Assembly: GCA_021018815.1 (NCBI GenBank)
Contig: JAITYX010000003.1
Location: 4,264,501-4,328,500 of the forward strand
Source: Talinum fruticosum
Lineage: Eukaryota > Streptophyta > Magnoliopsida > Caryophyllales > Talinaceae
DNA: 64,000 nucleotides
Reading direction: 5' to 3'
Positions within the stretch are counted from its first letter, which is position 1. Each line of letters starts with the position of its first letter. This document shows, piece after piece, positions 1 through 64,000 of this stretch. Below the pieces are notes generated by a model that did no database searches, was not told the origin of the DNA, and saw only the letters and a program-made list of their open reading frames with translations. The position numbers and the translations under genes are program-made.

Positions 1-109
1 AGAAAATAAAAGATTACATCGGAAGGGGAGGAATTGAAAAAGTGATTATATTCTTTCTCCACAATACCGAAAACAATAAATAACGAAAAGTAAATAAACG
101 AGTAATAGT
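1..109 (-). other. Leader-like module beside gypsy LTR copy 1
   Basis: This AT-rich stretch lies immediately outside the TGAAGG end of the gypsy-type LTR at 110-1073. Read on the minus strand it would follow the LTR 3' end, where the untranslated leader of a minus-strand element should lie. Its reverse complement matches the sequence downstream of the plus-strand LTR at 45852-46927, after removal of a solo LTR inserted there. Shared words include ttcggtattg/ttcgtattgc, ggagaa and aattcctcc. This supports a retrotransposon 5' leader. The element is cut by the window edge and no primer site was identified. Confidence 0.5.
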
Positions 110-1073
110 TGAAGGCGGATTTGGCGCCTCGGGTTGTCCCACCTACTGATCTAAGTCCGGCACCGGATCCGAAAACGTGACTTTGGTAAATTGGAAGGTG
201 TTTAGTGAAATTTTTGTGAGGTTAAGTTGATATTAATGAATGATGAAAGATTAGGGATCGAGTGTGGGGAGTATAATAAAAGTAGGCTGAAAAGAAACCA
301 AGAGGCCGAATACAAGAGGGTGTATTTATTAATTTTCAGCGGCATAACGCTTAGGAAATGGCCGTTACAAAATGAGAGCCTAAGCTCTCTATTTATAGGA
401 AAAGATTAGGTCGACCTAGGGTTTCGGCTAATGCGGTCGTCAAAAGTGAGCGGAAAATCGGGCGGCAAAATCATAAAAAACGAACCAAATCAAGCTTAGA
501 CCGGATCCGGGAATAGTGCCAAGATGCGTGGCGCCGGCCGAAGCGACATCGTACGGACTCGGATTCCTTACGTGTTGTAGCTAAGCTGTGAATCAAAACG
601 CAGTGTTTGGGGGCAAAACCCCCGAAATGCGCGACGGCCAAAACGACGTCATTTTGTGAAAGTAAGCTCTGTGTCTCGGTTGGACGCTTTATATAGCGAT
701 GTTTGCCATGAAACATGACGCCGGCCAATGCGATGTTGTACGGATGAGTTTAGCTCTGTTTCTTGATTGGACGCTGAAGGTGAAACGCGGCAATTTGAAT
801 TTAGAGTGCTCTAAACGCAGCGACAACCAAGACTTGACTCTAGAGCATTAACCCGGGCTTAGATTGGCCGAAAGAAATGGGTTTTTAGATCGACCCAAAG
901 CAAATGAGGTTTTTTTATGCTAAAGGGTTTCTGTGTGTTTCATCGGCTTCCGTCACGCCAATCGGACTATGACCGTGATCTAGATCCACAAACAGGACTA
1001 GGATTTCATCATCGGACTGACAAAATAAAATACATAAAAAAGATATAAGGATGAAACATTTTAGGTGTCTACC
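110..1073 (-). mobile_element. Ty3/gypsy-type LTR, copy 1 (minus)
   Basis: On the minus strand the unit begins with a variant of TGTAGACACCT (at about 1073) and ends near CCTTCA (110). Two other units share both ends and much of the interior: 45852-46927 (plus) and 60441-61409 (minus). Shared landmarks are the ttaggtgtctac end, the motif caat(c/t)(g/a)gact about 100 bp inside it, a TATA box, and the gttgtcccaccta block near the other end. The TGT...CA form and length of about 1 kb fit a gypsy LTR, but no attached polyprotein is visible, so the superfamily call is inference. No TSD was found. Confidence 0.6.
388..399 (-). promoter_or_regulatory. TATA box of gypsy-type LTR copy 1
   Basis: The plus strand reads tctatttatagg, which is tataaatag on the minus strand. 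Related LTRs carry the same motif at 46531 (plus) and 60711 (minus), each next to a gagagcttagg-like or ggcctaaacc-like block. Conservation of position in three copies supports a core promoter that would transcribe leftward here. Confidence 0.5.
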
Positions 1074-1439
1074 CGCCCTGCGGATCCGTGAAGTTGTACA
1101 ACAAGCTAACGAACGAGCCCACGGAAGAGAAGCGGAGGCTAAAAAGAAGAAGAGAGAAGGGTTCATGGGATTGAAAAGCTGAAGAAACGAACCCAAGAAG
1201 AAGCAAGTGAGTCAATTGGCTCAAAAGGGAAGAAAGTAAAAACAAACTAGGGCTCAAGTTTAGGAATAATTTTAGGAGGTTTGTTTTGCATCTTTAGAAC
1301 TATTTAATTTTTCAAGTTTTATGCTTATTATTTCCCTTTTAGTTATGTAATTGAGTAAGTAGTAGTCTTACCCTTATTATTAATAATTGACTCTATCCGA
1401 GCTCGGCTTTAGTAAGATTGTCTTCATCTCGATTGAGTT
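1074..1439. other. Unassigned AT-rich spacer
   Basis: This lies between the gypsy LTR and the truncated end of copia element A. It has a purine-rich stretch (about 1120-1240) and then AT-rich sequence. A short plus-strand reading frame from about 1084 is rich in Lys, Arg and Glu and ends within 35 codons. No homology is recognised. Confidence 0.3.
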
Positions 1440-1443
1440 TCGG

Positions 1444-2290
1444 TTACGAGAATGTTGATTCACCTAGTTTTCCCTGATCAATCTCATCAAAAACAGCGTG
1501 GATGCTTTCTTTCACTTTGTTAGTTCTTTTATTTAAAATGCGATATGCTTTATTATGAGATGAATAACCAAGAAAAATACCTTCATCTGACCTAACATCA
1601 AACTTGGTCGAGGTGATCCTTACCATTATTGTGAACATAGCACTTGCATCCGAAGGGTTTGAAGTATGAAATGTTGGGTTTCTTTCCCTTGTAGAGCTCG
1701 TATGGAGTTTTCTTCAGGATGGGGGTGATGAGGCATCTGTTTAATGTGTAGTTTGCTGTGTTGATTGCCTCAACCTAGAAATATTAAGGCACATCATGTT
1801 CAATCATCATTGTCCTTCTTATTTCTTTAAGAGTTCTATTCTTTCTCTCCACTACTCCATTATGTTGAGGAGTTCTTGGTGCTGAGAAGTTGTGGGAGAT
1901 ACCATTCTTATCAAAGAACTCTGCATATTCCGAGTAATCAAACTCCCTTCCATGGTCGGTTTGAATTCTTCGATCTTAGTCCGAGACTCAACTTGAATTT
2001 TCTTGCAGAGCTTGCTTGAACTCTTTGAAAGCTTCATTTTTGTGCTTAAGAAAACACACCCATGTAAATCGTGAATAGTCATCAACAATTACAAGTACAT
2101 ATGATTTACCTCCGAGACTCTTTACGGGATTTCGCCACATAAATCCATATGCAACATTTCAAGCACTTTGGATGTGGAAACAGTTTTGAGAGATTTGAAA
2201 GATGATCTAACTTGTTTCCCTTTTGTGCATGCTTCACAAATTTTATCTTTCTTGAAAGCACATTAAGGTAATCCTATGACTAAACCATCT
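1444..2290 (-). pseudogene. Integrase (element A), frameshifted
   Basis: Copia integrase would join element cDNA to host DNA. The C-terminal segment (1638-1444) retains KFDVRSDEGIFLGYSSHNKA, a hallmark of the copia integrase tail, followed by the KESIHAVFDE linker. The core (about 2260-1850) still shows the pieces that align with the intact-looking core at 55580-56200, including the dipeptide context around YSRF(T) and the ISTFLST/VFLSTKMK equivalents in a shifted frame. Frameshifts and stops break it into at least three frames, so it cannot be functional as read. The pol frame ends near 1440 with no reverse transcriptase. Confidence 0.7.
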
Positions 2291-2790
2291 GATGTAAGAT
2301 TTTTGATAGTATGCATGCTAACATGTCCTTGTCGACGATGCCATGTCCAAGAATTATCATGCAGAGATGCTTTTAAACAAGATAAATTCGACTAGGGTCG
2401 AAAGAGGAATAGTGTAGGTATTACCCGATCCTTTACCCGAGAGCTTAGTGTCCTTGGTAGTTGCATAAGAAATATAACAATTGGTCCGAGTGAATCTTAC
2501 CTCTTGATCTTTGTCATATAGTTGAGAGATGTTGAGTAGATTGTACTTTAATCCCTTGACAAGATAGGACTGGGCTGACCGGTTGTCTCCTGTCCCAATC
2601 TTGCCTATTCTAACTATCTTTCCCTTATTATCATCTCCAAAAGTGACTTTTCATCCTTTGTAATCTTCCAACTCGGAAAAGAGTCTTGAATCTCCTAACA
2701 TGTGGCATGAGCATTCACTGTCTAGGTACCAATGACCTTTTGTCCTTGTCCGAGTTACTCGCTATTTAGAAACATACTAACCCTTCTCAC
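2290..2790 (-). pseudogene. Protease/GAG-pre-integrase region (element A)
   Basis: This aligns with 56312-56749 of element I, where the readable block covers the protease flap region and the GAG-pre-integrase domain (LVKGLKYNPLSISQLCDKG). In A the same DNA is present on the minus strand: the aacatgtggcatgagcattc block near 2700 is the CSxHM protease motif region, and the ttcatcctttgtaatcttcc block near 2650 is the following glycine/lysine-rich segment. No frame runs through the whole region. Confidence 0.6.
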
Positions 2791-4448
2791 TTCCTCTAAC
2801 GAACCTAGTAACTCCCTTTACTGTGGTTCTTTTCGAGGAAGAAGACTCTTGGGAACCCAGATTTGGATTACTTTGGATTTGGTCTAATTCCGAGTCTTCC
2901 TTTTAGAAAAGTGAGTCTCGTGTATCTTTCTTTTGAAAATCGTTTCTTTTATAAAGCTGGTGGAGAAGGTTTTCTTCACGTAAGCTGGTGCAGGCTCAGT
3001 CCTTCTTTCATTCTTATGAATAGGACTATGCTCAGCCTTCCCGAACTTAACAGTTCTTGAGTTCTTTTTGAAAAGATCCGAGTAGGAATTTGATTCCTCA
3101 TCTTTGTTAAAACCAAGTCCTTCCTTTCGAAGGAGACACATTGAGATCCTAAGAGCATGTCAAGGTTTTTCTAACCTTGAGTAAATTTCAAAACAATCTC
3201 CCGAGATTCATTGAGCTTCGCTTTACATGTTCATTTTCACTTCGAGTTTCTCGGACTCGATCTCATTAGTTTGAGTACTAGTCTTGAGTTCTCTTAGAGT
3301 GAGTCTCGGTTTTCGAATTCATTTTTCAAACTAATGTTCTCGGATGTAAGAGATTCAAGTTGTTCTTTGTATTATGAAGAATCGGAATTAGACTTTTCTT
3401 CCAAAGTGTAAATATATTTGGCTAAATCTACTTTGGAAAACTTCAGGAAGTATTCAATTACCTCCTAAGGATTTGTCTCCTCATGGTCCGAGTTGTCGAG
3501 TCCGACTCCTATTCGGCTTCGAGTCCGATAGAGCCATCGGACATTTTGAATCGTCCGAGTCTTCATCTTCTTCCGATGAATCTTCATCACTCCAAGTGGC
3601 CATCGTAGCCTTCTTCTTATTTCTGTCTTTCTTTCTCCTTGGACAGTCTTTGACTATGTGATCTTTGCTTGCCACATTCAAAACAGCCGAGTTCTTAGTT
3701 AAAGATAACTTTGAAGGAAACGAGTGTTTACCTTTTCTATCCTTCTTATCTTTCTTGTAGAACTCTTCCCTTGGCCTCTCATCCCATTTCTTGTGCTTCA
3801 TCATTCTTTTGAAGCCTTGAGCAATGAGTGCCACAGGATCTTCTTCCGAATCTAAGGAACTCGGATTTTCTCCTCGCTTTACGATGCCTTCGACGCAGTA
3901 TTCTTTTTAGTGCCGACTTCGGCATCTTCTTCTTCCGGATAGATTTTATGGGTAAGTAGCTTCCTAATCGGTTCGTCGGCTTTAGTTGTGAGAGGTTATG
4001 AGCTTCCTCGATGACTATCACCTTGGGACCCCATCTTCTCTTGGGTAGACTCCTTAGGATTTTTCTGCACATCTCTTCATGAGAAATCTTTCGACCCGGA
4101 GATTTGAGATTGTTTGTAATCTCTGTGAAGCATATAAACATCCGAGTGATGTTTTCTTACGGCTCCATCTTGAAGAGCTCGTATTTGTGAAGATATTGAC
4201 TTATCTTCGCGTCTTACTTGGTTGGTTCCTTCATATGTGTTGACAAGAGTGTCCCACACATCTTTGGCTATGTCACAAGCTAATACTCTGTTGTATTCTT
4301 CCGAGCTGATGGCACACATCGGAATGTTCATCGCTTTAAAGTTCTTTCGACCTTTTCTACCTCTTCGGTGGTGTATTCGAACTTTGCTTTAGGCACGGGT
4401 CTTGTATCTTCCATCTTCATTAGAATGTAGTTGCCTTCTTGTATGATG
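2791..4448 (-). pseudogene. Gag, C-terminal two thirds (element A)
   Basis: Gag forms the virus-like particle of a copia element. 4331-4077 encodes the UBN2-type segment NIPMCAISSEEYNRV, then VWDTLVNTYEGT. 3834-3481 encodes FKRMMKHKKWDERPREEFYK and the nucleic-acid-binding knuckle region ending GKDHIVKDC-like (here SKDHIVKDC). The first half of the CCHC knuckle reads AVLNVA instead of a CFxC motif because of a local indel, so the zinc ligands are incomplete in this frame. An acidic Ser/Asp/Glu stretch follows, then a coiled-coil-like region (3400-3170). The N-terminal part lies beyond a solo LTR, at 5981-6096. Confidence 0.7.
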
Positions 4449-5980
4449 TGAAGGTTTGCTCTTGGAGAGACTAAGTCACCCTAGAGGGAGGTGAATAGGG
4501 TGATGGGGAATTTTAAGCAAATAAAGGAAGAACAAAGCTAGAGATGGCTCGAGGAGAGTCCGAATCTATATTGGACTCGGAAAAGTGCTAACTCGAAAGT
4601 TACAAGGAAACCCTCCTGGGGCAGAAAACCACGGATAGTGCTAGTCCAAGCACCAAGTCAAATCCGCTATTTTGAATCCACAAAATACAATAGAAAGACT
4701 CAACTAGAATTGCTCCCTCAAACAATTCCTTACAAGATTTTCCTAGACTTAGAAGTTACCTTATCCGATCTAGTACTTCCTAACCGAGGTAACCTTTACG
4801 AGTTAGGGAAAAGCGAGCTAAGATAACCCTTACAGCTCGGTCAAGGGACCATACTCGAAAGTAAGAAAGAGTGTTTGTAAACTTATTGTAAGACCTTACA
4901 ACTCGGAAAGATAATAAGTACGAGTTGGAGTTGTAAGTAGAAGATTGAGTATGAATAAAGTGGCTTTTGCTTAAGTACGAGTATTGACGAGTTGGTTCAG
5001 CAATCTTCAAGTCTTGAGAGTTAGTTGGCTTCTATTTATAGATAACCAAGCAGATTAGCCGTTGTGACTATCTTCTCACTCTGAAAGTCCATTGTGACCG
5101 TTGCAATAGATTTTCCGAGTCACTCGAGAAAATATCCGTTAAGGTGTGAATGTTGGGCAACGGCTCTTGACTTCTTTGGAAGTCCTAATCCACTGGTGGT
5201 GTCCGAAAAGTAAGGTGGAAACCACCGTTGAGCTTAGTGTTGCAGATTTCCGGTTTTGGAAACAGACAACCCTCACACGAGTGTTTGGGCCTTGGTCGGA
5301 GGTGGAAAAAGCCTTGTCTGCTTGGTGATTTGACGTTTTAAAACCAGGTTACTTTTATAATTCAAAAAGTATGATAGCCTCATTTGAATAACCTACAAAA
5401 GTAAATAAATTTGGTTCTCAAAGTATAAAATACTTTGGTCTAAGATTAGACACATATAATAATTGTAATTAAGATAATTAAGTGCATAATTATCCGAGTT
5501 AGAAAGAAATGGAATTTTACGAGTCTAATATTCATTATACTCAAATTTCATGTGAGTCGGTCTAGAAATAAAGCAAGTCGGATAAATAACATCGAGTGGA
5601 AAGACTTGATCTAGACTCCCAATGTTCAAACCAAGCATGCTGACTTAGAAACATGAATTAACACAATAATTCACTCAAACTTAGATCATGAAGTCGAAGC
5701 GAGTTTATTCAAAATAGAATCGGTGTTTGGACATGTAATATATCCGAGTGACTTAGAAGCTGTGTGTGAAATGATAAATAGGAATATGCATTTTGAGTTA
5801 CTCGAGTTGAAAGAGAATATATACGATAGATTCCGTAACACTCGGAAAAGATGCTATATCACTCGGAAAAGCTGCTAAAGTTGATAGAATGACTTTTAAT
5901 CAAAACCTTATGAGAGATAAAGTCTTATATCTGATCCCTTGATGGAACGCAAAATGATATATGTAAGGTCCGAGTCTTCA
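4449..5980 (-). mobile_element. Solo copia LTR inside gag, TSD tgatg
   Basis: The plus strand runs tgaaggtttgctcttgg ... ggtccgagtcttca, the exact reverse of a TGAAGACTC...CTTCA LTR, 1532 bp. It is flanked by a perfect 5-bp duplication: tgatg at 4444-4448 and tgatg at 5981-5985. The flanks rejoin cleanly into gag (compare 42740-42790), so this is an insertion followed by LTR-LTR recombination that removed the internal region. It contains the TATA motif (tctatttatag, about 5032) seen in the other LTRs of the family. Confidence 0.9.
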
Positions 5981-6096
5981 TGATGTTCCATACATCTTCA
6001 TCGTGATCCGGTAGAAAGCATTCCATTTGATCCTTTGAACTTTGGTGGTTTATTGGAAGATCTTCCTTCATCGAACTCTCCGTTGTTACGAGCCAT
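5981..6096 (-). pseudogene. Gag N-terminus (element A)
   Basis: The start codon is at 6096 on the minus strand and gives MARNNGEFDEG-like sequence, matching the plus-strand gag start at 14086 (MAQNNGEF) and the starts at 42897 and 58529. The frame runs for about 38 codons to the solo LTR insertion. It is the amino-terminal segment of the gag described at 2791-4448. Confidence 0.7.
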
Positions 6097-6142
6097 TTGA
6101 TCTTTAGACCTTTGTATTATTAGATCCTTTCTAAAAGGCTAG

Positions 6143-6154
6143 GCTCTAATACTA
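6143..6154 (-). other. Primer-binding site, element A (mutated)
   Basis: The minus strand reads tagtattagagc two bases after the LTR terminus. The functional form complementary to the initiator Met tRNA is tggtatcagagc. The three differences are G-to-A or C-to-T transitions, as expected from deamination of methylated cytosines. Confidence 0.7.
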
Positions 6155-6156
6155 AT

Positions 6157-7635
6157 TGAAGGTTTGCTCTTGGAGAGTCTTAGTCACCCTAGAGGGGAGT
6201 GAATAGGATGATGAGGAAATTTTAACAAACTTGTAAGATTTGAGCTTGAAAGAAATAACTAAGACAATCCGAGTCTATATTGAACTCGGAAAAGTGTGAA
6301 CTCGGATATACGTGGAAACCCTCCTGGGGCGGAACCACGGCAAGTGCTAATCTAAGCACCAAGTCAAATTTACTATTTTGAATACACAAATACAGTAGGA
6401 CTGACTCAACCAAAATTGCTCCCTTAGACAATTCCTTACGAGTTTTCCTACACTCGAAGTTCCCTTATCCGATCTAGTACATCCTAACCGAGGTAACGTT
6501 TACAACAAGGGACAAGCGAGCTGAGTTAACCCTTACAGCTCGGTCAAGGGACCTTACTCGAAAGTAAGAGAGAATATGTGATCGATTACAAGAGTTTACA
6601 ACTCGGAAAGTATGAATTACAAGTTGGGAGTTGTAAATAGAAGATTGAGTATGATTACAATGGCTTTTGCTTAAATAATGTGTATTGACAATAATTCCAG
6701 CAATCTTCAAATCTTGAGAGTTGGCTTCTATTTATAGATGACTAAGCAGATTAGCCGTTGTGACTATCTTCTAAATAGAAGTCCTTTGTGACCGTTGTAA
6801 CGGTTCTTACGAGTCGCTCGGAAAAGATCCGTTGAGATGTGAACGTTGTGCAACGGATCTTGACTCCAAAAGGTGCTCCCAACAGTTGGTGATGTCTGAA
6901 AAGTAAAGTGGAAACCACCGTTGAGCTTAGCGCTGAAGATTTCTAGTTTTGGAAATAGACAACCACGACACGACTTACGAGCCTTGTTCGAAGTAGAAAA
7001 GCCTTGTCTGCTTGGTGCTTGACGGCTTGAAGCCGGTTACTTTTGTAATTCAAAAATAGGATAACCTCATTTAGATAGCCTACAAAAGTAAACAATTTTG
7101 GTTCTCAAAGTATAAAATACTTTGGTCCAAGATTAGCACGAGATAATAATTTAATTAAGATAATTAAGTGTAAAATTATCTTAGGCCTAGAGGAGTGGAA
7201 TTTTACGAGTCTAATATTCATTATACTCATAATCCATCGAGTCGAGTCTTAGGGAAGATCAAGTTATAAATAAAATATCAAAGTATAAGTACTTGATCTA
7301 AACAAATAATTCTCGAATAAGCATGTTGACTTAGAAAGATGAATGAACATTGTAATTCACTTTACTTCGAATATGAAGTCGAACTTAGATTAAAAGTGTT
7401 AGAGAGATTGTTTGATCGTGTGATAAATCTAAGTCGTGTCTAAGTAACTCGAAACATCGGTGTGAGTTGATGAACAAGAATGTGTATTATGAGTCGGCTA
7501 GAATTGAATGAAAACATATGCAATAGTTTCTATATGACTCGGAATGACTTATAATCAAAACTTAGGAGGGATGAGGTTTGTACCTGAGTCCTTGATAGTA
7601 CCTAGAATGATATAAGTTCAGAGTCTAAGTCTTCA
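6157..7635 (-). mobile_element. 5' LTR of element A
   Basis: This is a single-copy LTR of 1479 bp, reversed, running tgaaggtttgctcttgg at 6157 to agtctaagtcttca at 7635. The primer site follows on the minus strand. It holds one copy of the ~760-bp segment that is amplified in element D, which gives the ancestral LTR layout. TATA motif at about 6730. Confidence 0.85.
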
Positions 7636-8085
7636 ACCAGAGCGATAGAATTGAGTAACTGCTCTGCTCGAAGAGATGAGCATAGGGGACCGGTTGAGAG
7701 GAAGGACCAGCTGCCGGAAGAAACGATTCTTGTGCACTCTTCTTGGAAGGAGATGGAAGTTGAGGAATTTCAAATGAATGTGTCCGGACTCTAAGTGTAG
7801 TTTCCTGGTAACCTATACTCAAAAGCTCATTTTTGCTGATAGAGATGGCGAGGCTTGAAAAATTTAGTTGGGTCCTCGAGAAGGTCAACTTCGAAGTGAG
7901 CAAAAATTTTGGAGAGAAGAGCTCCAAAACAAAAGGGGGCTTCTTGTGGTTCGGGGGACTGAAAAGATCTTCTAAATGATGAAAGGGAAGAGGTCAACCT
8001 CATACCCTTTAAGAATATCAACTAAAACTTTAAGAACCTTGTTGTTGGGGTTCTCTTTGGAGGGATAGAAGGAGAAATTTGCATG
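7636..8085 (-). pseudogene. Third-ORF fragment of element C
   Basis: The minus-strand reading frames at 8021-7827 and 7927-7625 align with the middle of the third ORF of element I (about 52370-52080) and element D (about 38830-38540). The shared blocks are a Phe/Leu-rich segment (FGALLSKIFAHFEVDLLEDP in one frame) and YQETTLRVRTHS. The function is unknown; in Sireviruses an ORF at this place has been called envelope-like. Element A abuts it at 7635 and element B at 8086. The TSD gcatg (8081-8085 and 17214-18) shows that 8085 was contiguous with 17219, so an earlier deletion had already joined this ORF to RNase H. Confidence 0.6.
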
Positions 8086-8716
8086 TGAAGACTCGGGTAT
8101 AACTCTCTATCTCTATATAGTTTTGATTTCAAGTCATTATAAGCATTTAAGAAGCTCATCTCTAAGTTTTTAATTTTGTTTGACCCACTCAGAAACCATC
8201 TATTGAGTATAACACATTTAACTCGTGATTCGACCTACTCGGACACAACCGAAAACAATGGCATAAGTAAATAACTTCACTAACGCTTTATATTCGAGTA
8301 CTCGACATATGTTTAAACTCAAAGGGAATTACGAGTGTTAATTCTCTTTTGCAAATCGGTTCATTGAATGCAATTATTTACTTGATCAAGTTTATGCTTC
8401 CTGATTATTCACACTTATTAACTTGATCATTTAAACGATAGACTCTAGATGGAATTTGAACCTAATAAATTATAGACTCATATAATTCCATTTATTTAGG
8501 CTTAAGATAATCAAGTGCTTAATTATTTTGAATTAATTATTATATTTCCCTAATCTTGGACCAAAACATTTTTATACTTTGAGTACCACTTTGATTTGCT
8601 TTTATAGGTTGATTAAAGTATTTTAATCTAATTTTGAAAAGCAAAAGCAACCGGTTTCTTCCCATTAAACAGCAAAGACGAGAAAAGCAACATTTCCGGA
8701 CAAGGCTCGGACACAG
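8086..8716 (+). mobile_element. 5' LTR of element B, first part
   Basis: Begins tgaagactcgggtataac and follows the usual LTR order to ggacaaggctcggacacag, where a gypsy-type LTR is inserted. The remainder continues at 13228-14027. Together the parts make about 1.43 kb, close to the family LTR length. Confidence 0.85.
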
Positions 8717-9451
8717 TGTAACACCCCAAAACCTACCCTATGAGTATTACATCATCGAGTTCCTCAAAAGGAACTCCCAAGGCTAATTAAGGTGTTGGTT
8801 TGGCTTTCTAATTCCAATTTAAAGGTAATAAAGGTAATTTCCATTTTAGTTTGAAATTTTCTAAAAATTTCGGTAAAGTTCCTTTTGCAATATAACCTAT
8901 CCCTAGGCCTAAAATGTTAAAAACCTGCATAAAACCATAATATAACTCAACGAGCCACATCCTCGAGTACACAACTTGACGGCCACACGCCGGAGTCCAA
9001 CCAATATGCATTAAGACTTAAAACAATCTAAATGGTTCATGATACGGCTAATATAAACTATATGAACCTAATTACAAGTTTCAATACTTGGAAATATATG
9101 GAATGCTCATCAGCAACTTGAGTCAATCAGCAAATAGCAAACAGCGTGCGGGAGTCGGAAATATGCTAAAGCACAAGGCACACCTTCGGCGAGTATCTAC
9201 AAATAGGGAGGGAATATGTGGAGGGCTAAGCACCAATCTTCTCAATGGAGAGTCTTACACTCTTAAAACAGAAATGCTTTACACATACTACCAATAATAA
9301 TCGTTGAGAAAGTAAGAATAGCATGATAATAACATAAATACTCATTAATGAAATTCTCTGGAGCCGTAAATGGTTTAATCAACTTTTGGATTTTCAAGGT
9401 TGCATTGTTACCAATGCAATTCAATTTCAATCAAGATGATTTCGTAAACCA

Positions 9452-9620
9452 CTATTCAATTCTCTAATTGAATAAAAGCATTTTCAAACAAGTAAAGCAT
9501 TATTCAATTCCCTAATTTAATAAAGGTAATTTCAATCACTAAACAATTATTCAATTCCCTAATTTAATAAAAGCATTTTCACATGTCAAATCATTATTTA
9601 ATTCCCTTATTGAATAAAAG
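9452..9620. repeat. ~48-bp tandem repeat, four units
   Basis: The motif attattcaattccctaattt followed by aataaaag recurs at about 9452, 9499, 9548 and 9592 with small changes. It lies inside the gypsy-type LTR. Units differ by point changes and short indels, so it is an old minisatellite. Confidence 0.75.
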
Positions 9621-10794
9621 ACATTCTCGGAGTATCGGATCCTTGTCTAGACACTAGTACGCTTTTCATTTGGGTGACCGCAACCCAAATATGACCTTTT
9701 CAAATCCTAGGAACTACTAAAATCAAGGAGGAACTCTATTACCCTCATCAAGATAATTGTTAACCTCGACCGCATCAAGTTAACAAGGAAACCCGGACCG
9801 TATCGGGAGTCCCATGGTCGGACCACATCAACCGAGCTCCCCATTAGTACTAGACCATCAACCTAGACCGCATTAGGAATCTTGTGGTCCTAGACTCCTT
9901 AGCTCTTAAACTCACTTCACAATAATACACTTACTTTAAAGAGGACATCCGGAAGACTGCATTTCCAAATTCCCATTTAAAGTCCCACTTTTCTCAAGAG
10001 TCATCTTAATTCAATCTCATTTCAAGGCATAACCTTTCAAAGATTCAAAACCAACTCAACTTGCATTTCAAAGCATTCAAATCACAACTAAACCACATAA
10101 ATTATTGAAAATCCGTTTATTTTCTAAAACCCACAACTTGAACTCAATACTCAATCATTTTCTAGAATTATCAAAAGCATTGGAGTGGATTTTCGCATAA
10201 TTAGAACTTTCCAATAAAGGAGTAAAACAAGGCCTAAAAATGAATCGTTGTAAACAAATGAAGATCGAACCTACGTAAATCATATTCAAACCAACATATG
10301 CTTATAAATTCACCAAATCCACCAGTTTGTATCGATAAATCATTTTACCATTGAATTTTATGAACACATTAAGCCATATAAATGTCGACTTCACTTTACA
10401 ATTGAAACTCGATTTTTTACAAATCGGGTAATCTTCAATTTCAATTTAGTTTTAGGAAGCCATTTTATTTCTCTTTCGAGTAACTTGTACTCAGTATTAA
10501 TTCCATTACCACTAATTCAAATTCACAAGGCAAGTAATGATTCAATATCAACACTCAAACCCACCAATTCTTAATCTCGCTTATTCTTCCCAATTCTTTC
10601 ACATGGTATATAGCTCAATTAGATTCTTTCGTATCCTAATTCAGCCCTAACAAGTTTATAAATTCATCCTATAGTACAAATATTCAATATTCAAAATAAA
10701 ATTTTATTGGGTTTCGAAATTACTACTAGTTTTAGAGTATAAGACCACCCACCTCGAATTTTAGGGTTTGGGCAAGCTGATTGAATGGAGTTGG

Positions 10795-11300
10795 GTTGGT
10801 TCCCTGCCTTCCCCTTCCTTTTGTTTTGTCTCGATCTCTCTGTCTCGTTCTCCCTTTCCCCTTTCCCGTGGTTGTGGTCTCACTCTCTGTCAAATCCTCT
10901 GCAACTTCCTCGCTTCTCCGGTGCTCCCGTTTGTCGCTATTCCTCTTCAATCTCGTCTTCCTCTTCCTCTCTCGTTCCGTTTCCCCCTTCGTGCTCTACT
11001 CTCGCTCCTCTGCCCTCTGCTCTGCTCGGGTCTCCCTCTCGCCTTCTCGCTGCTCGGACTCCCTCCCTCTTTGTTTCTCTTTCCTTCTTCTCTTTCTGCG
11101 GTTGTTTCCCTCTTCGACCTCTCTCTCGTTGTGGACTTCTTCTTCTTCTTCTTCTTCACTCTCATCCTTTTGATCTCACCCTCTGCCTCCCTCCTTTTCC
11201 ATTTCGAGTCCCCTGCTCCCTCTCTCTTTCTATCGTTTCTCTCTCAATCTCTTACTGAACTCTCTCTCTCTCTCTCTCTCTTCCTCTCTCTATCGTGGCT
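10795..11300. repeat. Pyrimidine-rich low-complexity tract
   Basis: About 500 bp of the plus strand is made largely of C and T, with a (CT)n run near 11260-11281 and a (CTT)n run near 11131-11155. Long open frames occur here on several frames at once, as expected from a lack of A and G in stop codons. I read it as LTR low-complexity DNA, possibly the polypyrimidine region near a transcription start, and not as coding. Confidence 0.7.
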
Positions 11301-11561
11301 TCATTAGAGAAGGCCACCCATTTTCCACTTTACACTAATCTACATGTGGCCAATAGCTAATTGCAATTCTCCTTTATCCCTTTTCTTTTTTTCTTTTTTA
11401 TATTATTACTATTATTTTTCCAATTATACAATTATTAGGTTCGAGTTGGTCCAAATAATAGTTATTAGGCCTATTACCAATAAATCCAACTCAGGTATAA
11501 ATTCTTAAATTGGTAATTTCTTTATTTATTTCATTGAATATAAATACACACAAAAGAATAT

Positions 11562-13093
11562 TGAAGACTCGGACCTTACATATATATCATTCGAGTTCCA
11601 TCAAGGGATCGGGTATAAGACTTCATCTCTCATAAGGTTTTGATTAAAAGTCATTTCATCTACTTTAACGACTTTTACGAGTGATATAGCATCTTTTACG
11701 AGTGTTACGGAATCTATCCTATATATTCTCTTTTGACTCGACTGACCCATAAAGCATATTCTTGTTTATCATTTCACACACAGTTTCGAATCACTCGGAT
11801 AACACTCGGATATATTACATGTTCAAACACTTGTTCTAGTTTGCATAAACTCGGTTTTGACTTCATGATCTAAGTTTGATTGGATTACTGGGTCAATTCA
11901 TCTTTCTAAGTCAGTCTGCTTGGTTTGAACATTGGCGGTCTAGATCAAGTCTTTCCACTCCGATGTTATTTACCCGACTTGCTTTGCCTCTAGACTAACT
12001 TAGATGGAATTCGAGTATAATGGATATTAGACTCGGAAAATTCCATTTCTTTCGACTCGAATAATTATGCACTTAATTATCTTAATTAAAATTATTATCC
12101 GTGTCTAATCTTGGACCAAAGTATTTTATACTTTGAGAACCAAATTTATTTACTTTTGTACGTTATTCAAACGAGGCTATCATATTTTTAAATTACAAAA
12201 ATAACCGGCTTCAAAACGTCAAATCACCAGCGAGACATGGCTTTTTCCACCTCGACCAAGGCCCGGACATGTGTCGGGGTTGTCTATTTCCAAAGCTGGA
12301 AATCCGCAATGCTAAGCTTAACGGTGGTTTCCACCCCACTTTTCGGACACCACTAGTGGATTGGGACTTCCAAAGGAATCAAGAGTCGTTGCCGAACGTT
12401 CACACCTCAACGGATATTTTACGAGTGACTCGGAAAATCGATTGCAATGGTCGAAAGGACTTCCAGTCGGAAGATAGTTACAACGACTAATCGCTTGGTT
12501 ATCTATGAATAGAAGTCAACTCCCAAGACTTGAAGATTGCTTGAAACAAGCTGTCAATACACGTACTTAGGCAAAAGTCATTGTATTCATACTCAATCTT
12601 CTACTTATAACTCCAACTCTGTACTTATTATCTTTACGAGTTGTAAGGTCTTGTAATCAGTTTACAAACAATCATTCTTACTTTCTAAGTAAGGTCCCTT
12701 GACTGAGCTGTAAGGATTAACTCAGCTCGGTTGTCCCTAACTATAAAGATTACCTCGGTTAGGAAGTACTAGATTAGATAAGGTAATTTATGAGTCTAGG
12801 AAAATCTTGTAAGGAATTGTCTAAGGGAGCAATTCGGTTGAGTCTTTTTACTGTATTTTGTGGATTCAAAATAGTGGATTTGACTTGGTGCTTGGATTAG
12901 CATTGACAGTGATTTTCCGCCCCGGGAGGGTTTCCACGTAACTTTCTAAGTTAGCACTTTATTGAGTCCAATCTAGACTCGGACTCTCCATAGAGTTATC
13001 TCTAGTTTTATTCTTCCTTTATTTGTTTAAAATTCCTCATCACCCTATTCACCCCCTCTAGGGTGACTCAGTCTCTCCAAGAGAAAACCTTCA
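11562..13093 (+). mobile_element. Solo copia LTR, TSD aatat
   Basis: Complete LTR of 1532 bp from tgaagactcggacc to gagaaaaccttca, with aatat at 11557-11561 and at 13094-13098. No internal sequence remains. It sits in the gypsy-type LTR, which sits in the 5' LTR of copia element B, which sits in element C: four levels of nesting. It includes the family TATA context (ctatgaatagaagtc near 12505, mutated from ctataaatag). Confidence 0.92.
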
Positions 13094-13227
13094 AATATCA
13101 AAGACATTTATACGTATATATAATATAATCACATATATTTTAATTAGTCAGCCTGATTTATTTAATTAAAACTAATTAATTAATTTTTACTCCTACAATC
13201 ACCTTAATTAAAATTACAGGTATTACA

Positions 13228-14027
13228 CACTTGTGTTAGGGTTGTTTATTTTAGATCCGGTAAAATATAACTTTGAGCCTAACGGTTGTTTCCACCCTAG
13301 ATTTCGAGTCACAACCAGTGGGATGGACCACTTTTAGAGCCAAGGACCACCGCACAACGTTTACATTGCAACGAATCCTTTTTGAGTAATTCAAACTAGC
13401 CATTACAATGGCTAATGAAGCTCACAAGTCTAGAACAAGCCTCAACGAGTTACTCTGCTCTATTGTGTATAAATAGAAGCCTCTCTACAAGATTTGAAGC
13501 TTGTAAAACACTTAGTGCATACTTACTCAATCTTCGATTACAACTCCAATTCTTAAATTTCTACTTTCCGAGTTGTAAAGAGAAAGTCTTATAATCACTT
13601 CTACATTTTCAATTATATGTTTAGTCCCTTGATTGAGATATAAGGGTTAAACTCGGTTCGATTACACCTAACTTTTAAGGTTACCTCGGTTAGGAAGTAC
13701 TAGATTAGATAAGGCAATTTCTAAGTCTAGGAAAAACCTATAAGTGAATTCTCTAGGGGAGCAATTGTAAAGAGCTAGTCCTTATATTTTATGGATTCAA
13801 AATCGTGGATTTGACTTGGTGCTTGGATCAAGCACTTGTCCGTGGTTTTTCGCCTCATGAGGGTTTCCATGTATTTTTTGTCTTACTTGTTTCTGAGTTC
13901 ATTCTAGACTCATAATTATTTTCCAAGTGCTCACTGGGCAGAAATCTTTGTTAATTCTCAAAAATTTTCCATCACCCCCTATTCACCCCCTCTAGGGTGA
14001 CTTAATCTCTCCAAGAGAAAACCTTCA
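13228..14027 (+). mobile_element. 5' LTR of element B, second part
   Basis: Resumes the LTR after the gypsy insertion (cacttgtgttagggttg) and ends tctccaagagaaaaccttca at 14027, directly before the primer site. The TATA-like element reads tgtataaatagaagcc near 13468. Confidence 0.85.
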
Positions 14028-14029
14028 AT

Positions 14030-14041
14030 TGGTATCAAAGC
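14030..14041 (+). other. Primer-binding site, element B
   Basis: The sequence tggtatcaaagc lies two bases after the LTR terminus. It differs by one base from the complement of the 3' end of plant initiator Met tRNA (tggtatcagagc), which primes minus-strand DNA synthesis in most plant copia elements. Confidence 0.85.
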
Positions 14042-14085
14042 TAGCCTTTCAAGAGGATCTTGCAATCCAATGGTCTAAAGATCAA

Positions 14086-15304
14086 ATGGCTCAGAATAAT
14101 GGAGAGTTCTATGAAGGAAAATCTTTCACCGGACCACTCAAGTTCAAAGGTTCAAACTTTGCACACTAGAAGAAGATGATAGAGTGCTTCATCCAGGACT
14201 GTGATGAGGAGGTGCGGAAGATCATCAAGAATGGGAACTTCACTTCCATGAAGATGGAAGGAACAAGAGATGTACCCAAGGTGAAGTCCGAGTTCACCAC
14301 TGAAGAGAATGAGAGGTAAAGGAAAAACTACAAGGCCATGAACACTTTTATGTGTGCTATCAACTCGGAAGAATACAATATAGTGTCTTCATGTGACACA
14401 ACTAAAGAAGTATGGGATACACTGGTTAACAATTATAAAAGAACCAGTCAAGTGAAGCAAGCCAAGATAAGTCAATTCCTCCACAAGTACGAGCTGTTCA
14501 AAATGGAACTTGACGAGAACATCACTTAGATGTACATCCGCTTCACCGAGATTGTCAACAATCCGAAATCGGGAGTTCGACAAGAAAAAGGATCCCATGG
14601 CACTCATTGCCTGAGGTTTCAAGAAGATGATAATATACAAAAAGTGCCAAAAGAGGTCAAAGCAGGAGTTGTACAAGAACGACAAGAAAGGTAAATACTC
14701 ATCCTCTTCCAATTTGTCATTAACTAAGAACTCAGTCTGTTTTGAGTGTGGCGGCAAGGAGCACATAGTCAAGGACTGTCCAAAGAGAAAGAAGAAAAAG
14801 CCTATGGTGGCTACCTGGAGTGATGATGACTAAGAGGAAGATGATGACTCTAATGACTCAAAGTGTCTAATGGCATTGACAGACTCATAAGTCTGGATCC
14901 GAGTCGGACAGTGATGGTTCACATCTTTGTGAAACAAATCCTTATGACGGTATTAACTATTTCCTCAAGTTACCAAACTTGATCTTATTAGATATATCTT
15001 TACTTTGGAAGAAAAGTCCAATTTTGATTCTTTTGAATTCAAAGAGCAACTAGAGTCTCTTACTACTGAAAGCGTCACTTTGAAAAAGGAATTAGAAATT
15101 TTGAGACAAAATGCGAAAGTACTTGAGACCAGTTCTCAAGATAATGAGACCGAGTCTAAGTGCCTTAGAATAGAGAATGAGCAACTAAAACACAAGCTCA
15201 ATGAGTCTCAAGAGTTGGTTTTAAAACTCACTCAAGGCCAAAAAACCTTGATCTTTTACTTAGTTCTCGGTGTGTCTCATTCGAAAAGAAGGTCTTGGTT
15301 ATAA
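14086..15304 (+). pseudogene. Gag (element B), with stops and a deletion
   Basis: Starts MAQNNGEFYEGKSFTGPLKF at 14086. A stop occurs after about 26 codons, and further stops follow near 14318 and 14527. The UBN2-like core reads AINSEEYNIV...VWDTLVNNYK, then QFLHKYELFKMELDENIT. A deletion near 14565-14600 removes the segment ending in the KKRWG motif of sister copies. The CCHC knuckle is intact: CFECGGKEHIVKDC at about 14738-14780, followed by a basic KRKKKK run and an acidic tail. 15005-15304 encodes a Glu/Leu-rich coiled coil (LESLTTESVTLKKELEILRQ). Particle formation is not possible as read. Confidence 0.75.
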
Positions 15305-16742
15305 TCCTGAAGAGAAAGATAATTCTTATAACAATCTTTTCAAAACTTATTCTAGAACTGTTAAGTTTAGAAAGGCTTAGCATGGTCGCATTCATTCACG
15401 AGAGAAAAGGGACTGAGCCTGGACCGGTTTTCATGAAAAAGCCTTCTTAACTCTGTTTATAAAAAGAAAGGTTTTCTAAAGAAAGAGACACGAGACTCAG
15501 TTCTCTAGAAAGAAGACTCGGAATCGAGACCATACCCAAAATTATTCAAATCGGGTTCTCAAACTTCCTCATAAAAAGACCACGAGTAAAACGATTCTTG
15601 GGTTTGTGAGAGGAACCGAGAAGGGTTAGTGTGTTCTGTTTTTCGGGTCACTCGAAACGAGAGGGTCACTAGTACTTAGATAATGGGTGCTCACGCCATA
15701 TGTTTGGGGACTCAAGACTCTTCTCAAAATTAGAAGAAATGAAAGGAGGAAAGTTCACATTTGGAGATAATAGCAAAGTCAAGATAGTTGGGATTTAAAG
15801 GATTGGTCGGGAGACAATTCGGTCGAGTCCAGTCTACCTTGTCAAAGGGCTCAAATACAATCTTATGAGCATTTCTTAGTTAGGTGACAAAGGTCAAGAG
15901 GTAAGATTCATTCGGACCAATTGCTTCATTTCGATGCGAGTCACCAAATAGACAAAGCTCTCAAGTCCGAGGATAGGTAATACTTACACCGTTCCTCTTT
16001 CGGATTCTAGTCATGATTTATCATGTGTAAAAGCATCTTTGAATGATAATTCGAGGACATGGCATCATAAACTAGGCCATATCAGCAAGCATACCATTAT
16101 GAAGCTCGCATCTCATGGATTAGTTAGGGTTTGCCAAACTATGCATTTAAGAAAGATAAAATTTGTGAGGCATGCACAAAAGGAAAGAAAGTAAGATCAT
16201 CTTTCAAAGCATTCAAAACTATATCTACAACCAAAGTGCTTGAATTAATTCATATGGATTTGTGTGGTGAAATTCCTATGAAGAACTTAGGAGGTAAATC
16301 ATATGTGCTAGTTATAGTTTATGATTACTCACGATTTTCCTGGTTGTGTTTTCTAAAGAACAAGAATGAAGCCTTTAAAGAGTTCACTAAGATCTACAGG
16401 AAAATTCAAGTGGAGTTTGAGACTCGGATCGGAAGAATTTGCAGACTTTTTTGACAAGAATGACATCTCCTACAACTTCTCTGCATCAAGAACTCCTCAA
16501 CGAGAGAAAAAACATAACTCTTAAAAAATAAGAAGGACAATGATGATTGAAAATGATATGCCTTACTATTTTTAGGCTGAGGCGATCAACACGAGTAAAT
16601 TATACACTCAATAGATGCCTCATCGGACCTATTCTGAAGAAGGCACCCTATGAACTATACAAGGGAAAGAAGCCCAACATTTCTTACTTCAAGCCATTCG
16701 AATGTAAATGCTATTTCCGGGTTACTCATCTCATAGTAAAGC
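15305..16742 (+). pseudogene. Protease and integrase (element B), truncated
   Basis: The protease region lies near 15660-15760 and is disrupted. GAG-pre-integrase follows (15760-16130). 16131-16454 encodes the integrase core start: a zinc-type CEACTKGKK motif, LELIHMDLCGEIPMKNLGGK with the first catalytic Asp, and DYSRFSWLCFLKNKNEAF. 16547-16789 continues in another frame with LNRCLIGPILKKAPYELYKG. The second catalytic Asp and the Glu region are damaged. At about 16743 the frame runs directly into LTR sequence, so RT and RNase H have been lost. Confidence 0.7.
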
Positions 16743-17213
16743 TTCATATTACAACTCCAATTCTTAAGTTTCTACTTTTTGAGGTTTAAAGAGAAAGTCT
16801 TGTAATCACTTCTACATTTTCAATTCTCTATTTAGTGCCTTGACCGAGCTATAAGGGTTAACTCAACTCGGTTGTACTTAGTTGTAAAGGTTACCTCGGT
16901 TATGAAGTATTGGATCAAATAAGGGAATTTCTTGGTCTAGGAAAAACTTGTAAGTGAATTGTCCGAGGGAGCAATTCTATAAAGAGTCGGTCCTTGTATT
17001 TTGTGGATTCAAAATAGTGGATTTGACATGGTGCTTGGATTATTACTGTCCAGTGGTTTTCCGCCCCTAGATGGTTTTCACGTATTTTTGTCTTACTAGT
17101 TTACGAGTTCATTCTAGACTCAGAATTATTTTCTAAGCATTTGTTGGGTAGACATCTTTGTTAATTCTCAAAAACTTCTAGGGTGACTTAATCTCTCCAA
17201 GAGCAAACCTTCA
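16743..17213 (+). mobile_element. Truncated 3' LTR of element B
   Basis: This aligns with the last third of the 5' LTR (13530-14027): attacaactccaattc at its start and gcaaaccttca at 17213. A second small deletion removes most of the caccccctattcacccc block near 17175. It is followed at once by the target duplicate gcatg. Confidence 0.85.
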
Positions 17214-18837
17214 GCATGCTCCTGAAGTACTCTTTCTATCAACCTTGTACCTAGCAGAGTTAATGTTTGAGTAGCCACGAGAGTGAGACTTGAGTCCTTT
17301 GAGTAATAGAGACCAAGTGTCCGAGTTCCTGTAAAATATCTAAATATTCTCTTCACCGTAGTGAGATGTGATTCTTTTGGATTAGTTTAGAATCTTGTGC
17401 AAAGATAGACACTAAACATTATATATGGTCAAGATGTAAGGTAAAGTAGAGATTCGATAATGCCTCTATAGAGTTTCGATCTACTCGACTTAGCCTTCTT
17501 GTCCGAGTCTAGTTTGGTACTACTACCTATTGGAGTTGCTGCTGGTTTAGCATGTTGAAGCTTGTACTTCTTGAGTAACTCCTTGACATACTTAGACTGA
17601 TGCACATAAATTTCATCTTTGTCTTGCTTGATTTATAGTCCAAGAAAGAAATTTAATTCTCCCATCATGCTCATTTGGAATTCCTGTCTTATAAGCCTAG
17701 AAAATTCTTGGCATAAAGTCTTTATTAGTAGCACCAAAAATTATATCATCAACATAAATCGAATTATGAGAAAATCTTTCCGTTGGTTTTTGTAAATAAT
17801 ATTTTGTCAATCAAACCTCTTTGAAATCTATTTTCAACTAAGAAATTGCTCAATCTTTCATACCAATCTCTTGGAGCTTGTTCCAAACCATACAAAGCCT
17901 TTTACAATTTGAAAACATGATTTGGAAATTAAGAGTTTTCAAATCTAGGGGTTGCTTTATATACACTTCCTCTTGAATACAACAATTTCAAAATGCACAT
18001 TTTACATCCATTTGATATAACTTAATGTTTATGCTAGATGTAAATGCTAAAAGAATTTTAATAGCCTTAATCCTAGCAACAAGTGCAAAGGTTTCCCCAC
18101 AATCTATTCCTTCTTCTTATTTATACCCTTGGGCTACAAGTCTAGCCTTGTTTCTAACAACCAACCTTTCCTCATCCAATTTGTTCTTAAATACCCATTT
18201 TGTTCCTATTACTAGGGTCAATAGGTCATTTGGTAAAGGTCCATACTTCGTTTCTTTCAAATTGTGATAGCTTTTCTTGCATGGTCTCTACCCATTCAGG
18301 TTCAAGTAGGGCTTCTATTATATTTTTAGGTTCAATTAATGAAATAAATATTAAAAATTTTATGCAAATAAGATCTCTTCTTACCCCTGAGTTGATGTGA
18401 GAAATGATATTTTTAGGTGGATGATTAGAAGCATACTTGAAAGCTTTACCGACATATGATTACCGAGCTTGAAAGGTTGAGCACTTGTTTCTTCGATAGT
18501 CTAAGCCGATTGTGTCTCAACCTCTCTTATGCTTCGGTTGTCCGAGTTGTTTCCTTAACTCGGGTCATCTTGAGTTACCTTAGTTCTCTTATTATCTATC
18601 ATTCCGAGCTTAACTTCAACTATGCCATCATCATTTTTATTCAGCTTGAAATCCGAGTAGATTCACTTAATCCGCCATTGTCAACTTCATCAAAAATAAC
18701 GTCGATACTTTCCTCTAATGTGAAAATGTATCTAGCTAAACCTTGCTTAGAAAAACTTGAGGACATAGTCAAATTACCTCCCGAGGGTCGGTTTCCTCAA
18801 TATCGGATCCTTCACCTTCTTACCGAGATCCGACTTT
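17214..18837 (-). pseudogene. RT/RNase H remnant of element C
   Basis: The minus strand carries the RNase H start (17356-17168, MKRIFRYFTGTRTLGLYYSK), then, towards higher coordinates, the RT region. The DNA corresponding to LNFFLGL and YVDDIIFGA in element I is present near 17640 and 17745, and the GLKQAPR block is near 17880. Every frame is broken. Beyond about 18690 the integrase-RT linker joins directly to the gag coiled-coil region, with loss of protease and integrase. The remnant ends at 18837, where element D is inserted; C resumes at 45249. Confidence 0.65.
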
Positions 18838-18959
18838 TGAAGGTTTGCTCTTGGAGAGACCGAGTCGAGGCTACGAGGAGGGGTGAATATGGTGATGAGG
18901 AAATTTTAAGAATAAATGGAAGATTCAAGTTTAAAACATACTTTGAGACTCTATGAGTC

Positions 18960-21900
18960 TAGATTGGACTCGGAAGAGTATGAACTCGGAATTTACATGG
19001 ACACCCTCCTGGGCGAGAAAACCACGGTCAATGCTAATCCAAGCACCAAGTCAAATCCACTATTTTGAATCCACAAATTACGAGTAGACAAACTCAACCA
19101 GAATTGCTCCCTTAGACAATTCCTTACAAGGTTTTCCTAGACTCAGAAATTCCCTCATCCGATCTAGTACTTCCTAATTGAGGTAACCTTTACAACTAGG
19201 GACAAGCGAGCTGAGTTAACCCTTACAGCTCAACCAAGGGACCTTACTCGAAAGTAAGAAGAGAAGTTGTGATCGATTACAAGACCTTACAACTCGGAAA
19301 GATGTTAAGGACACGATTGGAGTTGTAAGTAGAAGATTAAATATGAATATAAAGACTTTTGCTTAAGTATGTGTATTGACAATGGTTCCAGCGAATCTTC
19401 AAGTCTTGAGATTTGGCTTCTATTTATAGATGACCAAGCGGCTTAGCCGTTGTGACTAGCTTCGATTAGAAGTCCTCTCGTGACCGTTGCACCGGTTCTT
19501 CGATTCACTAATAAAAGATCCGTCGAGATGTGAATATTGTGTTACGGCTCTTGACTCCTTAGGATGTCCCAATCCACTTGGTGGTGCTCGAAAAGTAAGG
19601 TGGAAACCACCATTGCGCTTAGTGTTGAAAATTTTCAATTTTGGAAACAGACAACCCCGACATAGTGTCTAGGCCTAGATCAAAAGTAGAAAAAGCCTTA
19701 TCCGAGTCTATATTGGACTCGGAAGAGTATGAACTCATAATTTACGTGGAAACCCTCCCGGGGCGGAAAACCACGGCCGGTGCTAATCCAAGCACCAAGT
19801 CAAATCCACTATTTTAAATCCATTATTTTGAATCCAAAAATACAGTAGGCGGACTCAACCGGAATTGCTCCCTTCGACAATTCCTTGCAAGGTTTTCCTA
19901 GACTCAGAAATTCCCTTATCCGATCTAGTACTTCCTAACCGAGGTAACCTTTACAACTAGGGACAACCGACCTCGGTTAACCCTTACAGCTCGAGTCAAG
20001 GGACCTTACTCAAAAAGTAAGAAAAGAAGTTGTTAGTGATTACAAGACCTTACAACTCGGAAAGATGTTAAGTACACAGTTGGAGTTGTAAGTAGAACAT
20101 TGAATATGAATATAAAGACTTTTGCTTAAGTATGTGTATTGACAATGGTTCCAGCAATCTTCACGTCTTGAGATTTGGCTTCTATTTATAGATTACCAAG
20201 CAGCTTAGTCTGTTGTGACTAGCGTCCGATTAGAAGTCCTCTCGTGACCGTTATACTTGGTTCTTCCGAGTCGCTCATAAAAGATCCGTTGGGAAGTGAA
20301 TGTTGTGTAATGGCTCTTGACTCCTTAGGATGTCCCAATTCACTGGTGGTGTCCGAAAAGTAAGGTGGAAACCATCATTGAGATTACTGTTGAAGATTTC
20401 TAATTTCGGGAACAGACTACCACGACATAGTGTCCGGGCATAGATGAGAAATAGAAAAAGCCTTATTTGAGTCTAGATTGGATCGAGAAGAGTATGAACT
20501 CATAATTTACGTGGAAACCTTCCTAGGGCGGAAAACCACGGCCTATGCTAATCCAAGTACCAAGTCAAATCCACTATTTTAAATCCACTATTTTGAATCT
20601 ACAAATTACAGTAGGCGAGACTAAACCGGAATTGCTCCCTTAGACAATTCCTTACAAGGTTTTCCTAGACTCAGAAATTCCCTTATCTAATCTAGTACTT
20701 CCTAACCGAGGTAACCTTTACAGCTAGGGACAACCGACCTAAGTTAACCCTTATAGCTCGGTCAAGGGACCTTACTCGAAAGTAAGAAGAGAACTTGTGA
20801 TCGATTACAAGACCTTACAACTCAGAAAGATGTTAAGTACAAAGTTGGAGTTGTAAGTAGAAGATTGAATACGAATATAAAGACTTTTTCTTAAGTATGT
20901 GTATTGACAATGGTTCCAGCAATCTTCAAGTCTTAAAATTTGGCTTCTATTTATAAATGAAAAAGCAGCTTAGCCGTTGTGACTAGCTTCGATTAGAAGT
21001 CCTCTATGACCAGTTGTACTTGGTTCTTCTAAGTTGCTCGAAAAGATCCGTTGAGATGTGAATGTTGTGCAACGGCTCTTGACTCCTTAGGATGCCGTAA
21101 TCAACTAGTGGTGTCCGAAAAGTAAGGTGGAAACCACCGTTGAGCTTAGTGTTGAAGATTTCAAATTTTGGAAACAGACAACCACGATACGAGTTTGGGC
21201 CTAGATCGAAGTAGAAAAAGCCTTGTCCGATTCTAGATTGCACTCGAAGAGTATGAACTAAGAATTTAAGTGGAAACCCTCATGGGGAAGAAAACCACGG
21301 CCAACGCTAATCCAAGCGAGCAAGTCAAATCCACTAGTTTAAATCAATTATTTTGAATCCATAAAATACGAGTAGACGGACTCAACCGAATTGCTCCCTT
21401 AGACAACTCTTTACAAGGTTTTCCTAGACTCAGAAATTCCTTTATTTGATCTAGTACTTCTTCATTGAGGTGACTTTTACAGACTAGGGACAACCGACCT
21501 GAGTTAACCTTTACGGCTCAGTCAAGGGAACTTACTCGGAAAATAAGAAGAGAAGTTGTGATCGATTACAAGACCTTACAACTCAAAAATATGTTAGATA
21601 CTGAGTTGGAGTTGTAAGTAGAAGATTGAATATGAATACAAAGACTTTTGCTTAAGTATGTGTATTGACAATGGTTCCTACGATCTTCACATCCCGAGAT
21701 TTGGCTTTTATTTATAGATTACCAAGCAACTTAGCCGTCGTGACTAGCTTCGATTAGAAGTCCTCTCGTGGCTAGCTGTACGGGTTCTTACGAGTCGCTA
21801 AGAAAAGATCCATTGAGATGTGAATGTTCTGCAAAGGCTCTTGACTCCTTAGGATGTCCCAATTCACTAGTGGTGTCCGAAAAGTAAGGTGGAAGCCACA

Positions 21901-24900
21901 GTTGAGATTAGTGTTGAAGATTTCCAATTTCGAAAACAGATAACCCCGACACGATGTACCGGGCCTAGATCGAAATAGAAAAAGCCTTGTCCGTGTTCGG
22001 ATTGGACTGAGAAGAGTATAAACTCATAATTTACATGGAAACCATCCTAGGGCGAGAAAACCACGGCCACTTGCTAATCCAAACACCAAGTCAAATCCAC
22101 TATTTTAAATCCACTATTTTGAATCCACAAATTACGGTAGGCGGACTCAACCAAAATTGCTCCCTTAGATAATTCCTTACAAGGTTTTCCTAGACTCAGA
22201 AATTCCCTTATCCGATCTAGTACTTCCTAACCGAGGTAACCTTTACATGTAGGGACAAGCGACCTGAGTTAACCCTTACGGCTCAGTCAAGGGACCTTAC
22301 TCGAAATTAAGAAGAGAAGTTGTGATCGATTACAAGACCTTACAATTTAGAAAGATGTTAAGTACGAGTTGGAGTTGTAAGTAGAAGATTGAATATGAAT
22401 ATAAGACTTTTGCTTAAGTATGTGTATTGACAATGGTTCCAAGCAATCTACAAGTCTTGACAGTTGGCTTCTATTTATAGATTACAAAGCGACTTAGCCG
22501 TTATGACTAGCGTCCGATTAGAAGTCCTCTCGTGACCATTATACCGGTTCTTCGAGTCGCTCATAAAAGATCCGTTGAGATGTGAATGTTGTGTAACGGC
22601 TCTTGACTCCTTAGGATGTCCCAATTAACTGGTGGTGTCCGAAAAGTACGGTGGAAACCATCATTGAGATTAGTGTTGAAGATTTCTAATTTCGAAACAG
22701 ACTACCCTAACACGAGTGTCCGGGCATAGATCGAAATAGAAAAAGCCTTATCCGAGTCTAGATTGAGCCGAGAAGAGTATGAACTCATAATTTACGTGGA
22801 AACCTTCCTAGGGTAGAAAACCACATCCTATGCTAATCCAAGCACCAAGTCAAATCCACTATTTTAAATCCACTCTTTTGAATCCACAAATTACAGTAGG
22901 CGGACTCAACCAAAATTGCTCCCTTAGACAATTCCTTACAAGGTTTTCCTAGACTCGGAAATTTTCTTATCCGATCTAGTACTTCCTAACCGAGGTAACC
23001 TTTACAACTACGGACAACCGACCTCGGTTAACCCTTACAGCTCAGTCAAGGGACCTCACTCAAAAAGTAAGAAGAGAAGTTGTGACTGATTACAAGACCT
23101 TTCAACTCGGAAAGATGTTAAGTACGAGTTGGAGTTGTAAGTAGAAGATTGAATACGAATATAAAGACTTTTGCTTAAGTATGTGTATTGACAATATTTG
23201 CAGCAATCTTCAAGTCTTGAGATTTGGCTTCTATTTATAGATGACCAAGCAGCTTAGCCATTGTGACTAGCTTCGATTAGAAGTCCTCTCGTGACCGTTG
23301 TACTAGGTTCTTCCGAGTCGCTCGAAAAGATCCTTTGAGATGTTAATGTTGTGTAACGGCTCTTAACTCTTGAGGATGTCCCAATCCACTGGTGGTGTCG
23401 GAAAAGTAAGATGGAAACCACCGTTGATCTTAGTGTTGAAGATTTCCAACTTTGGAAACAGACAACCCCGAGTCCGGGCCTAGATCAAAAGTAGGAAAAG
23501 CCTTGTCCGAGTCTAGATTGAGCCGAGAAGAGTATGAACTCGGACTCTACGTGGAAACCCTCCTAGGGAAGAAAACCACGGCCAGTGCTAATCCAAGCAG
23601 CAAGTCAAATCCACTATTTTGAATCCACTACTTTGAATCCACAAAATACGAGTACACATACTCAACCGAATTGCTCCCTTAGACAATTCCTTACAAGGTT
23701 TTCCGAGACTTTGAAATTAATTTATTTGATCTAGTACTTCCTAACCGAGGTCACGTTTATAGCTAGGGACAGCTGAGCTGGGTTAACCCTTACGGCTTAG
23801 TCAAGGGACCTTACTCGAAAGTAAGAAAAGAACTTGTCACCGATTACAAGACCTTAAAACTCATAAAGATGTGAAGTACAAAGTTGGACTTGTAAGTGGA
23901 AGATTGAATATGATTACGAAGTCTTTTTCTTAAGTATGTGTATTGACAATGGTTCCAGTAATATTCAAGTCTTAAAATTTGGCTTCTATTTATAAATGAA
24001 CAAGCAGCTTAGCCGTTGTGACCGGCTTCGATTAAAAGTCCTCTATGACCGTTGTACAGGTTCCTCTAAGTTGCTTAGAAAAGATCCGTTAAGATGTGAT
24101 TGTTGTGCAACGGCTCTTGACTCCTTAGGATGTTGCAATCCACTTGGTGGTGTCCGAAAGGTAAGGTGGAAACCACCGTTGAGCTTAGTGTTGAAGATTT
24201 TAAATTTTGGAAACAAACAACCACGACACGTAGTCCGGGCCTAGATCGAAGTAGAAAAAGCCTTGTGGACTCGGAAGAGTATGAACTAAGAATTTACGTG
24301 GAAACCCTCATAGGGAAGAAAACCACGGCGAGTGCTAATCCAAGCAGCAAGTCAAATCAACTATTTTAAATCCATTATTTTGAATCCACAAAATACGAGT
24401 AGACGGACTCAACCGAAGCTGCTCCCTTAGACAACTCCTTATAAGGTTTTCCTAGACTCCGAAATTCCTTTATTTGATCTCGTACTTAATAAGCTGTGGT
24501 GACCTTTATAGCTAGGGACAAGCGACTGAGTTAACCTTTACTGACTCAGTCAAGGGAACTTACTCGGAAAGTAAGAAGAGAAGTTGTGACTGATTACAAG
24601 GCCGTATAACTCAAAAATATGGTAGATACAGAGTTGGAGTTGTAAGTAGAAGATTGAATATGAATACAAAGACTTTTGCTTTAGTATGTGTATTGACAAT
24701 GATTCCTACGATCTTCACGTCCTGAGATTTGGCTTTTATTTATAGATTACCAAGCAGCTTAGCCGTCGTGACTAGATTCCGATTAGAAGTCCTCTGTGAC
24801 CGTTGTACTAGGTTCTTCGAGTCGCTAAGAAAAGATCCATTGAGATGTGAATGTTGTGCAACGGCTCTTGACTCTTTAGGATGTCCCAATTCACTTGGTG

Positions 24901-27900
24901 GTGTCCGAAAAGTAAGGTGGAAGCCACCGTTGAGATTAGTGTTGAAGATTTTTAATTTCGGAAACGAGATAACCACGACACGGTGTCCGGGCCTAGATCG
25001 AAATAAAAAAGCCTTGTTTGTGTTTAGATTGGACTGAGAAGAGTATGAACTCATAATTTACGTGGAAACCCTCCTAGGGCGGAAAACCACGGCCACTTGC
25101 TAATCCAAACACCAAGTCAAATCCACTATTTTAAATCCACTATTTTGAATCCACAAATTACGAGTAGGCGGACTAAACTAGAATTGCTCCCTTAGAGAAT
25201 TCCTTACAAGGTTTTCCTAGACTCCGAAATTCTCTTATCCGATCTAGTACTTCCTAATTGAGGTAACATTTACATCTAGGGTCAAGCGACTCGAGTTAAC
25301 CCTTACAGCTCGGTCAAGGGACCTTACTCGAAAGTAAGAAGAGAAGTTGTGATCGATTACAACACCTTACAACTCGGAAAGATGTTAAGTACGAGTTTAA
25401 GTTGTTAATAGCAGATTGAATATGAAAATAAAGACTTTTGCTTAAGTATGTGTATTGACAATTGTTCCAGCGAGCTTAGCCGTTGTGACTAGCGTCCGAT
25501 TAGAAGATCCGTTGAGATGTGAATGTTGTGTAAGGGCTCTTGACTCCTTAGGATGTCCCAATTCACTGGTGGTGTCCGAAAAGTAAGGTGGAAACCATCA
25601 TTGAGATTAGTGTTGAAGATTTCCAATTTCGGAAACAGACTACCCCGACACGGTGTCTACGCATAGATCGGAAAAAGAAAAAGCCTTATCCGAGTCTAGA
25701 TTGGACTGAGAAGAGTATGAACTCATAATTTACGTGGAAACCTTCCTAGGGCGAGAAAACCATAGCCTATGCTAATCCAAGCACCAAGTCAAATCCACTA
25801 TTTTAAATCCACTATTTTGAATCTACAAATTACGGTAGGCGGACTAAACCAGAATTGCTCCCTTAGACAATTCCTTACAAGGTTTTCCTAGACTCGAAAT
25901 TCCTTTATTTCATCTAGTACTTCGGACCGAGGTAACCTTTACAGCTAGGGACCACTGAGCTGGGTTAACCCTTACACCTTAGTCAAGGGACCTTACTCGG
26001 AAAGTAAGAAAAGAACTTATGACTGATTACAAGACCTTACAACTCATAAAGATGTGAAGTACAAAGTTGGGCTTGTAAGTAGAAGATTGAATATGAATAC
26101 AAAGTCTTTTGCTTAGGTATGTGTATTGACAATGGTTCCAGACTTTTTCTTAAGTATGTGTATTGACAATGGTTCCAGCAATCTTCAAGTCTTAAAATTT
26201 GGCTTCTATTTATAAGTGAACAAGCAGCTTAGCCGTTGTGACTTGCTTCGATTAAAAGTCCTCTATGACCATTGTACCGGTTCTTTTGAGTCACTCAAGA
26301 AAGATCCAATGAGATGTGAACGTTGTGCAATGGCTCTTGACTCCTTAGGATGTCCTAATCCACTGGTGGTGTCCGAAAGGTAAGGTGGAAACCACCATTG
26401 AGCTTAGTGTTGAAGATTTTAAATTTTGGAAACAAACAATCCCGACACGAGTCCGGGCCTAGATCGAAGTAGAAAAAGCCTTATGTGAGTCTAGATTGGA
26501 CTCGGAAGAGTATGAACTAAGAATTTACGTGGAAACCCTCATGGGGAAGAAAACCACGGCCAGTGCTAATCCAAGCAGCAAGTCAAATCCACTATTTTAA
26601 TTTCATTATTTTGAATCCATAAAATAGAGTAGACAGACTCAACCAGAATTGCTCCTCTAAACAATTCCTTACAACGTTTTCCTAGACTCAGAAATTCTTT
26701 TATTTGATCTAGTACTTCTTAACCGAGGTAACCTTTACAGCTAGGGACAAGCGAGCTGAGTTAACCTTTACAGCTCAGTCCGGGGACCTTACTCCGAAAG
26801 GAAAAAAATAGTTGTGACTGATTCCAACACCTTACAACTCATAAAGATGTTAAGTACGAGTTGGAGTTGTAAGTAGATGATTGAATATGAATACAATGAC
26901 TTTTGCTTAAGTATGTGTATTGACAATCGTTCCAGCGAATCTTTAAGTCTTGAGATTTGGCTTCTATTTATAGATGACCAAGCACCTTAGCCGTTGTGAC
27001 TAGCGTCTAATTAGAAGTCCTCGGTGACCCTTGTACCGGTTCTTCCGAGTCGCTCGAAAAGATCCGTTGAGATGTGAATGTTGTGTAACGGCTCTTGACT
27101 CCTTAGGATGTCCCAATCCACTAGTGGTGTCCGAAAAGTAAGGTGGAAACCACCGTTGAGCTTAGTGTTGTAGATTTCCAATTTTGGAAACCGACAACCC
27201 TAACACGTAGTCCGGGCCTAGATCAAAAGTAGAAAAAGCCTTGTCCGAGTCTAGATTGGACTCGGAAGAGTATGAACTCATAACTTACGTGGACACCGTC
27301 TTGGGGAAAAAAACCAAGGGCGAGTGCTAATCTAAGCGAGCAAGTCAAATTCACTATTTTAAATCCCCTATTTTGAATCCACAAAATACAGTAGATATAC
27401 TCAACCATAATTGCTCCCTTACACAATTCTTTACAAGGTTTTCCTAGACTCGAAATTCTTTTATTTGATCTAGTACTTTGTAAGCGAGGTAACGTTTACA
27501 GCTAGGGACCACTGAGCTGGGTTAACCCTTACAGCTCGGTCAAGGGACCTTACTCGGAATCTAAGAAAAGAACTTATGACTGATTACAAGACCTTACAAC
27601 TCATAAAGATGTGAAGTACAAAGTTGGGCTTGTAAGTAGAAGATTGAATATGAATACAAAGTCTTTTACTTAAGTATGTGTATTGACAATGGTTCCGGAC
27701 TTTTTCTTTAGTATGTGTATTGACAACGGTTCCAACAATCTTCAAGTCTTAAAATTTGGCTTCTATTTATAAGTGAACAAGTAGCTTAGCCGTTGTGACT
27801 AGCTTCGATTAGAAATCCTCTATGACCCTTGTCCAGGTTCTTTTGAGTCACTCGAAAAGATCCAATGAGATGTGAACGTTGTGCAACGGCTCTTGACTCC

Positions 27901-30900
27901 TTAGGATGTCCCAATCCACTGGTGGTGTCCGAAAAGTAAGGTGGAAACCACCGTGGAGCTTAGTGTTGAAGATTTTAAATTTTGGAAACAAACAACCACG
28001 ACACGAGTCCGGGCCTAGATCGAAGTAGAAAAAGCCTTCTCTCGTGTCTAGATTGGACTCGAAGAGTATGAACTAAGAATTTAAGTGGAAACCCTCATAG
28101 GGAAGAAAACCACGGCCAGTGCTAATCCAAGCGAGCAAGTCAAATCAACTATTTTAATTTCATTATTTTGAATCCATAAAATACGAGTAGACGAGACTCA
28201 ACTAGAATTGCTCCCCTAAACAATTCCTTAGAAGGTTTTCCTAGACTCAGAAATTCCTTTCTTTGATCTAGTACTTCTTAACCGACGTAACCTTTACAGC
28301 TAGGGACAAGCGAGGTGAGTTAACCCTTACGGCTCAGTCCAGGGAGCTTACTCGGAAAGTAAGAAGAGAACTTGTCACCGATTACAAGACCTTAAAACTC
28401 ATAAAGATGTTAAGTACACAGCTAGATTTGTAAGTAGAAGATTGAATATGAATACAAAGACTTTTGCTTAAGTATGTGTATTGACAATGGTTCCAGTAAT
28501 CTTCAAGTCTTGAGATTTGGCTTCTATTTATAGCTAACCAAGCAGCTTAGCCGTTGTGACTAGCGTCCGATTAGAAGCCCTCCGGGGCTGTTGTATCGGT
28601 TCTTCCGAGTGGCTCATAAAAGATCCGTTGAGATATGAATGTTGTGTAACGGCTCTTGACTCCTTAGGATGTCCCAATCCACTGGCGGTGTCCGAAAAGT
28701 AAGGTGGAAACAACCGTTCGGCTTAGTGTTGTAGATTTCCAATTTTTGAAACTCACAACCCTAACACATAGTCCGGGCCTAGATCGAAGTAGAAAAAGCC
28801 TTGTCTAAGTCTAGATTGGACTCGGAAGAGTATGAACTCATAATTTATGTGGAAACCCTCCTGGGGAAGAAAACCACGGCCAGTGCTAATCCAAGCAGAC
28901 AAGTCAAATTCACTATTTTAAATCCATTATTTTGAATCCACAAAATACGGAAGATATACTCACCCATAATTGCTCCCTTAGACAATTCCTTACAAGGTTT
29001 TCCTAGACTTAGAAATTCCTTTATTTGATCTAGTACTTCGTAATTGAGATAACCTTTATAGCTAGGGACCACCGAGCTGCGTTAACCCTTACAGCTCAGT
29101 CAAGGGACCTTACTCGAAAGTAAGAAAAAATTATAACAGATTATAAGACCTTACAACTCATAAAGATGCGAAGTACAAAGTTGGGCTTGTAAGTAGAAGG
29201 CTGAATATGAATACAAAGACTTTTGCTTAAGTATGTGTATTAACAATGGTTCCAGCAATCTTCAAGTCTTAAAATTTGGCTTCTATTAATAAGTGAACAA
29301 GCAGCTTAGCCGTTGTGACTAGCTTCGATTAGAAGTCCTCTATGACCGTTGTACCAGGTTCTTTTGAGTCGCTCGGGTAAGATCCAAAGAGATGTGAACG
29401 TTGTGCAACGGCTCTTGACTCCTTAGGATGTCCCAATCCACTGGTGGTGTCCGAAAAGTAAGGTGGAAACCACCGTGGAGCTTAGTGTTGAAGATTTTAA
29501 ATTTTGGAAACAAACAACCACGACACGAGTCCGGGCCTAGATCGAAGTAGAAAAAGCCTTCTCTGTGTCTAGATTGGACTCGGAAGAGTATGAACTAAGA
29601 ATTTACGTGGAAACCCTCATAGGGACGAAAACCACGGCCAGTGCTAATCCAAGCAGCAAGTCAAATCCACTATTTTAATTTCATTATTTTGAATCTATAA
29701 AATACGAGTAGACGAGACTCAACCGAATTGCTCCCCTAAACAATTCCTTAGAAGGTTTTCCTAGACTCGAAATTCCTTTCTTTGATCAAGTACTTCTTAA
29801 CCGACGTAACCTTTACAGCTAGGGACAACTAAGGTGAGTTAACCCTTACAGCTCAGTCCAGGGGACCTTACTCGAAAGTAAAAAAAATAGTTGTGACTGA
29901 TTCCAATACCTTACAACTCGGAAAGATGTTAAGTACACAATTGGATTTGTAAGTAGAAGATTGAATATGAATACAAAGACTTTTGCTTATGTATGTGTAT
30001 TGACAATGGTTCCAGCAATCTTCAAGTCTTGAGATTTGGCTTCATTTACGAGATAACCAAGCAGCTTATCCGTTGTGACTCGCGTCCGATTAGAAGTCCT
30101 CGGTGACTCGTTGTACTAGGTTCTTTTGAGTCGCTCATAAAAGATCCGTTGAGATGTGAATGTTGTGTAACGGCTCTTGACTCCTTAGGATGTCCCAATC
30201 CACTAGTGGTGTCCGAAAGTAAGGTGGAAACCACCGTTGAGCTTAGTGTTGTAGATTTCCAATTTTTGAAACTCACAACCCTAACACATAGTCCGGGCCT
30301 AGATCAAAAGTAGAAAAGCCTTGTCTAAGTCTAGATTGGACTCGAAGAGTATGAACTCATAATTTACGTGGAAACCCTCCTCGGGAAGAAAACCACGGCC
30401 AGTGCTAATCCAAGCGAGCAAGTCAACTTCACTATTTTGAATCCACTATTTTGAATCCACAAAATACAGTAGATATACTCAACTATAATTGCTCCCTTAG
30501 ACAATTCCTTACAAGGTTTTCCTAGACTCGAAATTCCTTTATTTGATCTAGTACTTCGTAATCGAGATAACCTTTACAACTAGGGACCACTCGAGTTGGC
30601 TTAACCCTTACGAGCTTAGTCAAGGGACCTTACTCGGAAAGTAAGAAAAGAACTTATGACTGATTGTAAGACCTTACAACTCATAAAGATGTGAAGTACA
30701 AAGTTGGGCTTGTAAGTAGAAGATTGAATATGAATACAAAGACTTTTGCTTAAGTATGTGTATTGACAATGGTTCCGGACTTTTTCTTAAGTATGTGTAT
30801 TGACAATGGTTCCAGCAATCTTCAAGTCTTAAAATTTGGCTTCTATTTATAAGTGAACAAGCAGCTTAGCCGTTGTGACTAGCTTCGATTCGAAGTCCTC

Positions 30901-31777
30901 TATGACCATTGTACTGGTTCTTTTGAGTTGCTCGTAAAAGATCCGTTGAGATGTGAATGTTATGCAACGGCTCTTGACTCCTTAGGATGTCCAAATGCAC
31001 TGGTGGTGTCCGAAAAGTAAGGTGGAAACCACCGTTGAGCTTAGTGTTGAAGATTTTAAATTTTGGAAACAAACAACCACGACACGAGTGTGGGCCTAGA
31101 TCAAAAGTAGAATAAGCCTTGTCCGAGTCTAGATTGGACTCGGAAGAGTATGAACTAAGAATTTACGTGGAAATCCTCCTGGGGAAGAAAACCACGACCA
31201 GTGCTAATCCAAGCAGCAAGTCAAATCCAGTATTTTAAATTCATTATTTTGAATCTATAAAATACGAGTAGACGGACTCAACCAGAATTGCTCCCTTAAA
31301 CAATTCCTTACAAGGTTTTCCTAGACTTCGAAATTCCTTTATTTGATCTTGTACTTCTTAAGCTGAGGTAACCTTTAAAGCTAGGGACAAGCGAGCTGAG
31401 TTTACGCTTACAACTTAAAAAGATGTTAAGTACAGAGTTGGAGCTGTAAGTAGAAGATTGAATATGAATACAAAGACTTTTGCTTAAGTATGTGTATTGA
31501 CAATGGTTCTAGCAATCTTCAAGTCTTGAGACTTGGCTTCTATTTATAGATGACTAAGCGGCTTTGCGATTGTGACTAGCTTCGATAAGAAGTCCTCTGT
31601 GACCGTTGTACCGGTTCTTCCGAGTCGCTCATAAAAGATCCGTTGAGATTTGAATGTTGTGTAATGGCTCTTGACTCCTTAGGATGTCCCAATCCACTAG
31701 TGGTGTCCGAAAAGTAAGGTGGAAACCACCGTTGAGCTTAGTGTTGTAGATTTCCAATTTTGGAAACCGACAACCAC
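18960..31777 (-). repeat. LTR-derived tandem array, left part (17 monomers)
   Basis: Anchored on the block aaccacgg, monomers occur at 19020, 19769, 20534, 21293, 22059, 22819, 23574, 24321, 25085, 25758, 26552, 27312, 28108, 28872, 29630, 30391 and 31190. Most spacings are 747-766; longer ones of 794-799 carry an internal 36-bp duplication, and 673 reflects a deletion near 25467. All monomers are head to tail. Each runs from a gactcgga(a)gag/gtggaaaccctcc block through the TATA-box region to a gtccgggcctagatcgaagt block. The last copy (31190) lacks about 60 bp near 31405. Confidence 0.92.
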
Positions 31778-33358
31778 TGAAGGTTTGCTCGGGGAGAGTC
31801 CGAGTCACCGTAGAGGGGGTGAATAAGGTGAGGAAGTCATCTTGTGGAGATTCAAACTCTTTTGCCAAGTAAAATACAGAATGCGGTTACGAGTCAAAAC
31901 AGATTCGAAAAGTAGAGACTCGGAAAGACCGAATAGATAGGAATGGTAAGAAAAGCGAGATGCTTTAAGACAATCTGAGTCTAGAATGAACTCGGAAAGT
32001 AAACACTTAGAGAATACGTGGAAACCCTCCCGGGGCAGAAAACCACGGACCGTGTCAATCCGGACACGAAGTCAAATCCACTATTTTGAGTCCACAAAAT
32101 ACCGTGAACGGATCGAACCCGAGTTGCTCCCTTAGACAACTCTATACAAGTTTTCCTAGACTCGAAATTCCCTTATCCGATCTAGTACTTCCTAGCTAAG
32201 ATAACCCTTACAGCTAGGGACAACTAAGCTGAGTTTACCCTTACGGCTTAGTCAAGGGACCTTACAAAGAAAGTAAGAAAGAGTTTGTAGTCGAGTATAA
32301 GACCTTACAACTCGAAGGTAATGAATTACAGAATAGGAGTTGTAAGTAGAAGATTGAGAATGAATACAAAGACTTTGCACAAGTATGTATATTAACAATA
32401 GGTTCGGCAAACTTCAAGTCTTGTGAAGTGGCTTCTATTTATAGATGACCGAGCGAGTAGCCGTTATCTTCATCTCGCTGACCGAGAGTCCTCTTTGACC
32501 GTTGATAGAAGCTTTCTAAGTCACTCGGAAAGTATCCGTTGTAATGTGAACGTTGGACAACGGTTTAACTCTCTTGGAAGTCCCAAAACTACTAGCGGTG
32601 TCCTGAGAGGTAAGGTGAATACCACCGTTAAGCTTGGCGTTCCAGTTTTCCAGATTTGGAAACAGACAGCTCCGACACAATCTTACGGGACTGGAGCGAG
32701 AGAAGGTGAAAAGCCATGTCTGCTTGGTGATTTGACGTTTTGAAGCCGGTTACTTTTGTGGTTTGAAAAAGGTGTATCCTCATTTGAATAACCTACAAAA
32801 GTAAATCAATTTTGGTTCTCAAAGTATAAAATACTTTGGTGCAAGATTAGACACGAGATAATAAAATAATTATGATGATTAATCAACCAATTATCCGAGT
32901 CGAAGAGAAGTGGAATTTTACGAGTCCAATATCAATAATACTCGGAATTCCATCCGATTTAGTCTAAGTGAAGGATCAAGATAAGTAAAGAATATCGAGT
33001 GAGATAACTTGATATAGACTAAGTACGAAACGGACTAGAGGTACCGACTCTAACGAAATAGAGCTTATAATCGAAGTCGGATTCGAGTGAGAAAAGACAA
33101 AATACTAGTCTATTAAATCTACGATAAATCTGAGTGATGAGGGACTCGGAACGAGAGAACCGGTTGTCCGAGTCACTTACGGATAAGCAAGAAATATAAG
33201 CAGTAAAAGCTGTATCACTTAGAGAAGATACCATTTTACTCAAAGAAGTTTCGAGATACGAGAGAATGCCTTGGAATCAAAACTCTATAAGTATGAGATG
33301 GTTATAGCTGATTCAATTAATGCAACTCGAAATGCGTTGAGAAGTGTCCGAGTCTTCA
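31778..33358 (-). mobile_element. Solo copia LTR inside the array
   Basis: The 1581-bp sequence runs tgaaggtttgctcgggg to gtgtccgagtcttca. It belongs to the same LTR subtype as element I (gctcgggg, and the aatacggaatgcg block) and not to the array subtype. The array monomer is interrupted in the middle of a gacaaccc word and resumes at 33359 with aaccctaacacatag. The flanks caacca(c) and aaccc are an imperfect TSD. It therefore entered after the array had formed. Confidence 0.85.
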
Positions 33359-36300
33359 AACCCTAACACATAGTCCGGACCTCGATCGAAGTAGAAAAAG
33401 CCTTGTCCGAGTCTAGATTGGACTCGGAAGAGTATGAACTCATAATTTACGTGGAAACCCTCCTTGGGAAGAAAACCACGGCCGGTGCTAATCCAAGCAG
33501 ACAAGTCAAATTCACTATTTTGAATCCACTATTTTGAATCCATAAAATACGGTAGATATACTCAACCATAATTGCGCCTTTAGACAATTCCTTACAAGGT
33601 TTTCCTAGACTATGAAATTCCTTTATTTGATCTAGTACTTCGTAATCGAGATAACCTTTACAACTAGGGACCACTGAGTCGGGTTAACCCTTATAGCTCG
33701 GTCAAGGGACCTTACTCGGAAAGTAAGAAAAGAACTTATGACCGATTATAAGACCATACAACTCATAAAGATGTGAAGTACAAAGTTGGGCTTGTAAGTA
33801 GAAGATTAAATATGAATACAAAGACTTTTGCTTAAGTATGTGTATTGACAATGGTTCCAGACTTTTTCTTAAGTATGTGTATTGACAATGGTTCCAGCAA
33901 TCTTCAAGTCTTAAAATTTGGCTTCTATTTATAAGTGAACAAGCAGCTTAGCCGTTGTGACTAGCTTCGATTAGAAGTCCTCTATGACCATTATATAGGT
34001 TCTTTTGAGTAACTCGGAAAAGATCCGTTGAGATGTGAATGTTGTGCAACGGCTCTTGACTCCATAGGATGTCCAAATCCACTGGTGGTGTCCGAAAAGT
34101 AAGGTGGAAACCACCCTTGAGCTTAGTGCTTGAAGATTTTAAATTTTAGAAACAAGCAACCCCGACACGAGTGTGGGCCTAGATCGAAGTAGAAAAGCCT
34201 TGTCCGAGTCTAGATTGGACTCGAAGATTATGAACTAAGAATTTACATGGAAACCCTCCTGCGGAAGAAAACCACGGCCAGTGCTAATCCAAGTAGCAAG
34301 TCAAATCCAGTATTTTAAATTCATTATTTTGAATCCATAAAATACAGTAGACAGATTCAACCGAATTGCTCCCTTAAACAATTCCTTACAAGGTTTTCCT
34401 AGACTCGAAATTCCTTTATTTAATCTTGTACTTCTTTACTGAGGTAACCTTTACAACTAGGGACAACCGAGCTGAGTTAACCCTTACAGCTCAGTCCAGG
34501 GACCTTACTCGAAAGTAAAAAAATAGTTGTGATCGATTCCAACACCTTACAACTCGGAAAGATGTTAAGTACACGGTTGGAGTTGTAAGTAGAAGATTGA
34601 ATATGAATACAAAGACTTTTGCTTAAGTATGTCTATTGACAATGGTTCTAGCAATCTTCAGGTCTTGAGATTTGGCTTCTATTTATAGATGACCAAGCAG
34701 CTTGGCCATTGTGACTAGCTTCGATTAGAAGTCTTCGATGACCGTTGTATCGGTTCTTCCGAGTTGTTCATAAAAGATCCGTTGAGATGTGAATGTTGTG
34801 TAACGGCTCTTGACTCCTTAGGATGTCCCAATCCACTGGTGATGTCCGAAAAGTAAGGTGGAAACCACCGTTGAGCTTAGTGTTGTAGATTTCCAATTTT
34901 GGAAACCGACAACCCTAACACATAGTCCGGGCCTAGATCGAAGTAGAAAAAGCCTTGTCCGAGTTTAGATTGGACTCGGAAGAGTATGAACTCATAATTT
35001 ACGTGGAAACCCTCCTCGGGAAGGAAACCACGGCCAGTGCTAATCCAAGCACCAAGTCAAATCCACTATTTTAAATCCACTATTTTGAATCCACAAAATA
35101 CAGTAGACATACTCAACCATAATTGCTCCCTTAGACAATTCCTTACAAGGTTTTCCTAGACTCGAAATTCCTTTATTTGATCTAGTACTTCCTAACCGAC
35201 GTAACCTTTACAGCTAGGGATAATTAAGCTGCGTTAACCCTTACAGCTCGGTCAAGGGACCTTACTCGGAAAGTAAGAAAAGAACTTATGACATATTACA
35301 AGACCTTACACCTCCGAAAGATATGAAGTACAAAGTTGGACTTGTAAGTAAAACATTGAATATGAATAAAAAGACTTTTTCTTAAGTATGTGTATTGACA
35401 ATGGTTCCAAGCAATCTTCAAGTCTTAAAATTTGGCTTCTATTTATAAATGAAGAAGCACCTTAGCCATTGTGACTAGCTTCGATTAGAAGTCCTCTACG
35501 ACCGTTGTACCGGTTATTCGAGTCGCTTAGACAAGATCTAATGAGATGTGAGCGTTGTGCAACGGCTCTTGACTCCTTAAGATGTCCCAATCCACAGGTG
35601 GTGTCCGAAAAGTAAGCTGGAAACCACCGTTGAGATTAGTGTTGAAGATTTCAAATTTTGGAAACAGACAATCTCGACACGGAGTCCGGGCCTAGATCGA
35701 AGTAGAAAAAGCCTTGTCCGAATCTAGATTGGACTCAAAAGAGTATGAACTAAGAATTTACGTGGAAACCCTCCCGGGGAAGAAAACCACGGCCAGTGCT
35801 AATCCAAGTAGCAAGTCAAATCCACTATTTTAAATCCGTTATTTTGAATCCACAAAATACAGTAGACATACTCAACTAGAATTGCTCTCTTAGACAATTC
35901 CTTACAAGGTTTTCCTAGACTCCGAGATTCCTTTATTTGATCTAGTACTTCTTAACCGAGGTAACCTTTACAGACGAGGACAACCGAGCTGAGTTAACCC
36001 GTACAACTCAATCCAGGGACCTTACTCGGAAAGTAAGAAGAGAAGTTGTGACTCGATTACAAGACCTTACAACTTAAAAAGATGTTAAGTACAGAGTTGG
36101 AGTCTGTAAGTAGAAGATTGAATATGAATACAAAGACTTTTGCTTAAGTATGTGTATTGACAATGGTTCCAAGCAATCTTCAAGTATTGAGATTTGGCTT
36201 CTATTTATAAATGAACCAGCAGACTTAGCCGTCGTGACTAGCTTCGATTAGAAGTCCTCTATGACCATTGTACCAGTTCTTCCGAGTCGCTCGAAAAGAT

Positions 36301-36480
36301 CCGTTGAAATGTGAATGTTTTGTAACGGCTCTTAACTCCTTAGGATGTCCCAATCCACTGGTGGTGTCCGAAAAGTAAGGTGGAAACCACTTGTTGAGCT
36401 TAGTGTTGAAGATTTCAAATTTTCGAAAAGACAACCTGGACACATTGTCCAGGCCTAGATCGAGAAAATAAAAAAGCCTT
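33359..36480 (-). repeat. LTR-derived tandem array, right part (4 monomers)
   Basis: Monomer anchors are 33474, 34270, 35026 and 35785, with spacings of 796, 756 and 759. The pattern continues the alternation of two monomer types seen from 26552 onward. The final monomer runs out at about 36480 into the unique U3-like part of the LTR (gatttaacattttgatgcc). Confidence 0.9.
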
Positions 36481-37132
36481 GTCTCGCTAGTGATTTAACA
36501 TTTTGATGCCGACTACTTTTATAATTCAAAAATAGGATAACCTCGTTTAAATAACGTACAAAAGTAATCAATTTTCGTCCGAGATTATACACGAGATAAT
36601 AATTTAATTACAATAATTAAGTGCATAATTATCCGAGTCGAAAGAAATGGAATTTTATGAGTCTAATATTCATTATACTCAAATTCCATCCGAGTGAGTC
36701 CGGAGAAAGATCAAGTTAGATGAAGAATATCAAAATAAAAATACTTGATCTAGACAAATATAGTTCAAACAAAACAAGTCGACTAGAAGAGATGAATTAA
36801 TGTCGTAATTCACTCGAACTTGGAATATGAAGTCGACACTGAGTTTAAGCGAGTTAGAGGGAGTGTTTGAACATGCGATATATCCGAGTGTTGTCTAAGT
36901 GACTCGGAATTACAAATGTTAAAAGATGAGCAAGAGTATGCTTTCCGAGTTAGTCGAAACAAATGAAAACTTATGCAGTAGTTTTTGTAACACTCAAAAA
37001 GGTTCCGTATCACTCGGAAAAGTTTCTATAGCACTTAGAATGATTTGAAATCAAAACTTACAAGAGATGAAATTAGTACCTTATTCCTTGATAGTACTCA
37101 AAATGTTATACATGTAAAGTCCGAGTCTTCAA

Positions 37133-37143
37133 TCTCCCCTTTT
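37133..37143 (-). other. Polypurine tract, element D
   Basis: On the minus strand aaaggggaga lies one base before the 3' LTR start. This purine run primes plus-strand DNA synthesis. The same motif is found at 50823-50834 in element I. Confidence 0.8.
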
Positions 37144-37705
37144 GATGAAAGGCATTCTTTACTCGAGATAGAAACTTTGCTTGGTGTTATAGCCCTGAGT
37201 TTTCATTCTTTCTCCACGAACATGTTAGAGTATATAGATAAAATCGTATAAATATCTAGAGGATTCAAACTTAGATTTTATCGGAGCAATTAAACTTCGA
37301 TTGCATCAAAGCTAAAAGCTGAAATATCGCATAGGAATAAAGTGAAACTTAGATTGCTTATATCATAGTACAAAGAAAAATGTAGCTGAGTTGATAGATC
37401 AAAGCAAGAAAAAAAAAGCATGTAATTGAGTTGATATATTGGGGCAAGATGAACTCGAAAAAAATAAATTGAAACTCAAAAAATAGTTATACCGAGAAAT
37501 AAATAAGCACGAAATAGACACTTCATTAAAATTCACATAGAAAAGATATATACACAAAAGAGGTGAGAGAAAACTCCCCTAAGCAAGACAACACAAATTT
37601 TCTAACTATCCTCTCCCTTGCCTTTCAAAGAAAAACAAAAAAAAATGTATCAAGAAGATACAAATTTGTATGTCTGGACAAAAAAATACAGGAAAAAAAA
37701 ATTTA
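37144..37705 (-). other. 3' untranslated stretch of element D
   Basis: AT-rich DNA lies between the third ORF and the polypurine tract. It includes actcccctaagcaagacaac (about 37575) and cccttgcctttcaaag (about 37615), which are also found at 51085 and 51133 in element I. No coding capacity is seen. Confidence 0.5.
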
Positions 37706-39333
37706 AGAAGGTGGAGAGGGAGCAGTTTGAGTTGAGGTGGAGGACCGAGCGGTGCGCCTTCACTAGTAAGAGCGGGATGATGTTGACGATCGAGGTGGGG
37801 GCAGCACTGGGATCTCCGGGGATGGGCTCAGCTCCGAATGATCGACCTAGAACCAGGTTGTCCAGAGGTTCGTCCTCTTGGAACTCGACCGACCGAGGTG
37901 CTTGCTCGGGCCGGACAACCGCCGACCGACCTTTGTCGGTAGGGTCTTCGACCCACTCGGACTACTATCCGAGCCGATCGGTTCTTGTTGAGGCTGGAGC
38001 ACCTTGTCCCTCCGATGCTTCGGCTCCTTCTTCTTCTTCCTTCTCTTCCTCTACCTTTTCCCCTTCCTTCTTCTCCTCGGATGGAGCTGCCTCGACCACA
38101 GGCTCCTCTTCTTTTTCTTCTTCTTCCTCCCTTTCGGAGGAGGATTTGGTCGGGTTCGAGGATTCCTCAAATGTATCTAAGTCAACCGAGTCCTGAGCAG
38201 CCTTAGAACGTCTTTCCTGGAGGAGCTCTATCATCTCCTTCCGATCCTTGACGATTGCTTTCGTCTCAAGAAGCACATCTTGCTACTCTCGATTTGGCAT
38301 TGAGCAGTCTTTTGATTGATGGTCATAGAATGGAGAACGAGATTGAATGACCGGAGGGAGTCCTTGAGTTCAGTAGACATCTGTGGAGATCTTGTCCATC
38401 ATGGCAAGTGGACAAGGCGGAAGAGAGAACTTAAGAAATACCTGAAGTGGAGGCACCACCAGGTGGAGGAGATAGAGAGAGAGAGCAGTTTGTGTATGAG
38501 CTCGAGGCGAAGAAGGTGGCCTCGGTTCGAGCTATGGACCCGGACACTCGGTTGGGTCTCTTGGTATCCATAGCCAAGGAGTTCTTTTCGCCAACAACGA
38601 TGGCAGCCTCGAAACCACATTAGGATCCGAGGGGAGAGGAACTTTGAACCGCTTGAAAATGAAAGTGAGAAGGGCCCCAAAGGGAAGTGGGTCGGATTTC
38701 TTAGTCGAGTCCGAGCCGGCACAGTGGCCATCCGCTGGATTATGGCTGGAAAGAGGTCTACTTCATAGCCCTCGAGGATATCAAAGAGAGCTTTGAGATG
38801 CTTAGAGTTAGGGTTCTCTTTGTTCGAGTGTTGAGAGAAGAAGATTCTCATCAACGAGAAACACGAAGATGGGCTTCGACTTTAGTTGAGTCACGTAGAA
38901 GTTTTTGCGTGACTTAGGAAATTCTTTTACGTACTTCTCAAAGAATTCATCAGCAACCTCATTAAAAGGTATAGGGTTACTGTTGAGGAATACGGAAGAT
39001 ACTTTGAAAAGGCGGTGGAGAAGAAAGACGTTGACATGGACAACAACGTCTTGAACTCCGGAGGTGAGTATACCCTCGGAGCTGGTGAGGTTGGAGTAAA
39101 ACTCACAAACGAGTTCTGGGTAGATGAACTCGCTGAAACAGAGGAAATTATAAATCCCTATGGTTTTGATGTTGTTTAACCACGAAAACTTAGTGGTTGG
39201 AAAGAATTTGTCATCCAACGTGAAGTGTTGGGTGACAATGATTTTAGAGGGGTTGGAAGGACCCTCTTGGCTTTTGTGCGAGGTTTCTTAGTTGTAAAAC
39301 AAAGAAAGTCTGGTAGGAACCTCTTTTCATCAT
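37706..39333 (-). pseudogene. Third ORF (envelope-like position), element D
   Basis: Downstream of pol on the minus strand. The likely start is the methionine at 39330 or 39333 (MKRG...), matching MPKRG at 52888 in element I. A conserved block, DDKFFPTTKFSWL then FLCFSEFIYPELV and FYSNLTSSEGILTSG, lies at 39215-39080. FEKYVKEFPKSRKNFYVTQL follows. A frameshift near 38830 moves the frame to KHLKALFDILEGYEVDLFPA (38800-38740). The C-terminal part (38276-37965) is a coiled coil (ETKAIVKDRKEMIELLQERR) followed by a Glu-rich acidic tail. The middle block faintly recalls the plant transposon protein domain found in some retroelement ORFs. The function is unknown; envelope-like is a positional label only. 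Confidence 0.6.
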
Positions 39334-40008
39334 GTTTGAATGAGAAAAGAGAGAATATGAACTTTGAGAGAGAGATAGCTCGAAGAGAGAGAGCGATTAG
39401 AGAGTAGAGAATAAAAAGAAAATGAAAGAGTAGAAAGAGAGCTGAGAGCAATAGGTGCTTACTTGAGATTTCTTTCACTTAGTTTGAGAGTCGGTTCACT
39501 CCTTGAAAATAGTGAACTTGCTCGAGATGTAGTAACCGAGAGAGAGAGTATGTAGAGAGTAAAGTAGCGAAATGAAGGAAAAAGGATGCTATATATAGAG
39601 AAAGAATTTTCCTTCACCGATCATTCTGACCCGAGCTCTCTAACGGTCGCCTCAAACCGGTGTGACTATTCTCGCTCTCCAACTGTTAGAATTCCAGTGC
39701 TTGTTTGCCAATGGCTAGTTCTCCGATCGATGCACGTGAGAGAGAGAGAGAGAGAGAAAACGAGAGATTTTAAAAGAAATTTTTGAAATTCTCCACTGAT
39801 CTAGAGATGATTTCAGAAGTTTGATGTCCATTTTTCTCAAAATTTGAGTCTGACTCGAGTAAAATTTCCGAGTGACTCGAAACCATAAACAAGTAATAAC
39901 TCATAGCTCAGTATCACTAGGTCAACTGAACCAATTGTTATTAAAGCATAAAAGCGGAACATTTAACACATAATCATGCAAAGTAATTCCACTTAGAAAA
40001 GCACATAG
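39334..40008 (-). other. Spacer between pol and third ORF, with (GA)n
   Basis: There is no gene here. On the minus strand it is pyrimidine-rich and carries a (TC)n microsatellite at 39736-39757. The corresponding spacer of element I (52889-53520) carries (TC)n at 53278-53294. It may act as leader for the third ORF. The hydrophobic reading frame across 39176-39478 comes from the T/C richness. Confidence 0.5.
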
Positions 40009-40991
40009 TTATGCATTTATCATGCCCAGCTCCTTCCTAATAAAGTAAAACTAATCCTCACTAAGTGGCTTAGTAAAGATATCAGCTAATTGAAGTTTGA
40101 TAGGAATGAATTCAAGTTCGATATCACCTTTCTCATAATGGTCTCTTAGAAAATAATACCTAACCTCAATATGCTTTATCTTTGAGTGTTGAACTGGATT
40201 CTTAGTGATGTTGATTGCACTTTGATTGTCACACTTGATTTGAATTGATTTGAATGTAATTCCAAGATCTCTTAAGTGTTGCTTGATCCATAAAATCTGA
40301 GTACAGCATGCTCCACCTGCAATGTACTCAACTTTAGCAATCGATAGAGCTATTGAGTTTTGCTTCTTTGAGTGCCAGGATATAAGGGATTGACCCGAAA
40401 CCGGCAAGCTCTTGAGGTGCTTTTTCTATCCACTTTGTATCCAGCATAGTCAGCATCTAAGTATCCAGTGAGAGTTAGTTCTGAGTCTCTTGAGTACCAT
40501 AGACCTAGATTCTAAGTCCCTGTAAGATATCTTAATATTCTCTTCATCGCAGTGAGATGTGATTCTTTTGGATTAGCTTGAAATGTTGCACACAAACATA
40601 CACTAAACATTATGTCTGGTCTACTGGAAGTAAGATATAGCAGAGATCCAATCACACCTCGATAAAGTTTCGATCTACTACTTTACCTTCTCGTTTGAGT
40701 CCAGTTTTATGTCTGTCTGCTCATAGGCGTTGCTGCATGTTTTGCATCTTGAAGTTTGTACTTCTTCAGCAGCTCCTTGGTATACTTTTATTGATGGACA
40801 TAGATGCCATCTTTGTCTTGCTTGATTTGTAGACCAAGGAAGAAATTGAGTTCTCCCATCATGCTCATTCGAAATTCTCGCCTCATTAACTCGGAAAAAT
40901 CTCAACATAAAATTTCATTAGTAGCTCCAAATATTATATCATCAACATAGATCCGAGCAATAACAAAGTCTTTCCCCTTGGTTTTTATAAA
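40009..40991 (-). pseudogene. Reverse transcriptase (partial) and RNase H, element D
   Basis: RNase H: 40407-40051 reads GQSLISWHSKKQNSIALS, then the DNQSAI motif, HIEVRYYFLRDHYEKGDIEL and LADIFTKPLSED, ending at a stop at 40009. RT: 40908-40678 and flanks encode the part after the catalytic motif, aligning with element I from YVDD to the STPM region. The DNA for YVDDIIFGA is at about 40935-40960. The palm N-terminal half (FLNG to GLKQAPR) is missing, because the frame joins protease sequence at 40992. Reverse transcription by this copy is therefore excluded. Confidence 0.7.
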
Positions 40992-41160
40992 AAGAGTCTT
41001 GAGTCTCCCGACATATGGTGTGAGGATCCACTATCTAGGTACCAATGTCCTTTTGTTCTTTTCGAGTCACCTGCAAGTCGAAACAAACTAACCTTTCTCA
41101 CTTCCTCGAACAAACCCAAGTAACTCCCTTTACTCGTAGTCCTTTTCTAAAGAAGAAGAA
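40992..41160 (-). pseudogene. Protease remnant fused to RT, element D
   Basis: The minus strand retains the CS.HM protease block (ccacatatgtcggg-type DNA near 41010) and the preceding WYL region (41035). At 40992-41001 it joins RT. The join word agagtcttg occurs at both parental sites in other copies: the protease side at 2667-2675 and the RT side at 54512-54520. GAG-pre-integrase, integrase and the RT N-terminal half, about 2.1 kb, are deleted. Confidence 0.7.
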
Positions 41161-42897
41161 TCTTAGGAACCTAGATTTGAATAACTTTGGGTTTGGTCTC
41201 GATTCTGAGTCTTTCTTTTAAAGAACTGAGTCCGTGTCTCTTTCTTTTGAAAATCTTTTCTTTTATAAACCGATGGAGAAGGTTTTCTCCTGTAAGTTGG
41301 TCTCGCTCTTAGTCCTCGTTTCATTCTTATGAATGGGACCATGCTCAACCTTCCTGAACTTCACAGCTTTGGAATCATTTTTGAAAAGCTCTAAGAAGGA
41401 ATTGGATTCCTCCTCCTTGTTAAAACCGAGTCCTTCTTTTCGTAGGAGACACATTGAGACCCTAAGAGCATGTCAAGGTTCTTCGACCTTGAGTAAATTT
41501 CAAAACAAGTTCTTGAGACTCATTGAGCTTTTGCTTAAGATGCTCATTTTCTCTTCCGAGGGACCGAGACTCAATCTCATTGGATTGAGCACTACTCTTG
41601 AGTTCTCTTAGAGTAAGTCTCAGCTTTTCTAATTCATTTTTCAAAGAAATGCTCTCAGCAGATGATAGACTCAAGTTCTTTAAATTGAGAAGAATCAAAA
41701 TTGGACTTCTCTTCCAAAGTATAGATGTATTTAGCTAAATTAACTTTGGAAAACTTGAGGAAATATTCAATTACCTCCTAAGGATTTGTTTCCTTAGTGT
41801 CCGAGTGATCCGAGTATGACTCGGATTCAGCTTCCGAGTTTGATAGTGCCATCGGACACTTTGAGTCATCCGAGTCTTCATCTTCTTCGGATAAATCTTC
41901 ATCACTCCATGTAGCCGTCATAGCCTTCTTCTTCTTTCTGTCCCTTTTTCTTCTTGGATAACTTTTGACTATATGATCCTTGCTGCCACATCCAAAATAG
42001 CCGAGTTCTTAGTCAAAGATAATTTTGAAGGAGAAGAGTGTTTACCTTTTCTATCCTTCTTATCTTTCTTGTAGAACTCTTCTCTTGGCCGTTTATCCCA
42101 TCTCTTGTGCTTCATCATTCTTTTGAAGCCTCTAGCGATAAGTGCCATGGGATCTTCTTCGAATCCGATGAACTCAAATTTTGTTCTCTACTTTCCGAGG
42201 CCTTTTGCGCAATATTCTTCATAGTGTCGACCTCGGCATCCTCCTCTTCCACATGGATCTCATGGGTGAGTAGCTTCCCAATGAATTCGTCCGGCTTTAA
42301 TAGAGAGAGGTTCCGAGCTTCCTCGATGGCTGTCACCTTTGGACCCCATCTTCTCTTGGGTAGACTTCGAGTATCTTTCTGCACATTTCCTTATGGGAAA
42401 TCTTTCTACCCAGAGATTTGAGATTGTTAATAATCTCGATGAAGCGGATGAACATCCGAGTGATGTTTTCTTCCGGCTCCATCTTGAATAGCTCATACTT
42501 GTGAAGATATTGGTTTATCTTCGCTTGTCTAAGTTGGCTTGTGCCTTCATATGTTGACAAGAGTGTCCCACACTTCTTTGGTTGTGTCATAAGTCGATAC
42601 TCTATTGTATTGTTCCGAGTTAATGGAACACATCGGAATGTTCATGGCCTTGAAGTTCTTTCGAACTTTTCCGCCTCTTCAGTGGTGTACTAGGCCTTTG
42701 CTTTGGGCACGAGTCTTGTTTCTTCCGTCTTCATTGGAATGTAGTTGCCTTCTCGTATGATATTCCACACATCTTCATCATGATCTAATAGAAACTAGTC
42801 CATGAGCTTCTTCCAGGTGTACGAAATTTAATCCTTTAAACTTTGGTGGTCTGCTGGAACACCTTCCTTCATCGAACTCTCCATTGTTCCGAGCCAT
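41161..42897 (-). pseudogene. Gag, element D
   Basis: Start at 42897 (MARNNGEF). 42590-42333 encodes the UBN2-type core: STYEGTSQLRQAKINQYLHK then YELFKMEPEENITRMFIRFI and NNLKSLGRKISHKEMCRKIL. 42384-42115 reads LPKRRWGPKVTAIEEARNLS in the next frame. The CCHC knuckle region is at about 42010-41930 (HIVKSYPRRK-like, with one Cys lost). A Ser/Asp/Glu-rich stretch (41900-41800) and a coiled coil (41698-41462, ISLKNELEKLRLTLRELKSS) follow, then basic linker frames (41454-41163). Several frameshifts. Confidence 0.75.
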
Positions 42898-42942
42898 TTA
42901 ATCTTTAGACCTTTGGATGGTTAAATCCTTTTTGAAAGGCTA

Positions 42943-42954
42943 GGCTCGATACCA
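42943..42954 (-). other. Primer-binding site, element D
   Basis: The minus strand reads tggtatcgagcc, two bases after the LTR end. Relative to the initiator Met tRNA complement (tggtatcagagcc) it lacks one base in the cagag word, the same kind of change described for CAG/CGAG sites across the window. Confidence 0.8.
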
Positions 42955-42956
42955 AT

Positions 42957-45248
42957 TAAAGGTTTGCTCTTGGAGAGACTGAGTCACCCTAAAGGGGGTG
43001 TGAATAGGGTGATGAGGAAATTTTAAAAATAAATGAAAGATTAAAGTTTAAAACAAACATTAAGACTGTCCGAGTCTAGATTGGACTCGAAGAGTATGAA
43101 CTCATAATTTACGTGGAAACCCTCCTGGGGCGGAAAACCACGGCCAGTGCTAATCCAAGCAACAAGTCAAATCCACTATTTTGAATCCACAAAATACGAA
43201 GAATGAGACTCAACCGAATTGCTCCCTTAGACAATTCCTTACAAGTTTTTCCTAGACTCGGAAACTCCCTTATCTCGATCTAGTAATTCCTAACCGAGGT
43301 AACCTTTACAGCTAAGGACAACCGACTCGAGTTAACCCTTACAGCTCACTTAAGGGACCTTACTCGGAAAGTAAGAAGAGAAGTTGTGACTGATTACAAG
43401 AGCTTACAACTCATAAAGATGTTAAGTACAGAGTTGGAGTTGTAAGTAGAAGATTGAATATGAATACAACGACTTTTGCTTAAGTATGTGTATTGACAAT
43501 GGTTCCAAGCAATCTTCAAGTCTTGAGATTTGGCTTTTATTTATCGATAACCAAGCAGCTTAGCTGTTGTGACTAACTTCGGTTAGAAGTCCTCTCGTGA
43601 CCGTTATACCGATTCTTCCGAGTCGCTCGTAAAAGATCCGTTGAGATGTGAATGTTGTGCAACGGCTCTTGACTCCTTAGGATGTCCCAATCCACCGGTG
43701 GTGTCTTAAAAGTAAGGTGGAAAACACCATTGAGCTTAGTGTTGAAGATTTCAAATTTTGGAAACGGACAACCCCGACACGGTGTCCGGGCCTAGATCGA
43801 AGTAGAAAAGCCTTGTCCGAGTCTAGATTGGACTCGAAGAGTATGAATTCGGAATTTACGAAGAAACCCTCCCGGGGCGGAAAACCACGGCCAGTGCTAA
43901 TCCAAGCACCAAGTCAAATCCACTATTTTAAATCCATTATTTTGAATCCACAAAATATAGTAGACAGACTCAACCGAATTGCTCCCTTACATAATTCCTT
44001 ACAAGGTTTTCCTAGACTCGAAATTCCATTATTTGATCTAGTACTTTTTAACCGAGGCAACCTTTACAGCTAGGGACAATTGAGCTGAGTTAACCCTTAC
44101 AGCTCAGTCTAGGGACCTTACTCGGAAAGTAAGAAAAGAAGTTGTGACTGATTACAAAACCTTACAACTCGGAAAGATGTTAAGTACAGAGTTGGAGTTG
44201 TAAGTAGAAGATTGAATATGAATACAAAGACTTTTGCTTAAGTATGTGTATTGACAATGGTTCCAGCAATCTTCAAGTCTTGAGATTTGTGTTCTATTTA
44301 TAGATGACCAAGCAACTTAGCCGTTGTGACTAGCTTCGATTAGAAGTCCTCTATGACCGTTTTACCAGTTCTTCGAGTCGTCGGAAAATATCCGTTGAGA
44401 TGTGAATGTTGTGCTATGGCTCTTGACTCCTTAGGATGTCCCAATCCACTGGTGGTGTCTTAAAAGTAAGATGGAAACCACCGTTGAGCTTAGTGTTGAA
44501 GATTTCAAATTTTGGAAAAAGATAACCCCGAAACAGATGTCTTGGCCTAGATCGAAATAGAAAAAGCCTTGTCCGCTAGTGATTTGACATCTTGAAGCCG
44601 GCTACTTTTGTAATTCAAAAATAGGATAACCTCGTTCAAATAACCTGCAAAAGTAAATCAATTTTGGTTCTCAAAGTATAGAATACTTTGGTCGAAGATT
44701 AGACACGAGATAATAATTTAATTATGATAATTAAGTGCATAATTATCCGAGTCAAAAAGAAATGAAATTTTCTAAGTCTAATATTCATTATACTCAAATT
44801 CCATCTCGAGTCGATCCGGAGAAAGATCAAGTTAGATAAAGAATATTAGAATAAAAATACTTGATCTAGACAAATATAGTTCAAACAAAACAAGTTGACT
44901 AGAAGAGATGAATTAATGTTGTAATTCACCCGAACTTGAATATGAAGTCGGACTCGAGTTTAAGTGAGTTAGAGGGAGTGTTTGAACATGCGATGTATCC
45001 GAGTGTTGTCCGAGTGACTCGAGAACTACAAATGTGAAAAGATGAGCAAGAGTATGCTTTCCGAGTAACTCGAAACAAATGAAAACTTATGCAGTAGTTT
45101 TTGTAACACTCATAAAAGGTTACGTATTACTCGGAAAAGTTTCTATAGCACTTAGAATGATTTGAAATCAAAACTTACAAGAGATGAAGTTTGTACCTGA
45201 TTCCTTGATATTACTCAGAATGTTATACATGCAAAGACCGAGTCTTTA
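42957..45248 (-). mobile_element. 5' LTR of element D, two-monomer form
   Basis: 2292 bp, reversed. Its ends are taaaggtttgctc (42957) and ccgagtcttta (45248), both mutated from TGAAGG/CTTCA by single transitions. The ~760-bp segment is present twice in tandem (aaccacgg anchors at about 43137 and 43886). The U3-like part (44575-45248) closely matches 36475-37131, confirming pairing with the expanded LTR. TATA motifs at about 43538 and 44297. Confidence 0.85.
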
Positions 45249-45715
45249 GCTTCTAAGTTCGTTAATGTCATGAGACATTCGATTCATCTTCGATGTCATC
45301 ATCATCACCCGACTCATCATTACTCCAGATTACCATTCTTTTTCTCCTTCCAAACCTTTCTTCTCTTTGGGCAATCTTTGACAATATGATCCTTGCCGAC
45401 ATTCAAAACAATAGGAGTTTTTAGTTAAAGAAGCATTTAAAAGGGATGAGAATTTACCTTTCTTCTCCTTTTTAAATACCTTATGTTTTGGTTTTTTCGC
45501 CACTTCTTGTACTTCATCATTCTTTTGAAGCCTATGGCCAGAAGTGTCATGGGATCTTCTTTCGAGTCCGAGGAGCTCAGCCTGGGACCTCGCTTCTTAT
45601 GAGGCTTTAAAAGCAATATGTTTATTGTGGTGGTGACATCATATTCTTCCTCCTCTAGATGCAACTTATAGGTGAGAAGCTTCCATTCATCTGGTCTCAA
45701 CTTGGTGAGGTCATT
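45249..45715 (-). pseudogene. Gag fragment of element C
   Basis: The minus-strand frame 45700-45437 reads LTYKLHLEEEEYDVTTTINI, then SSSDSKEDPMTLLAIGFKRM and MKYKKWRKNQ, the gag segment upstream of the knuckle. The knuckle DNA is at 45405-45370 (HIVKDCPKRR-like in a broken frame) and the Asp/Glu-rich stretch at 45330-45270. It aligns across the element D insertion with 18837 and below. The 5' remainder of element C is replaced by gypsy-type sequence at 45716. Confidence 0.65.
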
Positions 45716-45851
45716 GGGAAGGATAAAGAAAGTAGTAAAGAAAGCGGAAAAGAAAGTGAGAAATTAAAAGATTACAGCGGGCGGGGAGAAACTAAAAGTG
45801 ATTACATCTCTTGATCCATAAAGCGGAAAATGATAAATAGCATAAATAAAT
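45716..45851 (+). other. Leader-like arm left of gypsy LTR copy 2
   Basis: It contains aaaagattacagcggg and aaaagtgattacatctc, matching 10-55 (aaaagattacatcggaag, aaaagtgattatattc) in the same orientation. Next to copy 1 this module touches the opposite LTR end. Its reverse complement also matches DNA to the right of this LTR (48520-48590). The LTR is therefore flanked by inverted copies of the module. Confidence 0.5.
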
Positions 45852-46927
45852 TGTAGACATCTAAAACGTGTCGTCCCTTATCTCTTTTAATTATGTGTTT
45901 TATATTATTGGCCGGATAATGAGATCCCGAGTCCTATTTGTGGATTTGGATCATAGTCGGTGTCCGATTGGTGCGACGGAAGCCGATAAACCACAAAGAA
46001 CCCCCAAGCACCAAATAAATAGTCTTTTGTCTTGGGTTGGTCCAAAAATCCCTTTTCATTCGAATGGTCCAAGCCCGGGCCAAGCCTCCGGAGTTAGCGG
46101 AAGTGTGGTGCTGCATGCGGAAATTCCAGGCTCGAATTCTGCGTTTCATTTTTATCCAACCAAACACGGAGTCGAAGACCTCAAGACGACGTCGAGCACT
46201 CGCATTTCATGATCACAAGCATCAAAGTAATGCGTTTTGCTCGAAAACAATCCGCCGGAGACAAGGAGCATATCTCCCTCAAAACAATGTCCTGGTCGGC
46301 CCCCAACCTGGGTTATTTCACTTGAAATGTTGCATTTTGGCCTGAAGACTCCCTTTACAGCATGGAAAGGTATGAAACCGTAAGGCAAGACTGGGTGGCC
46401 GGCGCCCGGACCGGGAATCAATCGGGTTTTATCACTTCATTTTGGCCCAATTTTTTGTTGCTAATTTTGTTCAGCTTTGGATGACTGGTCGCATGCAAAC
46501 CCTAGGTCATTTGTGACCTAGACCTCTCTCTATAAATAGAGAGCTTAGGCTCTTACTTCAGCAAGGCTTCACCTATGTGTTACACTCGCTAGATATTAAC
46601 CTCACACGACTTATTTCCTTAGCGTTACGCTACTCGAACTAAGCTCATAATAGCCTCCCCTAAACGTTACTCGTATTAAAAAGTAACCTCAAAAGCCTCT
46701 TTCCCAAACACTACGCCGCTGAATCCTTACTAAGAGCGAGTGAATATTAAGTTATTCGATCTCTTGGTATTTATTCAGCTGATTTCCTATTCTTTACAAA
46801 CTTACCCTCACAAAATTTACAAAATTTCTTCTCGATTCTCCACCATCGCATCACTAGATCCAGATCTGAGATTTAAGAACTAGATTAGCAGGTGGGACAA
46901 CCCGAGGGCGCGAATTCAACCTTTAAA
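45852..46927 (+). mobile_element. Ty3/gypsy-type LTR, copy 2 (plus)
   Basis: Begins tgtagacatctaaaacgtg and ends near gggacaacccgagggcg/aattca. It is the reverse-complement counterpart of 110-1073 and 60441-61409. The promoter region has ctctctctataaatagagag (46523-46542). The interior holds a GC-richer stretch with open frames on both strands (45934-46421), none with a recognisable domain. The right boundary is approximate because the CA end was inferred by comparison. Confidence 0.6.
46531..46538 (+). promoter_or_regulatory. TATA box of gypsy-type LTR copy 2
   Basis: tataaata is embedded in the palindromic word ctctctataaatagagag and followed within 30 bases by ggctcttacttcagcaagg, a plausible transcription start region. 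The motif is conserved in the two sister LTRs. Confidence 0.6.
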
Positions 46928-46959
46928 ACAGTTTATTTATGTTTTATGCTTTTATTGCT

Positions 46960-48514
46960 TGAAGACTCAAACTTTACATCTCACCTTTCCGAGTTCTATC
47001 TAAGGAATCGGGTATAAGACTTTCTCACTTATAAAGTTTTGATTCCAAGTCATTCCTTGTGTCTTAGAAACTTTTACGAGTGATATGGTATTTTTCTAAG
47101 TGTTATAGAATCTATCTCATGCATTTATGCATAACTGTGTGTGACTCGAAATCATCTCTGCATGGTTCACTCGGTTCGAGTCACTTAACACTCGGACATA
47201 TCGCATGATTCAAACACTATCTTTTCTGCGCTCTAACTCTGGTATCTTAGTTTGAATTGTGTTTAGTCTAGATCAAGTCTGTCTACTCGATATTTCATAC
47301 TTGACTTGATTTACTTTTAGACTAACTCGGATGGAATTTTGAGTATCATGAATATTAGACTCGGAAAATTCCGTTCCTTTTCCGACCCGGATAATTAGTC
47401 ACTTAATTATCTTAATTATATTATTATCTGTGTCTAATCTTGGACCAAAGTATTTTATACTTTGAGAACCAAATTGATTTACTTTTGTAGGTGTTTCAAA
47501 CGAGGCTTTCCTATATTTGAAATACAAAAGTAACCGGCTTCAAAATGTCAAATCACCAGACAGACAAGGCTTTTTCCACCTCCGACCTAGCCTCGAGACA
47601 TCGTGTCGGGGTTGTCTATTTCCGAAATGGAAATCGCAACACTAAGCTCAACGGTGGTTTCCACCTTACTTTTGAAGACACCACCAGTGGTTTTAGGCAC
47701 TCCCAAGGAAGTCAAGAGCCGCTGCCTAACGTTCACATATCAACGGATATTTTTGAGTGACTCAAAAACTCCTTCACAATGATCATAAAGAAACTTCCAG
47801 CCAAAAGATGGACACAACGGCTAAGTCTGTTTGGTCATCTATAAAAGGAAGCCAACTCTCAAGACTTGAAGATTGCCGAACCTATTTGTTAATACACATA
47901 CTTGATCAAAAGTCTTTGTATTCATACTCAATCTTCTACTTACAACCCCTACTCTGTAATTCATTATATTCCGAGTTGTAAGGTCTTGTACTTAGTTACA
48001 AACACTCTCTTTCTTACTCTCTAAGTAAGGTCCCTTGACTGAGCTGTAAGGGTTAACTCGGCTCGATTGTCCCTAACTTTAAGGGTTATCTCGGTTAGGA
48101 AGTACTAGATCGAGATAAGGGAATTTCGAGTCTAGGAAAAACTTGTAAGGAGTTGTTTAAGGGAGCAACTCGGGGTTCGATCGACCTACTGTATTTTGTG
48201 GACTCAAAATAGTGGATTTGACTTCGTGCTTGGATTAGCACGGTCCGTGGTTTTCTGCCCCAGGAGGGTTTCCATGTATTTTCCGTGGTATCATTTTCTA
48301 AGTACATTCTAGACTCGACATGATTTAAAGTTTCATTTTTATCGGCGTCTTTGCTCTTCACTATATTCTAAGTTCATACTTTTCGACCCCAATATAGACT
48401 CGGAATCGCTTCTATCTCGTACATTGTTGAAAAGAGTTTGTTTTTCACGAAAAACTTCTATCACCCTATTCACCCCCTCTAGGGTGACTTAGTCTCTCCC
48501 CGAGCAAACCTTCA
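46960..48514 (+). mobile_element. Solo copia LTR in gypsy leader, flanks attgct
   Basis: Complete LTR of 1555 bp, tgaagactcaaac to cgagcaaaccttca, with attgct at 46954-46959 and at 48515-48520. Removing it joins tttatgctttt and tttcgtattgcgg into a sequence that matches the reverse complement of 60-109. The terminal block ctccccgagcaaacc assigns it to the same LTR subtype as element I. TATA motif: ctataaaaggaagcc near 47840. Confidence 0.88.
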
Positions 48515-49242
48515 ATTGCTTTTCGTATTGCGGAGAAGAAATTTTATCGCTTTTAATTCCTCCTTATTCAATGTAATCCTTTTAATTTCTCGGTTTTCTT
48601 TTCTTTTCGCTTTCGTTTTCTTTATCACTTTCCTTTTATTTGCTTTTATCGCTTTTTATTATGTTTTGGTTGCTTTATATTCTCGTAACATGTTGTTCAC
48701 TTGTGTTTAATACATTATGTAAGTTCACTAGTCAAACTAGTAATGGTCGTCGTTTGAAGGGCATAACGGAAGGACTTTTCCCTACATTTTGTACCCTCGC
48801 TCCCGAATCCGATTCCTCGGTCCTAGGATCAATGGATTCATTTTTAATCTTTTTCAATCTTAATTTCTCCCATTCTAACATTGGAAAGGTAAAATTTATC
48901 TTGTTTTTGTTAGTTTTTCTTTGCTAAAAACATACTCGATGACTCTTATTTTTTTTGCTATAATTCTTCAATATTACTTCTTGGTTGTTTCGATTGCAGG
49001 ATAAAAATTATTAGGTTTCCCGAACCTGCCGGCCAGGCCAAAGGTCGAGGCTGACTTCCTCAGCTGTGGCCTCGGCCGGCATCCCCGACCACTTAGTGCT
49101 GGCTTCGGCCAGCATCGAGTAGTCGAGTGGCCGTGGCTCGGGTCCAAACTAGTGTTTTCACACCTATTTCGCCCTAAAACCTCACGTAGAATTATAACCC
49201 TAATTTTATTTATTTTGTTCGAGTTAAGAAATAATATCTCGG
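48515..49242 (+). other. Gypsy-type leader continuation, no gene seen
   Basis: The first 80 bp match the reverse complement of the module at 1-109. The rest is T-rich, with a possible intron: gtaaaat at about 48889 after ggaaag, and a pyrimidine-rich ttgtttcgattgcag ending near 48999. It is followed by a GC-rich stretch (49020-49145) with repeated ggcc/gcttcggcc words. No gag is recognised. Copia element I is inserted at 49243. Confidence 0.4.
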
Positions 49243-50821
49243 TGAAGGTTTGCTCGGGGAGAGTCCGAGTCACCCTAGACGGGGGTGAATAGGGTGAGGA
49301 AGAAATCTTGTGGAAATTCAAACTCTTTTGCCAAGTAAAATACGGAATGCGCTTCGAGTCAAAACAGAGTCGAAAAGTAGAGACTTAGAAAGACCGAATA
49401 GATAGAAATGGCAAGAAAAGCAAATGCTTTAAGACAGCTCGAGTCTAGAATGAACTCGGAAAGTAAACACTTAGAGAATACGTGGAAACCCTCCTGGGAA
49501 GAAAACCATGGACCGTGTCAATCCGGACACGAAGTCAAATCCACTATTTTGAGTCCACAAAATACCGTGAACTCGATCGAACCCGAGTTGCTCCCTTAGA
49601 CAACTCTATACAAGTTTTCCTAGACTCGAAATTCCCTTATCTCATCTAGTACTTCCTAGCGGAGATAACCCTTACAGCTTAGGGATAACTAAGCTGAGTT
49701 CACCCTTACAGACTTAGTCAAGGGACCTTACAAAGAAAGTAAGAAAGAGTTTGTAATCGAGTACAAGACCTTACAACTCGGAAGGTAATGAATTACGGAA
49801 TAGGAGTTGTAAGTAGAAGATTGAGAATGAATACAAAGACTTTGCACAAGTATGCATATTAACAATAAGTTCGGCAATCTTCAAGTCTTGTGAAGTGGCT
49901 TCTATTTATAGATGACCAGGTAGAGTAGCCGTTATCTTCATCTCGCTGACCGAGAGTCCTCTATGACCGTTGATAGAAGCTTTCGAGTCACTCAGAAAGT
50001 ATCCGTTGTAATGTGAACATTGGACAACGGTTTAACTCTCTTGGAAGTCCCAAAACTACTAGCGGTGTCCCGAGAGGTAAGGTGAAAACCACCGTTAAGC
50101 TTGGCGTTCTAGTTTTCCAGATTTGGAAACAGACAGCTCCGACACAATCTTCCGGGACTCGGAGTAGAGAAGGTGAAAAGCCATGTCTGCTGGTGATTTG
50201 ACGTTCGAAGTCTGGTTACTTTTGTAGTTTGAAAAGTGTATCCTCGATTGAATAACCTACAAAAGTAAATCAATTTTGGTTCTCAAAGTATAAAATACTT
50301 TGGTCCAAGATTAGACATAGATAATAAAATAATTATGATGATTAAGCAATTAATTATCCGAGTCGAAGAGAAGTGGAATTTTCCGAGTCCAATATCAATG
50401 ATACTCGGAATTCCATCCGACTTAGTCTAAGCGATAAATCAAGATAAGTAAAGAATATCGAGTGAGATAACTTGATATAAACTAAGTAATAATCATACTA
50501 AAAGTACTGCCTATAACATAATAGAGCTTATAACCGGAAGTCGATTCCGAGTGAGAAAAGACGAAATACTAGTCTATTCAATCTGCGATAAATCTGAGTG
50601 ATGAGGGACTCCGAACAGAGAACTAGTTGTCCGAGTCACTTACGGATAAGCAAGAAGTATAAGAAGTAAAAGCTGTATCACTTAGAGAAGATACCATTTT
50701 ATTCAAAGAAGTTTCGAGATACGAGAGAATGCCTTGGAATCAAAACTCTATAAGTATGAGATGGTTATACCGATTCATTTAATGCAACTCGTAAATGCGT
50801 TGAGAAGTGTTTGAGTCTTCA
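49243..50821 (-). mobile_element. 3' LTR of element I
   Basis: 1579 bp, tgaaggtttgctcgggg to gtttgagtcttca, reversed. The polypurine tract lies just outside its 50821 end. The TATA motif tctatttatag is at 49901-49911 (tataaatag on the minus strand). It holds a single copy of the segment amplified in element D. Confidence 0.92.
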
Positions 50822-50822
50822 A

Positions 50823-50834
50823 TCTCCCCTTTTT
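50823..50834 (-). other. Polypurine tract, element I
   Basis: The minus strand reads aaaaaggggaga directly before the LTR start, identical in plan to 37133-37143. Confidence 0.8.
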
Positions 50835-51239
50835 ATGAAAGGCATTCCATTCTTAGACGAAACTTTGTTGGTGAAAAAATCGACTCCGAGTAGTTGCTCT
50901 TGAGGAAAGTCGAGTAAAGAATTCTCGGTGTATCGGAGCAAGAGGTATATAGTCAAAGCATAAAGTAAAAATGCTTAGCAATGAAATAATGTAAACTCGT
51001 AAAGATTATACACACGTAAATCATGTAAGAGAAAGCATTAATTCATTGAACTCAACAGAAATTACAAGGATTAAAAGGGAAAACTCCCCCTAAACAAGAC
51101 AACAAGTTTTCCGACTCTATTCTATTTCTCCCCTTGCCTTTCAAAGAAAAAAAAATAATAGAAAGAAGGGAAGAAAAGAACATTTAGTACAAATGAGATG
51201 TCCGGACAAAAGAAAGAAAGAAAAATCGCTCCGGAAGAA

Positions 51240-52888
51240 GAAGAATCTGCAGATCGTGGAATTGTCACACAGATGCATAGTGCCTATGAGGGAGAGGGGG
51301 ATTTCGAGTGGAGGCGGAGGGAGTAGAGGTGCGCCGTCGCCGATATGACCTTGACGATGTGCTTGAGCGCGGCGGAGGAAGAACCGGTATGATCGTCGTG
51401 GGCTCAGCTCCGAGTGGCTGACCCGGAGTGAGTGGATCGAGGGGTTCTTCCCTTGGAACCTCGTAGCCGGAGGGGCTGCTCTTTCGACCCGCCGGTGTAG
51501 CTAAGTCTTCGACCCACCTGCATCGCTGTTTGAGTGAGTACAGACTATCTCGAGCTTGTGGAGCGAGGCTAACCCTCGCAGCTTCCCACTGCTTCTTCGT
51601 GGTGTTCCTTCCCTTGCTCGGAAGGACTCCGCCTCAGCCGCAGGTTCCTCGGCGTCTGCAGCCTTCGCATCTTCATCCCCGCTGTCCGAGGAGGTCGGAC
51701 TCGGGCTCGAAGACGCCTGCGACGCGTCCGAGTCATCATGGTCTTGAGCCACCTTGGACCTTCTCTCTCCGAGGAGCTCGACCAGCTCCTCGCCGCTCCT
51801 TTACCAGTGCCCTCATCTCAAGAACAAGAGACTACTCGCTCTCGAATTTGGGATTGGCTCGGTCTTTTGGTTGATGGTCGATTTTGGAGAACAAGTTTGA
51901 AAGACCGGAGCAAGTCTCTCGAAATCAGAGGACACGGAGCCGATCTTGTCCATAAAAACGGGGACAAGAGAGCAGAGAGAGATTTTGAGGCACCTGAGGT
52001 GGAAGCACCACCAGGTGGAGAGGGAGAGAGAGAGGAGTTGATTTCGAGTCCGAGGCGGAGAAGGGGGCCTCGGCTCCGAGTTATGCACCCGGACACCGTG
52101 TTCGGTTTCCGGTATTCGTACCCCTGCAGCTTCCTTTCTGCCGACAACAACGGCAGCCTCGCATACGGCGTTTGGGTCCGAAGGGAGAGGAACTTGGAAT
52201 TGTTTGAAGACAAGGGTGAGAAGAGAACCAAAAGGAAGGGAGGTGTTCTTCTTAGATTGAAGTCGATCCGGCACAGCGGGCATCCGCTTCAATGATGGAG
52301 GGGAAGAGGTCTACTTTGTAGCCCTTAAGAATGTCAAAGAGAGCTTTTAGGTGCTTGGAGTTGGGGTTCTCCTTGCTGGAATGCTCGTGAGAAAAAGGGT
52401 CTCATCGGCAGAAAGCACTGTAAGGCGAGCTTCGATTTCAACCGAGTCACGTAAAAGTTTTTCCGGACTCAGGGAACTCTTTGGCGTACTTTTCAAAGAA
52501 GTCATCGGCGACTTCAGTGAACGGAATGGGGTTGCTGTTCAAGGAGAGAGAGGAGACCTTGAACAAGCGGTGGAGGAGAGAGGTGTTGATGCGAACGGTG
52601 ATGTTCCGAACCCCGGAGGTTAGAACATTTTCGGAGTGGGTAAGGTGAGTGTAGAACTCGAAACGAGTTCGGGATAAATGAACTCGCTGAAGCACATGAA
52701 GTGATAAGCTCCGGTGCTTTGAATGTGAGCCAACCAAGAGAATTTGGTTGTAGGAAAGAACTTGTCGTCCAGACGCAAGGTGATGGGTGACAATGGGTTT
52801 GGAGGGGTTGAGCTTTCTAGCGTTTTGGTGCGAGGCTTTTGGAAGAGGAGGAGACCCGGAAGTCGGGATGGTTACCTCTTTTAGGCAT
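51240..52888 (-). pseudogene. Third ORF (envelope-like position), element I
   Basis: Start MPKRGNHPDFRVSSSSK at 52888, at the same place as in element D. A stop follows after about 23 codons, then the conserved block continues in other frames: FYTHLTHSENVLTSGVRNIT and LLHRLFKVSSLSLNSNPIPF (52737-52447), followed by EVADDFFEKYAKEFPESGK. The middle part is in frame 52292-51813 and neighbours. The C-terminal part (51752-51501) is Ser/Asp/Glu/Ala-rich (SPSPTSSDSGDEDAKAADAE). The start block, the central block and the acidic C-terminus are shared with element D. No clear membrane segment or signal peptide is visible in the conserved frame. The product is unknown. Confidence 0.6.
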
Positions 52889-53520
52889 TTTGAGAGAAGG
52901 AAGGAAAGATGAAACTTTCGAGTAGAAAAGAGAAGGAGAGGTAGAAGAGAAGAAACGAAAAGGTGTAGAAGAAAACAATGAGAGCAGATCGAAACTTACG
53001 AGAGATGGCTTCTTCAACGCTTGCAGAAGTTCAAGGATGACTGTTCACGTAGAAATCTTCCACGAAAAGTTTCGTTTGAGAGAAATGGAATGTAGAATAC
53101 CGAGACGAAGATGAATAGGCGCTATTTATAAAAAATAGAAGCCCGTCAACTATCCGTTAAGTATAACTCCGTTCGACTCGGCTTGTCCATTAGTCACCGA
53201 AGACCGGTGTGACGGTTCTCTTCAACGGTTAAGATTTCAGCGGTTAGAAATCCATGGCTAATATCTTATCACAGCACAGAGAGAGAGAGAGAGAGAAAGA
53301 TTTTGAAAATATGATCCGAAACTCTCCACTGTTCTAGAGATAGTTTCGAAAATTTGAAGTCCAAGTTTCTCTACGTCCGAGTTTGACTCGCATTGGTTTC
53401 GAGTGACTCGAAACATGAAATAACTACCAGCCCAAGTATCACCGAATCAACCGAGCTAATGGTTATTAAAAGTGAAAACACATAACACGTAATTATGCAA
53501 TGAATAAGAATAGCACATAA
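52889..53520 (-). other. Spacer between pol and third ORF, element I
   Basis: Pyrimidine-rich on the minus strand, with (TC)n at 53278-53294 and an A/T-rich block near 53465. No gene seen. The homologous spacer in element D has the same layout. Confidence 0.5.
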
Positions 53521-54960
53521 TTAAGCATTTAACATACCAAGCTCATTCCGAATAAAATAAAACCGATCTTCACCAAGAGGCTTAGTAAAGATATCAACTA
53601 ATTGAAGATTAGTAGGAATGAACTCAAGTTCAATATCACCTTTTTCCGAGTGATCACGTAAGAAGTGATATCTCGACCTCGATATGCTTTGTTTTCGAGT
53701 GCTCGGACAGATTCTTAGTGATGTTGATTGCGCTTTGGTTGTCACACTTGATTGGAACCGAGTTGAGGAATAGTCCAAGATCCTTCAAGTGTTGCTTAAT
53801 CCATAGAATTCGAGCGCAACAAGCTCCAACTGCAATATATTCAGCTTCAGCAGTTGAAAGAGCTACCGAGTTCTCGTTTCTTTGAATGCCAAGATATTAG
53901 GGATTGACCCGTAAATTGGCAAGCTCCGGATGTGCTCTTTCGATCAACTTTGTATCCTGCGTAGTCCGCGTCTAAGTATCTAGTAAGAGTCGGTTCCGAG
54001 TCTCCGGAATACCATAGACCTAAATTTTGAGTACCGCAAGATATCTCGAATATTCTTTTCACCGCAAGTGAGATGTGATTCTTTTGGGTTAGCTTGAAAT
54101 CTTGCACATAGGCAAACACCGAACATTATATCTCGGCTCGCTGGAAGTAAGATATAGCAAAGATCCAATCATACCTCGATAAAGTTTCCGATCTATTGCT
54201 TTACCTTTCTCGTCCGAGTCAAGCTTTATACTCGTCGCTCATGGGAGTAGATGCATGCTTTGCATCTTGGAGTTTGTATTTCTTCAGCAGTTCCTTGGTG
54301 TACTTTGATTGATGGACATAGATCCCATCTTTGTCTTGTTTGATTTGTAACCCAAGGAAGAAGTTGAGTTCTCCCATCATACTCATTTGGAACTCTTGAC
54401 TCATCAACCCGTAAAATTCTCGCACGTAAATTCATTAGTAGCACCAAAGATAATATCATCAACATAGATTTGAACAATTAGGAAATCTTTCCCCTTAGTT
54501 TTTATGAAGAGAGTCTTGTCGATCTGTCCTCTTTTAAAATCATTTTGAACCAAGAAGCTACTCAGTCTTTCATACCAAGCTCGAGGTGCTTGTTTAAGAC
54601 CATAGAGAGCCTTTTGAAGTTTGAAAACATGATTTGGAAATTCCGAGTTTTCAAAACCAGGAGGCTGTTCGACATAGACTTCTTCTTCAATAAAACCATT
54701 GAGAAATGCACACTTAACATCCATTTGATAAAATTTAATATGCATGCTGGATGCAAATGCCAACGATATTCTGATAGCTTCGATTCTGCTACAGGTGCAA
54801 AGGTTTCCCCACAATCAATTCCTTCTTCTTGATTATAGCCTTGAGCCACAAGTCTAGCCTTGTTTCGACTACCACTCCACCCTCATCCAGCTTTGTTCTT
54901 GAAAACCCATTTGGTTCCTATAACCGGGTGGTCGAAGGTCGGTTGGTCGAGTCCATACTT
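53521..54960 (-). pseudogene. Reverse transcriptase and RNase H, element I
   Basis: RT (54849-54219): an FAPVA start block, YQMDVKCAFLNGFIEEEVYV with a catalytic Asp, PPGFENSEFPNHVFKLQKAL, YGLKQAPRAWYERL and the catalytic IYVDDIIFGATNE, then MMGELNFFLGLQIKQDKDGI and KKYKLQDAKHASTPM. RNase H (54119-53521): LDADYAG, DRKSTSGACQFTGQSLISWH, then RYHFLRDHSEKGDIELEFIP and DIFTKPLGEDRF, with a stop at 53521. The DNQSAI-type segment lies in another frame. All catalytic blocks are present but spread over at least four frames, so as read no complete enzyme is encoded. Confidence 0.8.
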
Positions 54961-55399
54961 GGTTTCTCTCGAATTGATTGAGTTCCTCTTGCATGGCCTC
55001 TACCCATTTAGGTTCATTAAGGGCCTCTAGTGCATTTTTGGGTTCGTTTAATGAAATGAATGCAGTAAATGCACATAGATTATGTAGAGAGGAACGAGTT
55101 CTTACCCCACTGTTGATATCCGAAATTATGTTTTCTTGGGGATGACTCGGGAGTAAATTTGAATGCTTTACCAGCTCTCCGATTCACGAGATTTGTGGGC
55201 AGAGCCACTTGATCTTCAAAAGCTTGTTCCGAGTGACCCTCTTCATCAACTTGTTCGTTCGAGCGAGCTCTTGAGTTGTCTCATTTTGAGTTACCTCATT
55301 CCGAGTGACTTCATTCCGAGCAGGTTGAGTCCGAGTCTTTGTAGGCTCGGCTTCATCATCATCTCTACCGAGCTTCAGCTTCCGAGTATGATGACTCAC

Positions 55400-56220
55400 T
55401 TGGCTTCTCCTGTTCAAGCTCATCAAACACTACGTGGATGCTTTCTTCCACTTTGTTAGTTCGCTTATTGAAAATGCGATAAGCTTTGTTGTGAGAGGAG
55501 TAACCTAGAAAAATACCTTCGTCTCGACCGAGCATCAAACTTGGTCGAGTGATCCTTACCGTTGTTGTGAACGAAGCATTTACATCCGAATGGTCTCGAA
55601 ATAGGAAATATTTGGCTTCTTCCCTTTGTAGAGCTCATAAGGTGTTTTCTTCATAATGGGTCCGATGAGGCATCTATTCAGAGTGTAGTTGGCTGTGTTG
55701 ATCGCCTCCGCCTGCAAATAGTAAGGCAAGTTGTGCTCAATCATCATCGTCCTTGCTATTTCTTCAAGGGTTCTGTTCTTTCTCTCTACTACTCCATTCT
55801 CGTTGAGGAGTTCTGGGTGCTGAGAAGTTGTGAGAGATTCCATTTTTGTCACGGAACTCGAGAATTCCGAGTAATCGAACTCCCTTCCATGGTCGGCTCG
55901 AATCCTCCGGATCCGAGTCCGAGACTCAACTTGAATTTTTCTGCAGAGCTTGTCGAACTCCTTGAAAGCTTCATTTTTGTGCTTAAGAAAACACACCCAG
56001 GTAAATCGTGAATAATCATCAATAATAACAAGTATGTAAGATTTACCTCCGAGACTCTTCACAGGGATTTCACCACATAAGTCCATATGTAGCAGTTCAA
56101 GCACTTTGGATGTGGAAACTGTCTTCAGAGATTTGAATGAAGATCTCGACTTGTTTCCTCTCGGTGCATGCTTCACATACTTTGTCTTTCTCAAAAACAC
56201 AGTTAGGTAAACCCCTAACT
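55400..56220 (-). pseudogene. Integrase, element I, nearly intact core
   Basis: One frame of 206 codons (56200-55580) covers the rve core. LELLHMDLCGEIPVKSLGGK holds the first catalytic Asp; IRADHGREFDYSEF holds the second; and NGVVERKNRTLEEIARTMM holds the catalytic Glu. NRCLIGPIMKKTPYELYKGK follows. The upstream HHCC-like segment (VCEACT) is in another frame because of one-base differences near 56146 and 56163. The C-terminal KFDARSDEGIFLGY-like block lies at about 55560-55490 in a further frame. Confidence 0.8.
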
Positions 56221-56759
56221 AGACCATTAGATGCCAATTTCTTGATAGTATGCATGCTAATATGGCCTAATCTACGATGTCAAGTCCACGAATCATCATG
56301 GAGAGATGCTTTTAAGCAAGATAAATTCCGACTTGGGTCGAAAGAGGAATGATGTAAGTATTACCTGACCTCTTACCTGAAAGCTTGATCTCTTTGGTGG
56401 TCTCATCCGAGATGTAGCACTTAGATTGAGTGAATCTTACCTCCCGACCTTTGTCGCATAGCTGGGAGATGCTAAGCGGATTGTATTTTAGCCCTTTGAC
56501 AAGGTAGACTGGGTCGACCAGATTGCTTCCATTTCCAATCTTGCCAATACCAACTATCTTGCCTTTGCTATCATCCCCAAAGGTCACTTTTCCTCCTTTA
56601 TGTCTTTCCAACTTAGAAAAGAGTCCTCGCATCTCCCGACATGTGGCGTGAACATCCACCGTCAAGGTACCAGTGTCCTTTTGATCTTTCTCGAGTGACC
56701 TGCAAAACAGAGAGAATCTAACCCTTCTCACTTCCTCTAACAAACCCAAGTAACATTCC
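56221..56759 (-). pseudogene. Protease and GAG-pre-integrase, element I
   Basis: The frame 56749-56312 carries GLFSKLERHKGGKVTFGDDS, KGKIVGIGKIGNGSNLVDPV, YLVKGLKYNPLSISQLCDKG and REVRFTQSKCYI, which is the protease C-terminal part and the GAG-pre-integrase domain. The protease active-site region (D-S/G-G followed by CS.HMSG) is at about 56690-56635 but out of frame, so the catalytic Asp block is not read together with the rest. Confidence 0.7.
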
Positions 56760-58529
56760 TTACTGTGGTCCTTTTCTAAGGAAGAAGGTGTTTTGGAACC
56801 CGGATTTGAATGACTTTGGGTTTTGTCTCGATTCTCGAGTCTTCCTCTCGGAGAACCGAGTCCGTGTCTCTTTCTTTTTGAAAACTTTTCCTTTTGAAGT
56901 AGGAGAGAATGGTTTCTTTTTGTAAACAGCTTCCGGGCTTAGTCCTTCTTTCATTTCGTGAATGGGACCATGCTCAGCTTTCCCGAACTTCACAGCTTCG
57001 GAATCATTTTTAAACAGCTTCCGAGTAGGAATTGGATTCCTCTTCTCTGTTGAAACCAAGACCTTCTTTTCGAAAGGAGACACATTGTGATCCTAAGAGC
57101 ATGTCAAGGTTTTTCCGACCTTGAGTAAATTTTAAAATCAGATCTTGAGACTCAGTGAGCTTCGTTTTAGTTGCTCATTCTCTTTCTCGAGTAACTCGGA
57201 CTCGGCCTCATTAGTTTGAGCACTAGTCTTGAGTTCTCTCGAGTGTGAGTCTCAGCTTTTCCAATTCGTTTTTCAAAGAATTGCTCTCGAAGAAATTGAC
57301 TCAAGTTGTTCTTTGAAATGGGAAGAGTCGAATTGGACTTTTCTTCCAAAGTAAAAATGTATTTAACTAAATCAACTTTGGAGAATTTGAGGAAGTAATC
57401 AATTACCTCTTGAGGGTTAGTTTCCTTATTGTCCGAGTCCGAGTCCGACTCCTTTTCGCCTTCCGAGTCGAAATTGCCATCGGACATTTCGAGTCGTCTA
57501 AGTCCTCATCATCTTCCGATGAATCCTCATCGCTCCATGTTGTCATCATGGCTTTCTTCTTCTTTCTGTCCCTTTTCCTTTTCGGACAGTCTTTGACTAT
57601 GTGGTCTTTGCTGCCACACTCGAAACACCTGAATTCTTAGATAAAGATAACTTTGAAGGGGAAGAAAACTTACCTTTTCTCGTCTCTCTTATCTTTCTTG
57701 TAGAATTCTTCTTTTGGCCTTTTGTCCCATCTTTTGTGCTTCATCATTCTCTTGAAGCCTCTTGCAATGAGTGCCATGGGATCGTCTTCCGAGTCGAAGA
57801 GCTCGGATTTGCTTCTTTGGATTCTCGAGGCTTTCAGTGCTATGTTTCCTTTGGTGCCGCCCTCAGCATCCTCTTCTTCTAGATGGATTTTGTGAGTTAG
57901 AAGCTTTCCGATGAGCTCGTCTAGCTTTAAGAGTGAGAGGTTCCGAGCCTCCTCTATGGCAGTCACCTTCGGACCCCATCTTCTTTTGGGTAGACTTCGA
58001 GTATCTTTCCGCACATTTCCTCGTGTGTGATCTTCTTACCCGGAGACTTGAGATTATTGGTAATCTCGATAAACCGAATGAACATCCGAGTAATGTTCTC
58101 TTCGGCTCCATCTTGAATAGCTCGTATTTATGAAGATATTGACTAATCTTCGCTTGTCCGACTTGGCTAGTTCCTTCGTAAGTGTTGACAAGTGTGTCCC
58201 ACACTTCTTTTGCTGTGTCGCAGTGCAGACACTCGATTGTATTCCTCCGAGCTAATGGCACACATCGGAATGTTCATTGCCTCGAAGTTCTTTCGAACTT
58301 CTGCGCTCGCTCGGAGTGAATTCAGCCTTTGTCTTGGGAATAATTCTGGATTCCTCTCGTCTTCATTGGAATGTAGTTTCCTTGTCGTATGATTTCCCAT
58401 ACATCTTCATCATGATCCATGAGGAAACATTCCATAAGCTTCTTCCAAGTGCCCAAAGTTTGATCCTTTGAATTTTGGTGGCCTGTTGGAAGATCTTCCT
58501 TCATCGAACTCTCCGGTGTTCTAAGCCAT
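56760..58529 (-). pseudogene. Gag, element I
   Basis: The start codon is at 58529. The third codon is TAG where the sister element B has CAG and D and A have CGG and CGT. The next stretch reads ECFLMDHDEDVWEIIRQGNY and PMKTRG (58504-58322). The UBN2-like core follows: NIPMCAISSEEYNRVSA, then AKEVWDTLVNTYEGTSQVGQ and AKISQYLHKYELFKMEP (58261-58100), then LPKRRWGPKVTAIEEARNLS (58000) and FKRMMKHKRWDKRPKEEFYK. The knuckle DNA is at 57625-57585. The acidic stretch MSDGNFDSEGEKESDSDSDN is at 57487, the coiled coil near 57330-57170, and a basic linker at 57083-56760. Confidence 0.8.
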
Positions 58530-58574
58530 TTGATCTTTAGACCTTTGGATGGTTAGATCCTTTCTGAAAGGCTA

Positions 58575-58586
58575 GGCTCGATACCC
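58575..58586 (-). other. Primer-binding site, element I
   Basis: The minus strand reads gggtatcgagcc next to the 5' LTR end, a variant of the initiator Met tRNA complement. Like element D it has cgag where cagag is expected. Confidence 0.75.
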
Positions 58587-58588
58587 AT

Positions 58589-60162
58589 TGAAGGTTTGCT
58601 CGGGAGAGTCTCGAGTCACCCTAGAGGGGGTGAATAGGGTGAGGAAGAAATCGTGTGGAAATTCAAACTCTTTTGCCAAGTAAAATACGGAATGCGCTTC
58701 GAGTCAAAACAGAGTCGAAAAGTAGAGATTCGTAAAGACCGAATAGATAGAAATGGCAAGAAAAGCAAATGCTTTAGGACAGTCCGAGTCTAGAATGAAC
58801 TCGGAAAGTAAACACTTAGAGAATACGTGGAAACCCTCCCGGGAAGAAAACCACGGACCGTGTCAATCAAGACACGAAGTCAAATCCACTATTTTGAGTC
58901 CACAAAATACCGTGAACCGATCGAACCCGAGTTGCTCCCTTAGACAACTCTATACAAGTTTTCCTAGACTCGAAATTCCCTTATCTCATCTAGTACTTCC
59001 TAACCGAGATAACCCTTACAGTTAGGGACAACTAAGCCGAGTTCACCCTTACAGACTTAGTCAAGGGACCTTACAAAGAAAGTAAGAAAGAGTTTGTAAT
59101 CGAGTACAAGACCTTACAACTCGAAGGTAATGAATTACGGAATAGGAGTTGTAAGTAGAAGATTGAGAATGAATACAAAGACTTTGCACAAGTATGTATA
59201 TTAACAATAAGTTCGGCAATCTTCAAGTCTTGTGAAGTGGCTTCTATTTATAGATGACCAGGTAGAGTAGCCGTTATCTTCATCTGCCGACCGAGAGTCC
59301 TCTATGACCGTTGATAGAAGCTTTCGAGTCACTCGGAAAGTATCCGTTGTAATGTGAACATTGGACAACGGTTTAACTCTCTTGGAAGTCCCAAAACTAC
59401 TAGCGGTGTCCTGAGAGGTAAGGTGAAAACCACCGTTAAGCTTGGCGTTCCAGCTTTTCCAGATTTGGAAACAGACAGCTCCGACACAATCTTCCGGGAC
59501 TCGGAGCAGAGAAGGTGAAAAGCCATGTCTCGCTGGTGATTTGACGTTCGAAGCTAGGCTACTTTTGTAGTTTGAAAAGTGTATCCTCGATTGAATAACC
59601 TACAAAAGTAAATCAATTTTGTTTCTCAAAGTATAAAATACTTTGGTCCAAGATTAGACACGTGATAATAATTACGATGATTAAGCAATTAATTATCCGA
59701 GTCGAAGAGAAGTGGAATTTTCCGAGTCCAATATCAATGATACTCGGAATTCCATCTAACTTAGTCTAAGCGATAAATCAAGATAAGTAAAGAATATCGA
59801 GTGAGATAACTTGATATAGACTAAGTAATAATCATACTAAAAGTACCGACTATAACATAATAGAGCTTATAACCGTAAGTCGATTCGAGTGAGAAAAGAC
59901 GAAATACTAGTCTATTCAATCTGCGATAAATCTGAGTGATGAGGGACTCGTAACAGAGAACCAGCTTGTCCGAGTCACTTATAGATAAGCAAGAAGTATA
60001 AGAAGTAAAAGCTGTATCACTTAGAGAAGATACCATTTTACTCAAAGAAGTTTATGAGATACGAGAGAATGCCTTGGAATCAAAACTCTATAAGTATGAG
60101 ATGGTTATACTCGATTCATTTAATGCAATTTAGAAATGCGTTGAGAAGTGTCCGAGTCTTCA
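58589..60162 (-). mobile_element. 5' LTR of element I
   Basis: 1574 bp, tgaaggtttgctcgggag to gtccgagtcttca. Differences from the 3' LTR are few and mostly one-base indels or C/T-type changes, for example at the agactcgg/agattcgt and tctgccga/tctcgctga sites. TATA motif tctatttatag at 59243-59253. Confidence 0.92.
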
Positions 60163-60167
60163 CTCGG

Positions 60168-60440
60168 GACTTCGAAAATAGTTTCTAAAATAAAAATACT
60201 TGATAAAACCGCCATTCAAACTTTACCTAATTTATTTCAATTCGATTTAATAAAATTCGAAAATTTAAATAAGAGATTCATCCCTACTTTCTAAGTTTCA
60301 TCTTCAAAACCCTAAAATTATTTTCCAACTTTTAAAAACCCTAACGCCAAATCCAATGGGAAGCTCGGCCCCTGTGGCGGTGGTTCCGAAGGCTGTGGTT
60401 CCTATATAAATAAACCGTAATTGGGATTGAGAATGAAATG
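60168..60440. other. Spacer right of element I
   Basis: Removing element I joins this sequence to 49237. It is AT-rich, then contains aaaaccctaa words and a short open frame of 17 codons beginning MGSSAPVAVVPKAVV at about 60357. A tataaataaa word follows at 60402. No homology is recognised. Confidence 0.3.
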
Positions 60441-61409
60441 TGCACCCTTAGGTTGTGCCACCTATTGATCTTGAATCTTGAACAGATCCGGAGCGTGACG
60501 GTGGATGAACAAAACTTAAGAATGATTTTTGTGAAATTTGTGGCAGTAGAGTAGTGTAGGAGAATGATGAGATGCTTGATGGAGTAATGCTTAGCTGAAA
60601 ATGAGCTAAAAGATCGGAATACCGATTTGGCATTCAGTAGCTCTTAGTCTAATTTGAGCAACCTCGTAGCAAGGTTAATGACCTCTGTCAAAGTGAGGGT
60701 TTAGGCCCTCTATTTATAGAGGAAAGCTACGTCACAAAATGACCTAAAAGCAATGCAATTACCAATCGGAAATTGATTGAACTGGTCGGATTTCCTGGAG
60801 AGGATAAAGGGAAAAATCGGATAACATCCTCTTGAACCGGGAATCCCGTTTTGGTGCCAAGAAGGCCGGCGCCGGACAAGCAATGACATCTTGTGGAAGT
60901 TCCTAGGGTTCCATGCTTCGATTTCTATCGGGAACAAAACGTAGCGTTTTGGCAAATTGAGCCTGAAACGCGACGCCGATCACAAACGGTGTCGGATGGA
61001 TGTCTCATGTTCCGTGCCTCGCTTGGTCACTGAGTGAGAGTGAAAAACAATGCGTTGTTGCCCAAAATGGAGGTGACCAGCGCCGGTCAAGCAACTTTTC
61101 CATTTTTATAAACTTTCTATTTTAGAAAGTTTCTATTTTTAGTGAGTTTGAATTTTGGTGCGAGTTTGGGTTTCATGGTTGGGGGCTCGATCCGGGCTTG
61201 GTCCGGCCGAAAGAAAATAGGCTTGTGGGTTGGCCCAAAGCAAAGAAAGCTCCTTTTTGTGGTGCTAAAGGGTTTTCGTGGTTTACCGGCTTCGTCACGC
61301 CAATTAGACTCCGACCGTGATCCGAATTTGCAAACAGGATCGGGATCTCATCAACGGGTTAAAAAATAAAATAAATAGAAAAAGGATGACATTTTTTAGG
61401 TGTCTACAC
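60441..61409 (-). mobile_element. Ty3/gypsy-type LTR, copy 3 (minus)
   Basis: 969 bp. On the minus strand it begins TGTAGACACCTAAAAAATGT and ends GGGTGCACA. Homology to copies 1 and 2 covers the ends, the ggttgtgccacctattgatc block, the TATA box (60711-60718) and the cacgccaattagactccgacc block. No TSD or attached leader is recognised. Confidence 0.65.
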
Positions 61410-61725
61410 ATATATGCCTTAACTCAAAGAATAAATTCGGTAGAAGAGTGAGTTTAAAGAAAATGGGTTTGTAGGCCGGCCCAAAGCAAATGGGTTTGTG
61501 GGTCGCCCCAAAGCAAAGAAAGCTTCTTTTGTTATCCTAAGGGGTTCTTTTTGGTTGACTAGCTTCCATCACATCAATCGGACTCCAACCATAATCCAAA
61601 TTCGTAAACAAGACTAAGATTTCATCACCAGGCTAACAAATAAAATAAATAGAAAAACGGATGACATATTTTAGGTGTCTACACATATATGCCTTAACTC
61701 AAAGAATAAATTCGGTAGAAGTGAG
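61130..61725. repeat. 275-bp tandem duplication at LTR end
   Basis: The block tgtctacacatatatgcctt and the next 30 bases occur at 61401 and again at 61676, an offset of 275 bp. The preceding 150 bp (gctaaaggg/cctaagggg to ttaggtgtctac) are also repeated with divergence. The second copy contains two more short repeats of gcccaaagcaaa near 61480 and 61510. Confidence 0.8.
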
Positions 61726-62208
61726 TTGAAAGAGTTAATTAGACATATTTTAATGTTTGGCAAAGTAATTAAATTTCACTTAATATATCTAGCCAAAATA
61801 GAATTAACACTAGTAATTCCGATTGAATTTATGAAATAAGCCGAGTTTAAAGAATGGGTGAAAGATGTGAAAATATTTTGGCAAACTTTTAGTTTGAGTC
61901 GTATTGAGTTGGTCGGTTTTCATAACATAGTGATGCGGTTTGTGCTCGGTTGCATTGACTAGGTCAATATCTACTTTTCTAAGTAGAACTGAGTCCTAAA
62001 AATTTAAGAGATAATCTTTTAGATCCAAAGTCTTATGTCAATTATCGTTTAGTCATTATCTTGTGAATTTCACTTTATAATGCATCATGTTTAATCTTAA
62101 TCTTAGATGAATGACATTAAATCAAAATCAATTGAGGGGTTAGTTCATACCTAAATCTTCAGGGTTAACCTAAATCTTCGGGGTTAGTTCATACCTAAAT
62201 CTTTAGGG
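61726..62208. other. AT-rich stretch, nothing recognised
   Basis: No open frame or family match is seen. Near 62150-62215 the word acctaaatctt plus (c/t)(a/g)gggt occurs three times, a short imperfect repeat ending where gypsy integrase homology begins. Confidence 0.4.
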
Positions 62209-62612
62209 TGGGATGAGTTATGTCCCATATTGAGTTTGCCTTCAACAAGTGTCTAAGCAAGGTCACTGGCTTCTCTCCTTTTCAAGTTGCATATGGCCTT
62301 GGTGCCAATTCCCACTCCAACCAAGTTTAGTTGGGAGGCTGAGAAAAGGGAAAAGAAATTAAGGAGCTCCATGCAAAGGTGAGGGTCAACAAGAAGTCAA
62401 GCTCTAAGCCAACAAGTAGAGGAATGATGTCCATTTCTAGCCAAAATAGTTTGGACCCATATGAGGAAGGAAAAATTTCCTAACAAGAGGAAATCAAAGC
62501 TACTCCAAAGATCAAATAGACCCTTTATGGTCCTTGAGAAGATTGGTTCCAATGCATACGAGATTAATCTTCCTGGAGAATATAGAGTCTCAGCCACCAT
62601 GTGGCAAGTTTA
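62209..62612 (+). pseudogene. Ty3/gypsy integrase C-terminal remnant
   Basis: It begins at a WDEL block, then reads EFAFNKCLSKVTGFSPFQVA and YGLGANS after a frame change, the end of the gypsy integrase core. Another frame from about 62450 reads VWTHMRKEKFPNKRKSKLLQ, RSNRPFMVLEKIGSNAYEIN and LPGEYRVSATMWQV, ending in a stop. This is the conserved GPY/F-like C-terminal module of Ty3/gypsy integrases. A deletion between the blocks removed part of the linker. The polypurine tract and LTR downstream are in the order expected for the 3' end of a plus-strand element. Confidence 0.85.
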
Positions 62613-62666
62613 AGCCCCTATTTGATGAAATGATGATCTACCAAGTTTCAGTACAAACTCCTTCCA

Positions 62667-62684
62667 AGAAGGGGGAGAGGGGGA
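62667..62684 (+). other. Polypurine tract of gypsy element
   Basis: agaagggggagaggggga, 18 purines, lies 55 bases after the integrase stop and just before the presumed 3' LTR start. It is the expected primer for plus-strand synthesis. Confidence 0.75.
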
Positions 62685-63155
62685 TCATTGGGATCATGAG
62701 GACCTAGTCCTCATTCCAGCTCAGGATTCGAAGCTGAGGTAGATCAAACAAGCGATTGCCCTAATCAAGCCAAGCATGTGTTAAACCACTAGTGAACCAG
62801 TGCATTCATCCATGTTCTGACCTCTGGACTTGTGGTGATGCTCAGTTGAGAATCAACAAGGTTAGGGACTTGACACACTTCTTGCATCAAACTCTAAGGT
62901 GTCTTTTGTCAAATAATTCAAGTTGAAGCTCAGTTTAAGACCATTTGATTAAATCTAAGTCAGCTAGAACAAAACAGTGCAGTTCAGGGTCCAGTTCAGC
63001 TTAGGCTTTATCACAAGGCCCTTTTATGATGGATCTTAATCTCAATTTTTGTAAGATTTTTAGGCCCTAAAGTTACACCTAAATATTTATCAAATCCATG
63101 GCCTAACGTTGGAGGCAAGCAGCTTTAAGGGTTGCTTTTATCCCATCAAAGAAGC

Positions 63156-63158
<3 letters not shown>

Positions 63159-63231
<73 letters not shown>
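63159..63231. repeat. (TA)n microsatellite
   Basis: About 73 bp of uninterrupted AT dinucleotides within the gypsy 3' LTR. The long IYIYIY reading frame across it is an artefact of the repeat. Confidence 0.98.
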
Positions 63232-63232
<1 letters not shown>

Positions 63233-63525
63233 CCCAAGTTGTATTCTTACAGCCAGCAACTGCACTTTGGGGAGTTCAAGGTTAGAGAACCACTTGAATT
63301 TCAGCCCAAATTAGGAAAGTGAAGATGCTCTCCAAGCTGGACACCTCACTCCCTTGTTTAGTTAGATAATTGAGGTGTCAAAGGTTAGATTAAGGCTGAA
63401 TTGTTCAATTTCCAAGCTTTAAAATTCAGGTTTTTATTTTCTGTATTTTGTTGCCTGTTTTAGCATCGTTTTAGCTAAGTTTATTCCCCCTTTTGCAATG
63501 TAACAATTGCATTTGAGAGGGGCAT

Positions 63526-63532
63526 ATAAATC
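63526..63532 (+). promoter_or_regulatory. TATA box of gypsy 3' LTR
   Basis: tataaat follows gagaggggca and precedes a cccccctcttctctctttc pyrimidine tract, a typical plant LTR core promoter with a pyrimidine-rich start region. Confidence 0.6.
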
Positions 63533-64000
63533 CCCCCTCTTCTCTCTTTCATGTACTTAGCTTATAACTTAACGAAACTTCAGAATTTGAGGATTCAAAC
63601 TTCTCTCTTAAACTCCTACTTGTATTTTGAAGTAGTGATTTACTAGTTCTTTTTAGTCCAACTTGGTGGTGTTTCCGTATCCATGTTGTCGTATGGAGAT
63701 TGCCCCCTGTACTCTTAGATGTAGTTGAACTATCCAACTCTTGTTTTGTTTCTTTAGCTTGTTATTTTTCTCCCTCAGTCAACTGCTTGTTATCTCACTT
63801 GGTTGCCTCTTATTGTTTGAACTTGCTCCTTGTGAGCCTATATGTATCAGTGGACCTTTGGGCCTCTCTCCATGGTAGGTGTCCTTGAGCTTTTAGCTTT
63901 ATGCACCTGCTTGGATGTTGAACCATATGATGTGGATCATCTGATAATTTTCTAACATCTGCTTCATCCTATGTTTGTTCTCCTTTACTCCTTCCTCTCC

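Follow-up and report, generated by a model that had tools for sequence, protein, structure and literature searches.

The segment from 18838 to 37131 of the window (the whole 64,000-nucleotide stretch of Talinum fruticosum DNA analysed here) is one copia LTR in which a core of ~760 bp recurs 21 times head to tail. The locus resembles the first steps of LTR-derived satellites, but neither its size nor its spread is that of a satellite. The array is better called nascent or stalled, and private to one insertion, rather than a satellite in the usual sense. We consider it probable that an LTR dimer arose at about the time of insertion of the element, and that the 3′ LTR alone then grew from two units to 21 by block-wise exchange.

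Anatomy of the array

The enlarged LTR lies on the minus strand, has the normal ends TGAAGG and GTCTTCA, and is homologous to the single-copy LTR at 6157-7635. A BLAST search of the window with that LTR shows that its positions ~112-852 form the repeated core. Ordinary LTR ends flank the array (18838-18947 and 36483-37131). The normal termini, the 21 head-to-tail copies and an average spacing near 759 bp had all been described in a sequence-only reading, which also proposed the alignment of the monomers with the single-copy LTR. These claims hold, with the array proper (units M01 to M21, minus strand, nested LTR included) now refined to 18948-36482 by BLAST, Tandem Repeats Finder and a unit count made on the assembly sequence, and with a mean spacing of ~759.5 bp by arithmetic on the coordinates when the nested LTR is omitted. 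Tandem Repeats Finder reports periods of 765 in the left part of the array, 1560 in its right half and 759 at its right end.

The array comprises ~16 kb of diverged units that are mutually 84-94% identical (K2P distances 0.059-0.185), a similarity far above chance. Unit 9 (M09) is shortened to 672 bp. A solo LTR at 31778-33358 (minus strand) splits unit M17 and is present in that single unit, and therefore unit 17 was not recopied with its nested LTR. This solo LTR belongs to a related subfamily and has an imperfect target duplication (AACCAC / AACCC); the LTRs found near positions 49243 and 58589 are 92-93% identical to it. It is hardly credible that the array is an assembly artefact concealing a locus of one or two units: K between units is 0.06-0.19, individual units are set apart by indels, one unit has a nested LTR, and the contig that contains them is 14.7 Mb long. 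Assembly stutter is likewise rejected because the units are divergent.

There is a TATA box ~267 bp into the unit, in the sense direction. The sequence TATAAA is present in six of the seven aligned single-copy LTRs (the LTR at 11560-13094 has TATGAA instead) and is kept in 18 of the 21 array units. Because of the position of this box, the unit is taken to comprise the end of U3 and the post-promoter region, minus the LTR's final ~111 bp. Thus, the core of the array is the predicted promoter-bearing part of the LTR. An Rfam search of the window gave no match.

The host element and its insertion

The host element is on the minus strand. Immediately to the right of 37131 is a purine tract (37132-37143) that, from its motif type, we take to be the polypurine tract, located outside the LTR as the earlier reading had indicated. 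The stretch at 42943-42954 (TGGTATCGAGCC, minus strand) is presumably, again by motif type, the primer-binding site. From this arrangement it follows that the array resides in the 3′ LTR, and that 42957-45248 is the 5′ LTR of the same minus-strand element. Between the two LTRs is a degenerate internal region (37132-42956, by self-BLAST and Pfam), which retains a copia-type gag remnant at 42333-42641 (PF14223, 39.3 bits vs a cut-off of 27). Self-BLAST indicates that, compared with the relative at 50823-58588, this region is missing ~2.1 kb, for which the homologous stretch in the relative is 54519-56616. The relative carries an integrase core domain at 55580-56218, within the region that is missing from the host, and its protein relatives, where named, are plant TNT 1-94-type Pol proteins.

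Two LTRs, a primer-binding site and a polypurine tract are therefore present in the host element, with a target duplication that matches at only 3/5 positions. This duplication (ACTTT / GCTTC) is weak and counts against our preferred reading. When the outer flanks of the element are joined, the resulting sequence matches four related internal stretches in the window without a break at the join, with 66-67% identity. This alignment indicates a single insertion into an older relative, and that both LTRs belong to the same element. Judging by these features, the element is a degenerate minus-strand Ty1-copia copy that was inserted once, and the insertion site appears to be an internal, gag-proximal stretch of the older relative.

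By self-BLAST, most of the window (1-64000) is made up of copia fragments from a single superfamily, nested in one another and lying in either orientation; examples are 1421-5980, 11560-18450, 46959-48514 and 49243-60165. The last of these is a longer copia relative whose LTRs are 95.7% identical and which has integrase core and Pol_BBD pieces. Some 2 kb near its 3′ end (50823-52995) gave no Pfam match in the pieces scanned. Two small repeats are also present, namely a ~274-bp unit repeated 1.9 times at 61203-61733, with shorter internal repeats and no relation to the array seen, and an AT-rich 47-bp unit repeated 3.8 times at 9444-9625.

The two-unit 5′ LTR

The 5′ LTR has mutated terminal dinucleotides (TAAAGG ... 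GTCTTTA) and contains two units, F1 (43067-43815) and F2 (43816-44574), both defined on the minus strand by self-BLAST and unit alignment. Their junction (43810-43835, minus strand) has a breakpoint identical to that of the array. The earlier claim that this LTR has two copies and the other LTRs of the family one is thus upheld: within 104 kb around the locus there are 13 other matches to the unit, all solitary (the nested LTR is one of them, and some are partial).

In the 5′ LTR, the 6-bp sequence TGTCCG is found at both outer edges of the duplicated segment and again at the junction. The joint of the duplication is therefore, on its sequence, a likely microhomology joint. Two observations count against the favoured reading, in that TGTCCG is no longer visible at the left edge of the 3′ LTR, and in most relatives only TGTC is common to both edges.

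The distance between F1 and F2 is K=0.110, and that between the LTR flanks is K=0.101 (755 sites). Only three alleles are common to F1 and F2 but missing from all 27 single-copy relatives, and one of these is found in 21/21 array units. The shared junction, the similarity of the two K values and the small number of alleles private to F1 and F2 together suggest that the dimer is about as old as the insertion. At a plant substitution rate of 1.3e-8 per site per year, the flank value of K=0.101 would correspond to roughly 4 million years, an age that depends wholly on this rate.

Probably, at about the time when a Ty1-copia element made its single insertion into the gag-proximal stretch of an older relative, the ~760-bp LTR core was duplicated across a short microhomology, which would have given a new copy with a two-unit LTR at both ends. 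The dimer might have come from an error in the last cycle of reverse transcription, such as strand transfer between read-through or co-packaged RNAs. During reverse transcription both LTRs are made from one template, and a last-cycle error would thus explain why the junction is in both LTRs and was not found in other copies. The main alternative to such an error is early gene conversion between the LTRs, in which the 3′ LTR alone would have acquired the duplication once the element was in place, and the 5′ LTR would later have received a copy of it. This too would put the same junction into both LTRs and into no other copy, and it leaves the parent element unchanged. However, it requires one extra event, and a very early conversion, since the F1-F2 distance (K=0.110) points to the same age as the flank distance (K=0.101). 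We regard this route as unlikely.

The junction elsewhere in the genome

The assembly comprises 620 Mb in 264 contigs, and the junction searches described here were keyed on the breakpoint of this array. A 30-mer spanning the junction, with as many as 3 mismatches allowed, has 13 matches in the whole assembly, and 13/13 are in this array. The junction of the 5′ LTR is missed by this probe because its A-run is shorter. A junction 21-mer (up to 2 mismatches) has 52 matches, of which 14 are at the locus, including the 5′ LTR junction. Each of the remaining 38 has 2 mismatches and a different left context. Six of these were inspected, and all are LTR edges with one unit; in one of them (L055) another LTR fragment lies upstream and is not joined at the junction of the array. 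A looser 26-mer gave 231 matches, and among the 100 listed, those outside the locus lack GCCTTG.

Searches with whole units gave similar results. With the 5′ LTR as query (42959-45249), no match spanning both units was found outside the locus among the 39 scored of 20605 candidates. All 27 of the close relatives that were fetched have a single unit in the register of the array, and three of them (L025, L034 and L048) have additional LTR pieces nearby. Unit M16 has no match above 83% outside the locus among the 39 scored of 13868 candidates.

The sequence-only reading had called for an assembly search for arrays of the monomer elsewhere; none with this breakpoint came to light, since the exact junction was found at this locus only and the scored matches to M16 outside it do not exceed 83%. 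Spread of the array to other loci is rejected, because the junction and M16 searches find no further copy at this breakpoint. The 21 units have the head-to-tail, many-copy arrangement of satellite DNA, and the unit is LTR-derived, as in satellites of the Sobo or CRM1TR kind, given its alignment to positions ~112-852 of the LTR at 6157-7635. Neither long arrays nor several loci are seen at this breakpoint, with the 30-mer found in this array only and the array only ~16 kb in size. The array is also still enclosed by the ends of a single LTR, and thus is not independent of its parent element. The proposal that a satellite was born here from an LTR core therefore survives in part: there is amplification in place with two- and four-unit higher-order structure, as in young satellites, but no spread is seen, and the array is small.

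Growth of the array

Within M10-M20 (25688-35716, minus strand), two unit types alternate in dimer order, such that units at even offsets are 90.5-91.6% identical and those at odd offsets 85.7-86.9%, a contrast reached in 19 of 10000 permutations. The left part, M01-M09 (18948-25687, minus strand), is tetramer-like: offset 4 stands out with the highest identity, and the contrast is reached in 10 of 10000 permutations. The closest pair of units is M16 and M18 (K=0.059). Thus, growth of the array was block-wise, with two-unit blocks on the right and four-unit blocks on the left. A 37-bp internal tandem duplication is present in units 10, 12, 16 and 18 (26106-26178, 27663-27733, 30741-30813 and 33822-33897) and absent from two further units of that type, 14 and 20, and therefore was gained or lost during block copying.

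After insertion, only the 3′ LTR would have expanded from two units to 21, either by recombination out of register or through break repair, with two-unit blocks copied in the right half and four-unit blocks in the left half during later rounds. A foreign LTR would then have entered unit 17, and the array would have decayed. Another possibility is one-step rolling-circle copying of an LTR-derived circle that recombined into the 3′ LTR and was then reshuffled, which would fit the deep, star-like split between the unit types at around the insertion date. The order of two- and four-unit blocks requires later local exchange in any case, and the 30-mer and 21-mer junction searches of the assembly found no further insertion of such units, which makes a rolling circle very improbable.

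There are 98 locus-private alleles common to at least two array units, and only 5 of these 98 are also in F1 or F2. The pairs F1/M01 and F2/M21 have no private alleles in common beyond the three that F1 and F2 both have. The largest number shared with any one unit is 4 for F1 (with M18) and 3 for F2 (with M12), and this counts against the reading in which the array grew from a dimer. Of six topologies compared by the AU test, some of which link F1 and F2 to given units and some of which do not, none is rejected (p 0.18-0.55), and trees together with diagnostic sites resolve no tie of F1 or F2 to particular array units. Thus, trees cannot settle the order of dimer, insertion and growth.

These data also bear on a scenario in which the parent element already had long LTR arrays, both of which were inserted, and the 5′ LTR then collapsed to its two end units. 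Unequal exchange collapses arrays easily, related topologies are among those that survive the AU tests, and the median K among units (0.142) is above the flank value (0.101). However, if an array had been inherited and the 5′ LTR had collapsed, F1 and F2 should have older mutations in common with the end units, and the comparisons with M01 and M21 reveal none beyond the three alleles noted above. Moreover, none of the relatives scored has more than one unit in the register of the array. Such a collapse therefore seems improbable, and growth of the 3′ LTR from a dimer remains our preferred reading.

Divergence of the array units

At face value, the median K of 0.142 suggests that the units are older than the insertion dated by the flanks (K=0.101). 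This value fits growth after insertion only if array units change faster. Without masking, the mean divergence from the subfamily is 9.4% for array units and 6.2% for single-copy kin, with all substitution classes involved. The values for F1 and F2 are 6.8 and 6.2%, and thus show no excess.

The divergence of 19 of the 21 units exceeds that of the most diverged of the 27 relatives in the unmasked comparison, and that of 12 and 10 units does so under two gap masks. The ratio of array units to relatives is 1.44 under both masks (site bootstrap 95% intervals of 1.22-1.73 and 1.15-1.77); the relatives are the best matches to the 5′ LTR, and hence their divergence is biased low. The unamplified right flank of the array LTR has a divergence of 7.6%, which is inside the relatives' range of 5.0-10.8%. 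Array units thus appear to change faster than their kin, and it is possible that growth of the array was mutagenic, as judged against a best-match sample of relatives. An excess of AT-to-GC changes among private alleles was rejected as a signal because it is largely due to ascertainment (42 of 294 relative-invariant columns are G or C).

A more specific proposal, which we offer only tentatively, is that a dimeric LTR from one cycle of reverse transcription was followed by error-prone growth after insertion that resembled break-induced replication, during which the units gained ~1.4 times more substitutions than their single-copy kin.

Relation to known LTR-derived repeats

Satellites with LTR-derived monomers are established, with Sobo, potato centromere repeats, CRM1TR and CRM4TR as examples (PMC3648361, PMC9659126). 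As described there, Sobo of Solanum bulbocastanum is similar to Sore1 LTRs (Gypsy) and has a 4.7-kb monomer that occupies ~360 kb in a pericentromere (PMC3648361, PMC9659126). Both Sobo and the present array have a tandem unit with LTR sequence, whereas the unit here is ~760 bp and the array is ~16 kb and still in one LTR of a copia element. The CRM1TR and CRM4TR repeats of maize derive from LTRs of centromeric retrotransposons (Ty3/gypsy) and are dated by nested elements, with 187 full-length CRM1TR monomers at two loci (PMC3648361). They too are tandem repeats out of retrotransposon LTRs with nested elements, but their unit, as presented there, is an LTR plus UTR and their arrays are no longer one LTR, unlike the array here.

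Short arrays in Ogre LTR retrotransposons of Lathyrus sativus, which occasionally expand (PMC7004042), are similar in that a tandem array lies within an LTR retrotransposon. Those arrays are downstream of gag-pol and in many copies, whereas the present one is in the LTR and private to one copy. Cassandra elements form head-to-tail arrays of alternating LTR and internal domain (PMC7215508). LTR sequence is likewise head to tail here, but the units abut directly at one junction with no internal domain between them, and therefore a Cassandra-type array is rejected. A literature search in which most subscription papers were beyond reach revealed no case of an array within one LTR of a bordered element whose other LTR has two units.

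LTR-derived satellites are already known, and growth in place and on one side is a useful variant. The origins of satellites are usually argued from finished arrays without a surviving parent. Here the parent element, the likely precursor (the two-unit 5′ LTR) and the product (the 21-unit 3′ LTR) are 6 kb apart. Since these occur together, with the insertion as an internal clock, the order of duplication, insertion and expansion is testable in related genomes. If the tentative proposal of error-prone growth is true, the emergence of a satellite out of an LTR would amount to mutagenic repair whose steps can be read at one locus.
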